DNA of 42,272 nt, taken from the NCBI GenBank assembly GCA_947623655.1, contig CANQHG010000015.1, forward strand, positions 1 through 42,272, in the 5' to 3' direction. The notes under the pieces are model-generated. The model did no database searches. It saw only the letters and a list, made by a program, of their open reading frames with translations, and had not been told where the DNA came from. The DNA comes from an uncultured Clostridia bacterium (lineage in GTDB: Bacteria; Bacillota; Clostridia; Christensenellales; Borkfalkiaceae). This document shows, piece after piece, positions 1 through 42,272 of this stretch; the stretch's first letter is position 1, and every line of letters begins with the position of its first letter. The position numbers and the translations under genes were made by a program.

Positions 1-72
1 GCTACTGGTCGGACTTGAACCGACGACCTGTTGATTACGAATCAACTGCTCTACCGACTGAGCCACAGTAGC
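1..72 (-). tRNA. tRNA-Thr (anticodon CGU)
   Basis: The minus strand folds as a complete 72-nt cloverleaf. The acceptor arms GCTACTG and CAGTAGC pair over 7 bp, the D arm contains AGTCGGTAGA, the anticodon stem GTTGA/TCAAC carries the loop TTCGTAA, and the T arm GTCGG TTCAAGT CCGAC is canonical. Loop positions 34-36 read CGT, which decodes ACG (threonine). The CCA end is not encoded directly after the acceptor arm as far as the window shows, because the gene ends at the window edge. Confidence 0.97.
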
Positions 73-118
73 ATGATGTCTTTTCACCGTGGGAACATAG
101 CGCCCCAATGCACTTTTT

Positions 119-147
119 ATTATATGGGAAAGTGCGGCAAAAAGCAA
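119..147 (-). promoter_or_regulatory. Promoter of tRNA-Thr
   Basis: On the minus strand a -35 box TTGCTT (142-147) is followed by a 17-nt spacer and a perfect -10 box TATAAT (119-124). The predicted start is near 112, giving a precursor with about 40 nt of 5' leader before the tRNA. Confidence 0.75.
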
Positions 148-577
148 GCGTTTTTGCAGTCATTTTTAAATTATTTTTCGGATTTCTCCGCGCTTTTTTG
201 AATGTCGGAAGAACGGAAAGAAAGTCCTCCGATCGCGTTCGGCGGCAGTCTCTCCTTGGAGAAGAGCCGAAACCCCTTCATCAGTCTCGCTTTGCTCGCC
301 GGCTGTCTCGGGCAGATATATTCCTGTCCTCTGTCACCGTTCGCGCGGGATAATGCGCTCACTCATCGCAAAACGTAGCGCACGGCGCACTGTGCTGATG
401 CGCAGAATTGCGTTTTGTGTCCCCCACAGGGGCGCAAACAACGATAGGAAAACTCTATAATAACAAAGGTTATATAACATATATTATATAATGAACAGCT
501 TAGATCCCCCGCTTACCGCGTCGGCGCCATAGCCGAAAAGATCCCCGAACGATGTACGGGAAATTTGCGGGAATTCT
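148..577. other. Intergenic region without a credible gene
   Basis: No ORF here has both a ribosome binding site and recognisable protein composition. The stretch around 280-310 resembles the TCAGTCTCGC/CTCG repeat seen near 35625. An AT-rich stretch holds two perfect 10-bp palindromes, GTTATATAAC (469-478) and ATTATATAAT (483-492), with centres 14 bp apart and about 90-110 bp upstream of the -35 box of the next gene. They could be a binding site or simply AT-rich DNA. Confidence 0.4.
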
Positions 578-606
578 TTGACAAGAATTTTTTCACATGG
601 TATACT
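578..606 (+). promoter_or_regulatory. Promoter of the formate/nitrite-type channel gene
   Basis: A consensus -35 box TTGACA (578-583), a 17-nt spacer and the -10 box TATACT (601-606) lie just upstream of the gene. The predicted start is near 613, so the leader is only about 13 nt and consists of little more than the AAGGAG ribosome binding site at 615-620. Confidence 0.88.
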
Positions 607-625
607 GTACCCATAAGGAGAAAAC

Positions 626-1348
626 ATGAAAGAAAAAATTCTCGACATTATAAGAAAGATCGTCGACGGGTTTCTCGCGGGCATGCTCATTTCCATCGGC
701 GGGGCGGTATTCCTCGCCTGTTCCCCCGAGATGCCGCCTGTCGGCAAATATGTCGGCGGGCTCTTCTTCTGCACGGCGCTCTTCTGCATCTGCGTAAAGG
801 GGTATGCGCTCTATACGGGTAAAATCGGCTATACGCTCGAAAAACATTCCAAAGAAGACATCTCCGTCATGCTTCTCGGTCTGCTCGGGAACTTTCTCGG
901 CACTGTCGCGTGCGGCTATCTCATCGCCGCGGCGATCCCGTCTTTAAAAGACACTGCGTTCACCCTCTGCAACAGCAAAGTGGAGACGCAGGCGCTGTGG
1001 CAGACCCTCGTCCGTGCCTTCTTCTGCGGCATTCTCGTCTATCTGGCGGTGGATCTCTATAAAAACCATAAAACGCCGCTCGGAGTTTTCTTCTGCATTC
1101 CCGCCTTTATTTTCAGCGGATACGAACACTCCATCGCCGATATGTTCTATTTTGCGGCCTCCGGCATCGCCTCGTGGGAAGCTTTCCTCTTCATCTGGAT
1201 CGTCATTTTGGGGAACTCCGTGGGCGGCCTCTTTATCCCTCTTTTAAAATGCGTCGGCGCGAAGAAACAGACTTCCGCCCCTCTTCCCGATCAAACGGCA
1301 GAGAAAAGCGAAGCGCAAAAACAGGAACAGAACAACGCCGCCGCTTAA
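626..1348 (+). CDS. Formate/nitrite transporter (FNT) family channel
   Basis: This 240-residue polytopic membrane protein belongs to the FocA/NirC family, pentameric channels for formate, nitrite or related small anions. Family signatures include GKYVGGLFFCTALFC near residue 35, a hydrophobic segment RAFFCGILVYLAVDLYK where the family has its broken helix, SGYEHSIADMFYF (the conserved EHSIA motif), and the C-terminal GNSVGGLFIP. About six transmembrane helices are visible, followed by a hydrophilic Gln/Glu/Ala-rich tail. The ATG is set by AAGGAG five bases upstream. The gene is monocistronic, with its own promoter and a strong terminator. Substrate cannot be decided from sequence; formate export is the usual role in fermenting Clostridia, which is inference. 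Confidence 0.9.
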   Translation: MKEKILDIIRKIVDGFLAGMLISIGGAVFLACSPEMPPVGKYVGGLFFCTALFCICVKGYALYTGKIGYTLEKHSKEDISVMLLGLLGNFLGTVACGYLIAAAIPSLKDTAFTLCNSKVETQALWQTLVRAFFCGILVYLAVDLYKNHKTPLGVFFCIPAFIFSGYEHSIADMFYFAASGIASWEAFLFIWIVILGNSVGGLFIPLLKCVGAKKQTSAPLPDQTAEKSEAQKQEQNNAAA

Positions 1349-1360
1349 ATACCGTAAGCA

Positions 1361-1386
1361 AGACTCCCCGCGGGGAGTCTTTTTTA
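1361..1386 (+). terminator. Rho-independent terminator of the FNT gene
   Basis: A perfect 20-bp palindrome made of AGACTCCCCG and CGGGGAGTCT (1361-1380) is followed by a run of T. It begins 12 bp after the stop codon of the channel gene. There is no T tract on the other strand. Confidence 0.92.
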
Positions 1387-1389
1387 CTG

Positions 1390-1596
1390 TTACGGTCTCT
1401 TTCTGCGCACGGCGAGCCGTTTGAGGGCGGCGCGGAGCCTTCCGAGCTTGCGCTCGTTCCCCTCGTCCTCGCTCAAAAGCCTCAGCGCTTCCTCGAGCTG
1501 AGATTTATTTGCCCGCCGCAGCGCGTCTTTAAACTGCGGGTCGCTCTCCGAATTTTCGATCAGTGCCATAAAAACAGACATCTCATGATCCGCCAC
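1390..1596 (-). CDS. Small hypothetical protein
   Basis: This 68-residue protein is charged and mostly helical, rich in Leu, Glu and Arg, with a basic end (LAVRRKRP). No family is recognised. The longest frame starts at GTG (1594-1596). An internal ATG at 1579-1581 (MSVFMALIENSES) is an alternative and may be better, because the promoter upstream would leave a leader of only about 8 nt before the GTG and about 23 nt before the ATG. Neither start has a strong ribosome binding site. It is divergent from an XRE regulator, and its start region is spanned by a perfect inverted repeat, so it may be the regulator's target. That link is inference. Confidence 0.55.
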   Translation of the reverse strand: MADHEMSVFMALIENSESDPQFKDALRRANKSQLEEALRLLSEDEGNERKLGRLRAALKRLAVRRKRP

Positions 1597-1609
1597 TCTG
1601 TTTTTATGG
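1566..1609. promoter_or_regulatory. Perfect 13-bp inverted repeat over the start of the small gene (operator candidate)
   Basis: CCATAAAAACAGA (1566-1578) and TCTGTTTTTATGG (1597-1609) are exact reverse complements separated by 18 bp. The right arm covers the predicted transcription start and the spacer covers the possible GTG start. A DNA-binding operator or an mRNA hairpin hiding the start are both possible. Confidence 0.55.
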
Positions 1610-1611
1610 GT

Positions 1612-1641
1612 ATTTTATCATAAACTTTGAGAATATGTCAA
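1612..1641 (-). promoter_or_regulatory. Promoter of the small minus-strand gene
   Basis: The minus strand has TTGACA (1636-1641), an 18-nt spacer and TAAAAT (1612-1617). The predicted start is about 1605, inside the right arm of the inverted repeat 1566-1609, which is a repressor-like position. Confidence 0.7.
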
Positions 1642-1725
1642 GGATTTGTTCATAATTTCCGAGTAAATAGATTTCAATGAAATATTTGCTCATACTTTAT
1701 GTTAAAATTGATTTACGAGGCAATT

Positions 1726-2040
1726 ATGAACTTTTCACTTCGCATCAAGGAACTGAGAGAGGAACGGGGGCTGTCGCAGGCGAAACTCGCGCGGGAGTTG
1801 AACGTCGGGACGGGAAGCGTGGGCATGTGGGAGAGCACACAGGAGATCCCGCCCGTCAGAAAACTGCTCGTTATAGCCGATTATTTCGGCGTTTCCCTCG
1901 ATTATCTCGTGGGAAAGAGCGATGTGAAAGTCCCCGCCGCCGAAAAAGATCCGTTCCTTGCGGAATACCGTGCGCTCTCTCCCGCGCGAAAAGCACTGCT
2001 TCACGGCCTTATCGCGAGCTGGAAAGAAGAGAACGGATAA
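1726..2040 (+). CDS. XRE-family HTH transcriptional regulator
   Basis: This 104-residue DNA-binding protein has a classic Cro/CI-type helix-turn-helix in the first 60 residues. Typical elements are LRIKELREERGLSQAKLARE, then GTGSVGMWESTQEIPP and LLVIADYFGVSLDYLVG. A short helical tail follows (LAEYRALSPARKALLHGLI), as in small single-domain repressors. The ATG at 1726 is chosen over an in-frame one at 1699 because ACGAGG lies six bases before it and the HTH begins there. It is divergent from the small gene at 1390-1596 with an inverted repeat between them, so autoregulation or control of the neighbour is plausible. It converges on spo0A with a 15-bp gap. Confidence 0.88.
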   Translation: MNFSLRIKELREERGLSQAKLARELNVGTGSVGMWESTQEIPPVRKLLVIADYFGVSLDYLVGKSDVKVPAAEKDPFLAEYRALSPARKALLHGLIASWKEENG

Positions 2041-2055
2041 AACAGGGCTTCGGCG

Positions 2056-2808
2056 TTATACCATATTCTCGAGGATGAGTTTGTCGGCGACGAGGGCGAT
2101 AAATTCACTGTTTGTAGGCTTTTCGGAGCCGATATACACGCGTGCGCCGAAAATGGCGTTGATCGCTTCGACCCGTCCCCTGTTCCAGGCGACCTCGATG
2201 GCGTGGCGAATGGCACGTTCCACTTTGCTGGCGCTCGTTTCGAAGCGTTCGCCGATGATGGGATAGAGCCCTTTCGTGACGTTGTTGATGATCGTGGGTT
2301 CTTCAACGGCCATCTTGATGCCTTCGCGCAGATATTTATATCCTTTGATGTGCGGCGGGATCCCGATGGAAATAAAGATATTGGAGATGCGTTCTTCGAG
2401 CGACCCCGCCCGTTTGCGCTCAATGGGCTCTTTTAAGGGCACGATGTCCGAGCAAAGTTCGGCAACTCTGTCTCCAACGAGCTGTGCCGAGACGGGTTTC
2501 ATGAAATAATACCTTGCGCCGAGGGAGATGACGCGGTTGATGATCTTGTCGTCGGAGAAGTTGCCGAGCACGATAAAATCCGTCTTTTTGCCGAGGCGTT
2601 TCGCGCCTTCGAGCACGGTGAAACCGTCGGCATTCTGCAAAAATAAGCTCAAAATCGTGACGGACGGCGCCTGCGATTCAAGAAGTTTGAGCCCTTCTTC
2701 GCCGTCTCCGGTCACGCCGCAGACTTCGAAATCTTTCCTGCCGCTGAAGTATTCTTTCAGCTCTTTGGCAAAGGTTTCATTGCTTTCAAGAATTAAAATT
2801 CGTTTCAT
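2056..2808 (-). CDS. spo0A: Spo0A-family response regulator with a degenerate receiver domain
   Basis: This 250-residue protein has a receiver domain (about 1-120) and the Spo0A DNA-binding domain (about 140-250). The C-terminal half is unmistakable: IPPHIKGYKYLREGI, SASKVERAIRHAIEVAW (recognition helix) and KPTNSEFIALVADKL. Aligned by eye to Bacillus Spo0A, the receiver has lost its active site. The acidic pair of the ADDN motif is Glu8-Ser9, the phosphoacceptor Asp is Ser54 (in TILSLFLQ) and the switch Thr is Gly82; the Lys is kept (Lys104, MKPV). Activation by a phosphorelay is therefore unlikely. MKRILIL is chosen as the start because the receiver begins there, although AGAGG sits an unusually long 13 bases upstream. 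The promoter carries paired palindromes and a 0A-like box. Confidence 0.93.
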   Translation of the reverse strand: MKRILILESNETFAKELKEYFSGRKDFEVCGVTGDGEEGLKLLESQAPSVTILSLFLQNADGFTVLEGAKRLGKKTDFIVLGNFSDDKIINRVISLGARYYFMKPVSAQLVGDRVAELCSDIVPLKEPIERKRAGSLEERISNIFISIGIPPHIKGYKYLREGIKMAVEEPTIINNVTKGLYPIIGERFETSASKVERAIRHAIEVAWNRGRVEAINAIFGARVYIGSEKPTNSEFIALVADKLILENMV

Positions 2809-2844
2809 AATGGTCTTATTACCTCTTTTCTGAATGGTAAACGC

Positions 2845-2873
2845 ATTATAAAACACAAATTCGGATTTGTAAA
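2845..2873 (-). promoter_or_regulatory. Promoter of spo0A
   Basis: The minus strand shows TTTACA (2868-2873), a 17-nt spacer and perfect TATAAT (2845-2850). The predicted start is about 2838, with a 30-nt leader to the ATG. Confidence 0.82.
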
Positions 2874-2876
2874 GTC

Positions 2877-2914
2877 ATTTTTGTACAAAAATCGGATAAA
2901 TTTTGTACAAAATT
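2877..2914. promoter_or_regulatory. Tandem 16-bp palindromes upstream of spo0A (paired operator)
   Basis: ATTTTTGTACAAAAAT (2877-2892) and AATTTTGTACAAAATT (2899-2914) are both perfect palindromes sharing the core TTTTGTACAAAA. Their centres are 22 bp apart, about two helical turns, so two dimers would sit on the same DNA face. They lie directly upstream of the spo0A -35 box, centred near -46 and -68, a usual activator position. The cognate regulator is not evident in the window. Confidence 0.75.
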
Positions 2915-2933
2915 CGTCTATTTTTGAATGAAA

Positions 2934-2942
2934 TTGTCGAAA
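2934..2942 (+). promoter_or_regulatory. 0A-box-like site
   Basis: TTGTCGAAA contains the TGTCGAA core of the Spo0A box known from Bacillus. It lies about 100 bp upstream of the predicted spo0A start and 20 bp beyond the paired palindromes, which would allow autoregulation. A single short match can be chance. Confidence 0.45.
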
Positions 2943-2981
2943 TTTGTGATTATTGAGTTAATTTTTATAAAATATTGAAAA

Positions 2982-3851
2982 TTATATGAAAATTTTCATG
3001 TGATTTTTCACAAGTTCTATCCCGATATTGCCGAGGGGGCCCTTCTCCCCGTCGAGATCCCAAACGAGGTCTTCCTCCGTTTCGATTTTGATCTTGCTCC
3101 CCTGCAGAAAGAGAACGTCTTTCCTTTTGACGCGGACGCCGCATAAAAACACGGCGCCGAGCGAAAACACAGCCGCCGCCCGCCGCAAAAACGCGGGCTT
3201 TTTTGCTTGTTTGATGACGGCGACCTCGAGCTTTCCATCCCGCATGCTCGCCTCTTTGTTGACGGGAAATCCCGCGACGGACCTGCCGTTGAGCACGAGG
3301 ACGAGCACGGCGTCTGTTTGCGTCTCCGCGCCGTCGCATACGATCTTTAATGGAAATACGCGGAGAGGAAAGCCGTGCCTGAGCCCGTAGAGCGCATAGG
3401 CGAGGGGGCCGAGCGCCTTTTTACGGGCCTGCGGGGTCTCATAAGTCGACTGCGTAAAGGCGCCCGCCGCGGCAACGTATGCCGAGTAACAGCCGCCCGT
3501 TTTCATGCAGTCGATGCGGACGGGTTTTCCCTTTAAAACGACCTTGAGCGCGCGCTTGAGATCGCGCGGGATCCCGAGGGAACGGGCGACGTCGTTCACC
3601 GTGCCCGACGGGAGATAGCCGAACCGTCCGCCTTGCGCCGCCTGCAAAACGGTGTGGAAAGTGCCGTCCCCGCCCGCGAATACGACGTCGCACGCCGCAT
3701 GTTTCACCCTATCCCGAAGGTCTTCGGCGCTCTTTGTCGCAACGGTCTCCACTTCGTCGTACTTTTTGAGCAGCGTCCTCTCGATCATGGGCGCTTTTTT
3801 TGCGATCTTTCCCTTTCCGCTCTGCGGATTGTAGAGAAACAGACACTTCAT
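2982..3851 (-). CDS. Diacylglycerol/lipid kinase family protein (YegS/BmrU/DgkB type)
   Basis: This 289-residue soluble lipid kinase of the DAGK catalytic family phosphorylates diacylglycerol or a related lipid at the membrane. Motifs are YNPQSGKGK at the N-terminus, FAGGDGTFHTVLQ (nucleotide-binding GGDGT) near residue 60, and PSGTVNDVARSLGIP. The C-terminal beta-rich domain ends with DLDGEKGP, as in the family. Length is normal. No Shine-Dalgarno is visible before the ATG. It follows the SPOR-like membrane gene by 30 bp on the same strand and may be translated from a shared transcript. It precedes spo0A, which has its own promoter. Exact substrate is not known. Confidence 0.88.
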   Translation of the reverse strand: MKCLFLYNPQSGKGKIAKKAPMIERTLLKKYDEVETVATKSAEDLRDRVKHAACDVVFAGGDGTFHTVLQAAQGGRFGYLPSGTVNDVARSLGIPRDLKRALKVVLKGKPVRIDCMKTGGCYSAYVAAAGAFTQSTYETPQARKKALGPLAYALYGLRHGFPLRVFPLKIVCDGAETQTDAVLVLVLNGRSVAGFPVNKEASMRDGKLEVAVIKQAKKPAFLRRAAAVFSLGAVFLCGVRVKRKDVLFLQGSKIKIETEEDLVWDLDGEKGPLGNIGIELVKNHMKIFI

Positions 3852-3881
3852 ATGTTATAGTTTTGACGCATCCGAGACTTT

Positions 3882-4562
3882 TCAAAAGTAATTTTCGGCG
3901 TCGAGGAGGGTGCAGGCGAGCGAAATTTGCAGATAGCGGACGTCCTTTGCAAACAAGATCTCCCGCGTTTTCTCCCGCATCTCCTGCGCGAGCCCGAAGA
4001 GGGTACGGTTCCACGCCCCGAAAAATCGGTCGGCATTGCACGAAATAAGCCCGTCGAGCGCGTCCGCCGCGCCTATGACATTTGCCTTTGCGGCCGTCTG
4101 GGAAAGGCTTCCCGTCTCGAGGCCATTGGCCGTGTCGTAGAGAAGCCGCGCGGCAGAGGCGGCCGTGTCGGCATTTCCTTTTACAGCGTCTTTGAGCTCC
4201 GCGTCCTTGCCCCGCAGCGTGAGGGTATCGGCAGAGCGCGCAAGCACATAGACGTTTTCTCCCCGCTGTTCCATCAGAGAACATACCCGCCGCGCGTCCG
4301 CCTTGGTATAGTAACAGGCGAGAATCACGCTGTCTTCATAGAGATAACCCGCCCCGCCCGCCGAGTATACTTCCCCGACGACGGCTGCGGAAGTACTGTC
4401 TTCGCAGTCGCGGACGAGAAAGTAGTACTCCAGACCGAGGGCGACGTCGGCGCGGGCGCGTCCCGTGTAAATGACGAGGACGAGAAAGACGGCGACGCAT
4501 GCGGCAAATGCGAATACGGAGATGAGCGTCCCTCTGAGCCGCAGACGATATCTTTGATACAT
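3882..4562 (-). CDS. Membrane-anchored protein with a SPOR-like segment
   Basis: This 226-residue protein has a short basic N-terminus, one transmembrane helix (about residues 11-32, TLISVFAFAACVAVFLVLVIYTG) and an exported remainder. Residues about 45-110 (YYFLVRDCEDS, then YTKADARRVCSLMEQRGENVYVLAR) resemble the beta-alpha-beta rhythm of SPOR peptidoglycan-binding domains; this is a weak match. The C-terminal half is helical and unrecognised. TATAAT and TATATT boxes lie immediately upstream of the ATG with no ribosome binding site, so the mRNA may be nearly leaderless or the true start may be further in. It is probably cotranscribed with the lipid kinase. Confidence 0.72.
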   Translation of the reverse strand: MYQRYRLRLRGTLISVFAFAACVAVFLVLVIYTGRARADVALGLEYYFLVRDCEDSTSAAVVGEVYSAGGAGYLYEDSVILACYYTKADARRVCSLMEQRGENVYVLARSADTLTLRGKDAELKDAVKGNADTAASAARLLYDTANGLETGSLSQTAAKANVIGAADALDGLISCNADRFFGAWNRTLFGLAQEMREKTREILFAKDVRYLQISLACTLLDAENYF

Positions 4563-4575
4563 ATTATAATATATG

Positions 4576-4600
4576 AAAAAACGCGTTCAGGCTGAACGCG
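4576..4600 (-). terminator. Terminator downstream of the U32-family gene
   Basis: On the minus strand CGCGTTC and GAACGCG (4594-4600 and 4582-4588) form a stem with a short loop followed by six T (4576-4581). It ends the minus-strand transcript coming from the tRNA-modification genes and separates it from the SPOR-like gene. Confidence 0.8.
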
Positions 4601-4632
4601 AATTCCGAAAAATTGCCGCGCCAAAAGCGTCG

Positions 4633-4780
4633 TGTCGAAGGGTCACCGCAGCAGAGAAATAGGGTGATGGTTCGACGGGGCTCACCATGACGCTATTTGG
4701 AATGCTTCCGTAGAGCATGCGGCGAGATGCTTCGGTAAGGCTTCCGCAGACTTCGTTAAACGTTCCTTCTCAGCATGACG
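4633..4780. repeat. Composite intergenic repeat, copy A
   Basis: The left part (TGTCGAAGGGTCACC to GGCTCACCATGAC, 4633-4691) is a reverse-oriented copy of the inner element described at 6129-6218. The right part contains GCGGCGAGATGCTTC and ends with CTCAGCATGACG (4769-4780), identical to the right end of the element at 6042-6308. Its end overlaps the final codons of the U32 gene. Confidence 0.75.
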
Positions 4781-5978
4781 CCGCACTTGTGCGGCAGCGC
4801 CTCAGAATATCGCCGACGCGGAGAGGATACGGACAATCAAACGTATATTTCGCCTGCACGAGCTTGGCGTCGGGACAAGGCGTGCCGTCCGCCGTTCTCA
4901 GATCCTCCACGACAAAGCGTTTGCGGAACGTCTCGCCCGGAGACAAGATCTCGAGCTCGTCTCCCTCGAAGAAGCGTCCGCGCATCTCCACGACGGGTTT
5001 TGCCCCTACCATGTCCGTGACAATGCCGATAAAATCGTACATGCCCCCCGTCTGTGAACTTTCCGTCGATTGGGACATGGTACCCCCGTTCAGTTCTTCC
5101 GACGTGATATACGGCCTGTGCGGACAGGACAAAAGTTCTTCCGCAAGTTGCGCCGTGAGCCCCCCGTCCATGATGCGGCGATAGGCGTTGACAACGGTCG
5201 CGAGATAAAATTCTCCTTTCATGCGCCCTTCGATCTTAAACGAACAGACGCCCGCATTTCCGAGTTCCGCAAGGAGAGAACTCATGTTGAGGTCCTTGCT
5301 GTTCATGACATATGTCGCCTTGCCGTCTTCTTCCACGTCGTAAAAATCCCGTGAGGCGCCTTCTTGCGTCCAAATACGGTACGCACGTCTGCACGCCTGC
5401 ACACATGCGCCCCTGTTGGCGGATCGGCCGTCCATATAATCGGACATGTAGCACCTGCCGCTGTACGAAATGCACATCGCGCCGTGGACGAACGCCTCGA
5501 GCTCAAGGGTCGGACAGGCGGCATGGATCTCTGCGATCTCGGAGAGGGAGAGTTCCCGCGCGAGGACGACGCGGCTCGCGCCCGCCCTTTGCCAGAATGC
5601 GGCGGAGGCGGCGTTCAGCGTGTTCGCCTGTGTGGAGATGTGGACGGGCAGAGAGGGCGCCGTCTCTCTGCAAAGAGCGAGCGCCCCGGGGTCGGAGACG
5701 AGCACGGCGTCGGCGCCGAACTTTTCAAGCAGGCGGAAGTGCTCCTTTAAATGCGGAAGATCGGCGTTTCGGGCGAAGATATTGGCGGCGACATACACTT
5801 TTTTGCCGCGCGCATGAGCATAGCGGAGCCCCTCATCGAGCTCTTCGTCCGTAAAATTATCGGCGAACGAGCGCAAAGAAAAAGCCTTGCCGCCGAGATA
5901 CACCGCGTCAGCGCCATAGGAAAAGGCCAATTTGAGTTTTGCAAGATTGCCCGCAGGGGCTAAAAGTTCGGGTTTCAT
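4770..5978 (-). CDS. U32-family protein, TrhP-like (tRNA uridine-34 hydroxylation)
   Basis: This 402-residue protein is of the peptidase-U32 family, now known to include the tRNA 5-hydroxyuridine enzymes TrhP/YegQ. Signatures are MKPELLAPAGN, YGADAVYLGG, FVHGAMCISYSGRC, NRGACVQACRRAYR and FKIEGRMKGEFY; the cysteines of GRC, GAC and QAC are the probable iron-sulfur ligands. The start is placed at MKPELLAPAGN because the 40 codons upstream are repeat-derived. There is no clear ribosome binding site. The TrmR-like methyltransferase two genes of context upstream acts on the same wobble position, supporting a joint role in making 5-methoxyuridine. The last residues (RTSAASC) and stop codon come from an adjoining repeat. 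Confidence 0.88.
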   Translation of the reverse strand: MKPELLAPAGNLAKLKLAFSYGADAVYLGGKAFSLRSFADNFTDEELDEGLRYAHARGKKVYVAANIFARNADLPHLKEHFRLLEKFGADAVLVSDPGALALCRETAPSLPVHISTQANTLNAASAAFWQRAGASRVVLARELSLSEIAEIHAACPTLELEAFVHGAMCISYSGRCYMSDYMDGRSANRGACVQACRRAYRIWTQEGASRDFYDVEEDGKATYVMNSKDLNMSSLLAELGNAGVCSFKIEGRMKGEFYLATVVNAYRRIMDGGLTAQLAEELLSCPHRPYITSEELNGGTMSQSTESSQTGGMYDFIGIVTDMVGAKPVVEMRGRFFEGDELEILSPGETFRKRFVVEDLRTADGTPCPDAKLVQAKYTFDCPYPLRVGDILRRCRTSAASC

Positions 5979-6041
5979 CGTTGTTTGTTGTGAATGGATC
6001 GTCGCACGGCGTGCCGCCGTGCGCTCATGCCGAGTCGCCCG

Positions 6042-6308
6042 CGTCATTCTGAGACGCGGTGGCCGCACGAAGTCCGATGACTTGACCTGAAGAATCACGC
6101 GGGGCGATTACAGCGGCGTTCTGATTACGTCATGGTGAGCTCTGTCGAACCATCGCCTTATTTCTTTACTGCGGTGATCCTTCGACACGACGCAAGGACA
6201 GCCTCGGCTCAGGATGACGCTATTTAGAACAGTGCCGTAGACAGTGCGGCGAGATGCTTCGGACAGTCTCTCGTAGACTGCGTTTGGATTTTGCGGCTCA
6301 GCATGACG
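6042..6308. repeat. Composite MITE-like repeat with an inner element
   Basis: The outer ends CGTCATTCTGAG (6042-6053) and CTCAGCATGACG (6297-6308) are imperfect inverted repeats, with subterminal GAAGAATC and GCGAGATGCTTC also matching inversely. In the middle sits a second palindromic unit of 90 bp. It runs from GTCATGGTGAGC (6129-6140) to GCTCAGGATGAC (6207-6218), with inner arms TGTCGAACCATC and GATCCTTCGACA. No ORF is credible. A related uninterrupted copy is at 40858-40994. These look like non-autonomous mobile or hairpin repeats. Confidence 0.78.
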
Positions 6309-6314
6309 CCGCAC

Positions 6315-6890
6315 TTATACTTTTTTTGAAACTGCCAGCCCTTCGCCGAATTCCTTGATCTCGGTGGAAAAATCGGGGTCGGACTGTAAGACGTCGAGAT
6401 ATTCGCGGATATGTTCGACGAGCATTCTCCGCTTTTTGGGCGGTTCGCCGCGCACCCAGCCAAAGAGGAGCACATCGTCCGAGAGAAGATACCCGCCCTC
6501 TTTCAGCAGCCGCTTGCAGTCGGGAAAATAGTTGAGATACTGCGCTTTCGGCCCGTCGAGAAAGATGAGATCGAAAGTTCCGCCGAGACACGGCAAGATC
6601 TCGCCCGCATCCCCCTCGAGAAGCGTCGTCTTCGCCGTGACGCCGAAGTGCACAAAGTTTTCCCGCGCCCGCGCCGCACGCGCAGGGTCTTTCTCGATGG
6701 CGGTGACGCGCTCCGCGCCCGCAAGAAGAAGCGCGATGGAAGTGAGCCCTTCCGCCGCGCCGATCTCCAAAATCTCTTTTGCGCCGATTTGGACGGCGAG
6801 AGACAGGAGGCAATCGAGCGTCTCGTCCGCGCAAGCGGGGTCGCGCCCCCTTTTTGCCTCCTCTCTGAGAGCGAAAAGTTCGGAGTTCAT
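6315..6890 (-). CDS. trmR: O-methyltransferase, TrmR/YrrM-like (tRNA 5-hydroxyuridine)
   Basis: This 191-residue class I SAM-dependent methyltransferase is of the small O-methyltransferase (CCoAOMT-like) family. Motif I is KEILEIGAAEGLTSIALL, followed by the acidic VTAIEKD, then FDLIFLDGPKAQYLNYF and GGYLLSDDVLLFGWVRG. The family includes TrmR, which methylates 5-hydroxyuridine-34 to 5-methoxyuridine in tRNA; the U32/TrhP-like gene immediately downstream supports that assignment. The start is the ATG at 6890, which overlaps the stop codon of the upstream gene in an ATGA arrangement (translational coupling); an in-frame ATG at 6902 lies inside that gene. The stop lies 6 bp from the end of a composite repeat. 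Confidence 0.85.
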   Translation of the reverse strand: MNSELFALREEAKRGRDPACADETLDCLLSLAVQIGAKEILEIGAAEGLTSIALLLAGAERVTAIEKDPARAARARENFVHFGVTAKTTLLEGDAGEILPCLGGTFDLIFLDGPKAQYLNYFPDCKRLLKEGGYLLSDDVLLFGWVRGEPPKKRRMLVEHIREYLDVLQSDPDFSTEIKEFGEGLAVSKKV

Positions 6891-7555
6891 TCTTCGCCCC
6901 ATACCGCGGCGAGCTCCGCCGCCCGTTCTTCATAGGTGCGCCCGAGCACTCTGTTGACGATGGGGAAAGGAGAATTCACCGCCGCCGCGGGCAAAGGCTC
7001 CGTGTTGTTCGTCTTGAACAGACGATGGAAAATTGCCCTGAGGACTTCGATCTGCTCCCGATAGATCTCCGCGTGAGCGCATTGCGTGCGGAATTCCTCA
7101 TATTCGGTACGGGCGGTAACGATTTCCCCCTCGTCGAGCTTGATGAGAATGTAGAAATAAGCCGTCATGTATTTCCAGCCCGCTCCCCCGCCGTGACGAA
7201 GGGCGTCGATATATCGCTTGGCCGTGGGAAGATCGTCGAGCGCCATGTTGACGCGCACATAACGCATGAGAGCGACCGTTCGGACAAGGAAAAACAATGG
7301 GCTTCTCATCTTTTTTTCGATGAGAGCCTTTTCCTCGGCATACCGCTTCTCATCGCACAGCTTGCCGCACTTGATGTTGAGATTGTCCTGTGTGATGACG
7401 GTGGCAAGGGCGAAGACGTCCGCGATAAGCACGACCGCGCCGATGATGCCCAAGTAGTAGTACTCATCGGAGAGGAAACCCAACACCGTACCGGCGATCA
7501 GCAGCGCCGCGGCGGCCGACAGACCGATGTAGACAAATAAATTCCGCTTCATCAT
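6887..7555 (-). CDS. Two-helix membrane protein with a helical cytoplasmic domain, unknown function
   Basis: This 222-residue protein has two N-terminal transmembrane helices (about 6-27 and 34-54) in a hairpin, then a soluble, mostly helical domain with TPR-like spacing (CDEKRYAEEKALIEKK, LDDLPTAKRYIDAL, LDEGEIVTARTEYEEF). No family is recognised. It has a clear AAGGAG six bases before the first ATG, and its stop overlaps the start of the trmR-like gene, so the two are translated together. Similar membrane-TPR proteins often sit near tRNA-modification or cell-envelope genes, but no role can be assigned. Confidence 0.78.
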   Translation of the reverse strand: MMKRNLFVYIGLSAAAALLIAGTVLGFLSDEYYYLGIIGAVVLIADVFALATVITQDNLNIKCGKLCDEKRYAEEKALIEKKMRSPLFFLVRTVALMRYVRVNMALDDLPTAKRYIDALRHGGGAGWKYMTAYFYILIKLDEGEIVTARTEYEEFRTQCAHAEIYREQIEVLRAIFHRLFKTNNTEPLPAAAVNSPFPIVNRVLGRTYEERAAELAAVWGEE

Positions 7556-7582
7556 GACATTCTCCTTATGCGCGATCTCGCC

Positions 7583-7625
7583 CCTTTCCTTGCTCGGCTC
7601 CCCCTTGAGGGGCGGGCAAGGCGTC
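7583..7625. repeat. GC-rich palindromic repeat of the CCCTCAAGGGGGAG family
   Basis: The gap between RNase J and the next gene contains GGCTCCCCCTTGAGGGGCGG flanked by CCTTGC and GCAAGG arms. The same core occurs at 33968-33997 and, in tandem, at 35651-35723, so it is a dispersed intergenic repeat able to form an RNA hairpin. Confidence 0.6.
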
Positions 7626-7628
7626 CCC

Positions 7629-9638
7629 TCACACTTCCTGTATGATGGGGACGATCATGGGGGATTGCTTGGATTTTTTGAAGATATGATTGCGGACGGC
7701 GCGGCGGACGGCGTTTGCATAGTCGTCGGAAGTTGCGCTCGCGGGAACGCCCTGCACCGCCTTGACGACGGCGGCCTTGAGGTCCCGCAAGTAATTTTTC
7801 TCGTCCGTGAACACAAATCCTTTGCTCGTGATGACGGGTTCGCCCACGATAATGCCGTCCGAGAGGCAGAGCCCGACGATAAACACCCCCTCCGCGGAGA
7901 TGTGCAGCCTGTCTTTGAGCGCTTCGCCCGTGGCATAATCTTCGAAGCCGTTTCCGTCGATGAGGGTCGCCCCCGACGGGAAACTTTCGCCCTGTTTGAG
8001 GGAGTCGTCGGTGACTTCGACGCAGTTGCCGATCTCGGGGATAAAGGTGCGCGACGGATCCATCCCCATCTCTTGCGCGAGAAGAACATGCCGCTTGAGA
8101 TGCCTGTATTCGCCGTGGATCGGGATAAAAAATTTGGGCTTTAACAGGGAGTGCAGGATCTTATGCTCTTCCTGGCACGCGTGTCCGGAGACGTGGATCT
8201 TTTCAAGGCTCTCATAGACGACGTTCGCCCCTCTCTTGTAGAGATTGTTGATGACGCGGTAGACCATTCTCTCGTTGCCGGGGATGGGATTGGCGGAGAT
8301 GATGATGGTATCGTTCTGTCCGATCGTCACTTTGTTGAACTCGCCGTCCGCCATGCGCGTGAGGGCGGACATGGGCTCGCCCTGCGAACCCGTGGAGAGA
8401 ATGACGATCTCCCTGTCGAAATAATTCTTTGTCTTTTCCACGTCGACGAGAACGCCTTCGGGAATGGAGATCTCGCCGATCTTGGCCGCCGCCTCGACGA
8501 CGGAGAGCATGCTCCGCCCCGAAAGCGCGACTTTCCGCCTGAATTTTACGGCGATGTCGACGATCTGCTGCAAACGGTGTACGTTGGAGGCGAACGTCGC
8601 GATGATGATGCGCCTGTCGGCATTTTCGGCGAATAAGTGCTCGAGGGTGGTGCCGACGACCTTTTCGCTCATGGTGTAACCCGCCCGCTCGATGTTTGTA
8701 GACTCGCCGAGATAGAGCAAAACGCCCCTCTTGCCGTATTCCGCGATCTCCTCGAGGTCGATGGGCTTGCCTGCAACGGGAGTGAGGTCGATCTTGAAAT
8801 CCCCGCTGTGGAAGACGACGCCGTAAGGGGTCTCCACGGCAAGCGCGAGCGCCCCCGCGATAGAGTGGTTGACATTGACGAAATTGACCGTGAAAGCGCC
8901 CGCCTTCACCTTGTCTTTGGGGGAGACGGTAATTTCTTTTACGTTATTCAGCCTGTGTTCGCGCAGTTTGTTGTCGACAAGAGCAAGGGTGAGTTTTGTA
9001 CCGTAAACGGGCACGTCGGGCAGCTCTTTGAGGAAATAGGGCACGCCGCCGATATGGTCTTCGTGGCCGTGCGTCAAAAAGAGGCCCTTTACTTTCTGTC
9101 TGTTCCGGGTGAGGTAAGAGATATCGGGGAACACGAGGTCGATCCCCGGCATCTCTTCGGTCGGGAAGATGATGCCCGCGTCGATGACGATGATATCGCC
9201 GCCGTATTCGAGGGCGGTCATGTTTTTCCCGATCTCGCCCACGCCGCCGAAGAAGAGGATTTTGAGCGGGCGTTTCTTTCTTTCCGCCGTCTTGCGCGGT
9301 TTCGGCGCTTCGGCGGACGCCTGCCGCTCCTGCGCGGGCCTGCGCTTCATCTCCGCGGACTTTGCGGGTTTTTCCGAAATCACGGGCTTTGCGGGTTTTT
9401 CCGTGAGCGCGGGACGGGGAGTGAACTGCGTTCCCTTTCCCTTGGCGCGGGATCTTTTCTTTGCCTTATATCCCGCCTCCTCCATCGCCTCGGGGGTGCG
9501 GAGTTCGCCCGTATGCTGTTTTTTGTCCTGTGCGGGTACGCCGTTTTTCTCGCGTTCCCTGCTGTATGATTCTAATCCGTTCAGAATGGCAAGCTCGATC
9601 GCATCAGAGTGCTTGCCGCTGTTTTTTTTGCCTTTCAA
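7629..9638 (-). CDS. rnj: Ribonuclease J with a long basic N-terminal extension
   Basis: This 669-residue metallo-beta-lactamase/beta-CASP ribonuclease acts in mRNA decay and rRNA maturation. The catalytic core starts near residue 122 (RPLKILFFGGVGEIGKN) and has the zinc motif LTHGHEDHIGGVPYF, HSGDFKIDLTP, the beta-CASP motifs ATFASNVHRLQQ and STGSQGEPMSAL, and SGHACQEEHKIL. The first 120 residues are an extra disordered, Lys/Ala/Pro-rich segment with short repeats (EKPAKPVI, EKPAKSAE), about 110 residues beyond the usual 555. The start codon is TTG, fixed by AAGGAG seven bases upstream. The upstream repeat-rich gene is 57 bp away on the same strand. Confidence 0.95.
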   Translation of the reverse strand: MKGKKNSGKHSDAIELAILNGLESYSREREKNGVPAQDKKQHTGELRTPEAMEEAGYKAKKRSRAKGKGTQFTPRPALTEKPAKPVISEKPAKSAEMKRRPAQERQASAEAPKPRKTAERKKRPLKILFFGGVGEIGKNMTALEYGGDIIVIDAGIIFPTEEMPGIDLVFPDISYLTRNRQKVKGLFLTHGHEDHIGGVPYFLKELPDVPVYGTKLTLALVDNKLREHRLNNVKEITVSPKDKVKAGAFTVNFVNVNHSIAGALALAVETPYGVVFHSGDFKIDLTPVAGKPIDLEEIAEYGKRGVLLYLGESTNIERAGYTMSEKVVGTTLEHLFAENADRRIIIATFASNVHRLQQIVDIAVKFRRKVALSGRSMLSVVEAAAKIGEISIPEGVLVDVEKTKNYFDREIVILSTGSQGEPMSALTRMADGEFNKVTIGQNDTIIISANPIPGNERMVYRVINNLYKRGANVVYESLEKIHVSGHACQEEHKILHSLLKPKFFIPIHGEYRHLKRHVLLAQEMGMDPSRTFIPEIGNCVEVTDDSLKQGESFPSGATLIDGNGFEDYATGEALKDRLHISAEGVFIVGLCLSDGIIVGEPVITSKGFVFTDEKNYLRDLKAAVVKAVQGVPASATSDDYANAVRRAVRNHIFKKSKQSPMIVPIIQEV

Positions 9639-9660
9639 ATGATGTCTCCTTGATGATAAA

Positions 9661-9687
9661 GAGAGAGCCGAAGGTCTCAGCTCTCTC
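9661..9687 (-). terminator. Hairpin between the repeat-rich gene and RNase J
   Basis: GAGAGAGC and GCTCTCTC (9661-9668, 9680-9687) form an 8-bp stem with an 11-nt loop. On the minus strand only TTTAT follows, so it is at best a weak terminator or attenuator. It could also be an mRNA stability hairpin in the RNase J leader. Confidence 0.5.
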
Positions 9688-9695
9688 GGGTGAAC

Positions 9696-11606
9696 TTAAA
9701 AATCCAAGTCCGATTTATCGACGATGGCCGTCTTGATGAGCCCTTCCGCGAGCAATTCCTCGTCCGTGCGGAAGAAGTACTGTGCGGCGTAATCGACGGG
9801 CTCCCGCTCCTCCTTGACGGCGCCGTTGCGCTCCATGCAAAGGTCGATGAGGCGTGTGACCTTCTTGACTGCCGCCTTTGTTTTGACCTTCACCATCATG
9901 GGCGTCATCTCATACATCTTGGTATCGCCCGCGAACTTCTGGTGATATACCGTCTCGGGGAATTCGTCGGGGTTGAGCGCGAGATACATGACGAGCGTCT
10001 TGCCGCGCATGCCGATCTTGATAACGGAGTCGTTCCCGATAAAGAATCTGTCGTTTGTCCAATTTATCTGCGAACGCACTTTCCCATAGGAAAGAATTGC
10101 GTTCTTGAGTGCGGAATAATATTCTTTCGTATTCTCGTCGCTGCCGATGATCTTGGCGACGAAACTCCTCTTGTAGCGCACCATCTTGGTCTCGTCGTCC
10201 ACAACGGGGATCACGACGGGCGAGGGCGCTTGCACTGCGGGCGCGGATGCGGGCGTCTCTGCGGCGGCCTGCGCGACGGGCACCACAACGGGCACCACGA
10301 CGACGGGCGAAGCCCCGGGCGTCTGCGGGATCTGTACAACGGGCGAAGCCCCCGGCGTCTGCGGGATCTGTACAACGGGCGAAGCCCCCGGCGTCTGCGG
10401 GATCTGTACAACGGGCGTCTGAAACGCGGCCGCCTGAACGGGCTCCTGCGAAGCGGGCTCTTGCGGAACGGAAATGGGTCCCTCGGCAACGGGCTCGGGT
10501 TCAGGCTCGGGCTCGGGTTCGGGCTCGTCATATGCTTCTGCGGGAGAAGCTTCCGCCGCCGTCAGTTCTTCCCGTACCGCATCGGGCTCGATTTCTCCCA
10601 CGATGCGCTCCAGATCCTGTTCGTCTCCCTTGAGAAGTTCCGCAACTCTGCGGGCGATCTTTTCCGCCGTCTCCTCGTTGAGCGTGCAGCCGTGTTCGGT
10701 GAGCGCGGCCGTCACTTTTTCACCGATGAGGTCGTAGTCGGTGAGCGGAATCGCTTCGGCGACTTCGCCCGCAAGGGTCTCCCCGTCGGTATGGGGAAGA
10801 AGTTCGGCGATCTCCGCGGCAAGCGACGAGGCGTCGGGATGGCCGAGCGCAGCGGCGACTTTATCGGCGATAAGGTCGTAATCGGGTTCGGGAAGAATGG
10901 TCGCGATCTTCTCGGCGAGGATATCGTAGGCGAAGTTGCTGTCGTCGAAATACGTCCCCCCGGACATCGCTTCCGCTTCGGCGGCCGCAGTCTCTTCCGC
11001 CTGTTCGGCCAAAGCCTGCCCCTCCGCTTCCGCGTTCTCCGTCTCCTCCGACGCTTCCGCGGCGGCAGTCTCCTGCGCGGCCTCGTTCTCCTCCGCATGC
11101 GCCGAAGTCTCCTCTTCGGGGGGCTCTTCGGATACGGAGGGCGCTTCAACGGCAAACGCTTCCGTCTCCGCAAGCGTCTGCGGCGCCTCCTCTTTTTCCT
11201 CTCTCAGAAGCGCGGCGACTTTCTGCGCAAGGGCGTCGAGATCGATCTCCGCGGGCATGGGAGCGGGCACGGCAAAGGAGGAGAGCTTCCCGTCGAGCGC
11301 TTTCAGGAAAAGCTCGTTCCGCTCGTCCATCGCTTGCAGGATATTCTCCTGCATTTTGGCGTGCTCTTTGCGGGAATAGTCGTAGATGTCTATATTCTGT
11401 TGGGCGAGATACTTGATCTCGGTGAGGATCTTTTCGATCCCGCCTTCGATCGCCTGCGTCAGCGCGTCGTAAGAAAACCCCTGCTGGGACGCTCCGTAAC
11501 GGTATTCTTTTTCCAGAGAGGTCTGCGTTTCCTTGATCTTCGCCGTGATCCCTCTGAACATGCCCTCGAGAATGCGGGAGTATTTTTCGTCTGCTCTATC
11601 GTCCAT
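9696..11606 (-). CDS. Large repeat-rich protein with a conserved C-terminal domain, unknown function
   Basis: This 636-residue, predicted cytoplasmic protein has no signal or membrane segment. In order it has a helical N-terminus (about 1-120); an Ala/Glu-rich acidic linker; a four-part helical repeat (YDILAEKIATIL, YDLIADKVAAAL, SSLAAEIAELL, YDLIGEKVTAAL); an EP dipeptide run; three exact VVQIPQTPGASP repeats; and a folded C-terminal region from about residue 475 (RSFVAKIIGSDENTKEYYSA to MRGKTLVMYLALNPDEF). That last block resembles a domain common in clostridial proteins of unknown role. The start is the ATG at 11606, with GAGGGTACC before it. A frame starting at 11645 is rejected because the promoter would place the transcript start at that ATG. 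Confidence 0.82.
   Translation of the reverse strand: MDDRADEKYSRILEGMFRGITAKIKETQTSLEKEYRYGASQQGFSYDALTQAIEGGIEKILTEIKYLAQQNIDIYDYSRKEHAKMQENILQAMDERNELFLKALDGKLSSFAVPAPMPAEIDLDALAQKVAALLREEKEEAPQTLAETEAFAVEAPSVSEEPPEEETSAHAEENEAAQETAAAEASEETENAEAEGQALAEQAEETAAAEAEAMSGGTYFDDSNFAYDILAEKIATILPEPDYDLIADKVAAALGHPDASSLAAEIAELLPHTDGETLAGEVAEAIPLTDYDLIGEKVTAALTEHGCTLNEETAEKIARRVAELLKGDEQDLERIVGEIEPDAVREELTAAEASPAEAYDEPEPEPEPEPEPVAEGPISVPQEPASQEPVQAAAFQTPVVQIPQTPGASPVVQIPQTPGASPVVQIPQTPGASPVVVVPVVVPVAQAAAETPASAPAVQAPSPVVIPVVDDETKMVRYKRSFVAKIIGSDENTKEYYSALKNAILSYGKVRSQINWTNDRFFIGNDSVIKIGMRGKTLVMYLALNPDEFPETVYHQKFAGDTKMYEMTPMMVKVKTKAAVKKVTRLIDLCMERNGAVKEEREPVDYAAQYFFRTDEELLAEGLIKTAIVDKSDLDF
10303..10410 (-). 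repeat. Three 36-bp in-frame tandem repeats
   Basis: Units at 10303-10338, 10339-10374 and 10375-10410 are identical except for one base in the first, and a partial fourth follows. They encode VVQIPQTPGASP three times in the Pro-rich linker of the protein at 9696-11606. Copy number is likely to vary between strains. Confidence 0.93.
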
Positions 11607-11650
11607 GGTACCCTCACAAGATTGGAAATTTTGATACTGCTTCATACTCT

Positions 11651-11679
11651 ATTTTACACCAAAAACATTCAAATGTAAA
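11651..11679 (-). promoter_or_regulatory. Promoter of the repeat-rich gene (and RNase J)
   Basis: On the minus strand TTTACA (11674-11679), a 17-nt spacer and TAAAAT (11651-11656) are followed by a predicted start near 11644. The leader to the ATG at 11606 is about 38 nt. No separate promoter is obvious before RNase J. Confidence 0.75.
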
Positions 11680-11737
11680 TGCTTTTTATTGATTTTTTCG
11701 GGAATACGGAAAGTTTTTTCGGCTTACGGCGTCGATC

Positions 11738-12571
11738 TCACAGTTTTTTATGTTCGAGCCGTCTCTTCCCGAGGCGGGTACGGTTGAAGATCACTCCCGC
11801 GACAAAACAGAGCATGATCCAATACAGCCAGATCAGAAAGAGAAATAAAAAGGCGAGCGCGCCGTACAATTTTTCCTTGCTGCCGAAATGCAGATAGACG
11901 GAAAACGCGCCCGAGGCGACGATCCATGCCGCCGCCGTCAAAAAACTGCCGAGCGCCGTTTCGGACGGCTTCAGACGGTAGGGACAGACATAGCTGTTGA
12001 GGATCCATGCCCCGAAGAAACCGAGCGCGAGCAGAAGCGCATAGAACGCGGGATAGGCCACATAGGACGGAAGAAACCGCACAGCGACGCTCGCCGCGAA
12101 GAGCAGAGTCCCCGCCAGAGCGAAGAAGACAAGCACGGCGAGCGTGAGGAGGATGGCGGAAAGCCGCACCCGCCAGCCGTGTTTGGTGCGGCGCGTCTCA
12201 TATAAGATCTCCCCGCTCTTTCTCAGATGATAGAAAAAGGCCGAGCTCGACCAGAGCGTCGTAACGAGGAAGACGGCGCTGACTCCGCCGCCCGCATAGG
12301 CGGCGTTTTCCCGCAAAAAGGCGAAAAGTTCGCCCGCCCAATCGAAGAGCCCGCTGTTTTCGAGGGGGACCTCGAGCGCGGCTCTGCCGAAGAGAAGGGT
12401 GAGCCAGAAGAGAAAGGGCACGAGGGAGAGCACGAGAAAAAAGACGAGCGTCCCCGCGATCGTCGAATAGTGATGATAGGAAAGCGTTTTATACGCCGCC
12501 CGCGCCCTTTTGATGAGTTCCATGCGGACAGTATGCGCAAATCGCCGCATTCTCCCCCATTCGCCCGCCAT
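11738..12571 (-). CDS. YihY/BrkB-family inner membrane protein
   Basis: This polytopic membrane protein of about 277 residues has roughly six helices. Family features are the N-terminal YHHYSTIAGTLVFFLVLSLVPF, the central LWSSSAFFYHLRKSGEILYE and the C-terminal YGALAFLFLFLIWLYWIMLC, which matches the family's final helix. The family (formerly annotated as RNase BN) has no settled biochemical role. The start is uncertain: the longest frame begins at a GTG within the terminator of the upstream gene, so an internal ATG is preferred (12571, with later ATGs at 12550 and 12523 possible). None has a well-spaced ribosome binding site. Confidence 0.85.
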   Translation of the reverse strand: MAGEWGRMRRFAHTVRMELIKRARAAYKTLSYHHYSTIAGTLVFFLVLSLVPFLFWLTLLFGRAALEVPLENSGLFDWAGELFAFLRENAAYAGGGVSAVFLVTTLWSSSAFFYHLRKSGEILYETRRTKHGWRVRLSAILLTLAVLVFFALAGTLLFAASVAVRFLPSYVAYPAFYALLLALGFFGAWILNSYVCPYRLKPSETALGSFLTAAAWIVASGAFSVYLHFGSKEKLYGALAFLFLFLIWLYWIMLCFVAGVIFNRTRLGKRRLEHKKL

Positions 12572-12588
12572 ATCCCTTTTCCGTATGA

Positions 12589-12613
12589 AAAACACGGGAG
12601 AAAACTCCCGTGC
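12589..12613 (-). terminator. Terminator at the end of the phage-head operon
   Basis: On the minus strand CACGGGAG, a TTTT loop and CTCCCGTG form a perfect 8-bp stem followed by five T (12589-12593). It lies 15 bp after the last phage-like gene, so the cassette ends with a proper terminator. Confidence 0.93.
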
Positions 12614-12627
12614 TCTTCAATAAATAT

Positions 12628-13122
12628 TCAGTTTACATACTGCGCAAGAAGTTCGTACAGCGTCTCGTAATACTCGCCGAGATAGGCGCGGGCGAGCGTG
12701 TCCATCGCGTACATCTGCAAGCGCGTCGCGGGGTCGGAAGTCACTTCCATGTAGTAATTTCTCACAACAAGGAAGCGCTGAGGCGGAGACAGCGCATAAT
12801 TGGGATTTTCGGGGTAGCGGTAGGGCCCCGCTTCGTTCCCCTCCGCCGCGATCGACTCGAAGTGAAGCTGACTGATGAGGTCTTCGCGCACTCCCGCGAT
12901 CTCCTCTTCCGCTTCCGCGTCGAGCCTTTCCTCTTCGAACGCCCTTACGTTGCTCCTCGCCGTGTTGTTGGCGAGCATGAAGTAAAAGAGCTTGCGTTTT
13001 TCCGCGTTGCAGGCGGCGACGATCGCGTTCTTTTTTGTCTGCGCCGCGCGGACCATCGCCATCTGCACGGACGACAAGTCCTGATATGCGGGATCGGAGA
13101 GGTCTATGATATCAATCGTCAT
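12628..13122 (-). CDS. Phage-cassette protein, unknown
   Basis: This 164-residue protein is the last gene of the phage-head operon. It begins MTIDIIDLSDPAYQDLSS and is largely helical, with a central acidic stretch (EEERLDAEAEEEIAG) and a conserved-looking aromatic end (RFLVVRNYYMEV, YETLYELLAQYVN). The start is fixed by GGAGG seven bases upstream; the gene overlaps the 3' end of the preceding gene by 11 bp. By position it could be a connector, plug or adaptor of the portal. No homologue is recognised and this role is only inference from gene order. Confidence 0.75.
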   Translation of the reverse strand: MTIDIIDLSDPAYQDLSSVQMAMVRAAQTKKNAIVAACNAEKRKLFYFMLANNTARSNVRAFEEERLDAEAEEEIAGVREDLISQLHFESIAAEGNEAGPYRYPENPNYALSPPQRFLVVRNYYMEVTSDPATRLQMYAMDTLARAYLGEYYETLYELLAQYVN

Positions 13123-14374
13123 CGCTCTTCCTCCATGCCGCCTCCACGGCGATGATGCGGAACGACGGGTCTTTCGAAACGAGCGAGAGCATCGTCTCCG
13201 CGCTCCTTGATTGCGCACATATCTTCACTTTTTCGCCGCTTTTCGCCGTGAACGTCTTCCCCGCCTTTGCATTCGTCATGAGCGCAAACGAGCCGTACCC
13301 CTCCACTCTGACCCATGCGAGGGCGCCGGACGGGGAGGAGGGAAGGGTGAGCTCGAGAGAGCAGTCGCGCCCGAAAGGAAGGCCGCCGTTTTCCGTGAAG
13401 CGGTAGACGGTCGAGCCGATGAGAAAGTTTTCCCCCGCCGCCGAAACCAGCCCGTTCTCGAGCAAAAATCTTCCCTTTTTTTGCAGAAAATCGTACACAT
13501 ATAAGCCTTTTTGCCCCATCTTCAGCGTCACCGCGGCGGCATATTTCCCCCTGAATCCAAAGCCCGTAACGGCCGCCGTGAAATCGATCTCGTTCCTGTA
13601 GCCGAGAAAGGAACAGGAGTTCCCGTCAAAGGCAAACAACCCGTCCGCCGTCATATAGCAGATCTCTTCCCCGCACGCCGCGACCGAACCCTCTATGATC
13701 TTCCCGCCCGCAAAGGGCATCTCCGTGAGGCAAAAATCGAGCGCTTCCCCCTCGGCCCTCATCTTTACGATCCCCCGCTCGCGGAACAGATAGAGCTTGT
13801 CGCGGAAAGAGACGACGGCAACGATCTTGCCTTTTCCCTCATCGAGGTCGATGTAAGCGGCCTTGTCGGGGTCGCGGTCGGACTGCGTAAGCCCCTCTTC
13901 CGAAAACGGAGCGGAGAAGCGGAGGCGAAGCCCGTCCGCCGAAAAGAGCCTTCCGTGATGCATCGCCGCGCACGTGCCGCCGACGGCCGTCTGCCACTGA
14001 ACCTTGCCCCCTTTCAGATAGCGCGTTGCGCCCTGTTCCACGCAATAAACGCCCTGAACGCCCGCTTCCGTCGTCTGCCGCAAGAGCGCCTTCGGCTCGG
14101 TTGCGATTCCCCCGATCACCGTCTGCGATCCTATCTCATACAACCCCTTTCTGTCGCTCAGATAGGCGTATATTTCCCCGTCGAGAACATAGATGCGGGT
14201 CGCCGCGGCAAGGAGGACGCACACCGTTTCATATCCTTCCCCGCAGACGAGCCCCGTGTTTGTGGGGCGCATGTTGTACAGCGCCGCCGTCGCCCCATCT
14301 TGCGGGCGGGAGGGATCGACGCGCACGGCCGCATACCGCCCATCGGGGGCGAATACCCTTTTTTCGTATCTCAT
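13112..14374 (-). CDS. Beta-propeller-like phage protein (P22 gp10-like by position)
   Basis: This 420-residue protein is built of short repeated beta strands with recurring pairs such as ATRIYVLDGEIYAYL, KIVAVVSFRDKLYLFRERG and EICYMTADGLFAFDGNS, typical of a beta-propeller. It follows the head-completion gene with an ATGA overlap and has a near-perfect AGGAGG site five bases before the ATG at 14374. In P22-like phages this position is taken by gp10, a propeller-like plug protein of similar length (about 470 residues). Homology was not tested and the assignment rests on order, size and strand pattern. Confidence 0.78.
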   Translation of the reverse strand: MRYEKRVFAPDGRYAAVRVDPSRPQDGATAALYNMRPTNTGLVCGEGYETVCVLLAAATRIYVLDGEIYAYLSDRKGLYEIGSQTVIGGIATEPKALLRQTTEAGVQGVYCVEQGATRYLKGGKVQWQTAVGGTCAAMHHGRLFSADGLRLRFSAPFSEEGLTQSDRDPDKAAYIDLDEGKGKIVAVVSFRDKLYLFRERGIVKMRAEGEALDFCLTEMPFAGGKIIEGSVAACGEEICYMTADGLFAFDGNSCSFLGYRNEIDFTAAVTGFGFRGKYAAAVTLKMGQKGLYVYDFLQKKGRFLLENGLVSAAGENFLIGSTVYRFTENGGLPFGRDCSLELTLPSSPSGALAWVRVEGYGSFALMTNAKAGKTFTAKSGEKVKICAQSRSAETMLSLVSKDPSFRIIAVEAAWRKSDDD

Positions 14375-14910
14375 GCCCACCTCCTCGAGCGGACGGAGAG
14401 GGAGCGGCGCAAGATCCCCGCGCACTTCAGCGCGTCGCGGTATTTTACCGCCCATACCTTGGCCTCGTCCGTCATGCCCTTGATCAGACAGTATTCGGAA
14501 GCGACGCCGAGGGCCATGAGGCGGGCGGAGATCTTTCCGCCGAGCTCGCTCTTGTCGCCGAGCCCCTTCTTTGCGGGCGCATAAGTATAGGTAACGTCGG
14601 CCGAACCGCAGGCGCAGAGCACGGCGTCTGCCGAGAGCGTGAATTTCAGCCCGATGCCCCCGCTCTTTACCGCACAGACGTCTACAGGGGGAGACGAAAA
14701 TGCCGAAAAGGGCAGCCTGCCGTTCTCAAAAAGAAGCTTTTCCGTCTTTTTGAGGGGATAGTCGTCGAGCGCGATCTCGTTTTCCACGACGTTGAAGCAA
14801 GTAAGAAGGGTTGCCGCCTCTCCCGTGGCCGTATCGCCCGCAAGAGCGGACGCAAGCCCGCTGTCGTCGAGGAGCGTGGCGGCAAGCGTTAAAACTTCCC
14901 GAACGGTCAT
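14371..14910 (-). CDS. Putative phage head-completion/connector protein (gp4-like by position)
   Basis: This 179-residue protein begins MTVREVLTLAATLLDDSG, typical of the helical N-terminus of head-tail connector proteins. It continues with NVVENEIALDDYPLKKTEKL and a beta-rich middle (KFTLSADAVLCACGSADVTYTY), ending in a helical, basic tail. It follows the coat gene by 11 bp, with AAGGAG seven bases before the ATG, and overlaps the next gene by 4 bp. Its place and size match P22 gp4-type adaptors. Function is inferred from context. Confidence 0.75.
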   Translation of the reverse strand: MTVREVLTLAATLLDDSGLASALAGDTATGEAATLLTCFNVVENEIALDDYPLKKTEKLLFENGRLPFSAFSSPPVDVCAVKSGGIGLKFTLSADAVLCACGSADVTYTYAPAKKGLGDKSELGGKISARLMALGVASEYCLIKGMTDEAKVWAVKYRDALKCAGILRRSLSVRSRRWA

Positions 14911-14921
14911 TTTGCGTCTCC

Positions 14922-16070
14922 TTATTTCTCGGTGATCCCGCTGAGCATCGCCTGTCCGCAGGGACGGTAGCACATGAGGTCGGCGTACTTTACGAGGGTC
15001 GCCGTAAACACGGGCTTCCCGGGAATCTGGCGGAGGATCTTGCCGTCCTCGTCCTCCAGCCACTGCCAATCGCAGAGCTGGTGCAACACGAAATCGTCTG
15101 TGTTGAGCAGATACATCGTCCCCTTGGGACAAAATCTGTCGGTGACGACGGGAATGCCGTTGAACGAGAGCGCCTTGAAGCCGCCTTCGAGCTCGATCGT
15201 CTCTATGGTGCGGTATTTGGAAAGGATCTCGACGAGCGCGCGTCTCACCCCCCATGAGCAGATGATGAAATTGATCTTTCCGCCCGACCTCTCCTCGATC
15301 TTGTCGATCGCGAGCTGGATCTCCTCTTCGGTGAGCGTCTCCACCGTCTTCATATACGGTTGAAGCCAAACGTTTTCGGAACGGCTCTGGCCGTAGATGT
15401 TGGACGTTGAAAAGATATCCTTGAGCCCCGTGAGTTCGTTGCCCCTTGCGCCCGACACGAAGAACACGCAGTCCTCCGCCGAAGTGAGCGTCAGGTCGGT
15501 CGTGATCGTATTGTTGTCTTTATTCACCGCCTTTACGATGATCCCCGTCTCTTTCTTGATGCCCCCCGCCGTCCAGAGGTCGATGACCATGCCCTCGGTG
15601 AAGTTTTGCGCGCTGTCAAGCGTGACGGTGTGGCCGGAAGTGGAGACAACTTTCCCGAGCGTCCCCATGTGATCGCCGAACAGCATGCGGCTCAGGTTGT
15701 AGCTCGCGCTCTTCACGAGCGTCTCCATCTCCTCATCGAGAAGGTTGACAAAGGCGCCGGCATTCGTCGAAGAGACGCGGATGGCTTTGTCGCTGATCTC
15801 GAGGGTGCCGTAAAGGTTTTTCAGCCCCGTGGTGAGCGTGACGTAGTTGTTGCCGTGTGCGACGGGAAGCGTTCCGTCTTCCGAACCCGCCCCGACGCCG
15901 CCGTTCATGCCGTAGCGGACAAGCTTTCTGATCTCTTTCCCCTCAACATTGAGCGCCGTCTGCCTGACGCGCGAAAGAAAGGGGTTTGCGTTATAGTTGA
16001 GTTGGTCTGTGATGGCGCTCAGATAATATCTTTTGAGCGCGCTGTCTGCCGTTCCTGTCGTGACTGTCAT
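14922..16070 (-). CDS. Phage major capsid (coat) protein
   Basis: This 382-residue protein has the usual features of an HK97-fold coat protein. The N-terminal MTVTTGTADSALKRYYLSAI and NPFLSRVRQTALN lead into a long region with TLEISDKAIRVSSTNAGAFVNLL and EMETLVKSASYNLSRMLFG. Later come a beta-rich insertion (VVSTSGHTVTLDSAQNF) and NFIICSWGVRRALVEILS with FNGIPVVTDRFCPKGTMYLL, which is typical of coat C-terminal domains. It sits between the scaffold-like and head-completion genes and has AAGGAG eight bases before the ATG. There is no cleavage motif or protease gene in the cassette. Confidence 0.88.
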   Translation of the reverse strand: MTVTTGTADSALKRYYLSAITDQLNYNANPFLSRVRQTALNVEGKEIRKLVRYGMNGGVGAGSEDGTLPVAHGNNYVTLTTGLKNLYGTLEISDKAIRVSSTNAGAFVNLLDEEMETLVKSASYNLSRMLFGDHMGTLGKVVSTSGHTVTLDSAQNFTEGMVIDLWTAGGIKKETGIIVKAVNKDNNTITTDLTLTSAEDCVFFVSGARGNELTGLKDIFSTSNIYGQSRSENVWLQPYMKTVETLTEEEIQLAIDKIEERSGGKINFIICSWGVRRALVEILSKYRTIETIELEGGFKALSFNGIPVVTDRFCPKGTMYLLNTDDFVLHQLCDWQWLEDEDGKILRQIPGKPVFTATLVKYADLMCYRPCGQAMLSGITEK

Positions 16071-16085
16071 AAAATTTTCTCCTTT

Positions 16086-16475
16086 TTATTCATTGTTTTT
16101 CAGGAAGCCGAGCGCGAGTGCGCCCGCTTCCCGGATAGACCGCGGCTTTTTGGGCGGGGCCGTGACGCCCGCGCCCGTTGCCGAGAGCAAAGGCACGCCC
16201 TTGAGCGATCTGAAATAATCGTCGAGCACACGCGCCTTCACCGCCGCATTTTCGCTGACGGCCCGAAAGAGACCGTCGTCGTCCATGACAGGGTGCGCCT
16301 CTTCTCCCTTCCGCTCCGCTCCTTCGAGGGTCTTTAAGCGTTGGCTGCGGCGGGTAAATTCCGCTTCAAGTTCCCCGTACGCGCGCACGAGGGCGTCAAC
16401 GCTCTTGAATTTTCCCGCGAGAAGCGCCTCTTGCGCCTCCGCCGCGGGTTCCTGTTTTCCGTTTTCCTCTTCCAT
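16086..16475 (-). CDS. Putative phage scaffolding protein
   Basis: This 129-residue acidic, helical protein contains AGKFKSVDALVRAYGELEAE and FTRRSQRLKTLE, a pattern common in scaffold-like proteins of phages of Gram-positive bacteria, and ends with a short Pro/Lys stretch. It sits between portal and coat, the standard place for a scaffold. AAGGAG lies six bases before the ATG. It is short for a scaffold (P22 gp8 has about 300 residues). Confidence 0.75.
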   Translation of the reverse strand: MEEENGKQEPAAEAQEALLAGKFKSVDALVRAYGELEAEFTRRSQRLKTLEGAERKGEEAHPVMDDDGLFRAVSENAAVKARVLDDYFRSLKGVPLLSATGAGVTAPPKKPRSIREAGALALGFLKNNE

Positions 16476-16476
16476 G

Positions 16477-18330
16477 TCATGCTCCTTTGCGGTGGGATCC
16501 GATGTGGCGCAACACCCTCTCTTTCACCGCCTTGTCTTCTTCCCCGCCCGAAAGCAGATAGCGCATATGTTCGGCGATATGAAGACTGTGGTCGTCATAC
16601 GGATCCGCCTCTACGTCGCGCTGCGCCAGCATGAGGTTCTCCCGCTCCGCCTTTTTGAGGTGGAGAGAAGAGATATCCCTCGCATTTTCGAACGACCCGT
16701 AGCCGAGGGCCTCGAGAACCCTGTTCCGCGTGTCGTCGTCAAACGCACCCTCCCCGTTTTTCAACAGCCCGAGGCGCAGAAGTTCGAGAATTTCTTCCCG
16801 CGTTTCCTCGGCTGTCCGCTCGTATCCCGTGTCAAACTGAACGTCGTCTGCGGAGATATCGCTTGATGAAAACCAGAAGAGTTCGGTATTCCCGCCCGAT
16901 CCCGTCATGCTGAGCACACGTTTTGCGGAAGCGAACTGCTTATAAAGGTGCAGAATCTGTTTGCCCGCTTCCTTTATCGCCCGCTCTACGCTCTCGACGC
17001 TCATCTGCATACGGTTCTGATCCTGATCGAGGAGAAGCTGCAATCCCACGCCCGATGTGACGTGCGTCGGATTCGCGGAGTTTCGGGAGATCTCGCTCAT
17101 GCCCGATACGAGAATAAACTCGTCGGAAATGCGCTCTTCCTCCTCATGAAACTCGCTCGGCATGCTGCCGCAGTCGAGGAAAGACGGTGCGGGCGAGCCT
17201 TGGCGGTAGATGAGGACTTTCCCGGGATAAAGTCCTTCCTCGCTCAGCTCGTCGGCGTCGACCGACCCATCCTCCGCCGCGATGACTCCCATTGAGAGGC
17301 GGTTCAAAAATTCGTGTTTGCGGTTTCTTACCGCGTTATACGCCCTCTGCAACGGAATCATGCGGTCTACGACGCAGGTCCCGAAAAAGGACCCCGCCAG
17401 CGGAATGCACGTCTGCCTGATAAAGGGCAGTGTGCGCTCCCCCCTGTCTTTATTGCGGTACGGAAGCGGTCCTTCGTACAGAAGCGTTTCCCCCGCTACG
17501 ATCTCGAGCCGTCCGTCGGGATATTTCTCCGTAGGACGGGAATACCGTTCGATGATGATGGCGGCGTCTTCCAGAACGGGATGCGCCGCACTGTCCATGG
17601 GCTTTTTCCAACCCCCCGCCTGCGAAAAAGGCACGAGCGGAAAATCGTCGATCTCCTCTCCCGCGATCTCCACGCCGTACCGTTCCCTGATCTCGGATAC
17701 GGGCACGGCCTTTGCGTGGATGAGGCTCTTCACTTCGTCCATGCTCTCCGCCGTGAGGGAGTCGGGATAGATCTCAAAGGGCGAGAGCGCGATGACGTTG
17801 ACGTCTCCCTCTCTCAGCGAATGTCCCGTTTCGTCGGTGCCGATGATGTTGCCGTCGTCGAAATTCCAGATAACTTTATAAAACGACGTGCCGCATGTCT
17901 CCGACCAGATACAGGCGCGGGAGACGATCTCGCCGAGGTCGAGTCTGTTTTTAACGGATCTCAGGATGCTCGAACACAGCCGCGCCGTTTTGATGTCTGC
18001 CTCGCTGTCCGAAAACGCGCGTACCTCGAGAACGGGCCGCACCCGCGCAAGACGGGCGAGACGGGTGTCGATCGTGGGGGCGATATGGTTGAAACACCGC
18101 CTCGACTGCCAATAGAACTCCTTGTCTTCCTGAATGAGCTCGCCCGCGGGAGAGATGTCGCAATATTGGTTCCCGCTCACGAAATTCATGTTGAGTTCCC
18201 AGCTCTTCTCAATGCTCCGCCGCGCCTCTCTGCGCGCCTCAAAATCGGCCTTGATTTCCGCAATAAGTCTGTTTTTTCTGTCTTCTTCCATCTTCTCTCC
18301 GCGTGTTTGCTGTTTGTTTTTTTCCGTCAT
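16477..18330 (-). CDS. Phage portal protein (P22-like)
   Basis: This 617-residue protein has the layout of a P22-type portal, the dodecameric ring through which DNA enters the head. Visible features are an N-terminal helix and SWELNMNFVSGNQYCDISP; FNHIAPTIDTRLARLARVRP, typical of the clip/wing region; GEIVSRACIWSETCGTSFYK; and a long helical C-terminal part (DQNRMQMSVESVERAIKEAG, EETREEILELLRLGLL). The first ATG has AAGGAG six bases upstream. The stop overlaps the ribosome binding site of the scaffold-like gene. No frameshift or internal stop is present. Confidence 0.9.
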   Translation of the reverse strand: MTEKNKQQTRGEKMEEDRKNRLIAEIKADFEARREARRSIEKSWELNMNFVSGNQYCDISPAGELIQEDKEFYWQSRRCFNHIAPTIDTRLARLARVRPVLEVRAFSDSEADIKTARLCSSILRSVKNRLDLGEIVSRACIWSETCGTSFYKVIWNFDDGNIIGTDETGHSLREGDVNVIALSPFEIYPDSLTAESMDEVKSLIHAKAVPVSEIRERYGVEIAGEEIDDFPLVPFSQAGGWKKPMDSAAHPVLEDAAIIIERYSRPTEKYPDGRLEIVAGETLLYEGPLPYRNKDRGERTLPFIRQTCIPLAGSFFGTCVVDRMIPLQRAYNAVRNRKHEFLNRLSMGVIAAEDGSVDADELSEEGLYPGKVLIYRQGSPAPSFLDCGSMPSEFHEEEERISDEFILVSGMSEISRNSANPTHVTSGVGLQLLLDQDQNRMQMSVESVERAIKEAGKQILHLYKQFASAKRVLSMTGSGGNTELFWFSSSDISADDVQFDTGYERTAEETREEILELLRLGLLKNGEGAFDDDTRNRVLEALGYGSFENARDISSLHLKKAERENLMLAQRDVEADPYDDHSLHIAEHMRYLLSGGEEDKAVKERVLRHIGSHRKGA

Positions 18331-18397
18331 ATTTTTCTCCTTGATCTTGTTTTTTGAATTAGGGGCAGGCGCGGGCCGGGCAAAGAAATGTTCGAAA

Positions 18398-18658
18398 TTA
18401 CGCCTCTTCCTCCCTTAACTGTCGTATAAGTCGCTGTTTTTCGGCTTCGAGCTGCTCATCGGTGAGCGCGGAATAGTCGATCCCGTCTTCCAGAAGAAGT
18501 TTCACCGCCTTCAGATCGGGCGGAACGTCTTTTTTCGTCTCCTTGCGCTTGACAAGTTTCAGCTCCCCCTCGCGGGCGTCGTATTCTTCCGTCACTTCTT
18601 CCACCGTGAACCCGAGCGCCACTTTCAGGATCGCGTCCTTTATCTTATCCTCCGACAT
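18398..18658 (-). CDS. Small phage-cassette protein between terminase and portal
   Basis: This 86-residue charged protein begins MSEDKIKDAILKVALGFTVE. The segment KETKKDVPPDLKAVKLLLE resembles a motif near the C-terminus of some small terminase subunits (KKxVPPDxxAxxFxL), which would make this a reduced TerS or a derivative; this is a weak resemblance from memory. It has a perfect AAGGAGG seven bases before the ATG and overlaps the terminase gene by 14 bp. In most phages TerS precedes TerL; here the candidate follows it. Confidence 0.72.
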   Translation of the reverse strand: MSEDKIKDAILKVALGFTVEEVTEEYDAREGELKLVKRKETKKDVPPDLKAVKLLLEDGIDYSALTDEQLEAEKQRLIRQLREEEA

Positions 18659-20102
18659 GTTTTTTCCTCCTTAATGCACGGATGCGGCGGTCTTTATCGC
18701 GCATGATCTCGCTCTCCGTCTCCTTTGCGGCGGCGCGCGGGCGGGTCATGAGATAGTATCTCAGCTCGTCCATCGCATGGTCGTCCCGTTTGACGGGGCT
18801 CTCGTCGTTTCCCCAAAAATATCCCTTGAATTCGCGTATCATGTTGGTGCAGTTCGAAAAGATATAGAGATCGGGCTGTCCGTTTGTGCGCGAGAGATAG
18901 CTCTTCACCTGCGCGATCCCCGCAAAAACATCTTTGTCCACCCGCATATCGGCGACGATGCCGCGCTCGTAAAAGAGTTCGGATACAGACTTGGCCGAAG
19001 AGAGCGTCCTCTGCCCCGCCGCGGGGTCTATGAGCGCACAGATCCTGCCCCTTGCGTCTCTCTTCCACCCCAAAATATCGCATATATGTTTGATTTTTTC
19101 TGTATGAAAGTCCACATCCCGCCCCGCCGCATAGTGCTCGGCGACGACATAGACATTCCCGTCGTAATCGGTGCAATACCAATGGGCGGAGAGCGGATTT
19201 TTGAGCCCCGGGTCGATGGAGATGACGTCTTGCCACGCCTCGGGGATGGGAAAGGGGTCGATGACATGCACCGTCTCGTCGAATTCGGGATAGACGAGCC
19301 CCTCGCGGGTACAGAATTTTCCGTATCGGCGCGATTGTAGCGTCGTCTCGTCCATAGTCGCCGTGAGCGCCCTGACTTCGCGCTTCGGGAGAAAGGGGTT
19401 GTCGGCCCATTCCATAAATTCATACCAGATCTGCGGATCGTTGCGCCTGTTGAGATAGATGTCCTCATACACGAACGTCAGCCCCTTGAGCGGGGTCATC
19501 GTGCCGAAGATATCCCCCTTTTTGTCGAGCACGCGCATGACGCACTCCTCGTAGACGTCCTGCGGAGGTTCTTCGTCGAACCAAACGAAGTCGAGAGAGC
19601 TCCCCTGAAAGCGTTCCCGCCCCTGGTCGCAGCTCTTGAACCCGATGACGGAGATCCCGCCGAACACGTTTTTGATGCGAATCTGGTCGATCACACCCGC
19701 ATGGGGCGCGTCTTTCCTGCCGCTCGTCATCACGATGTCGTCGATCCAATCGGGGCGGAGATAGTGCAATATTTTCTGTTGGGCAACGTCGCGCTGTACC
19801 TGTGCCGTCAGCGAGACGACCCAGCCGAACGCGTCCTTTCTGTTCTTTCTGTACGGATGGATCCCCCGCGCGAGCCAGACGGCTTCCACCGCGCCGCATT
19901 CCGTCTTCCCCGAACGGTTCCCCCCGAATACCCATCTATTCCGCTTCTTACATCTGTGAAAAGCAAGTTGTTTTTTGTTCTTTTTCCGCCCCGTGTTGTA
20001 GTGCGCGAGCGCGTCGTTTTCTCTCCTTTTTGTCTGTTCCCGTTCGATGGCGCGGATCTTTTGCAATATTTCGTTCATTTTCGATAAAATAAATGCTTTC
20101 AC
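18645..20102 (-). CDS. terL: Phage terminase large subunit
   Basis: This 485-residue DNA-packaging motor protein has an ATPase and a nuclease domain. The Walker A motif is RWVFGGNRSGKTECGAVEAV; Walker B is SLDFVWFDEEPPQD with the catalytic Glu pair; and the coupling motif is GTMTPLKGL. The RNase H-like nuclease follows: VISIDPGLKNPLSAHWYCTD, CALIDPAAGQR and the final acidic DDHAMDELRYYLM. The longest frame starts at GTG (20102), with an ATG at 20078; neither has a good ribosome binding site, although the rest of the operon does. The gene is intact and heads the head-only cassette. Confidence 0.93.
   Translation of the reverse strand: MKAFILSKMNEILQKIRAIEREQTKRRENDALAHYNTGRKKNKKQLAFHRCKKRNRWVFGGNRSGKTECGAVEAVWLARGIHPYRKNRKDAFGWVVSLTAQVQRDVAQQKILHYLRPDWIDDIVMTSGRKDAPHAGVIDQIRIKNVFGGISVIGFKSCDQGRERFQGSSLDFVWFDEEPPQDVYEECVMRVLDKKGDIFGTMTPLKGLTFVYEDIYLNRRNDPQIWYEFMEWADNPFLPKREVRALTATMDETTLQSRRYGKFCTREGLVYPEFDETVHVIDPFPIPEAWQDVISIDPGLKNPLSAHWYCTDYDGNVYVVAEHYAAGRDVDFHTEKIKHICDILGWKRDARGRICALIDPAAGQRTLSSAKSVSELFYERGIVADMRVDKDVFAGIAQVKSYLSRTNGQPDLYIFSNCTNMIREFKGYFWGNDESPVKRDDHAMDELRYYLMTRPRAAAKETESEIMRDKDRRIRALRRKKHVGG
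20061..20090 (+). promoter_or_regulatory. Promoter of the exported SH3-like protein gene
   Basis: TTGCAA (20061-20066), an 18-nt spacer and TAAAAT (20085-20090) predict a start near 20097. The promoter lies inside the first codons of the divergent terminase gene. Confidence 0.55.
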
Positions 20103-20131
20103 TCGGCTCAGCGGCCGCTATGATAGCGGCT

Positions 20132-20842
20132 ATGAAACGCATTCTGTCCCTCCTGTTTTTTACATTGATGCTTTTTTCCGTCTCCCTGCCCATAGGCGGG
20201 CAAACAGTTTCCGCCGCCGAGGGGCGCTATGCCGTCGTGCCCGACGGCGACGTCTGGTTCTGCGCGGGAGAGAGCGAGAGCTCGCGCATCTTTTTGCTTC
20301 CCCGCTCCTACTATGTCAGGATCCTGAACGAAGGCCCCCTCTATTGCCGCGTCGAATATCTCGAAGACGAGGGTCCCTACAAAAAAATCACGGGATATTG
20401 CAAGACAGAAGACATCATCGCCGTCGACTACATCCCCGTGAGGCCCTATCTCAAAAAGGAGATCACGCTCTCCTATTCCCTGCCTGCGGCGGGAAGCGGC
20501 GGGCTCGGAGGTTCCTTTTCGAGCGTGGAAAAGACGTTCGTCTACTACGGGCAGCGCTACGAGGGCGCAAAACTCTACTACTATGTGCTCGCGGACGGAA
20601 CGTTCGACTTTATCGCCGCCGACGCCGAGCTCGCCTATGAGGAAAACACCGATTACCTCGACTACCTCGCCGCACAGGACACGGCCGCGCAAGGGGGAGA
20701 AGTTGCAAAGCCCGAAGCGGGCGGCATGAACGCCGCCATGATCGTGGTCGTATGTATCGCCTGCGTTGCGGCCGTTGCGGTCGCCGTGTTTGTGATCCGC
20801 GGCAAAAAGCCCGCGCCGCCCGACGATCAGACCGAAGATTGA
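20132..20842 (+). CDS. Exported single-pass membrane protein, unknown function
   Basis: This 236-residue protein has a signal peptide (MKRILSLLFFTLMLFSVSLP, cleavage near VSA-AEG), an extracytoplasmic beta-rich region and one C-terminal transmembrane helix (AAMIVVVCIACVAAVAVAVFV) with a short basic tail. Segments such as RYAVVPDGDVWFCAGESESS and ITGYCKTEDIIAVDY look like bacterial SH3-type domains. The C-terminal part of the 851-residue protein at 21609 has the same style. The ATG at 20132 is chosen for the signal peptide; its ribosome binding site is weak. It is divergent from the terminase gene and overlaps the 3' end of the next minus-strand gene by 16 bp. Confidence 0.78.
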   Translation: MKRILSLLFFTLMLFSVSLPIGGQTVSAAEGRYAVVPDGDVWFCAGESESSRIFLLPRSYYVRILNEGPLYCRVEYLEDEGPYKKITGYCKTEDIIAVDYIPVRPYLKKEITLSYSLPAAGSGGLGGSFSSVEKTFVYYGQRYEGAKLYYYVLADGTFDFIAADAELAYEENTDYLDYLAAQDTAAQGGEVAKPEAGGMNAAMIVVVCIACVAAVAVAVFVIRGKKPAPPDDQTED

Positions 20843-21339
20843 CGGCGCGGGCGGCCGATCTTTCTGCGTCCGTGCACCGAAAATTCGTTCCCGCGCGAAA
20901 GGGCGCACATCACCCGCGAAAAGAGCCCGTTCGTCTCCTCGAGAAAACGTTCCCGCGACCAACCGTTTTTGGCAAAATGTTCCGCCGCCTTTTTGAGAAG
21001 GCGGTTTTGCTTACGGAAATAACTGCGTTCCGAACAGCACAGCGCAAAATCGGCAAACTTGCCTTGAAGCACCTTTTTTCTGCGGAAATACTTGTATTCG
21101 AAGAGATAAAGTTCCTCTCTCGTGCAATTTTCCAGCATGTCGTCGACGAGACGGCAAAGCTGAAAGAGCGCCCTCTTTGCGGCAAAGTCTTTGAGAATGT
21201 TCCCAGCGACCTCTTCGGCAGAGTGCGGATCTCTGTAGGAAAGCAGGGCCTTGTTCTCCGCCGAGACCCCCACGGCGTCTCCGATCTCGTCAAGCGCGGG
21301 ATAGGCATACAAGATCGCCTTGACATAATCGTCTTTCAA
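20827..21339 (-). CDS. Small helical protein, phage late-regulator-like (ArpU/DUF1492 style)
   Basis: This 170-residue helical protein contains EELYLFEYKYFRRKKVLQ and CCSERSYFRKQNRLLKKAAE, resembling the sigma-like C-terminal motif of ArpU/RinA-type phage late-transcription regulators. The match is by eye and moderate. It starts at TTG, fixed by GGAGGAG eight bases upstream, and a strong 8-bp hairpin abuts that ribosome binding site. It lies upstream of the phage-head cassette but is separated from it by a plus-strand gene. It could have come from the same prophage, or be an unrelated host gene. Confidence 0.7.
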   Translation of the reverse strand: MKDDYVKAILYAYPALDEIGDAVGVSAENKALLSYRDPHSAEEVAGNILKDFAAKRALFQLCRLVDDMLENCTREELYLFEYKYFRRKKVLQGKFADFALCCSERSYFRKQNRLLKKAAEHFAKNGWSRERFLEETNGLFSRVMCALSRGNEFSVHGRRKIGRPRRQSSV

Positions 21340-21354
21340 CTTACACGCTCCTCC

Positions 21355-21375
21355 CGACGGCCCGCACGGCCGTCG
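21355..21375 (-). promoter_or_regulatory. Leader hairpin next to the ribosome binding site
   Basis: On the minus strand CGACGGCC, loop GTGCG, GGCCGTCG form a perfect 8-bp GC-rich stem that ends exactly where the GGAGGAG site of the TTG-start gene begins (21348-21354). It could control ribosome access. Confidence 0.6.
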
Positions 21376-21573
21376 TCCTCACAAATCCGAACTTTTGTTC
21401 GTTTTTATCTTAGCACAGAAAGTTGACACCCGACTGCCTGTATGCCAAAATTTTTTGGAGAAGCCGCTCATTCCGCATATCGGCCGAGCGCCTCAGACGG
21501 AGAGCCCCCATAAGGCGGCCCCCGCCCGCCTCGGTTTGGGCGCACGGCCTCCTCTCTTAATTGCTGAATTTCC

Positions 21574-21602
21574 TTGCATTTTTCATGCGCGCGTGATATA
21601 AT
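21574..21602 (+). promoter_or_regulatory. Promoter placing the transcript start at the ATG (leaderless)
   Basis: TTGCAT (21574-21579), a 17-nt spacer and TATAAT (21597-21602) are followed by six bases and then ATG at 21609. With the standard distance the first transcribed base is the A of the start codon. No ribosome binding site exists. Confidence 0.78.
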
Positions 21603-21608
21603 GGTCGT

Positions 21609-24164
21609 ATGTTGAAACAAAAGCTGGCGGGAACGCTTCTTGCGGGCCTTATGATCGCCGCGGGCGCGGGGATCGTCATGGCCGAAGGGAACACGGCAAG
21701 CGCCGCCTCGATACAATTAGATAAAACGAGCGCCTCGCTCTTTCTCCCCAAGACCTATGAGCAATATCTGGAGCTCCAATCGCCCACCGATATCGCGATC
21801 TGCGACAATTATATAGCCATATCCGAGGGCGCACGGATCTATATTTTCGATAAGCGATCGGAAGAGAGCGCCTACGGCGCCTTTACCCATGGAGAAAACA
21901 TTTCGAAAATGCAGTTTTCCGATGACGGACGGCTGTTTTTTTCGGACGCACTGCAAGGCTTCTACGAATTGGACCTTACCGATCTTTCGTGCGGCGAAGA
22001 ACTGACGAAACTCACGACTTTTTATATACAGAACGATACCCTCTTTAAAGTCCTCATGACGGACGGAGGCACCAATTATCTCACCACTCCCCTTTCCGAG
22101 CCAAAAGCCGAAAATACGAAATTCGGCTACAGCGAATATAAAAATACGCCTCTTCTGACCTACGACAACGGCATTTTTTACAGCGTCGTGGAACAAGTCG
22201 TAAATTCCTATTCCTACAATGCAAGTTCGGAAAAGTACGAGCCGTCTTCCTCTTTCGCGCTCGGGACGACCGTGAGCGGGGTATCTTCCGCTTGCGTGGT
22301 CGGCGGAGTTATGTATCTCTCCGTGAACAGCGCCGCGGGCGGCGGTAACGGCCTCTACTGTTACGACCTCAACGGCGGCAACGAAAAGCTCCTCTTTTCA
22401 GGCAGCGGATACGGAGCGCTCACTTCCTATCACGGCAAGCTCTACGCCGTAAAGGGCAACGCCGTTCTCGAATATTCCCTCGAAAACGGCGTAGAAAAGA
22501 CGGACTACGAAATTTCATCCGCCTCTTCCTCCGTAAACCGTCTTTCGGGCGCAAAAGATTCCGCCCGCGCGGGCGATCTGCTCGTCACGGCCGACAGCGG
22601 CAACAACCGTCTCTCCGTCTACGACATGAAAAAGGACGAATATTCCGCGGTCCCCGTCTCCTACGCCCCCGCGATGGTGGCAACGGACGGCGAGATCATC
22701 GCCGCCGCCGCGGACGCAACCGTCTATGTCTACGAGCGCGACCGCGAGGGCGATTTCACGCTCTCCTACGCAAACGCCGTCAGCAACACCGTTTCGGGCA
22801 TCGCCTGCCTCTACGGGAAGTGCTATTTCATCACCTACGGCTTCGGCTACGGGATTGCAGACAAAAACTTTGCCATCGCCGATCTCTGCACGCGGGACAT
22901 GGGAGAAGGTTCCGTTCCCCTTGCGCCCGCGGCTCTCGCAGGCGATCTCTACGGCAATCTCTACGTCGTACGGTCGGACGGCTCCGTTCTGCGCTACACG
23001 GAAGAGAACTTCACCGATAAAAACGTTGCGCAAGGCGAAAACGTCGGCTACACCCTCCCGAGCGGTTTTTCCGCCGTGCGGGCGGACTTCGAGGGCGATA
23101 TCTTCTGCCTCGGCGGCGACAAGGCCCTCTATCGGAACGGCGAACTTCTCGCGTCTATCGACGGCGCGGACTTTGTATACGGCGACGGTTCCCCCATTCT
23201 TCCCATCTCCTACGCCCTCGGGTTCGAAGATGACTGCGTATTTTTCAATTTTGGAAATTTCACTGTGAGATCGAACGCGGGCGCGCTCGGTTTCCCCACG
23301 CTTGCGACGATCGACGCGACGGGCGTCTACGACGAGATCGGCCGCGTGCATGCGCCCGACGCGGTCCAATACGTCGAAGTCAAAAAGGGCGCCGTGGGCA
23401 TCGAAGTCGACCTCTCCACGCTCAAAGAAGACGCCGCCTGTTTCCCCTTTGCTTCCTACGCGCGGACAAGCGAAAAGGGCCGCGGCGTGTTGCTGGCGGA
23501 AAAGGGCAATTATATGGTCGTCGCGCTCTATCACGACAGGTTGTACGACGTCCGTCTCTTCCGTAAAGAGCAGTGCGCGGACGCTGCGTTCACCGTCTCG
23601 GAAAGGGGCGAAAAGCTCTTTCTCTCCAGCCCCTGCGATCTGTATCACTATCCCTGCATTGCCGACGCGTATGCGGAGCCGCTGGCCCGCGGCACGGGCG
23701 TGAGAGTGCTCTACACCATCGCGGCGGACGAAGAGGAGGGCGAAGACTACGGTTATCCGTTCGCCTATGTCGAAGCGGAAACTGCCGCCCGCGAAACGGT
23801 GAGAGGATATGTCCCCCTCTCCTTTCTGACGGCCGCGGATCCGAACGGCGGGGAGAGCGAGGAGTTCGAGATCGTGCGGCTCAAAGAAGACGTCGCATTC
23901 ATGGGGGAAAACGGCGAGGAGAAGACGCTTGCGGCGGGCACGTCCGTCCGTCTCTACACCCAAGAGGACGGCTCCTATACCGCCCGCTACACCGATGAAG
24001 AGGGAACGACATACGCGCAAACCGTCACGGAAGACATGATCGTGCGCGGCGAATCGGACGCATTGCGGATCGCTCTCATCGTCATTCTGAGCGTTCTGGC
24101 GCTCGTCATCATCGGCGCCTATTTCGCTCTCCTGCCGCACGAAAAAAAGAAAAATTTATACTGA
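21609..24164 (+). CDS. Large exported beta-propeller/SH3-like protein with C-terminal anchor
   Basis: This 851-residue protein has an N-terminal signal peptide (about 35 residues, ending near TASAA) and a long region of short repeated beta blades (about 45-600; for example NYIAISEGARIYIFDK, GDLLVTADSGNNRLSVYD, GNLYVVRSDGSVLRYTEE), typical of NHL/WD-like propellers. Two SH3-like blocks follow around residues 680-800, and one transmembrane helix near the end (ALRIALIVILSVLALVIIGAY) leaves a short basic tail. It is therefore a surface protein anchored by its C-terminus, with no LPXTG motif. Partner and ligand are unknown. Its mRNA is predicted to be leaderless. It shares layout with the smaller protein at 20132-20842. 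Confidence 0.82.
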   Translation: MLKQKLAGTLLAGLMIAAGAGIVMAEGNTASAASIQLDKTSASLFLPKTYEQYLELQSPTDIAICDNYIAISEGARIYIFDKRSEESAYGAFTHGENISKMQFSDDGRLFFSDALQGFYELDLTDLSCGEELTKLTTFYIQNDTLFKVLMTDGGTNYLTTPLSEPKAENTKFGYSEYKNTPLLTYDNGIFYSVVEQVVNSYSYNASSEKYEPSSSFALGTTVSGVSSACVVGGVMYLSVNSAAGGGNGLYCYDLNGGNEKLLFSGSGYGALTSYHGKLYAVKGNAVLEYSLENGVEKTDYEISSASSSVNRLSGAKDSARAGDLLVTADSGNNRLSVYDMKKDEYSAVPVSYAPAMVATDGEIIAAAADATVYVYERDREGDFTLSYANAVSNTVSGIACLYGKCYFITYGFGYGIADKNFAIADLCTRDMGEGSVPLAPAALAGDLYGNLYVVRSDGSVLRYTEENFTDKNVAQGENVGYTLPSGFSAVRADFEGDIFCLGGDKALYRNGELLASIDGADFVYGDGSPILPISYALGFEDDCVFFNFGNFTVRSNAGALGFPTLATIDATGVYDEIGRVHAPDAVQYVEVKKGAVGIEVDLSTLKEDAACFPFASYARTSEKGRGVLLAEKGNYMVVALYHDRLYDVRLFRKEQCADAAFTVSERGEKLFLSSPCDLYHYPCIADAYAEPLARGTGVRVLYTIAADEEEGEDYGYPFAYVEAETAARETVRGYVPLSFLTAADPNGGESEEFEIVRLKEDVAFMGENGEEKTLAAGTSVRLYTQEDGSYTARYTDEEGTTYAQTVTEDMIVRGESDALRIALIVILSVLALVIIGAYFALLPHEKKKNLY

Positions 24165-24171
24165 CATTTCA

Positions 24172-24200
24172 TTGACATTTCCGGCGCATGCCGCTATAAT
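24172..24200 (+). promoter_or_regulatory. Promoter of the GH43 gene
   Basis: A consensus TTGACA (24172-24177), a 17-nt spacer and TATAAT (24195-24200) predict a start near 24207, leaving a leader of about 28 nt containing AGGGAG. Confidence 0.9.
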
Positions 24201-24234
24201 ACACTTCGGTTATTTCATAAGGGAGAATGAAAAA

Positions 24235-25242
24235 ATGCTTCAATATCCTTCCCCTCTCGTCATGCAGAGGGCGGATCCCTATCTGTTCAAAAAAGACGGA
24301 AAATACTACTTCACCGCAACTTGTCCCGACTACGACCGCATAGAGATCCGCTGTGCGGAAAAAATCGCAGACATTCCCAAAGCTCCCGCCCGCGTCGTGT
24401 GGAAAAAACACGCCTGCGGCGCGCTTGCCTGCCACATCTGGGCGCCCGAGATCCACTATATCATGGGGAAATGGGTCATCTATTTCGCCGCGGGGCACAA
24501 GCCCGGGAAGTGGCGCATCCGCCCCTATGCCCTCATCTGCAAGGGAAACGATCCCATGACGGACGAGTGGGAAGAAGGCGGCATGCTTCGCCCCGCCGAT
24601 GGCGACAAGTATCCGTTCACCGATTTTTCTCTCGATACGACGGTCTTCTCGCACCGCGGCAAGTGGTACGCCGTCTGGGCGCAGAAGTTCGGGACGGCAG
24701 AGGCCGATCCCGCCATTTCGAACCTCTATCTCGCAGAGCTCGAAACGCCCACTAAGCTCAAAACTTTTCACGTCCTCCTCTCAACGCCCGACTACGATTG
24801 GGAACGGCGGGGCGGATTTTGGGTCAACGAGGGACCCGCGGTCCTCAAGCACGACGGGAAGATCTATCTTACATATTCCGCCAGCGCAACGGGCGCCTGC
24901 TACTGCATGGGCATGCTCCGCGCCGACGAAGACGCCGACCTCATGGATCCCCGCTCCTGGCAAAAAGAGCGTTGGCCCGTCTTTAAAACGGACGAAAAGC
25001 GCAAGATCTACGGTCCCGGGCACAACTGCTTTGTGGAAGACGAAGACGGACAGATGCTGTGCATGCTGCACTTCCGCAACTACGAAAAGATCGTCGGCGA
25101 CCCCCTGAACGACCACAACCGCCACGCGCACCTCATGAAAGTGAAGTACGACGAAAGCGGGGCGCCCGTCTTCGGCTTCGAAGAGGGCGAGCTCTACAAC
25201 GTTCCCGTCGTCAACGAAAGACAAAAAAATATCAACAGCTGA
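24235..25242 (+). CDS. Glycoside hydrolase family 43 protein
   Basis: This 335-residue five-bladed propeller glycosidase acts on arabinose- or xylose-containing oligosaccharides. Catalytic motifs are QRADPYLFKKDGKYYFTAT (general base Asp14), HIWAPEIHYIMGKWVIYFA, FSLDTTVFSHRGKWYAVW (the pKa-modulating Asp) and NEGPAVLKHDGKIYLTYS (general acid Glu). There is no signal peptide, so it probably works in the cytoplasm on imported oligosaccharides. AGGGAG lies nine bases before the ATG. It has its own promoter and a GNRA-loop terminator. Exact specificity (arabinofuranosidase or xylosidase) cannot be read from the sequence. Confidence 0.92.
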   Translation: MLQYPSPLVMQRADPYLFKKDGKYYFTATCPDYDRIEIRCAEKIADIPKAPARVVWKKHACGALACHIWAPEIHYIMGKWVIYFAAGHKPGKWRIRPYALICKGNDPMTDEWEEGGMLRPADGDKYPFTDFSLDTTVFSHRGKWYAVWAQKFGTAEADPAISNLYLAELETPTKLKTFHVLLSTPDYDWERRGGFWVNEGPAVLKHDGKIYLTYSASATGACYCMGMLRADEDADLMDPRSWQKERWPVFKTDEKRKIYGPGHNCFVEDEDGQMLCMLHFRNYEKIVGDPLNDHNRHAHLMKVKYDESGAPVFGFEEGELYNVPVVNERQKNINS

Positions 25243-25253
25243 AAATCTTTTCA

Positions 25254-25292
25254 TGGACGGGGCGCCGAAAGGCGCCCCGTTCGTCCACTTTT
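25254..25292 (+). terminator. Terminator of the GH43 gene
   Basis: ACGGGGCGCC, a GAAA tetraloop and GGCGCCCCGT (25257-25280) form a perfect 10-bp stem, extended outward by TGG and CCA, followed by CTTTT. Confidence 0.85.
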
Positions 25293-25321
25293 CCCCATGA
25301 AAAAAAACCGTCGTACTTTCA

Positions 25322-25327
25322 TATACT
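25322..25327 (+). promoter_or_regulatory. -10 box six bases before the murG-like ATG (leaderless)
   Basis: TATACT at 25322-25327 is followed by GACGGT and ATG at 25334, the same spacing as at 21597 and 34700. The -35 region is poor (an A-rich stretch). No ribosome binding site precedes the ATG. Confidence 0.6.
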
Positions 25328-25333
25328 GACGGT

Positions 25334-26371
25334 ATGAAACATATTCTTTTCACAGGCGGGGGGAGTGCGGGGCACGTCGTACCCAATCTCGCCGTCATGA
25401 ACGCGCTGAAGTATTCGCACCGCGTCACATATATGGGAACGGGCGGGATCGAAAAATCGCTCGTCACGGAAACGGGCTTCCCCTTTTTCGAAGTAGACTG
25501 TCCCAAGCTCCGCCGCTCGCTCTCCCTCAAAAATCTGAAGATCCCCCTTGAGCTCCGCCGTGCCGAACGGGCCGCGCTCGAGATCATAAAGGGAGAAAAG
25601 CCCGACCTCGTGTTTTCCAAGGGGGGATATGCGAGCTATCCCGCCGTTTGGGCGGCGCACAAGGCGGGCATTCCCGTCCTCACCCATGAGAGCGATCTCT
25701 CCCCGGGACTTTGCACGAAAATGATCGCCAAAAAATGCGCATATGTGCTCACTTCGTTCCCCGAGACGGCGCAACTCTTCAAAAACGGCCGATACGTCGG
25801 TTCGCCCATCCGTCGGGAAGTGCTGAGCGGGGAAAACAACCGTGCGCGGCATAAATTCGGGCTCTCGCCGACCTCTCCCGTTCTGCTCGTGCTCGGCGGC
25901 GGCAGCGGCAGCAAGACGATCAACGACGCCGTTCGGAAAAATCTTCCGGCTTTGCTCTCCCGCGTTCAGATCCTGCACATCTGCGGCAAGGGAAATACAA
26001 TAGACGAAACACAACAAGGGTATATCCAAAGGGAGTATGAACGCGACATGGGCGGTGCATTTGCGTGTGCGGACGTCGTTTTGTCCCGTGCGGGAAGCAA
26101 CACGGTTTTTGAGATCCTTGCCTTAAAAAAGCCCGCAGTGCTCGTTCCTCTCGCCCACGCTTCGCGGGGAGACCAGATTGAAAACGCCCTCTATTTCAAA
26201 AAACAGGGGCTCGTGCACGTATTGAACGAAAACGACCTCGGAGGTCTTGCGGACGCAGTTTTTTCCGCCCTCTCCGACGGCGCCCTGCGCACCGCCCTCT
26301 CCGCCTTTTCTCTTCCCGACGGCACTGCGAACATCATTTCCGTCATCAAAGAGGTCTTACGTTCTTCCTGA
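25334..26371 (+). CDS. murG: MurG-family UDP-GlcNAc glycosyltransferase
   Basis: This 345-residue GT28 glycosyltransferase has the MurG layout, transferring GlcNAc to lipid I at the inner face of the membrane. Motifs are FTGGGSAGHVVPNLAVM, LVFSKGGYASYPAVWAAH, THESDLSPGL (in place of the HEQN of E. coli MurG, common in Gram-positives), LVLGGGSGSKTINDAV and LSRAGSNTVFEILALKKPAV, with GDQIENA near the end. It stands alone and is not in a dcw cluster, so it may be the only MurG or a second copy. The mRNA is predicted to be leaderless. Confidence 0.88.
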   Translation: MKHILFTGGGSAGHVVPNLAVMNALKYSHRVTYMGTGGIEKSLVTETGFPFFEVDCPKLRRSLSLKNLKIPLELRRAERAALEIIKGEKPDLVFSKGGYASYPAVWAAHKAGIPVLTHESDLSPGLCTKMIAKKCAYVLTSFPETAQLFKNGRYVGSPIRREVLSGENNRARHKFGLSPTSPVLLVLGGGSGSKTINDAVRKNLPALLSRVQILHICGKGNTIDETQQGYIQREYERDMGGAFACADVVLSRAGSNTVFEILALKKPAVLVPLAHASRGDQIENALYFKKQGLVHVLNENDLGGLADAVFSALSDGALRTALSAFSLPDGTANIISVIKEVLRSS

Positions 26372-26401
26372 CCCCGTGCGCCCGCAATTTTATTTCTCTT
26401 C

Positions 26402-27505
26402 TCACTCCCTCTCGACATTGACGATGGGTTCATATGCGCCGAAAGAGGTCACAATGCCGACGAGAGCGTTTAAAAGCGCCTCGTCCGTCATCTTGCAGTC
26501 ATAGGGCACACCGACGTCGAATTCCACTTTTCGCGTCCCGGGAATGAGACGGAAATCGTGCATTTCCAGCCCCTCGGCGAGCTCCCGCGCCCGCTCCCAC
26601 ACCTTGAGCTTGAGGGCCGAGCCCTCGCAGTCGGTGAGGTCTACGGGATCGAGGTGGGCGGTCAGCGAGACGCCCGTCTCCCTTTTTACCCTCATCTCCA
26701 GCCCGTCGATAACGGTATGTGCGTCGAGCATGGAAGCGCTCGCGTCCATCTCAATGTGAATCGTCGCGTATGAGACATTTTTGCCGTAGCTGTAGATCTG
26801 CAGATCGTGCACGCCCAAAACGCCCTCCGCGGAGAGCGAAATACTGCGGATCTTCTCCTTGAGCGCGGCGTCGGGAGCCTGCCCGAGGAGCTTAGAACTT
26901 GCCTCTATGAGGATCCTCACCCCCTGCCAGATGATGAAGAGGGAGACGGCGATCCCCGCAATTCCGTCCGCCGCGGGAAGAACTTCGGAGCAAACGGCTC
27001 CGACGATGACGGCAAGCGTCGCGAAGCAGTCGCAGAGGCTGTCCGTCGCCGCCGCCCGCAAGGTATCGGAATCGAGCTTTTTCGCCCCGACGCGGTATAA
27101 AACGGACATCGCGGCCTTTACGAAAATGGAGACGGCGAGAATGATATAGATAAAGTACGAGATCTCCGATCCGCTCCCCGTGACGATGCTTCCGATGGAG
27201 TCGCGCAGAAGTTCCGCCGCCAAAAACAGCACAATGAGCCCCGTGATCATCGAGGCGATGTATTCCGCGCGGCGATGGCCATACGGATGCTCGCGGTCGG
27301 CGGGTTTTGCAGCGATGAAGAAAGAGACGAGCGCGACGATCCCGCTTCCGAAATCGCTAAGGTTGTTGAAGCCGTCCGCCGTTACGGAGACAAAGCCGAA
27401 GATAATCCCCGCGGCGATCTTCCCCGCCGAAAGAAGAAGATTGCAACATAGCCCGACGGCGCAGATCCATGCGCCTCTCTTTTCACGCAAATCGAAATTC
27501 CTCAT
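26402..27505 (-). CDS. Cation diffusion facilitator (CDF) family metal transporter
   Basis: This 367-residue protein has about six transmembrane helices (1-210) and the usual cytoplasmic ferredoxin-like domain. Helix 2 carries SVTADGFNNLSDFGSG and helix 5 ATDSLCDCFATLAV, the two halves of the metal site; the usual His/Asp of helix 2 is Asn here, so specificity (zinc, manganese or iron) is open. The motif HPYGHRRAEYIAS is also typical. The cytoplasmic domain has VLGVHDLQIYSYG and TVIDGLEMRVKRETG. The start at 27505 has GAGG six bases upstream and removes 16 extra codons. Confidence 0.9.
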   Translation of the reverse strand: MRNFDLREKRGAWICAVGLCCNLLLSAGKIAAGIIFGFVSVTADGFNNLSDFGSGIVALVSFFIAAKPADREHPYGHRRAEYIASMITGLIVLFLAAELLRDSIGSIVTGSGSEISYFIYIILAVSIFVKAAMSVLYRVGAKKLDSDTLRAAATDSLCDCFATLAVIVGAVCSEVLPAADGIAGIAVSLFIIWQGVRILIEASSKLLGQAPDAALKEKIRSISLSAEGVLGVHDLQIYSYGKNVSYATIHIEMDASASMLDAHTVIDGLEMRVKRETGVSLTAHLDPVDLTDCEGSALKLKVWERARELAEGLEMHDFRLIPGTRKVEFDVGVPYDCKMTDEALLNALVGIVTSFGAYEPIVNVERE

Positions 27506-27592
27506 ATTCTTCCTCACATTTCTATTGTATACCCATCCTCCGCCTTTTGTCAATCCCCACCGCCCGCGTCATTCTGAGGAAGCACAGATATC

Positions 27593-27621
27593 AAAAAAAC
27601 GGCACATATGTGCCGTTTTTT
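27593..27621. terminator. Bidirectional terminator after the ABC exporter operon
   Basis: The perfect palindrome CGGCACATATGTGCCG (27600-27615) is flanked by seven A on the left and six T on the right, so it can end transcription on either strand. It closes the exporter operon before the CDF gene. A repeat end GCGTCATTCTGAG precedes it at about 27567. Confidence 0.93.
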
Positions 27622-27633
27622 GTTTCAGCCCCA

Positions 27634-29607
27634 TTATTCCAACTCAAAAGCGCCCGTATAGAGCTGGTAATATTTCCCTCTCTGCTCGATGAGTTGCTCG
27701 TGCGTGCCGCGCTCGATGATCCTGCCCTGTTCGAGGACCATAATGGCGTTGGAGTTCTTGACCGTTGAGAGCCTGTGCGCAATGACGAACACCGTTCTGC
27801 CCTCCATCAGCTTATCCATGCCCCGCTGGACGATGGCCTCGGTGCGGGTATCGATGGAAGAAGTCGCCTCGTCGAGGATCATGACGGGCGGATCGGCAAC
27901 GGCGGCGCGGGCGATGGAGAGGAGTTGCCGCTGTCCCTGCGAAAGGTTGGCGCCGTTCTGGCGGAGCATCGTGTTATACCCCTCGGGAAGCCTCGTGATG
28001 AAGTCGTCCGCTCCCGCGAGCTTGGCGGCCGCGATACAGTCTTCGTCCGTCGCGTCGAGCTTGCCGTAGCGGATATTGTCCATAACGGTACCCGTAAAGA
28101 GGTTGGTATCCTGCAATACCATGCCGATCGCGCGGCGGAGTTCCCCTTTCTTGATCTTGTTGACGTTGATGCCGTCGTAGCGAATCTTGCCGTCGGCAAT
28201 GTCGTAGAAGCGGGTGAGAAGATTGGTGATCGTCGTCTTTCCCGCGCCCGTCGCGCCGACAAAGGCAACTTTCTGCCCGGGCTTTGCGTAGAGGGAGATG
28301 TCGTGCAAAACGATCTTCTCGGGGTCGTAGCCGAAGTCGACTTCGGACATTCTGATATCGCCCTCGAGCTTTGTGTACGTGACGGTTCCGTCCTCTTTAT
28401 GGGGGTGCCGCCATGCCCATACGCCCGTGCGCTCCTCGCATTCGACGAGCTCGCCGTTCACCTCTTTTGCGTTGACAAGCGTTACATACCCCTCGTCTTC
28501 CTCTGGCTTTTCGTCGATGAGGGCGAAGACACGGGCGGCGCCCGCAAGGCCCATGACGACGGCGTTCACTTGGTTGGAGACCTGGTTGATATTGTTGGAG
28601 AACTGCCGCGCCATCTGGAGGAAGGAGACAATGAGGGCGATGCCGAGCGCCCCCGAGAAAGCGACGAGCTCTTCATCGAAGATCGCCCCCAAAGAGGCAT
28701 TTTTGACATTATTCAGGATGAACACCGCCCCGACAACGGCGATGATGACGTAGAGCACATGGCCGATGTTCCCCAAAATGGGCATGAGCATGTTGGCGTA
28801 TGTGTTCGCCTTGGTGGATTGATCGCAGAGATTTCCGTTTACCTTATCGAAGTCGCGCATGGCGGCCTCTTCATGGCAGAACACCTTGACGACTTTTTGC
28901 CCGTTCATCATTTCTTCGATGAAACCTTCCGTCTTGGCGACCGCGCGCTGCTGGCCGAGGAAAAATCTTCCCGCGCCGCCGCCGACGACTTTCGTCACAA
29001 AGAAAATCAGCACGACGCAACCGACCACGATGAGAGTGAGATAGACGCTGTACCAGATCATGATGCAGAAGAGCGTCAAAACCATGATCCCCGAGGTGAG
29101 AAGCTGCGGAAGCGATTGGGAGATGAGCTGGCGGAGCGTATCGATATCGTTCGTATAATAGCTCATGATGTCGCCGTGGCTGTGCGTATCGAAATACTTG
29201 ATGGGAAGCTCCTGCATGCCGTTGAACATCTGCTCGCGCATGCTCTTTAAATATCCCTGCGTCATGATCGCCATGAGCTGTTTGTCCACGGCGCCCGCAA
29301 CGAGCGAGACGACATAGAGGCTGATGAGCGTGAGCATGTAGCGGGTGATCTCTCCGCCGACCTCCTCCCAGCCGAGCATATAGCCCAAATGGCTCTCCTG
29401 CGTAACGTCGCAGGCATTTCCCACGAGCGTGAACACTTTCTGCATGAAGATGGACGGCAGCGAGGAAATGACGGCATTGAAGACGATGAGCACGAGCGCT
29501 ACGATGAGCATTCTCGGATAGAAGTGATAGACCGACTTTAAAATGCGCTTGAACGTACCCTTGGGCGCCGCCGCTCTCGGCACGCCCTTCATTCTCATGT
29601 TAGGCAT
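27634..29607 (-). CDS. ABC exporter half-transporter, catalytic partner
   Basis: This 657-residue protein has an N-terminal six-helix transmembrane domain and a C-terminal nucleotide-binding domain. The NBD is complete: Walker A AFVGATGAGKTTITNLL, Q-loop MVLQDTNLF, signature NLSQGQRQLLSIARA, Walker B VMILDEATSSID with the catalytic Glu, and H-loop VFVIAHRLS. A loop of about 60 residues between the two domains (ALIDEKPEEDEGYVTLVN onward) is extra. The start is ATG at 29607, overlapping the stop of the upstream half-transporter by 8 bp, with GGAGG eight bases upstream. The pair forms a heterodimeric multidrug-type exporter; substrate is unknown. Confidence 0.93.
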   Translation of the reverse strand: MPNMRMKGVPRAAAPKGTFKRILKSVYHFYPRMLIVALVLIVFNAVISSLPSIFMQKVFTLVGNACDVTQESHLGYMLGWEEVGGEITRYMLTLISLYVVSLVAGAVDKQLMAIMTQGYLKSMREQMFNGMQELPIKYFDTHSHGDIMSYYTNDIDTLRQLISQSLPQLLTSGIMVLTLFCIMIWYSVYLTLIVVGCVVLIFFVTKVVGGGAGRFFLGQQRAVAKTEGFIEEMMNGQKVVKVFCHEEAAMRDFDKVNGNLCDQSTKANTYANMLMPILGNIGHVLYVIIAVVGAVFILNNVKNASLGAIFDEELVAFSGALGIALIVSFLQMARQFSNNINQVSNQVNAVVMGLAGAARVFALIDEKPEEDEGYVTLVNAKEVNGELVECEERTGVWAWRHPHKEDGTVTYTKLEGDIRMSEVDFGYDPEKIVLHDISLYAKPGQKVAFVGATGAGKTTITNLLTRFYDIADGKIRYDGINVNKIKKGELRRAIGMVLQDTNLFTGTVMDNIRYGKLDATDEDCIAAAKLAGADDFITRLPEGYNTMLRQNGANLSQGQRQLLSIARAAVADPPVMILDEATSSIDTRTEAIVQRGMDKLMEGRTVFVIAHRLSTVKNSNAIMVLEQGRIIERGTHEQLIEQRGKYYQLYTGAFELE

Positions 29608-31435
29608 TCTCCTCACCTCCTTTCCCCTCGGCGCTCTCTCCGTCGGGTTCCCCCATCTCTCCGAACGACGTAACGGCCTTTCCGCCCTTATTCTGGGTGG
29701 TATAGACTTCTGTATAAATGGCGTTGGTGCCGAGAAGCTCTTCATGCGTGCCAACCGCGTCGATATGGCCGTTGTCCATAATGACGATCCTGTCGGCGTC
29801 TTCAACGGAAGATGTGCGCTGGGCGATGATGATCTTCGTCGTCGTGGGGATAAATTCTTTAAACGCCTTGCGGATGAGCGCGTCGGTATGCGTATCGACC
29901 GCGGACGTAGAGTCGTCCAAAATCAAAATCTTGGGTTTTTTGAGGAGCGCACGGGCGATGCACAGTCTCTGCTTTTGCCCGCCCGAGACGTTGGTGCCCC
30001 CCTGCTCGATGTATGTATCGTATTTTTGGGGGAATGTCTGAATGAACTCATCCGCCTGCGCCAATTTGCAGGCCTTTTCCATCTCCTCATCCGTCGCGTC
30101 GGGGTTGCCCCAGCGCAGGTTGTCTTTTATCGTGCCCGAGAAGAGCACGTTCTTCTGAAGAACGACCGCCACTTGATTGCGGAGCGCTTCGAGGTCGTAC
30201 TCTCTCACGTCCTTTCCGCCAACCTTTACGCTCCCCTCCGTCACGTCATAGAGACGGGAGATGAGGTTGACGAGAGACGTTTTGGAAGAACCCGTTCCGC
30301 CGATGATACCGATCGTCTCTCCCGACCTGATGTGCAGGTCGATGTTTTCGAGCACATTCTTTTCGGCGGTCGCCGAATATTTGAAATTGACACCGTCGAA
30401 ATCGACCGAACCGTCCGCAACTTCATGCACGGCGTTTTCGGGGCTGTGCAGCGTGGACTCTTCCTTTAAGATCTCGCAGATACGCCGTGCGCTCTCGACC
30501 GACATCGTGATCATGGCAAATACCATGGAAAACATCATGAGGGAAGAGAGAATCTGCATGCCGTAGACGACGAGCTGGGACACCGACCACACGGAGAGCC
30601 CCGTTCCCTTTAAAATCAGGTAGGAGCCGAGAAAGAGCACCGTCGAGAGCACGCCGTAAAAGAAGAGTTGCATAACGGGGTTGTTCCATGCGAGGATGCG
30701 CTCTGCCTGCGTGAAATCTTTCTGCACGTCGGTCGCGGCGCGGTCGAACTTTTCCTTTTCGTAGTCTTCCCTGACATACGATTTTACGACGCGGATCCCC
30801 TTGATGTTCTCCTGAATGGATTCGTTGAGATTATCGTACTTCTTGAAGACGCGGCGGAAAAGCGGCATCGTTCTCCACATGATGAAGAAGAGGATCGCGG
30901 CGAGCGGGAAAATGACCGCCACAAAGATCCACGCGAGGTCCCCGCCCATCACAAACGCCATCACGACGGAGAAGATCATCATCATGGGGCTTCTGACGGC
31001 CACGCGGATGATCATCATGAACGCCATCTGCACGTTCATGATATCCGTCGTCATACGGGTGACGAGGGAAGGCGTGGAGAATTTGTCGATATTTTCAAAA
31101 GAAAATTCCTGTACTTTGTAATAAAGATCTTGTCTGACGTTCTTTGCAAATCCGCACGACGCCCGCGCGCAAAATGCGCCGGCCGCCGCCCCGCAGATAA
31201 GCGAGAGGATCGCCATTCCCACGAGAATGAGCGCATATTGCCCGACGCCGAGCGTTTGCCATGTTACGCCCGCGCCGCTCGCCCACAGCCCCGCGCCGCC
31301 CTCGATCGCTTCGCCGAGCAAAGTGATGACGAAAGGAATGAGGCATTCGAGAATGACCTCAAAAGTGACGAAGATCGGCGAAAGGATAGACACGAGCTTA
31401 TATTCTCTGATACATTTTGCTAAAGTTTTGAGCAA
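29600..31435 (-). CDS. ABC exporter half-transporter, degenerate-site partner
   Basis: This 611-residue half-transporter is the first gene of the exporter pair. Walker A is GIIGGTGSSKTSLVNLI, the signature NVSGGQKQRLCIARA, and Walker B ILILDDSTSAVD with Asp in place of the catalytic Glu. The H-loop is IIIAQRTSSVED with Gln in place of His. Its ATP site is therefore the degenerate one, as in TM287/288-type heterodimers. The start codon is TTG, set by GGAGG seven bases upstream. A TTGACT/TACTAT promoter about 90 bp upstream drives both genes. Confidence 0.93.
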   Translation of the reverse strand: MLKTLAKCIREYKLVSILSPIFVTFEVILECLIPFVITLLGEAIEGGAGLWASGAGVTWQTLGVGQYALILVGMAILSLICGAAAGAFCARASCGFAKNVRQDLYYKVQEFSFENIDKFSTPSLVTRMTTDIMNVQMAFMMIIRVAVRSPMMMIFSVVMAFVMGGDLAWIFVAVIFPLAAILFFIMWRTMPLFRRVFKKYDNLNESIQENIKGIRVVKSYVREDYEKEKFDRAATDVQKDFTQAERILAWNNPVMQLFFYGVLSTVLFLGSYLILKGTGLSVWSVSQLVVYGMQILSSLMMFSMVFAMITMSVESARRICEILKEESTLHSPENAVHEVADGSVDFDGVNFKYSATAEKNVLENIDLHIRSGETIGIIGGTGSSKTSLVNLISRLYDVTEGSVKVGGKDVREYDLEALRNQVAVVLQKNVLFSGTIKDNLRWGNPDATDEEMEKACKLAQADEFIQTFPQKYDTYIEQGGTNVSGGQKQRLCIARALLKKPKILILDDSTSAVDTHTDALIRKAFKEFIPTTTKIIIAQRTSSVEDADRIVIMDNGHIDAVGTHEELLGTNAIYTEVYTTQNKGGKAVTSFGEMGEPDGESAEGKGGEENA

Positions 31436-31531
31436 ACGATCACCTCCATAAAAAACCTTACTTTTTCTTATAACGGAGAAAAAGGCGCAAATTCCGCAGA
31501 GCGGGAACTTACGCGTTACACATTTCCATAT

Positions 31532-31560
31532 ATAGTATCACGGCTCGTTAAAAAAGTCAA
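31532..31560 (-). promoter_or_regulatory. Promoter of the ABC exporter operon
   Basis: The minus strand has TTGACT (31555-31560), a 17-nt spacer and TACTAT (31532-31537). The predicted start near 31525 leaves a leader of about 90 nt. Confidence 0.72.
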
Positions 31561-31678
31561 CTTCTTAACAGCCACTTTTGCCTTTTCACGAAAAAATCAT
31601 ATTTGCAAGAAGCCTCTTCTGTTTCCTTTCGTGCATAATCTCTGCCGTTCGGCACAAGATACTGTCAGGAGGTAGCAT

Positions 31679-31843
31679 ATGCAGAAATTCAGATCAGGCG
31701 AAACCGTTCCCATGTCCTGCAACTACAAGGCGTACGACAAGAACGGCCAAAGCCGCGACGACGAAAAGACCTATCTTGAAAAGGGCACGACCTTCCCGCC
31801 CCTTCAGCACGAAGGCGGCTATTGGGTCATGGATCACGACTGA
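31679..31843 (+). CDS. YjzC-like small protein
   Basis: This 54-residue ORF has a strong AGGAGG six bases before the ATG and its own terminator. The peptide begins MQKFRSGETVPMSCNYKAYD and contains YLEKGTTFPPLQHEGGYW. The FxxGxxxPxSxxY start and the LEKGxxFPP-W end resemble the YjzC family of small Gram-positive proteins of unknown function. It stands alone between two minus-strand genes. Confidence 0.85.
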   Translation: MQKFRSGETVPMSCNYKAYDKNGQSRDDEKTYLEKGTTFPPLQHEGGYWVMDHD

Positions 31844-31854
31844 GCCCTTTCGGG

Positions 31855-31890
31855 AAAAAGAGCGCTGCCGCACGGCAACGCTCTTTTTTT
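31855..31890. terminator. Bidirectional terminator between the YjzC-like gene and bioY
   Basis: AAAAAGAGCG-TGCCG pairs with CGGCA-CGCTCTTTTT around a CAC loop, with A and T runs on either side. It ends the YjzC-like transcript on the plus strand and the bioY transcript on the minus strand; the bioY stop codon lies in the T run. Confidence 0.9.
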
Positions 31891-32461
31891 AAACATATCT
31901 TTCAATTTTTACCGTCAGGAATGCCGCGAGGGCCAGTTTGATGAGATCGGGCAGAATGTAAGGAATCACGCAGAGCATCAATGCCGCCGCCACTCCCATC
32001 TGATTCGCCGAGGCACGGTTGTAGACGGTGAGAAACCAGGCGGTCCCAAAGAAATAACACACAGCGAGCCCGAGGAGCATGGCCAAATACAGCATGCCGC
32101 ATCTCAGCCATCGGTTTTTGACGGGAATATGCCTCGCGGCTGCGGGAATGAGAGCCGCAAACACAAAGCCGAGGATGTAACCGCCTGTCGCACCGAAAAG
32201 CGCCGCCGCCCCCGCCCTGAACCCCGCAAATACAGGGATCCCGATGAGCCCCATGAGGACATAGACGACGACCGCCGCCGTTCCCCGCTTCAGGCCTAAA
32301 AGTCCCCCGACCGCCGCAACGGCAAAGGTCTGCAGGGTGAACGGGACCTCTCCGATGGGTAAGGAGATCCACGCGCACACTGTGATGAGCGCGACCCCGA
32401 CGGCAATAAAAGCGGCCTCCTTGGCCGCACTGTATACACGCTTGGATGCAATATTTTTCAT
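31889..32461 (-). CDS. bioY: BioY biotin transporter (ECF S component)
   Basis: This 190-residue membrane protein has about six helices and is the substrate-binding component of an energy-coupling-factor biotin importer. Signatures are WISLPIGEVPFTLQTFAV, VVYVLMGLIGIPVFAGFRAG, LFGATGGYILGFVFAA and the C-terminal YILPDLIKLALAAFLTVKI. The energising EcfA/T subunits are not in the window and are presumably shared. There is no strong ribosome binding site. The region upstream is repeat-rich and shows no BirA operator that I can recognise. Confidence 0.93.
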   Translation of the reverse strand: MKNIASKRVYSAAKEAAFIAVGVALITVCAWISLPIGEVPFTLQTFAVAAVGGLLGLKRGTAAVVVYVLMGLIGIPVFAGFRAGAAALFGATGGYILGFVFAALIPAAARHIPVKNRWLRCGMLYLAMLLGLAVCYFFGTAWFLTVYNRASANQMGVAAALMLCVIPYILPDLIKLALAAFLTVKIERYV

Positions 32462-32509
32462 ACGAAATTTCCAAAAAAAGAAACTTATGTTGCAATTTCG
32501 ATCAACACA

Positions 32510-32655
32510 GTCTCTTAGCTCTCCCTCGAGGAGGTGTCGTTCTCAATCGCGTCACGGTGCCCCTGTCGAACCATCACTACAAGAACCCTACCCCTTCGGG
32601 GGGAGGCCTTGAAAGAAGTGTCCTTCCGCCCCCGCTTATTCTGAGGGAGCGCGGC
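32510..32655. repeat. Intergenic repeat fragments between bioY and metK
   Basis: The 200-bp gap contains pieces of the dispersed families: CTCCCTCGAGGAGG, CCTGTCGAACCATCAC (as in the inner element at 6129), CCCCTTCGGGG and TTATTCTGAGGGAG. Nothing coding is visible and no clear terminator for metK is found apart from these short hairpins. Confidence 0.5.
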
Positions 32656-32664
32656 GAACTGCGC

Positions 32665-33831
32665 TCAATTTTTAATTAAATATTTCTTCAGATCTCCCCT
32701 GTCCGTCTGTTCCCACGGGTAGCTGTCGCGGCCGAAATGTCCGTATGCGGCAGTCTGCCCGTAAATGGGACGATGCAAACCGAGCTTTTTGATGATCGCC
32801 GCGGGCCGTAAATCGAATTCTCTCCTCACGATCTCCGCGATCTCATCGTCGGGAAGTTTCCCCGTGCCGAACGTATCGACGAATACGGAAACGGGCCGCG
32901 CGACCCCGATCGCATAGGCGACCTGAAGTTCCATCTCATCGGCGAGCCCCGCATAGACGACGTTTTTACAGATATACCGCGCCATATATGTCGCACTTCT
33001 GTCCACTTTTGTCGGATCTTTCCCCGAGAAAGACCCGCCGCCGTGGGGCGCCCTGCCGCCGTATGTATCGACGACGATCTTTCTCCCCGTCAGCCCCGAA
33101 TCTCCCTCGGGACCGCCGATCTCAAACCGGCCCGTCGGATTGATGAAATATTTGGTATTTTCATCGAGAAGTTCTTCGGGAATGACCGCCTCGGCGACAA
33201 GCTTTTTCATGTCGGCATAGATCTGTTCCTGCGAGACTTTTGTATTGTGCTGGGCGGAAATGACCACCGTATCAACGCGCACAGGCGTCTTCCCCTCGTA
33301 TTCCACCGTGACCTGCGTTTTGCCGTCGGGACGAAGATAATCGACGATCTTCTGCTTCCGCACTTCTGCGAGCCGGTAGGCGAGCTTGTGCGCGAGAACG
33401 ATGGGAAGAGGCATGAGCTCCTCCGTCTCGCGGCAGGCATAGCCGAACATCATGCCCTGATCTCCCGCGCCGATCTCATCCGCTTCCTCGCCGCCCTCTT
33501 TCTTCTCCTTGGAAGCGTCCACGCCGAGCGCAATGTCGGGCGACTGGCCGTGGATGAGGGTAATGACCTTGCATTTATCGTATGCAAAATCCCCCGCATA
33601 GTAACCGATACGTTGAATGACGGCGCGCGCGATCGCCTCATAGTTGACTTTCGCCCGCGTCGTGACTTCGCCTGTGATCATGAGTGTATTGTAAGCCGCG
33701 CAACACTCGACCGCCGCACGGGTATAGGGATCCTGTCTCAACAGTTCGTCCAGAATGGCGTCGGAGATGTTGTCGCACACCTTGTCGGGGTGCCCCTCCG
33801 TCACGCTCTCACTCGTAAAAAATCTTCTCAT
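32665..33831 (-). CDS. metK: S-adenosylmethionine synthase
   Basis: This 388-residue cytoplasmic enzyme makes SAM from methionine and ATP. All signatures are present: [20 protein letters not shown] near the N-terminus, [47 protein letters not shown] and [19 protein letters not shown]. Length is normal. The ATG at 33831 has GAGG eight bases upstream; an in-frame ATG 18 codons earlier is rejected. The leader from the consensus promoter is only about 20 nt, too short for a SAM riboswitch. Confidence 0.97.
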
Positions 33832-33856
33832 ATGCGTTTCCTCGTCGTGTCTATCT

Positions 33857-33885
33857 ATTATAGCAAGAGATCGGAAAGATGTCAA
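33857..33885 (-). promoter_or_regulatory. Promoter of metK
   Basis: The minus strand shows consensus TTGACA (33880-33885), a 17-nt spacer and TATAAT (33857-33862), with the start predicted near 33850. Confidence 0.92.
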
Positions 33886-33960
33886 GTAAAATGACCCCCT
33901 CTTGCCCGCCCCTCCCGAGGCGGACTAAGGAGACGGGGTAGAACATGTCAACTAAAATGA
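33879..33960. repeat. 16-bp direct repeat including the metK -35 box
   Basis: ATGTCAAGTAAAATGA (33879-33894) and ATGTCAACTAAAATGA (33945-33960) differ by one base and lie 66 bp apart. The first contains the metK -35 box. The second has no -10 box at the right distance, so it is either a second binding site or the trace of a repeat insertion. Confidence 0.7.
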
Positions 33961-33967
33961 TGCTCTG

Positions 33968-33997
33968 TTGCCTGCCCCTTTTTAAGGGGGCAGGCAA
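33968..33997. repeat. GC-rich palindromic repeat
   Basis: TTGCCTGCCCC, a TTTTTAA loop and GGGGGCAGGCAA form a stem of about 11 bp. It belongs to the same dispersed family as 7583-7625 and 35651-35723. Confidence 0.6.
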
Positions 33998-34004
33998 GGA
34001 GAGT

Positions 34005-34146
34005 AAAAAATAAGGGCGTTCCAATGATGGAACGCCCGCATTGAGTATCCCGTCATTGTTGCCACACAAATTCTTCCACAATCGGAAAATGAGGATACAC
34101 CAAATGCCAGTGTAGTCGTGCATGAAAAAATATGAAACTTTGTGGC
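34005..34146 (-). ncRNA. Candidate small RNA of about 140 nt, unrecognised
   Basis: A good minus-strand promoter and a strong terminator bracket about 140 nt without a credible gene. The terminator is GGGCGTTCCA, loop ATGA, TGGAACGCCC (34014-34037) followed by TTATTTTTT on the minus strand. Near the 5' end GCCACA can pair with TGTGGC about 80 nt downstream, and TACAC with GTGTA inside that arm. The only ORF reads through the terminator without a stop and has no ribosome binding site. It does not match the motifs I know for 6S, SRP RNA, tmRNA or SAM riboswitches. Confidence 0.6.
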
Positions 34147-34152
34147 AAGTTC

Positions 34153-34181
34153 AGTATACCACAGCGCCGAAAAGTATGCAA
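34153..34181 (-). promoter_or_regulatory. Promoter of the candidate small RNA
   Basis: The minus strand has TTGCAT (34176-34181), a 17-nt spacer and TATACT (34153-34158), with a predicted start at about 34146. Confidence 0.75.
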
Positions 34182-34206
34182 GATTTTTTTGAAATTTGCT
34201 TAAAAA

Positions 34207-34237
34207 CCGCGCCGCCGAAATTTTTTCGGCGGCGCGG
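34207..34237. repeat. Perfect hairpin just upstream of the XRE-gene promoter (copy 1)
   Basis: CCGCGCCGCCGAAA and TTTCGGCGGCGCGG are exact reverse complements around TTT. The stem ends 7 bp before the -35 box. The same hairpin recurs at 34638-34670 in the same place relative to the next promoter. Confidence 0.88.
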
Positions 34238-34244
34238 CATCTCA

Positions 34245-34273
34245 TTGACATTTTTAAAATTCCTTGCTATAAT
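34245..34273 (+). promoter_or_regulatory. Promoter of the second XRE regulator
   Basis: Consensus TTGACA (34245-34250), a 17-nt spacer and TATAAT (34268-34273) predict a start near 34280. Confidence 0.92.
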
Positions 34274-34310
34274 CCGACTATAAATGATTTCACAGGAGGC
34301 ACGGTCAGAT

Positions 34311-34631
34311 ATGGATGTGATAGGAAAATTGGATCGGTTGCGGCTGGAAAGAAACCTGAGCGTATACCGTCTTGCCGAACTTTCGGGCATCAATCATTCG
34401 ACGCTTGCAAACACTTTTTCCCACAGAACGGTCCCTTCCATTAAAAATCTCGAGCTTATGTGCAAAACGTTTGGCATTAGCCTTTCCCAATTCTTTGCCG
34501 AAAACGAATCGTCGCCAATGCGGCTTTCCCCCAATGAAATAACTCTCATCCGAAACTATAGGAAACTGCCCGAACAACTCAAAACTGCCGTGTCCGATAT
34601 CGTCAATCTTGTCCCCGACTTAAAAAACTGA
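34311..34631 (+). CDS. XRE-family HTH transcriptional regulator
   Basis: This 106-residue protein has a Cro/CI-type HTH. It begins IGKLDRLRLERNLSVYRLAE, followed by GINHSTLANTFSHRTVPS and LELMCKTFGISLSQFFA. The C-terminal part (LSPNEITLIRNYRKLPEQLK) is a short helical segment often seen in this class of small regulators. The ATG at 34311 is preferred because the HTH starts there and AGGAGG lies 11 bases upstream; an in-frame ATG at 34284 would leave a leader of about 4 nt. It is flanked by two copies of a long hairpin and lies opposite the candidate small RNA. Confidence 0.87.
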   Translation: MDVIGKLDRLRLERNLSVYRLAELSGINHSTLANTFSHRTVPSIKNLELMCKTFGISLSQFFAENESSPMRLSPNEITLIRNYRKLPEQLKTAVSDIVNLVPDLKN

Positions 34632-34637
34632 AACTCC

Positions 34638-34670
34638 GCCGCGCCGCCGAAATTTTTTCGGCGGCGCGGC
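34638..34670. repeat. Perfect hairpin just upstream of the radical SAM promoter (copy 2)
   Basis: GCCGCGCCGCCGAAA and TTTCGGCGGCGCGGC form a 15-bp stem around TTT. It lies 6 bp after the XRE stop codon and ends 6 bp before the next -35 box. T residues are in the loop and not after the stem, so it is not a standard terminator. Confidence 0.88.
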
Positions 34671-34676
34671 TTCTCA

Positions 34677-34705
34677 TTGACTTTCCCCCCTCCTTATGCT
34701 ATACT
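34677..34705 (+). promoter_or_regulatory. Promoter placing the transcript start at the ATG (leaderless)
   Basis: TTGACT (34677-34682), a 17-nt spacer and TATACT (34700-34705) are followed by six bases and ATG at 34712. The predicted first base is the A of the start codon, and no ribosome binding site is present. Confidence 0.82.
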
Positions 34706-34711
34706 TTTCCC

Positions 34712-35560
34712 ATGCAGTGTTTTCTTTGTCCCGTGATGTGCGGGGCGGACAGGTCGGTTCGTGCGGGCGCGTGTGGCGTGAAAGGGATCTCCGTCGCCAA
34801 GGCCTATCTTCACCCTTTTGAGGAGCCCTTTCTCTCGCCCAACAAAAGGAGCGGAACGGTCTTTTTTGCCGGCTGTTCTCTCAGATGTGTATTTTGCCAG
34901 AACTATAAAGTCTCCCGCGCCGAAAAAGGCAAGGAGATGACTCCGCAAGCCCTCGCCGGACTCTTCCGCTCCCTCGAAGAACAGGGCGCCGAAAATATCG
35001 ACCTCGTCACTGCCGATCACCTCGTTCCCTATCTTGCCGAGGCCTTTGAAAACTACCGTCCCCGCGTCCCCGTCGTCTTCAATTCGGGCGGATACGTCAC
35101 GGCGGAAGCGCTCTCGCGCATCGACCCGTTTATCGACATATATCTGCCGGATTTTAAGTTTTCCGATCCCATTCTCGCCCAAAAATTCACGGGGCGAAGC
35201 GACTATCCGAAAATCGCCGCCGAGGCCATAAAATTCATGGCGAAAAAAAGGCCCGTCTGCGAATGCGGGCAACTGAAAAGCGGGCTTGCGGTGCGGCATC
35301 TCATTCTCCCCGCGCACACCGAAGACAGCAAGCGCGTCCTCGATACGCTTACGGAGCTCATTCCGCCCGACGCTCCCCTCTCTCTGATGCGGCAATACAC
35401 CCCCATGGGCAAAATTGAAAATTTCCCCGAACTTTCTCGCCGCGTGACAGACAGGGAGTACGATAAAGTCGTAGATTACGCTATAAGTCTCGGATTTTTG
35501 AATATTTACACGCAAGAAAAAGAGAGCGCGGATAAAAAATTCATCCCCGATTGGGACTAA
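34712..35560 (+). CDS. Radical SAM protein, PflX-like (pyruvate-formate-lyase-activase related)
   Basis: This 282-residue radical SAM enzyme has the iron-sulfur motif AGCSLRCVFCQNYKVS (CxxxCxxC) near residue 55 and an N-terminal Cys cluster MQCFLCPVMCGADRS plus AGACGVK. Further motifs are VVFNSGGYVTAEAL, DIYLPDFKFSD and LILPAHTEDSKRVLDTLTEL. The layout is that of COG1313/PflX proteins, which resemble glycyl-radical activases but whose substrate is not established. No glycyl-radical enzyme lies nearby. Its mRNA is predicted to be leaderless. Confidence 0.88.
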   Translation: MQCFLCPVMCGADRSVRAGACGVKGISVAKAYLHPFEEPFLSPNKRSGTVFFAGCSLRCVFCQNYKVSRAEKGKEMTPQALAGLFRSLEEQGAENIDLVTADHLVPYLAEAFENYRPRVPVVFNSGGYVTAEALSRIDPFIDIYLPDFKFSDPILAQKFTGRSDYPKIAAEAIKFMAKKRPVCECGQLKSGLAVRHLILPAHTEDSKRVLDTLTELIPPDAPLSLMRQYTPMGKIENFPELSRRVTDREYDKVVDYAISLGFLNIYTQEKESADKKFIPDWD

Positions 35561-35564
35561 AGTC

Positions 35565-35735
35565 TCCGCTCATTCTGAGGGCGTAGTCCGAAAGATCCCC
35601 TCAAACGGGCAGAACGCCACCCCCTCAGTCTCGCAAAGCTCGACAGCTCCCCCTCAAGGGGGAGCCGAGAATCCGCCCATACCCTCAAGGGGGAGCCGAG
35701 AATCCGCCCATACCCTCGAGGGGTGGGTGTCACGC
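35565..35735. repeat. Repeat-rich intergenic region with a 31-bp tandem repeat
   Basis: Two exact 31-bp copies starting CCCTCAAGGGGGAGCCGAGA (35651-35681 and 35682-35712) are followed by the first 11 bp of a third (CCCTCGAGGGG). Upstream are TCAGTCTCGCAAAGCTCGAC and CATTCTGAGGGCG fragments of the dispersed families. The repeat core is itself palindromic. No gene is visible here. Confidence 0.85.
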
Positions 35736-35756
35736 AGTGACGGGAGAGGTGCCGCT

Positions 35757-35879
35757 CTATTCCTCCATGATCTCGGCTTTCAGGCGCACAATCTTTTTAG
35801 TCAGTTTTGCGCAGTCGGCGGGAGAAGCGGCTTTGAGTTCCTCTTCCAGTCTTCTGAGTTCGTTCAACTTTGTCTTCAT
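35757..35879 (-). CDS. Candidate 40-residue charged helical peptide
   Basis: This ORF is too short for routine calling: it begins MKTKLNELRRLEEELKAASP and ends IVRLKAEIMEE, with heptad-like Leu spacing that suggests a coiled coil. The amino acid composition is protein-like. It has no ribosome binding site; AATACT lies six bases before the ATG, the same spacing as at the predicted leaderless genes, but there is no good -35 box. It is divergent from the ABC-F gene, 30 bp away. Confidence 0.45.
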   Translation of the reverse strand: MKTKLNELRRLEEELKAASPADCAKLTKKIVRLKAEIMEE

Positions 35880-35909
35880 ACCAACAGTATTTCTTTCGGA
35901 GAAGCGTTT

Positions 35910-37766
<1,857 letters not shown>

Positions 37767-37770
37767 ACCG

Positions 37771-38736
37771 TCAATCTTTCGGGGTATCCGTCTTCACGCT
37801 CTCAAACCCGTTTGCCGCCATTCTTCTTTTCAGACGTCCGGGCAGATCGAAAGTGCGGAAGAAAAACACCGCCCTGAAAAAGAGCCATACAAAGATCAAA
37901 ATTTCGGAAAGGATCGCGCAAACGATCTTCGCCGCAAGGGGCATGCGTTCCCACAGCGTCGACGTCCGCACGATCTGTCCGTCCACAAACGGGCCGCGGA
38001 TCGAAGCGCTGTACACATATGACCCGTAAACCGCGCTGCGGCAGAGGACGATCTTAGCCGCGTCCTGCTGCATGTCGACAAGCCCGTTCTTTTGCGCCTC
38101 TTTTAACAAGAACGTCTGCCTTTCCCGTCCCGCAAGGGCGATCTTCGGCGCAAAGAGGACGTACAGCGCGCAAACCGCAATAAAGATCCCCACGCCCATC
38201 CCCGCAAAGCTGTTGTACGCGTCGACATTGTGTGCGGTAGTACAGTCGAGTATCGCGATCTGCGCCGTCAGAAGCGCGATGAGCCCGATGCAGAAATCGA
38301 TGATCTTGATCTCGAAGTACTGATACCCCTTGTCCTGCGTTCTGATGATCCCGCGCATTGCAAATCCGAGCTCGCAAAAGGCGATGACTGCGAGAAAGAT
38401 GGCATACATGACGCCGTAATCGCCGTGGCTACGGCTCTTGAACGCCATGCTTCCCATAAATCCGCTGTAGACGACGCTCGCGAGGAACAGAAAGACAGCG
38501 GCAAGGACGTTCCGTCTCTTGGGGGAAGAACCCTTGACGCCGCGGACGCACTGCAACTTCGCGAGCAAAATGGCGCAAGTGTAAACGGCGATCACACAGA
38601 GATTGACATCCGTAAAGAGGCCGATAAAGAATTTTCCGCACGTCAGAACCGCCGACCAGCACAGCCCCAAAAAGGCCCGCACGACCAGCCTGTCTTCATA
38701 CGGCATATCTCTGTATTTTTGAATGAAATCGATCAT
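37771..38736 (-). CDS. Polytopic membrane protein, unknown function
   Basis: This 321-residue protein has about seven hydrophobic segments (for example LGLCWSAVLTCGKFFIGLF, VLAAVFLFLASVVYSGFMG and GMGVGIFIAVCALYVLFA), a cytoplasmic stretch around residues 220-270 and a final helix (IVCAILSEILIFVWLFFRAV) before a basic tail. No family is recognised. The ATG at 38736 is preferred because the promoter TATAAT box lies 43 bp upstream of it; its ribosome binding site (GTGGGG) is weak. The gene converges on the ABC-F gene with a 4-bp gap. Confidence 0.75.
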   Translation of the reverse strand: MIDFIQKYRDMPYEDRLVVRAFLGLCWSAVLTCGKFFIGLFTDVNLCVIAVYTCAILLAKLQCVRGVKGSSPKRRNVLAAVFLFLASVVYSGFMGSMAFKSRSHGDYGVMYAIFLAVIAFCELGFAMRGIIRTQDKGYQYFEIKIIDFCIGLIALLTAQIAILDCTTAHNVDAYNSFAGMGVGIFIAVCALYVLFAPKIALAGRERQTFLLKEAQKNGLVDMQQDAAKIVLCRSAVYGSYVYSASIRGPFVDGQIVRTSTLWERMPLAAKIVCAILSEILIFVWLFFRAVFFFRTFDLPGRLKRRMAANGFESVKTDTPKD

Positions 38737-38778
38737 ATCGGCCCCACAGACGATGTGTAACGGACTGCCCGCAAGTAA

Positions 38779-38807
38779 ATTATAGCATAAATCGTTGCAT
38801 TCATCAA
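38779..38807 (-). promoter_or_regulatory. Promoter of the polytopic membrane protein gene
   Basis: The minus strand has TTGATG (38802-38807), a 17-nt spacer and TATAAT (38779-38784), giving a leader of about 36 nt. Confidence 0.82.
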
Positions 38808-38844
38808 CAAAAATCACACGATCGGAAAAACTCATCAAAACGAA

Positions 38845-38876
38845 CAAAAAGAGCAGCGGAATTTCCGTTGCTCTTG
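38845..38876 (-). terminator. Terminator of the rpsB-tsf operon
   Basis: On the minus strand AAGAGCA-CGGAA pairs with TTCCG-TGCTCTT (one A/C mismatch) and is followed by TTTTT. It lies about 25 bp past the tsf stop codon. Confidence 0.85.
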
Positions 38877-38902
38877 CTTTTTCAAACCGTATTCCGGCTT
38901 TC

Positions 38903-39814
38903 TTATTTCTTCATGGCCTCGACCTGTTTTGCGACTTCCTCGCTCAGATCCTCAGTCTTTTTCTCAAGCCCCTCGCCCCTAACGTAGAAGACATAGCGGT
39001 TGAGCGCGATGGGCGCACCCGTCTCCTTTGCCACCTGCGCAATGAGCTGTTTTACCGTGATCTTATCGTCCTTGACGAATTTCTGCTCCATGAGGCAGTT
39101 CTCTTCGTAATACTTGTTGATCTTGCCGAGCACGATCTTTTCGGCGATCGCGGCGGGCTTGCCCTCGTTGAGCACTTCCTGCATCATGATCGCCTTTTCC
39201 TTTTCGAGCGTCTCGGCGGAGACGTCCTCTCTCGTAAGATATGCGGGCTTTGTGAACGCGGTGTGAAGCGCCAGATTGTGCGCAAGCTCTTTCGTCGCGT
39301 CGGTCTCGGCGGCGTTCATGTCGAGCATAACGCCCATCGTCCCGCCGAGATGGATATACGTCTCGAGGAAGCCCTCGGTCGTATACAGCGTGAAGCGGCG
39401 GACGGAAACTTTTTCGCCGATCACGCCCGTCTGCTCCTGCACATAGGTCTCAACGGTCTTGCCGCCCATATCGCAGGCGAGGAGCTCTTCTACGGTCGCG
39501 GGCTCGTGCGCCAGGATTTGCTTTGCTACGGTGTTTGCGATCTCGCCAAACTTCTCGCCGTTCGCAACGAAGTCGGACTCGCAGTTGATCTCGAGAAGCA
39601 CGCCTTTCTTGCCCTCAACAAGAGCATAGACGACGCCTTCGGCCGCGATCTTGCCCGCACGCTTGGTCGCCTTGGCAATGCCGCGTTCGCGGAGAAGATC
39701 TGCCGCGCGCTCGAAATCGCCTTCTGCCTCGGTGAGTGCGTTTTTACAATCCATCATGCCCGCGCCTGTCTGTTCGCGGAGCTTCATAACGTCCTTTGCG
39801 GATATAGTTGCCAT
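38903..39814 (-). CDS. tsf: Translation elongation factor Ts
   Basis: This 303-residue nucleotide-exchange factor for EF-Tu is clear from LREQTGAGMMDCKNALTEA, ERAADLLRERGIAKATKRAG, LLEINCESDFVA and the later GVMLDMNAAE and MQEVLNEGKPAAIAEKIV. Length is normal. AAGGAG lies nine bases before the ATG. It is the second gene of the rpsB-tsf operon, 19 bp after rpsB. Confidence 0.97.
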   Translation of the reverse strand: MATISAKDVMKLREQTGAGMMDCKNALTEAEGDFERAADLLRERGIAKATKRAGKIAAEGVVYALVEGKKGVLLEINCESDFVANGEKFGEIANTVAKQILAHEPATVEELLACDMGGKTVETYVQEQTGVIGEKVSVRRFTLYTTEGFLETYIHLGGTMGVMLDMNAAETDATKELAHNLALHTAFTKPAYLTREDVSAETLEKEKAIMMQEVLNEGKPAAIAEKIVLGKINKYYEENCLMEQKFVKDDKITVKQLIAQVAKETGAPIALNRYVFYVRGEGLEKKTEDLSEEVAKQVEAMKK

Positions 39815-39833
39815 TTTTTATCTCTCCTTTCGA

Positions 39834-40601
39834 TTATTCCTCTGCGGGCGCGGCGGGCGCTTCGGCAACGGCCGTCTCGTCCTCTGCTGCGGGTTCGTCC
39901 GCGGCGGGCTCGTAGGCGACGCCCTGGTTGGCCTCGATCACGGCATTGGCGATGACGGACGAAATGAGCTTGATCGCTCTGATCGCGTCGTCGTTGCCGG
40001 GGATCACATAGTCAACGAGGTCGGGATCGCAGTTGGTATCGGTGATCGCGACGATCGGAATGTGGAGCTTGCGCGCTTCGGCAACGGCAATGTCTTCGTT
40101 ATGCGGGTCGACAACGAACATGACGCCGGGGAGCTTCCGCATCTCTTTGATACCGCCGAGGTTCTCCTGAAGTTTTGCCATCTCTTTCTTGAGCCCGAGC
40201 ACTTCTTTTTTGGGAAGAAGATCGAACTCGCCGCTCCCTTCCATTCTCTCGAGCTTTTCGAGATAGTCGATGCGCGAGCGGATGGTCTTGAAGTTGGTGA
40301 GCGTGCCGCCGAGCCAACGGGAGTTGACATAGAACTGCCCGCAACGCTCTGCCTCTTCCTTGATGGCGTCCTGCGCCTGCTTCTTGGTGCCCACAAAGAG
40401 CACGTCTTTGCCCGCCTTCACCGATTCGACAACGAAGCTGTACGCCGTTTCGATGAGAGCCGCCGTTTTCTCGAGGTCGATGATGTGGATATCGTGACGG
40501 GCGGCAAAGATATACTTGCTCATCTTGGGATTCCACTTTCTCGTCTGGTGCCCGAAATGGACGCCCGCTTCGAGAAGCTGTTTCATGGTGATAACTGCCA
40601 T
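39834..40601 (-). CDS. rpsB: 30S ribosomal protein S2
   Basis: This 255-residue ribosomal protein has [71 protein letters not shown] and [20 protein letters not shown]. The C-terminal tail is the usual Ala/Glu-rich extension. The ATG at 40601 has GGAGG four bases upstream; an in-frame ATG 18 codons earlier is rejected. Its leader of about 120 nt is long for this window. Confidence 0.97.
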
Positions 40602-40720
40602 AATTCCTCCGTTTTTCCTCCCCCGCTTGCGACAGTTTCCGCTCCTATCCCGCATGAAAAGATTTACGGGACACGGCGAGCGGCGCCATCGGAGTGTGGA
40701 CTATCTGCTTTTACAGACAG
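40602..40720 (-). promoter_or_regulatory. Long rpsB leader, candidate autoregulatory region
   Basis: The predicted leader contains GTCTGTAAAAGCAGATAG, GGCGCC with GCTCGCC, and TCCCG with CGGGA about 14 nt apart, all able to form short stems before the GGAGG site. Ribosomal protein S2 is known to control its own operon in other bacteria; whether this leader does so is inference. Confidence 0.4.
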
Positions 40721-40726
40721 AAACAA

Positions 40727-40756
40727 GTATACCATATCTTTTACGATAACGCAAGC
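40727..40756 (-). promoter_or_regulatory. Promoter of rpsB-tsf
   Basis: The minus strand has TTGCGT (40751-40756), an 18-nt spacer and TATACT (40727-40732), with the start predicted near 40720. Confidence 0.78.
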
Positions 40757-40857
40757 ATTTTTTATATGTTTTTCCGTTTTCTCGCGGATTCCGAACAGCC
40801 CCGCCGCTCATGCTGAACGAACGTGAAGCATCCCATTAAACCTACGGAGCAGCCCCG

Positions 40858-40994
40858 CGTCATTCTGAGAACGCAAGAAAGTAAAGAGTACGGAACCTAA
40901 CCCGAAGAATCTCGCGGGGGCCGTAGAACAGTACGGCGAGATGCTTCTGGCAAACACCCGTAGACTTCGTACAACTCCCGTTCTCAGCATGACG
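40858..40994. repeat. MITE-like repeat, uninterrupted copy
   Basis: CGTCATTCTGAG (40858-40869) and CTCAGCATGACG (40983-40994) are terminal inverted repeats. Inside, GAAGAATCTCGC and GCGAGATGCTTC match inversely and the centre is GCCGTA-GAACAG-TACGGC, so the whole 137-bp unit can fold into one long hairpin. Compare the interrupted copy at 6042-6308. A fragment of the same family (CTCATGCTGAACG) lies just upstream at 40807. Confidence 0.8.
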
Positions 40995-41064
40995 CCGCAC
41001 CCCCAAACGATGCAAGCGCAGCGCCCGCGGACTTTCGTCCGCGGGCGCAAACTTTAATTCTTTT

Positions 41065-41286
41065 TTATTCATTTGATTCTTTCGACCAAACGACGGGTTG
41101 ATTTGTAACGGGGTCGTAATGCCAATGTTCCCCGTCATAATTTTCTTCAGCACTGTAATAATAGCGTGTTGCATCTGTTAAATTGAAATTGCTGTAACCA
41201 ATTGAAATCCGATTCCATTCGTCGTCTGTACCCGTATAATACACACTTTCAAGCGAACTGCAATTATAGAATGCACCATTGTTTAA
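41065..41286 (-). pseudogene. C-terminal fragment of a BspA-like leucine-rich-repeat surface protein
   Basis: The reading frame gives NNGAFYNCSSLESVYYTGTD, followed by the Trp/Asn/Ile pattern and NLTDATRYYYSAEENYDGEH, then a WHYDPVTNQPVVW ending. This is the usual last LRR_5 repeat and tail of clostridial BspA-like proteins. Everything upstream of about 41286 is unrelated sequence with no signal peptide, so only the last 73 or so codons remain. The stop codon is intact. It marks a deletion or insertion junction at the edge of the lower-GC region. Confidence 0.82.
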
Positions 41287-41638
41287 CCCTGCCCGAACAC
41301 TCAAAACGAAAACAAACAGGTGAAACATCGGAAAGACAAGAACTTATTTTTTGGCCTTTCGAGGTGTCGTTGTACCACAGAATGAAGCGGCAAGTCAACG
41401 GAAAAAATTATTGCTTAAAATACGGAACGGAAAAACGGTCGTACTCGATAATGAGTACGGCTTTTTTCTTATGCTCGAAAACTCAAATTATCTAAGCCGT
41501 CGAATGCAATATTTTTTTCTGTTCGTTGACTTCCGAGAGGCTGTACTCAAATGCTTCGGGATATGTGCTTCCTTCGGTGGTACTTAGCCACCTTGCCGAA
41601 AGGCAAAAAATAAAAAAAATAAGGAGTAAAAAAGAAGG
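41287..41638. other. AT-rich region without a credible gene
   Basis: Between the BspA fragment and the accessory operon no ORF has a ribosome binding site. The stretch contains one terminator (41435-41467) and, just before the next gene, an A-rich region with TTGCCGAAAGGCAA. An open frame at 41351-41587 runs through the terminator and is not accepted. Confidence 0.5.
41435..41467. terminator. Bidirectional terminator-like hairpin
   Basis: CGTACTC, loop GATAAT, GAGTACG is followed by GCTTTTTT on the plus strand and by CCGTTTTT on the minus strand. What it terminates is unclear; the gene upstream may have been lost at the junction. Confidence 0.75.
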
Positions 41639-41938
41639 ATGAAAAAAGTAGTGTTTTCGGTTATCAAGGCAGGAAGAAATGAGAAAAGAATGTCCGGAGT
41701 TGGTTATATCACGGAAACGGATTTATTGATTCCTGCCATCAGCCAAAAGGGAAAGCCGTACATACGGGTATTTGAGGATTGTATCAAGTACTGCCACAAG
41801 ATCGCAAAAGAACACGACGAATACAAAGGTACGTTCTACGAGCTTCGAGAAGTCGAATTTGAAACACGAAACGGTTCTGGATACGAAACGCGAGAAGTCG
41901 AAATTACCTACTATATTTGGTTCAAACTCGCAGATTAA
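41639..41938 (+). CDS. Hypothetical protein of an accessory operon
   Basis: This 99-residue protein begins MKKVVFSVIKAGRNEKRMSG and contains GYITETDLLIPAISQKGKPY and a Glu/Arg-rich beta end (ELREVEFETRNG, REVEITYYIWFKLAD). No family is recognised. AAGGAG lies 14 bases upstream and AGAAGG directly before the ATG. Base composition is lower in GC than the rest of the window, and the genes are tightly packed, which suggests a mobile or phage-type element. Confidence 0.72.
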   Translation: MKKVVFSVIKAGRNEKRMSGVGYITETDLLIPAISQKGKPYIRVFEDCIKYCHKIAKEHDEYKGTFYELREVEFETRNGSGYETREVEITYYIWFKLAD

Positions 41939-41950
41939 GGAGATACGAAG

Positions 41951-42181
41951 ATGTACGAATACGAACACTTTGACGGATACGATTACACGACATTCGATAT
42001 AATAGCAGCCGACCTCGACCGAAGGCTGATTACGGTGGCTGTTACATATATCGGGAAGATAAGCGTTATCACCTATGATTTATACGAAGATAGAAACGGA
42101 CTGTACTTTGAGTATGGTCCGCTTTTTACAAAAATCCATACCGATGATTTCATTTACAGGAGCTGCGAAAATGACGATTGA
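41951..42181 (+). CDS. Hypothetical protein of an accessory operon
   Basis: This 76-residue acidic protein is rich in Tyr and Asp (MYEYEHFDGYDYTTFDIIA) and has an alternating beta pattern (LITVAVTYIGKISVITYDLY). No family is recognised. AAGGAG lies eight bases before the ATG, 12 bp after the previous gene, and its end overlaps the next gene by 11 bp. Confidence 0.72.
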   Translation: MYEYEHFDGYDYTTFDIIAADLDRRLITVAVTYIGKISVITYDLYEDRNGLYFEYGPLFTKIHTDDFIYRSCENDD

Positions 42182-42272
42182 AATTAAAAATCTGCGAAAC
42201 GAAAAGCCGACAGAACCCTATCAAGTGAGGATCGACAGAGGACATTCGATACTCTGCAATCCATTCTATATG
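42171..42272 (+). CDS. DUF4326-domain protein, N-terminal part (cut by window end)
   Basis: The first 34 codons read MTIEIKNLRNEKPTEPYQVR and then IDRGHSILCNPFYM, matching the characteristic start of DUF4326 proteins found in phages and other mobile elements (usually RVDRGTSxLGNPF). AGGAG lies eight bases before the ATG. The frame is open at the window end. The role of the domain is not known. Confidence 0.8.
   Translation, partial: MTIEIKNLRNEKPTEPYQVRIDRGHSILCNPFYM

Follow-up and report, generated by a model that had tools for sequence, protein, structure and literature searches.

The window analysed here, 42,272 nucleotides in length, is the entire contig C15 of a draft genome (1.66 Mb, 94.7% complete) of an uncultured member of the Clostridia. 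It carries, at the place reported in the preliminary description, eight minus-strand genes whose reading frames are all open and intact (Table 1). The same description had these genes overlapping and nearly all of them preceded by strong ribosome binding sites. Overlaps were detected at three of the seven junctions (terL/small, g6/g7 and g7/g8) but not at the other four, while a Shine-Dalgarno-like sequence precedes most of the starts and is weak or absent at terL. The clean terminator that had been placed after the last gene was recovered as a strong hairpin, which none of 200 shuffles equalled (0/200); it is missing from the output of a consensus terminator scan, probably owing to pairing that extends from its stem into the T run. 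The upstream end at 20102 holds for the eight genes, but the unit itself continues to 21339. The cassette is real and intact, and it is not the remnant of a prophage.

Table 1. Features of the unit, from the regulator gene to the terminator
Feature	Position	Strand	Basis
u170, regulator, first gene of the unit	20827..21339	- (same strand as terL)	PHROG 248 (0.0017)
SH3 protein	20132..20842	+ (divergent from terL)	relatives match PF08239 SH3_3
TerL, large terminase	18645..20102	-	PF03237 (1.2e-14); PHROG 2 (6.9e-31)
small, C-terminal module of small terminase	18398..18658	-	PHROG 309 (9.2e-6)
portal protein, P22 type	16477..18330	-	PF16510 P22_portal (4.1e-18); PHROG 156 (1.3e-34)
scaffold-position gene	16086..16475	-	function inferred from position
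major coat protein	14922..16070	-	PHROG 14242 (9.9e-55); NF033394 (7.8e-72)
g6, head-completion/adaptor	14371..14910	-	relatives match PHROG 2377
g7, P22 gp10-like short-tail nozzle (beta-propeller)	13112..14374	-	predicted fold
g8, helical last gene	12628..13122	-	shortened member of the order-level c15 coiled-coil family
intrinsic terminator closing the operon	12586..12619	-	-24.5 kcal/mol, z -7.5

The genes on both sides are host-like, as had been noted: 13 of the 20 flanking ORFs of the window have a Pfam match, in every case of host type, and seven have none. Among the families of the flanks are RNase J, U32 peptidase, BrkB and Spo0A, together with a MurG-like glycosyltransferase, EF-Ts, SAM synthetase and ribosomal S2. 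Among these 20 ORFs, the Pfam search revealed none of the integration, replication, full tail or lysis genes of a functional prophage. The preliminary description had considered that relatives might carry a full prophage at this place; none was seen at 96 loci and 20 order-level loci, the assessment of the flanks being based on their layout and on example sequences. A PHROG scan of 138 of the 149 flanking ORFs chosen at 30 loci (11 long ORFs were left out) showed no tail, lysis or capsid family among the matched families listed, 25 out of 102.

At the locus in the host family we recognized no lysis gene, receptor-binding protein or fibre. Genes that appear fibre-like by eye occupy the same place in other lineages. 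A fibre query (the 378 aa protein of L124) matched only itself in 15 genomes, with nothing in the genome of the window, and is therefore uninformative on fibres.

Terminase, head and neck genes

The gene identities are established by comparison with protein families, relatives and predicted structures. TerL probably starts at the ATG at 20078, where the 477 aa copy in the database would begin. Stretches that we take to be the Walker A, WFDEEPP, GTMTPL, IDPG and terminal acidic motifs are largely conserved over 100 TerL sequences. The match of TerL to the PBSX-family model was weak (1.4e-5) and below the cut-off.

The product of the small gene aligns only to positions 190-243 of the 319 of PHROG 309, and alignment with the full-length TerS of L126, as with L161, revealed that the N-terminal helix-turn-helix part is missing. 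These alignments identify it, listed in the preliminary description as a small protein, as the C-terminal module of a small terminase, devoid of the DNA-recognition domain. Of 113 distinct copies of the gene, 100 lie downstream of TerL, two lie upstream and 11 were not placed; with repeats counted, 110 of 126 copies are downstream. In 17 of the 100 downstream genes at least 45 residues precede the match, in some of them solely as a result of reading the ORF from its first start. The small gene of L131 lies upstream of TerL, yet has no long N-terminus. The TerS proteins of known GTAs are described as approx. 10-50% shorter than those of phages (PMC6854486).

The coat protein matches the NCBIfam model NF033394 (capsid_maj_Podo) above its cut-off. 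Among the matches listed, named phages share only about 26-32% identity with coat and TerL, and the assignment of function therefore rests on fold and family. The scaffold-position gene, which has no Pfam or PHROG family match, was recognized in all 50 loci spanning the cassette (best 80 of 201 loci). For g6 of the window there was no match at E 0.01, while two of 22 aligned relatives match PHROG 2377 'head-tail adaptor Ad1' (best 4.9e-6); we take its position to be that of P22 gp4. The predicted structure of g7, built without the first Met, has the fold of P22 gp10, a tail nozzle. The earlier statement that the cassette has no tail is therefore inexact.

No family match was obtained with g8. 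Alignments of g8 and of c15 match each other in hhalign (96%, E 1.9e-9). The predicted structure of g8 (pLDDT 85) has no PDB match at E 0.001, the best being 0.35. Among 16 aligned c15/g8 proteins, each PHROG match came from a single member, mostly to endolysin or LysM families; these matches presumably stem from the LysM-like N-terminus of L126.

Regulator and SH3 membrane protein

Upstream of the eight genes, u170 matches a 'transcriptional activator' family (PHROG 248), as do seven of 20 aligned members of its group; nine of the 20 match PHROG 36 'transcriptional regulator' (best 3.2e-7). We assume that it is of the ArpU/RinA type. It was found in 53 of the 55 family loci that extend 2.5 kb or more beyond terL on its upstream side (best 80 of 201 loci).

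The neighbouring, divergent gene encodes a protein in which, by eye, a signal peptide, SH3-like modules, a C-terminal membrane helix and a short tail can be distinguished. The protein of the window had no family match in the same search in which nine of 22 aligned members matched PF08239 SH3_3 (best 1.2e-10). The gene was recognized in 46 of the 55 family loci (best 80 of 201 loci); seven of the remaining nine have a tblastn match upstream of terL, and L051 and L068 clearly lack the gene there. Within the order, co-occurrence was counted at E <=1e-20 only. Matches of this strength occur in 91 genomes, four of them without TerL, and among the 87 that carry both genes the SH3 gene adjoins TerL, divergently, in 80 and is not adjacent in seven. 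Weak matches (E 1e-4) were found in 163 of 200 order genomes, many without TerL and often in long proteins; on these counts, their frequency in the absence of TerL weakens the reading of co-inheritance. The order regulator-SH3-terL recurs across families. As judged from gene order and co-occurrence, the regulator and the SH3 membrane protein belong to the unit and are co-inherited with the cassette.

Distribution, inheritance and selection

The preliminary description had allowed for the cassette being absent from all relatives. Instead, 371 of the 398 host-family genomes have the coat gene, among them 187 of the 197 of high quality, and it occurs in 18/18 genera; two or three matches are listed for 13 of the 371, and the match is missing in 27 genomes (10 of them high-quality). 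All eight genes, which it had proposed to look for in related genomes, were recognized in 49 of 50 family loci spanning the cassette (best 80 of 201 loci), the sole exception being L080, in which g8 is not recognizable. Among 200 sampled genomes of the order, 110, within 18 of 33 family labels, carry TerL at an identity of at least 56% (eight of them as partial matches only), one has a remote match, and 89 have no TerL at E 1e-20. One genome, G429, has two copies. A prophage-like relative, L164 (gene names by eye), occurs in another family of the class. In genus g45 the operon is split and both halves have been kept, and the cassette persists even in reduced genomes of 0.8-0.9 Mb. For four loci from reduced genomes, a reading as TerL without capsid was dropped, the portal having been found elsewhere.

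Median dN/dS values were 0.094 for TerL, 0.11 for portal, 0.13 for g8, 0.16 for coat, 0.19 for g6, 0.29 for scaffold and 0.30 for g7, from 30 averaged rows (four are repeats and in one pair the two sequences are identical, which leaves 25 different informative pairs) and with synonymous differences near saturation. One of the g7 values was 1.03 (L041-L060). The selection previously proposed is borne out by these low ratios, and no relaxed selection was seen.

Some relatives show loss. TerL of G072 (99% complete) is matched only over residues 10-284, with a weak coat match (3.8e-10); G170 (98% complete) has no coat match, and its TerL is a fragment at the end of a contig; and in L095 the cassette ends after the coat gene and is followed by a restriction-modification-like module. 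The shortened TerL of G072, the ending of L095 and the 27 genomes without a coat match are what a decaying prophage remnant, kept by chance, would produce. We regard this explanation as extremely improbable in view of the 49 of 50 complete loci, the medians of 0.09-0.30, the order-wide presence and the TerL motifs kept.

In a comparison of 21 genomes, the TerL tree has 13 of 18 splits in common with the tree of the host marker RNase J, and the portal tree 12 of 18, the permuted maximum being 3 in both cases. The groups f1, f6 and f32 are not recovered as clades in the TerL tree, nor is f6 in the portal tree. RNase J was present in 30 genomes, from which G429, with its two copies, and G528 and G540, whose TerL sequences were not part of the set, were excluded beforehand, and six further genomes, all from the family of the window, were dropped since their loci do not reach the portal gene. 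RNase J is located on the same contig, within ~65 kb of TerL, in 10 of the 21 genomes; the marker is thus not unlinked everywhere, which weakens the argument from tree congruence. As far as trees and dN/dS can tell, the phage-derived structural and packaging genes have been inherited with the host, in a host-congruent manner and under purifying selection.

The coat, g6 and g7 genes are, by their sequences, mosaic among relatives (window and L011 share 88% identity in TerL and portal, 59% in coat and 33% in g7). This mosaicism, the relative L164 and the two copies in G429 could be accounted for by repeated re-acquisition from a common prophage lineage, rather than by a single old domestication. 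The 13 of 18 splits common to TerL and RNase J, the recurrent regulator-SH3-terL order and the low identity to the named phages among the matches listed argue against such a history, which we consider unlikely.

The preliminary description also proposed a capsid-forming satellite with borrowed tails, a reading considered here together with that of a mobile island, the tails coming in either case from a helper phage. The gene set does end after neck and nozzle, and the 3' flank differs between species of the host family, one of the 138 flanking ORFs of relatives matching a 'DNA invertase' family (25 of 102 matched families listed). The proposal is nevertheless unsupported, because the locus is near-universal in the family, mostly with a single coat match, and host-congruent, and we judge it very unlikely. 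It also fits poorly with the split operon of which both halves were kept, and neither a PF04860 portal nor a second PF03237 terminase was found in the genome of the window (two families searched; 94.7% complete). Moreover, the small terminase lacks a DNA-recognition domain and is therefore unlikely to select its own DNA.

Possible function and known systems

Distribution, selection and trees support the two other readings offered originally, a domesticated DNA-packaging or particle-forming system and a GTA-like unit. It is likely that the cassette is a host-domesticated DNA-packaging/capsid system derived from a podovirus-type phage, which most probably works as a GTA-like particle. Its intact maintenance in almost all family members sampled, and in many relatives within the order, suggests a tool to package, and perhaps share, the cell's own DNA.

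We infer particle formation, random packaging and transfer, as well as every role given to g8 and the SH3 protein, along the following lines. An ArpU-like regulator would switch the operon on, and coat and scaffold would assemble a procapsid on the portal. TerL, with a small partner devoid of the DNA-recognition domain, would start packaging without a specific pac site, and the heads would fill with host DNA. The neck would be sealed by g6 and the gp10-like nozzle g7, with g8 as a putative plug or ejection-side protein, and the SH3 membrane protein may act at the cell envelope, where it could serve release, docking or uptake.

A rival reading, in which domesticated DNA-filled particles transfer no genes and serve in kin killing (PBSX-like), DNA disposal or DNA release for biofilm or repair, would fit the gene set, the selection and the inheritance as well. 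PBSX is reported to act as a tailocin and not to inject the DNA it packages (PMC12946183), and the locus in the host family yielded no gene for a fibre or a receptor-binding protein. However, the neck and nozzle genes, needless for a pure container, have been kept; the constraint on TerL and portal is among the strongest in the set, and packaging itself therefore seems to be under selection. We hold this explanation to be doubtful.

Tentatively, the GTA-like cassette could possibly be an old, order-level system by which gut Clostridia deliver DNA from cell to cell: a podovirus-type GTA of minimal size that has neck and nozzle and lacks its own fibre, with a dedicated SH3 protein as docking site or receptor. 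The pairing with SH3 would then date from early on, and docking would take place on cells of the same lineage. If so, we know of no more widespread GTA outside the Alphaproteobacteria. If particles are made, the whole family, and much of the order, of gut bacteria would carry a standing apparatus for moving their own DNA, and particle production would bear on the spread of genes in the gut. The cassette would also represent a natural experiment, in that a truncation like the one thought to randomize RcGTA packaging occurs in a different phage type, and the co-inherited membrane protein would be a handle on how such particles exit or enter cells.

No paper describing the locus was found in the literature searched, which is not proof of absence. 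In Salmonella phage P22 the head genes are ordered portal-scaffold-coat-adaptor-nozzle, as in the cassette, and the two share the portal family and, with g7, the gp10 fold. The cassette differs in that neither a full-length TerS nor a gene for needle, ejection protein, tailspike, lysis or replication was recognized at its locus. GTAs of the RcGTA type are siphovirus-like, with a full tail and lysis loci; PBSX of Bacillus subtilis, a strain-killing particle in contrast to the function favoured here, also has a full tail. PBSX resembles the cassette as a host-kept, phage-derived particle, and is named beside FpGTA as GTA-like (PMC12946183). RcGTA and the other alphaproteobacterial GTAs are likewise described as phage-derived and host-kept, with a small terminase that has no specific DNA-binding domain, but their TerS is encoded directly upstream of TerL, whereas the remnant in the cassette is downstream (PMC6854486, PMC7947584).

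The closest known system is FpGTA of Faecalibacterium (2026). As described, FpGTA I/II of F. prausnitzii are podovirus-like, reside in gut Clostridia and have a short operon encoding a small terminase without an obvious DNA-binding domain, TerL, portal, scaffold and major capsid protein (PMC12946183). FpGTA differs in that particles of about 40 nm with about 9 kb of DNA have been shown for it, and in a second operon that encodes baseplate, fibre, holin and endolysin; FpGTA I proteins are named under the accessions RCH50849.1 and RCH50851.1 (PMC12946183). The same source reports that FpGTA was not found in Gemmiger or Subdoligranulum (PMC12946183). Its survey places GTA-like packaging in 'Christensenellaceae' in three of 25 events, and its operon search names other MAGs (PMC12946183); the cassette may supply the operon for these packaging events, if those genera fall in the order.

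Distribution and conservation of the head-gene cassette

Within the window's family the coat protein was detected in 371 of 398 genomes (187/197 of those of high quality; 18/18 genera), two or three matches being present in 13 of the 371 and a single one in the remainder. The window itself is a single contig from a draft genome of 1.66 Mb. A separate scan, with one genome per species, revealed 201 loci, and the best 80 of the 201 were taken further. The hosts of these 80 are Clostridia, including Candidatus Gallimonas, Candidatus Scatosoma and one Christensenellaceae; we take the host family of the cassette loci to be GTDB Borkfalkiaceae, in Christensenellales (the NCBI taxonomy lists Gallimonas as Clostridia incertae sedis, with no finer rank). 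The complete set, comprising terL, small, portal, the scaffold-position gene, coat, g6 (head-completion/adaptor), g7 (P22 gp10-like nozzle) and g8 (helical last gene), was recognised in 49 of the 50 family loci from the best 80 that span the cassette, a recurrence in relatives of the kind that the preliminary description proposed to look for.

Of 200 genomes sampled across the order, 111 gave a TerL match: 110 at identities of at least 56% (eight of them with partial matches), spread over 18 of 33 family labels, and G427 with a remote one (32%). The cassette is not a remnant.

Median dN/dS values between close species, which are approximate because synonymous sites are near saturation, were 0.09 (TerL), 0.10 (small), 0.11 (portal), 0.13 (g8), 0.16 (coat), 0.19 (g6), 0.29 (scaffold) and 0.30 (g7), and the earlier claim that the reading frames are under selection is upheld. 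TerL motifs are conserved across 100 sequences. Trees were compared for 21 genomes of the order: with the host marker RNase J, TerL shared 13 of 18 splits and portal 12 of 18, where 300 label permutations gave at most three.

The coat, g6 and g7 genes diverge faster than terL and portal and look mosaic in pattern, as if through exchange or diversifying pressure. Identities between the window and the related locus L011 were 88% for TerL and portal, 59% for coat and 33% for g7.

Coordinates of features in the window and in two loci of label f48
Feature	Sequence	Position	Strand
Eight-gene cassette	window	12628..20102	-
Region (coat/g6/g7) far more divergent between close relatives (vs L011) than TerL/portal	window	14371-16070	
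SH3 gene	window	20132..20842	+
u170, ArpU/RinA-type regulator	window	20827..21339	-
649 aa protein	window	9696-11645	
Different compact gene set	L166 (G730)	3216-9994	
Different compact gene set	L167 (G659)	3753-10109	

Truncated small terminase and split cassettes

The 86 aa small protein matches the small-terminase family at positions 190-243 of 319 only, and no further match to this family was found in the window's genome at E 0.01. Among 113 distinct copies in fetched loci, 100 lie downstream of TerL, two upstream and 11 are unplaced (110/126 downstream with repeats counted, a median of two residues then preceding the match). Of the 100 distinct downstream copies, 17 have at least 45 residues ahead of the match. 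In phage-like relatives the same module makes up the C-terminal half of a larger protein encoded upstream of TerL. The module is matched at 186-262 of a 302 aa ORF in locus L161 (E 0.003) and belongs to a 177 aa small terminase in L126, in both cases preceded by a helix-turn-helix-like stretch recognised by eye. Judged by sequence comparison, the window's small terminase has lost its putative DNA-recognition part.

A split cassette was observed in genus g45 (family f28), with genomes of 0.8-1.2 Mb. The first four loci examined contain the regulator, SH3 gene and terL without capsid genes beside them, and a portal search of the same genomes located portal at a separate site (e.g. ~40 kb away in G467). 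Eight such second loci carry small, portal, scaffold, coat, g6 and g7 together, four of them with a short match to c15, the order-level last-gene coiled-coil family. The cassette is still contiguous in two other f28 genera (L157, L158). The split cassette, whose parts would act in trans, has been retained in these reduced genomes, which argues for a host function. Genome searches of G424 (g45, 100% complete) found neither TerL nor portal.

Regulator and membrane protein

The upstream gene u170, related to phage transcriptional activators, is present in 53 of the 55 family loci with sufficient upstream sequence. The protein encoded on the opposite strand between u170 and terL combines SH3-like modules with a signal peptide and, at its C-terminus, a membrane helix. 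Its order-level profile gave strong matches (E up to 1e-20) in 91 of 200 genomes; TerL is also present in 87 of these, and in 80 of the 87 the two genes are divergent neighbours, separated by a median of 100 bases. Some TerL-bearing f3 genomes (e.g. G472), which fall outside the 87, have weaker matches in this position. Both u170 and the SH3 protein are members of the cassette unit. An 851 aa surface protein encoded farther upstream was recognised only in loci of the window's family, f1 (49/55 family loci; 1/20 order-level loci, from this family).

The IMG/VR contigs L082-L097, classed as viral, largely resemble pieces of this host locus, and the regulator-SH3-terL start was found on L088, L090 and L091. 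In L095 and L097 the cassette ends after coat and is followed by a type I restriction-modification-like module (named by eye).

Origin and GTA-like character

Identities to named phages were 26-32% for coat (13 records) and 26-31% for TerL (among 20 records listed of 1,269). Outside the order, in a class-level sample of 245 genomes, TerL exceeded 40% in only six genomes of two families, and nine further genomes gave 27-36%. Locus L164, from one of the six, is prophage-like: its portal, coat, g6 and g7 match, and it carries a helicase and a full small terminase (both named by eye). This suggests that the cassette came from a podophage lineage of Clostridia.

Other lineages carry an extra gene that either separates g7 from the last gene or follows g7; it is fibre-like by eye in L126 and the IMG/VR contigs L088, L091 and L092; the window has no extra gene at that place. 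Its g8 is a shortened member of the order-level last-gene family (hhalign, 96%).

The gene content would permit heads to be assembled, filled with DNA and closed at the neck, and the missing TerS domain suggests that packaging would be random. Neither a lysis nor a fibre gene was found at the cassette locus in this family. In FpGTA, the gene transfer agent (GTA) of Faecalibacterium prausnitzii, such genes are reported in a second operon, which in one strain lies at a distance of ~125 kb (PMC12946183); by analogy a second locus for these functions is plausible in cassette hosts too, but none was found. Known here from its genes, the cassette is GTA-like in its sequence-testable features, and to that extent this option of the preliminary description holds; it is not a proven GTA and resembles an already known kind of system.

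Two genera of f48 carry a different compact set (L166, L167) consisting of a fibre-like gene, a P22-like portal, an HTH gene, an ArpU-like gene, a ~100 aa gene and TerL, several of these named by eye. This TerL, ~34-36% identical to that of the window over part of its length, lies directly before a ruvX-like host gene, and the set is possibly a second domesticated packaging locus.

The single-contig genome G429 contains two cassette copies (L125, L126); in one of them the small terminase is full-length and the product of the last gene has a LysM-like N-terminus. In L045, L064 and other family loci, two genes often follow closely on the cassette: one presumably SpoVAC-like (a 31-locus cluster), the other small and presumably DUF1858-like (22 loci). 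In the 649 aa protein of the window, which has no Pfam hit, a Pro/Gln-rich repeat of 12 residues occurs three times in tandem.
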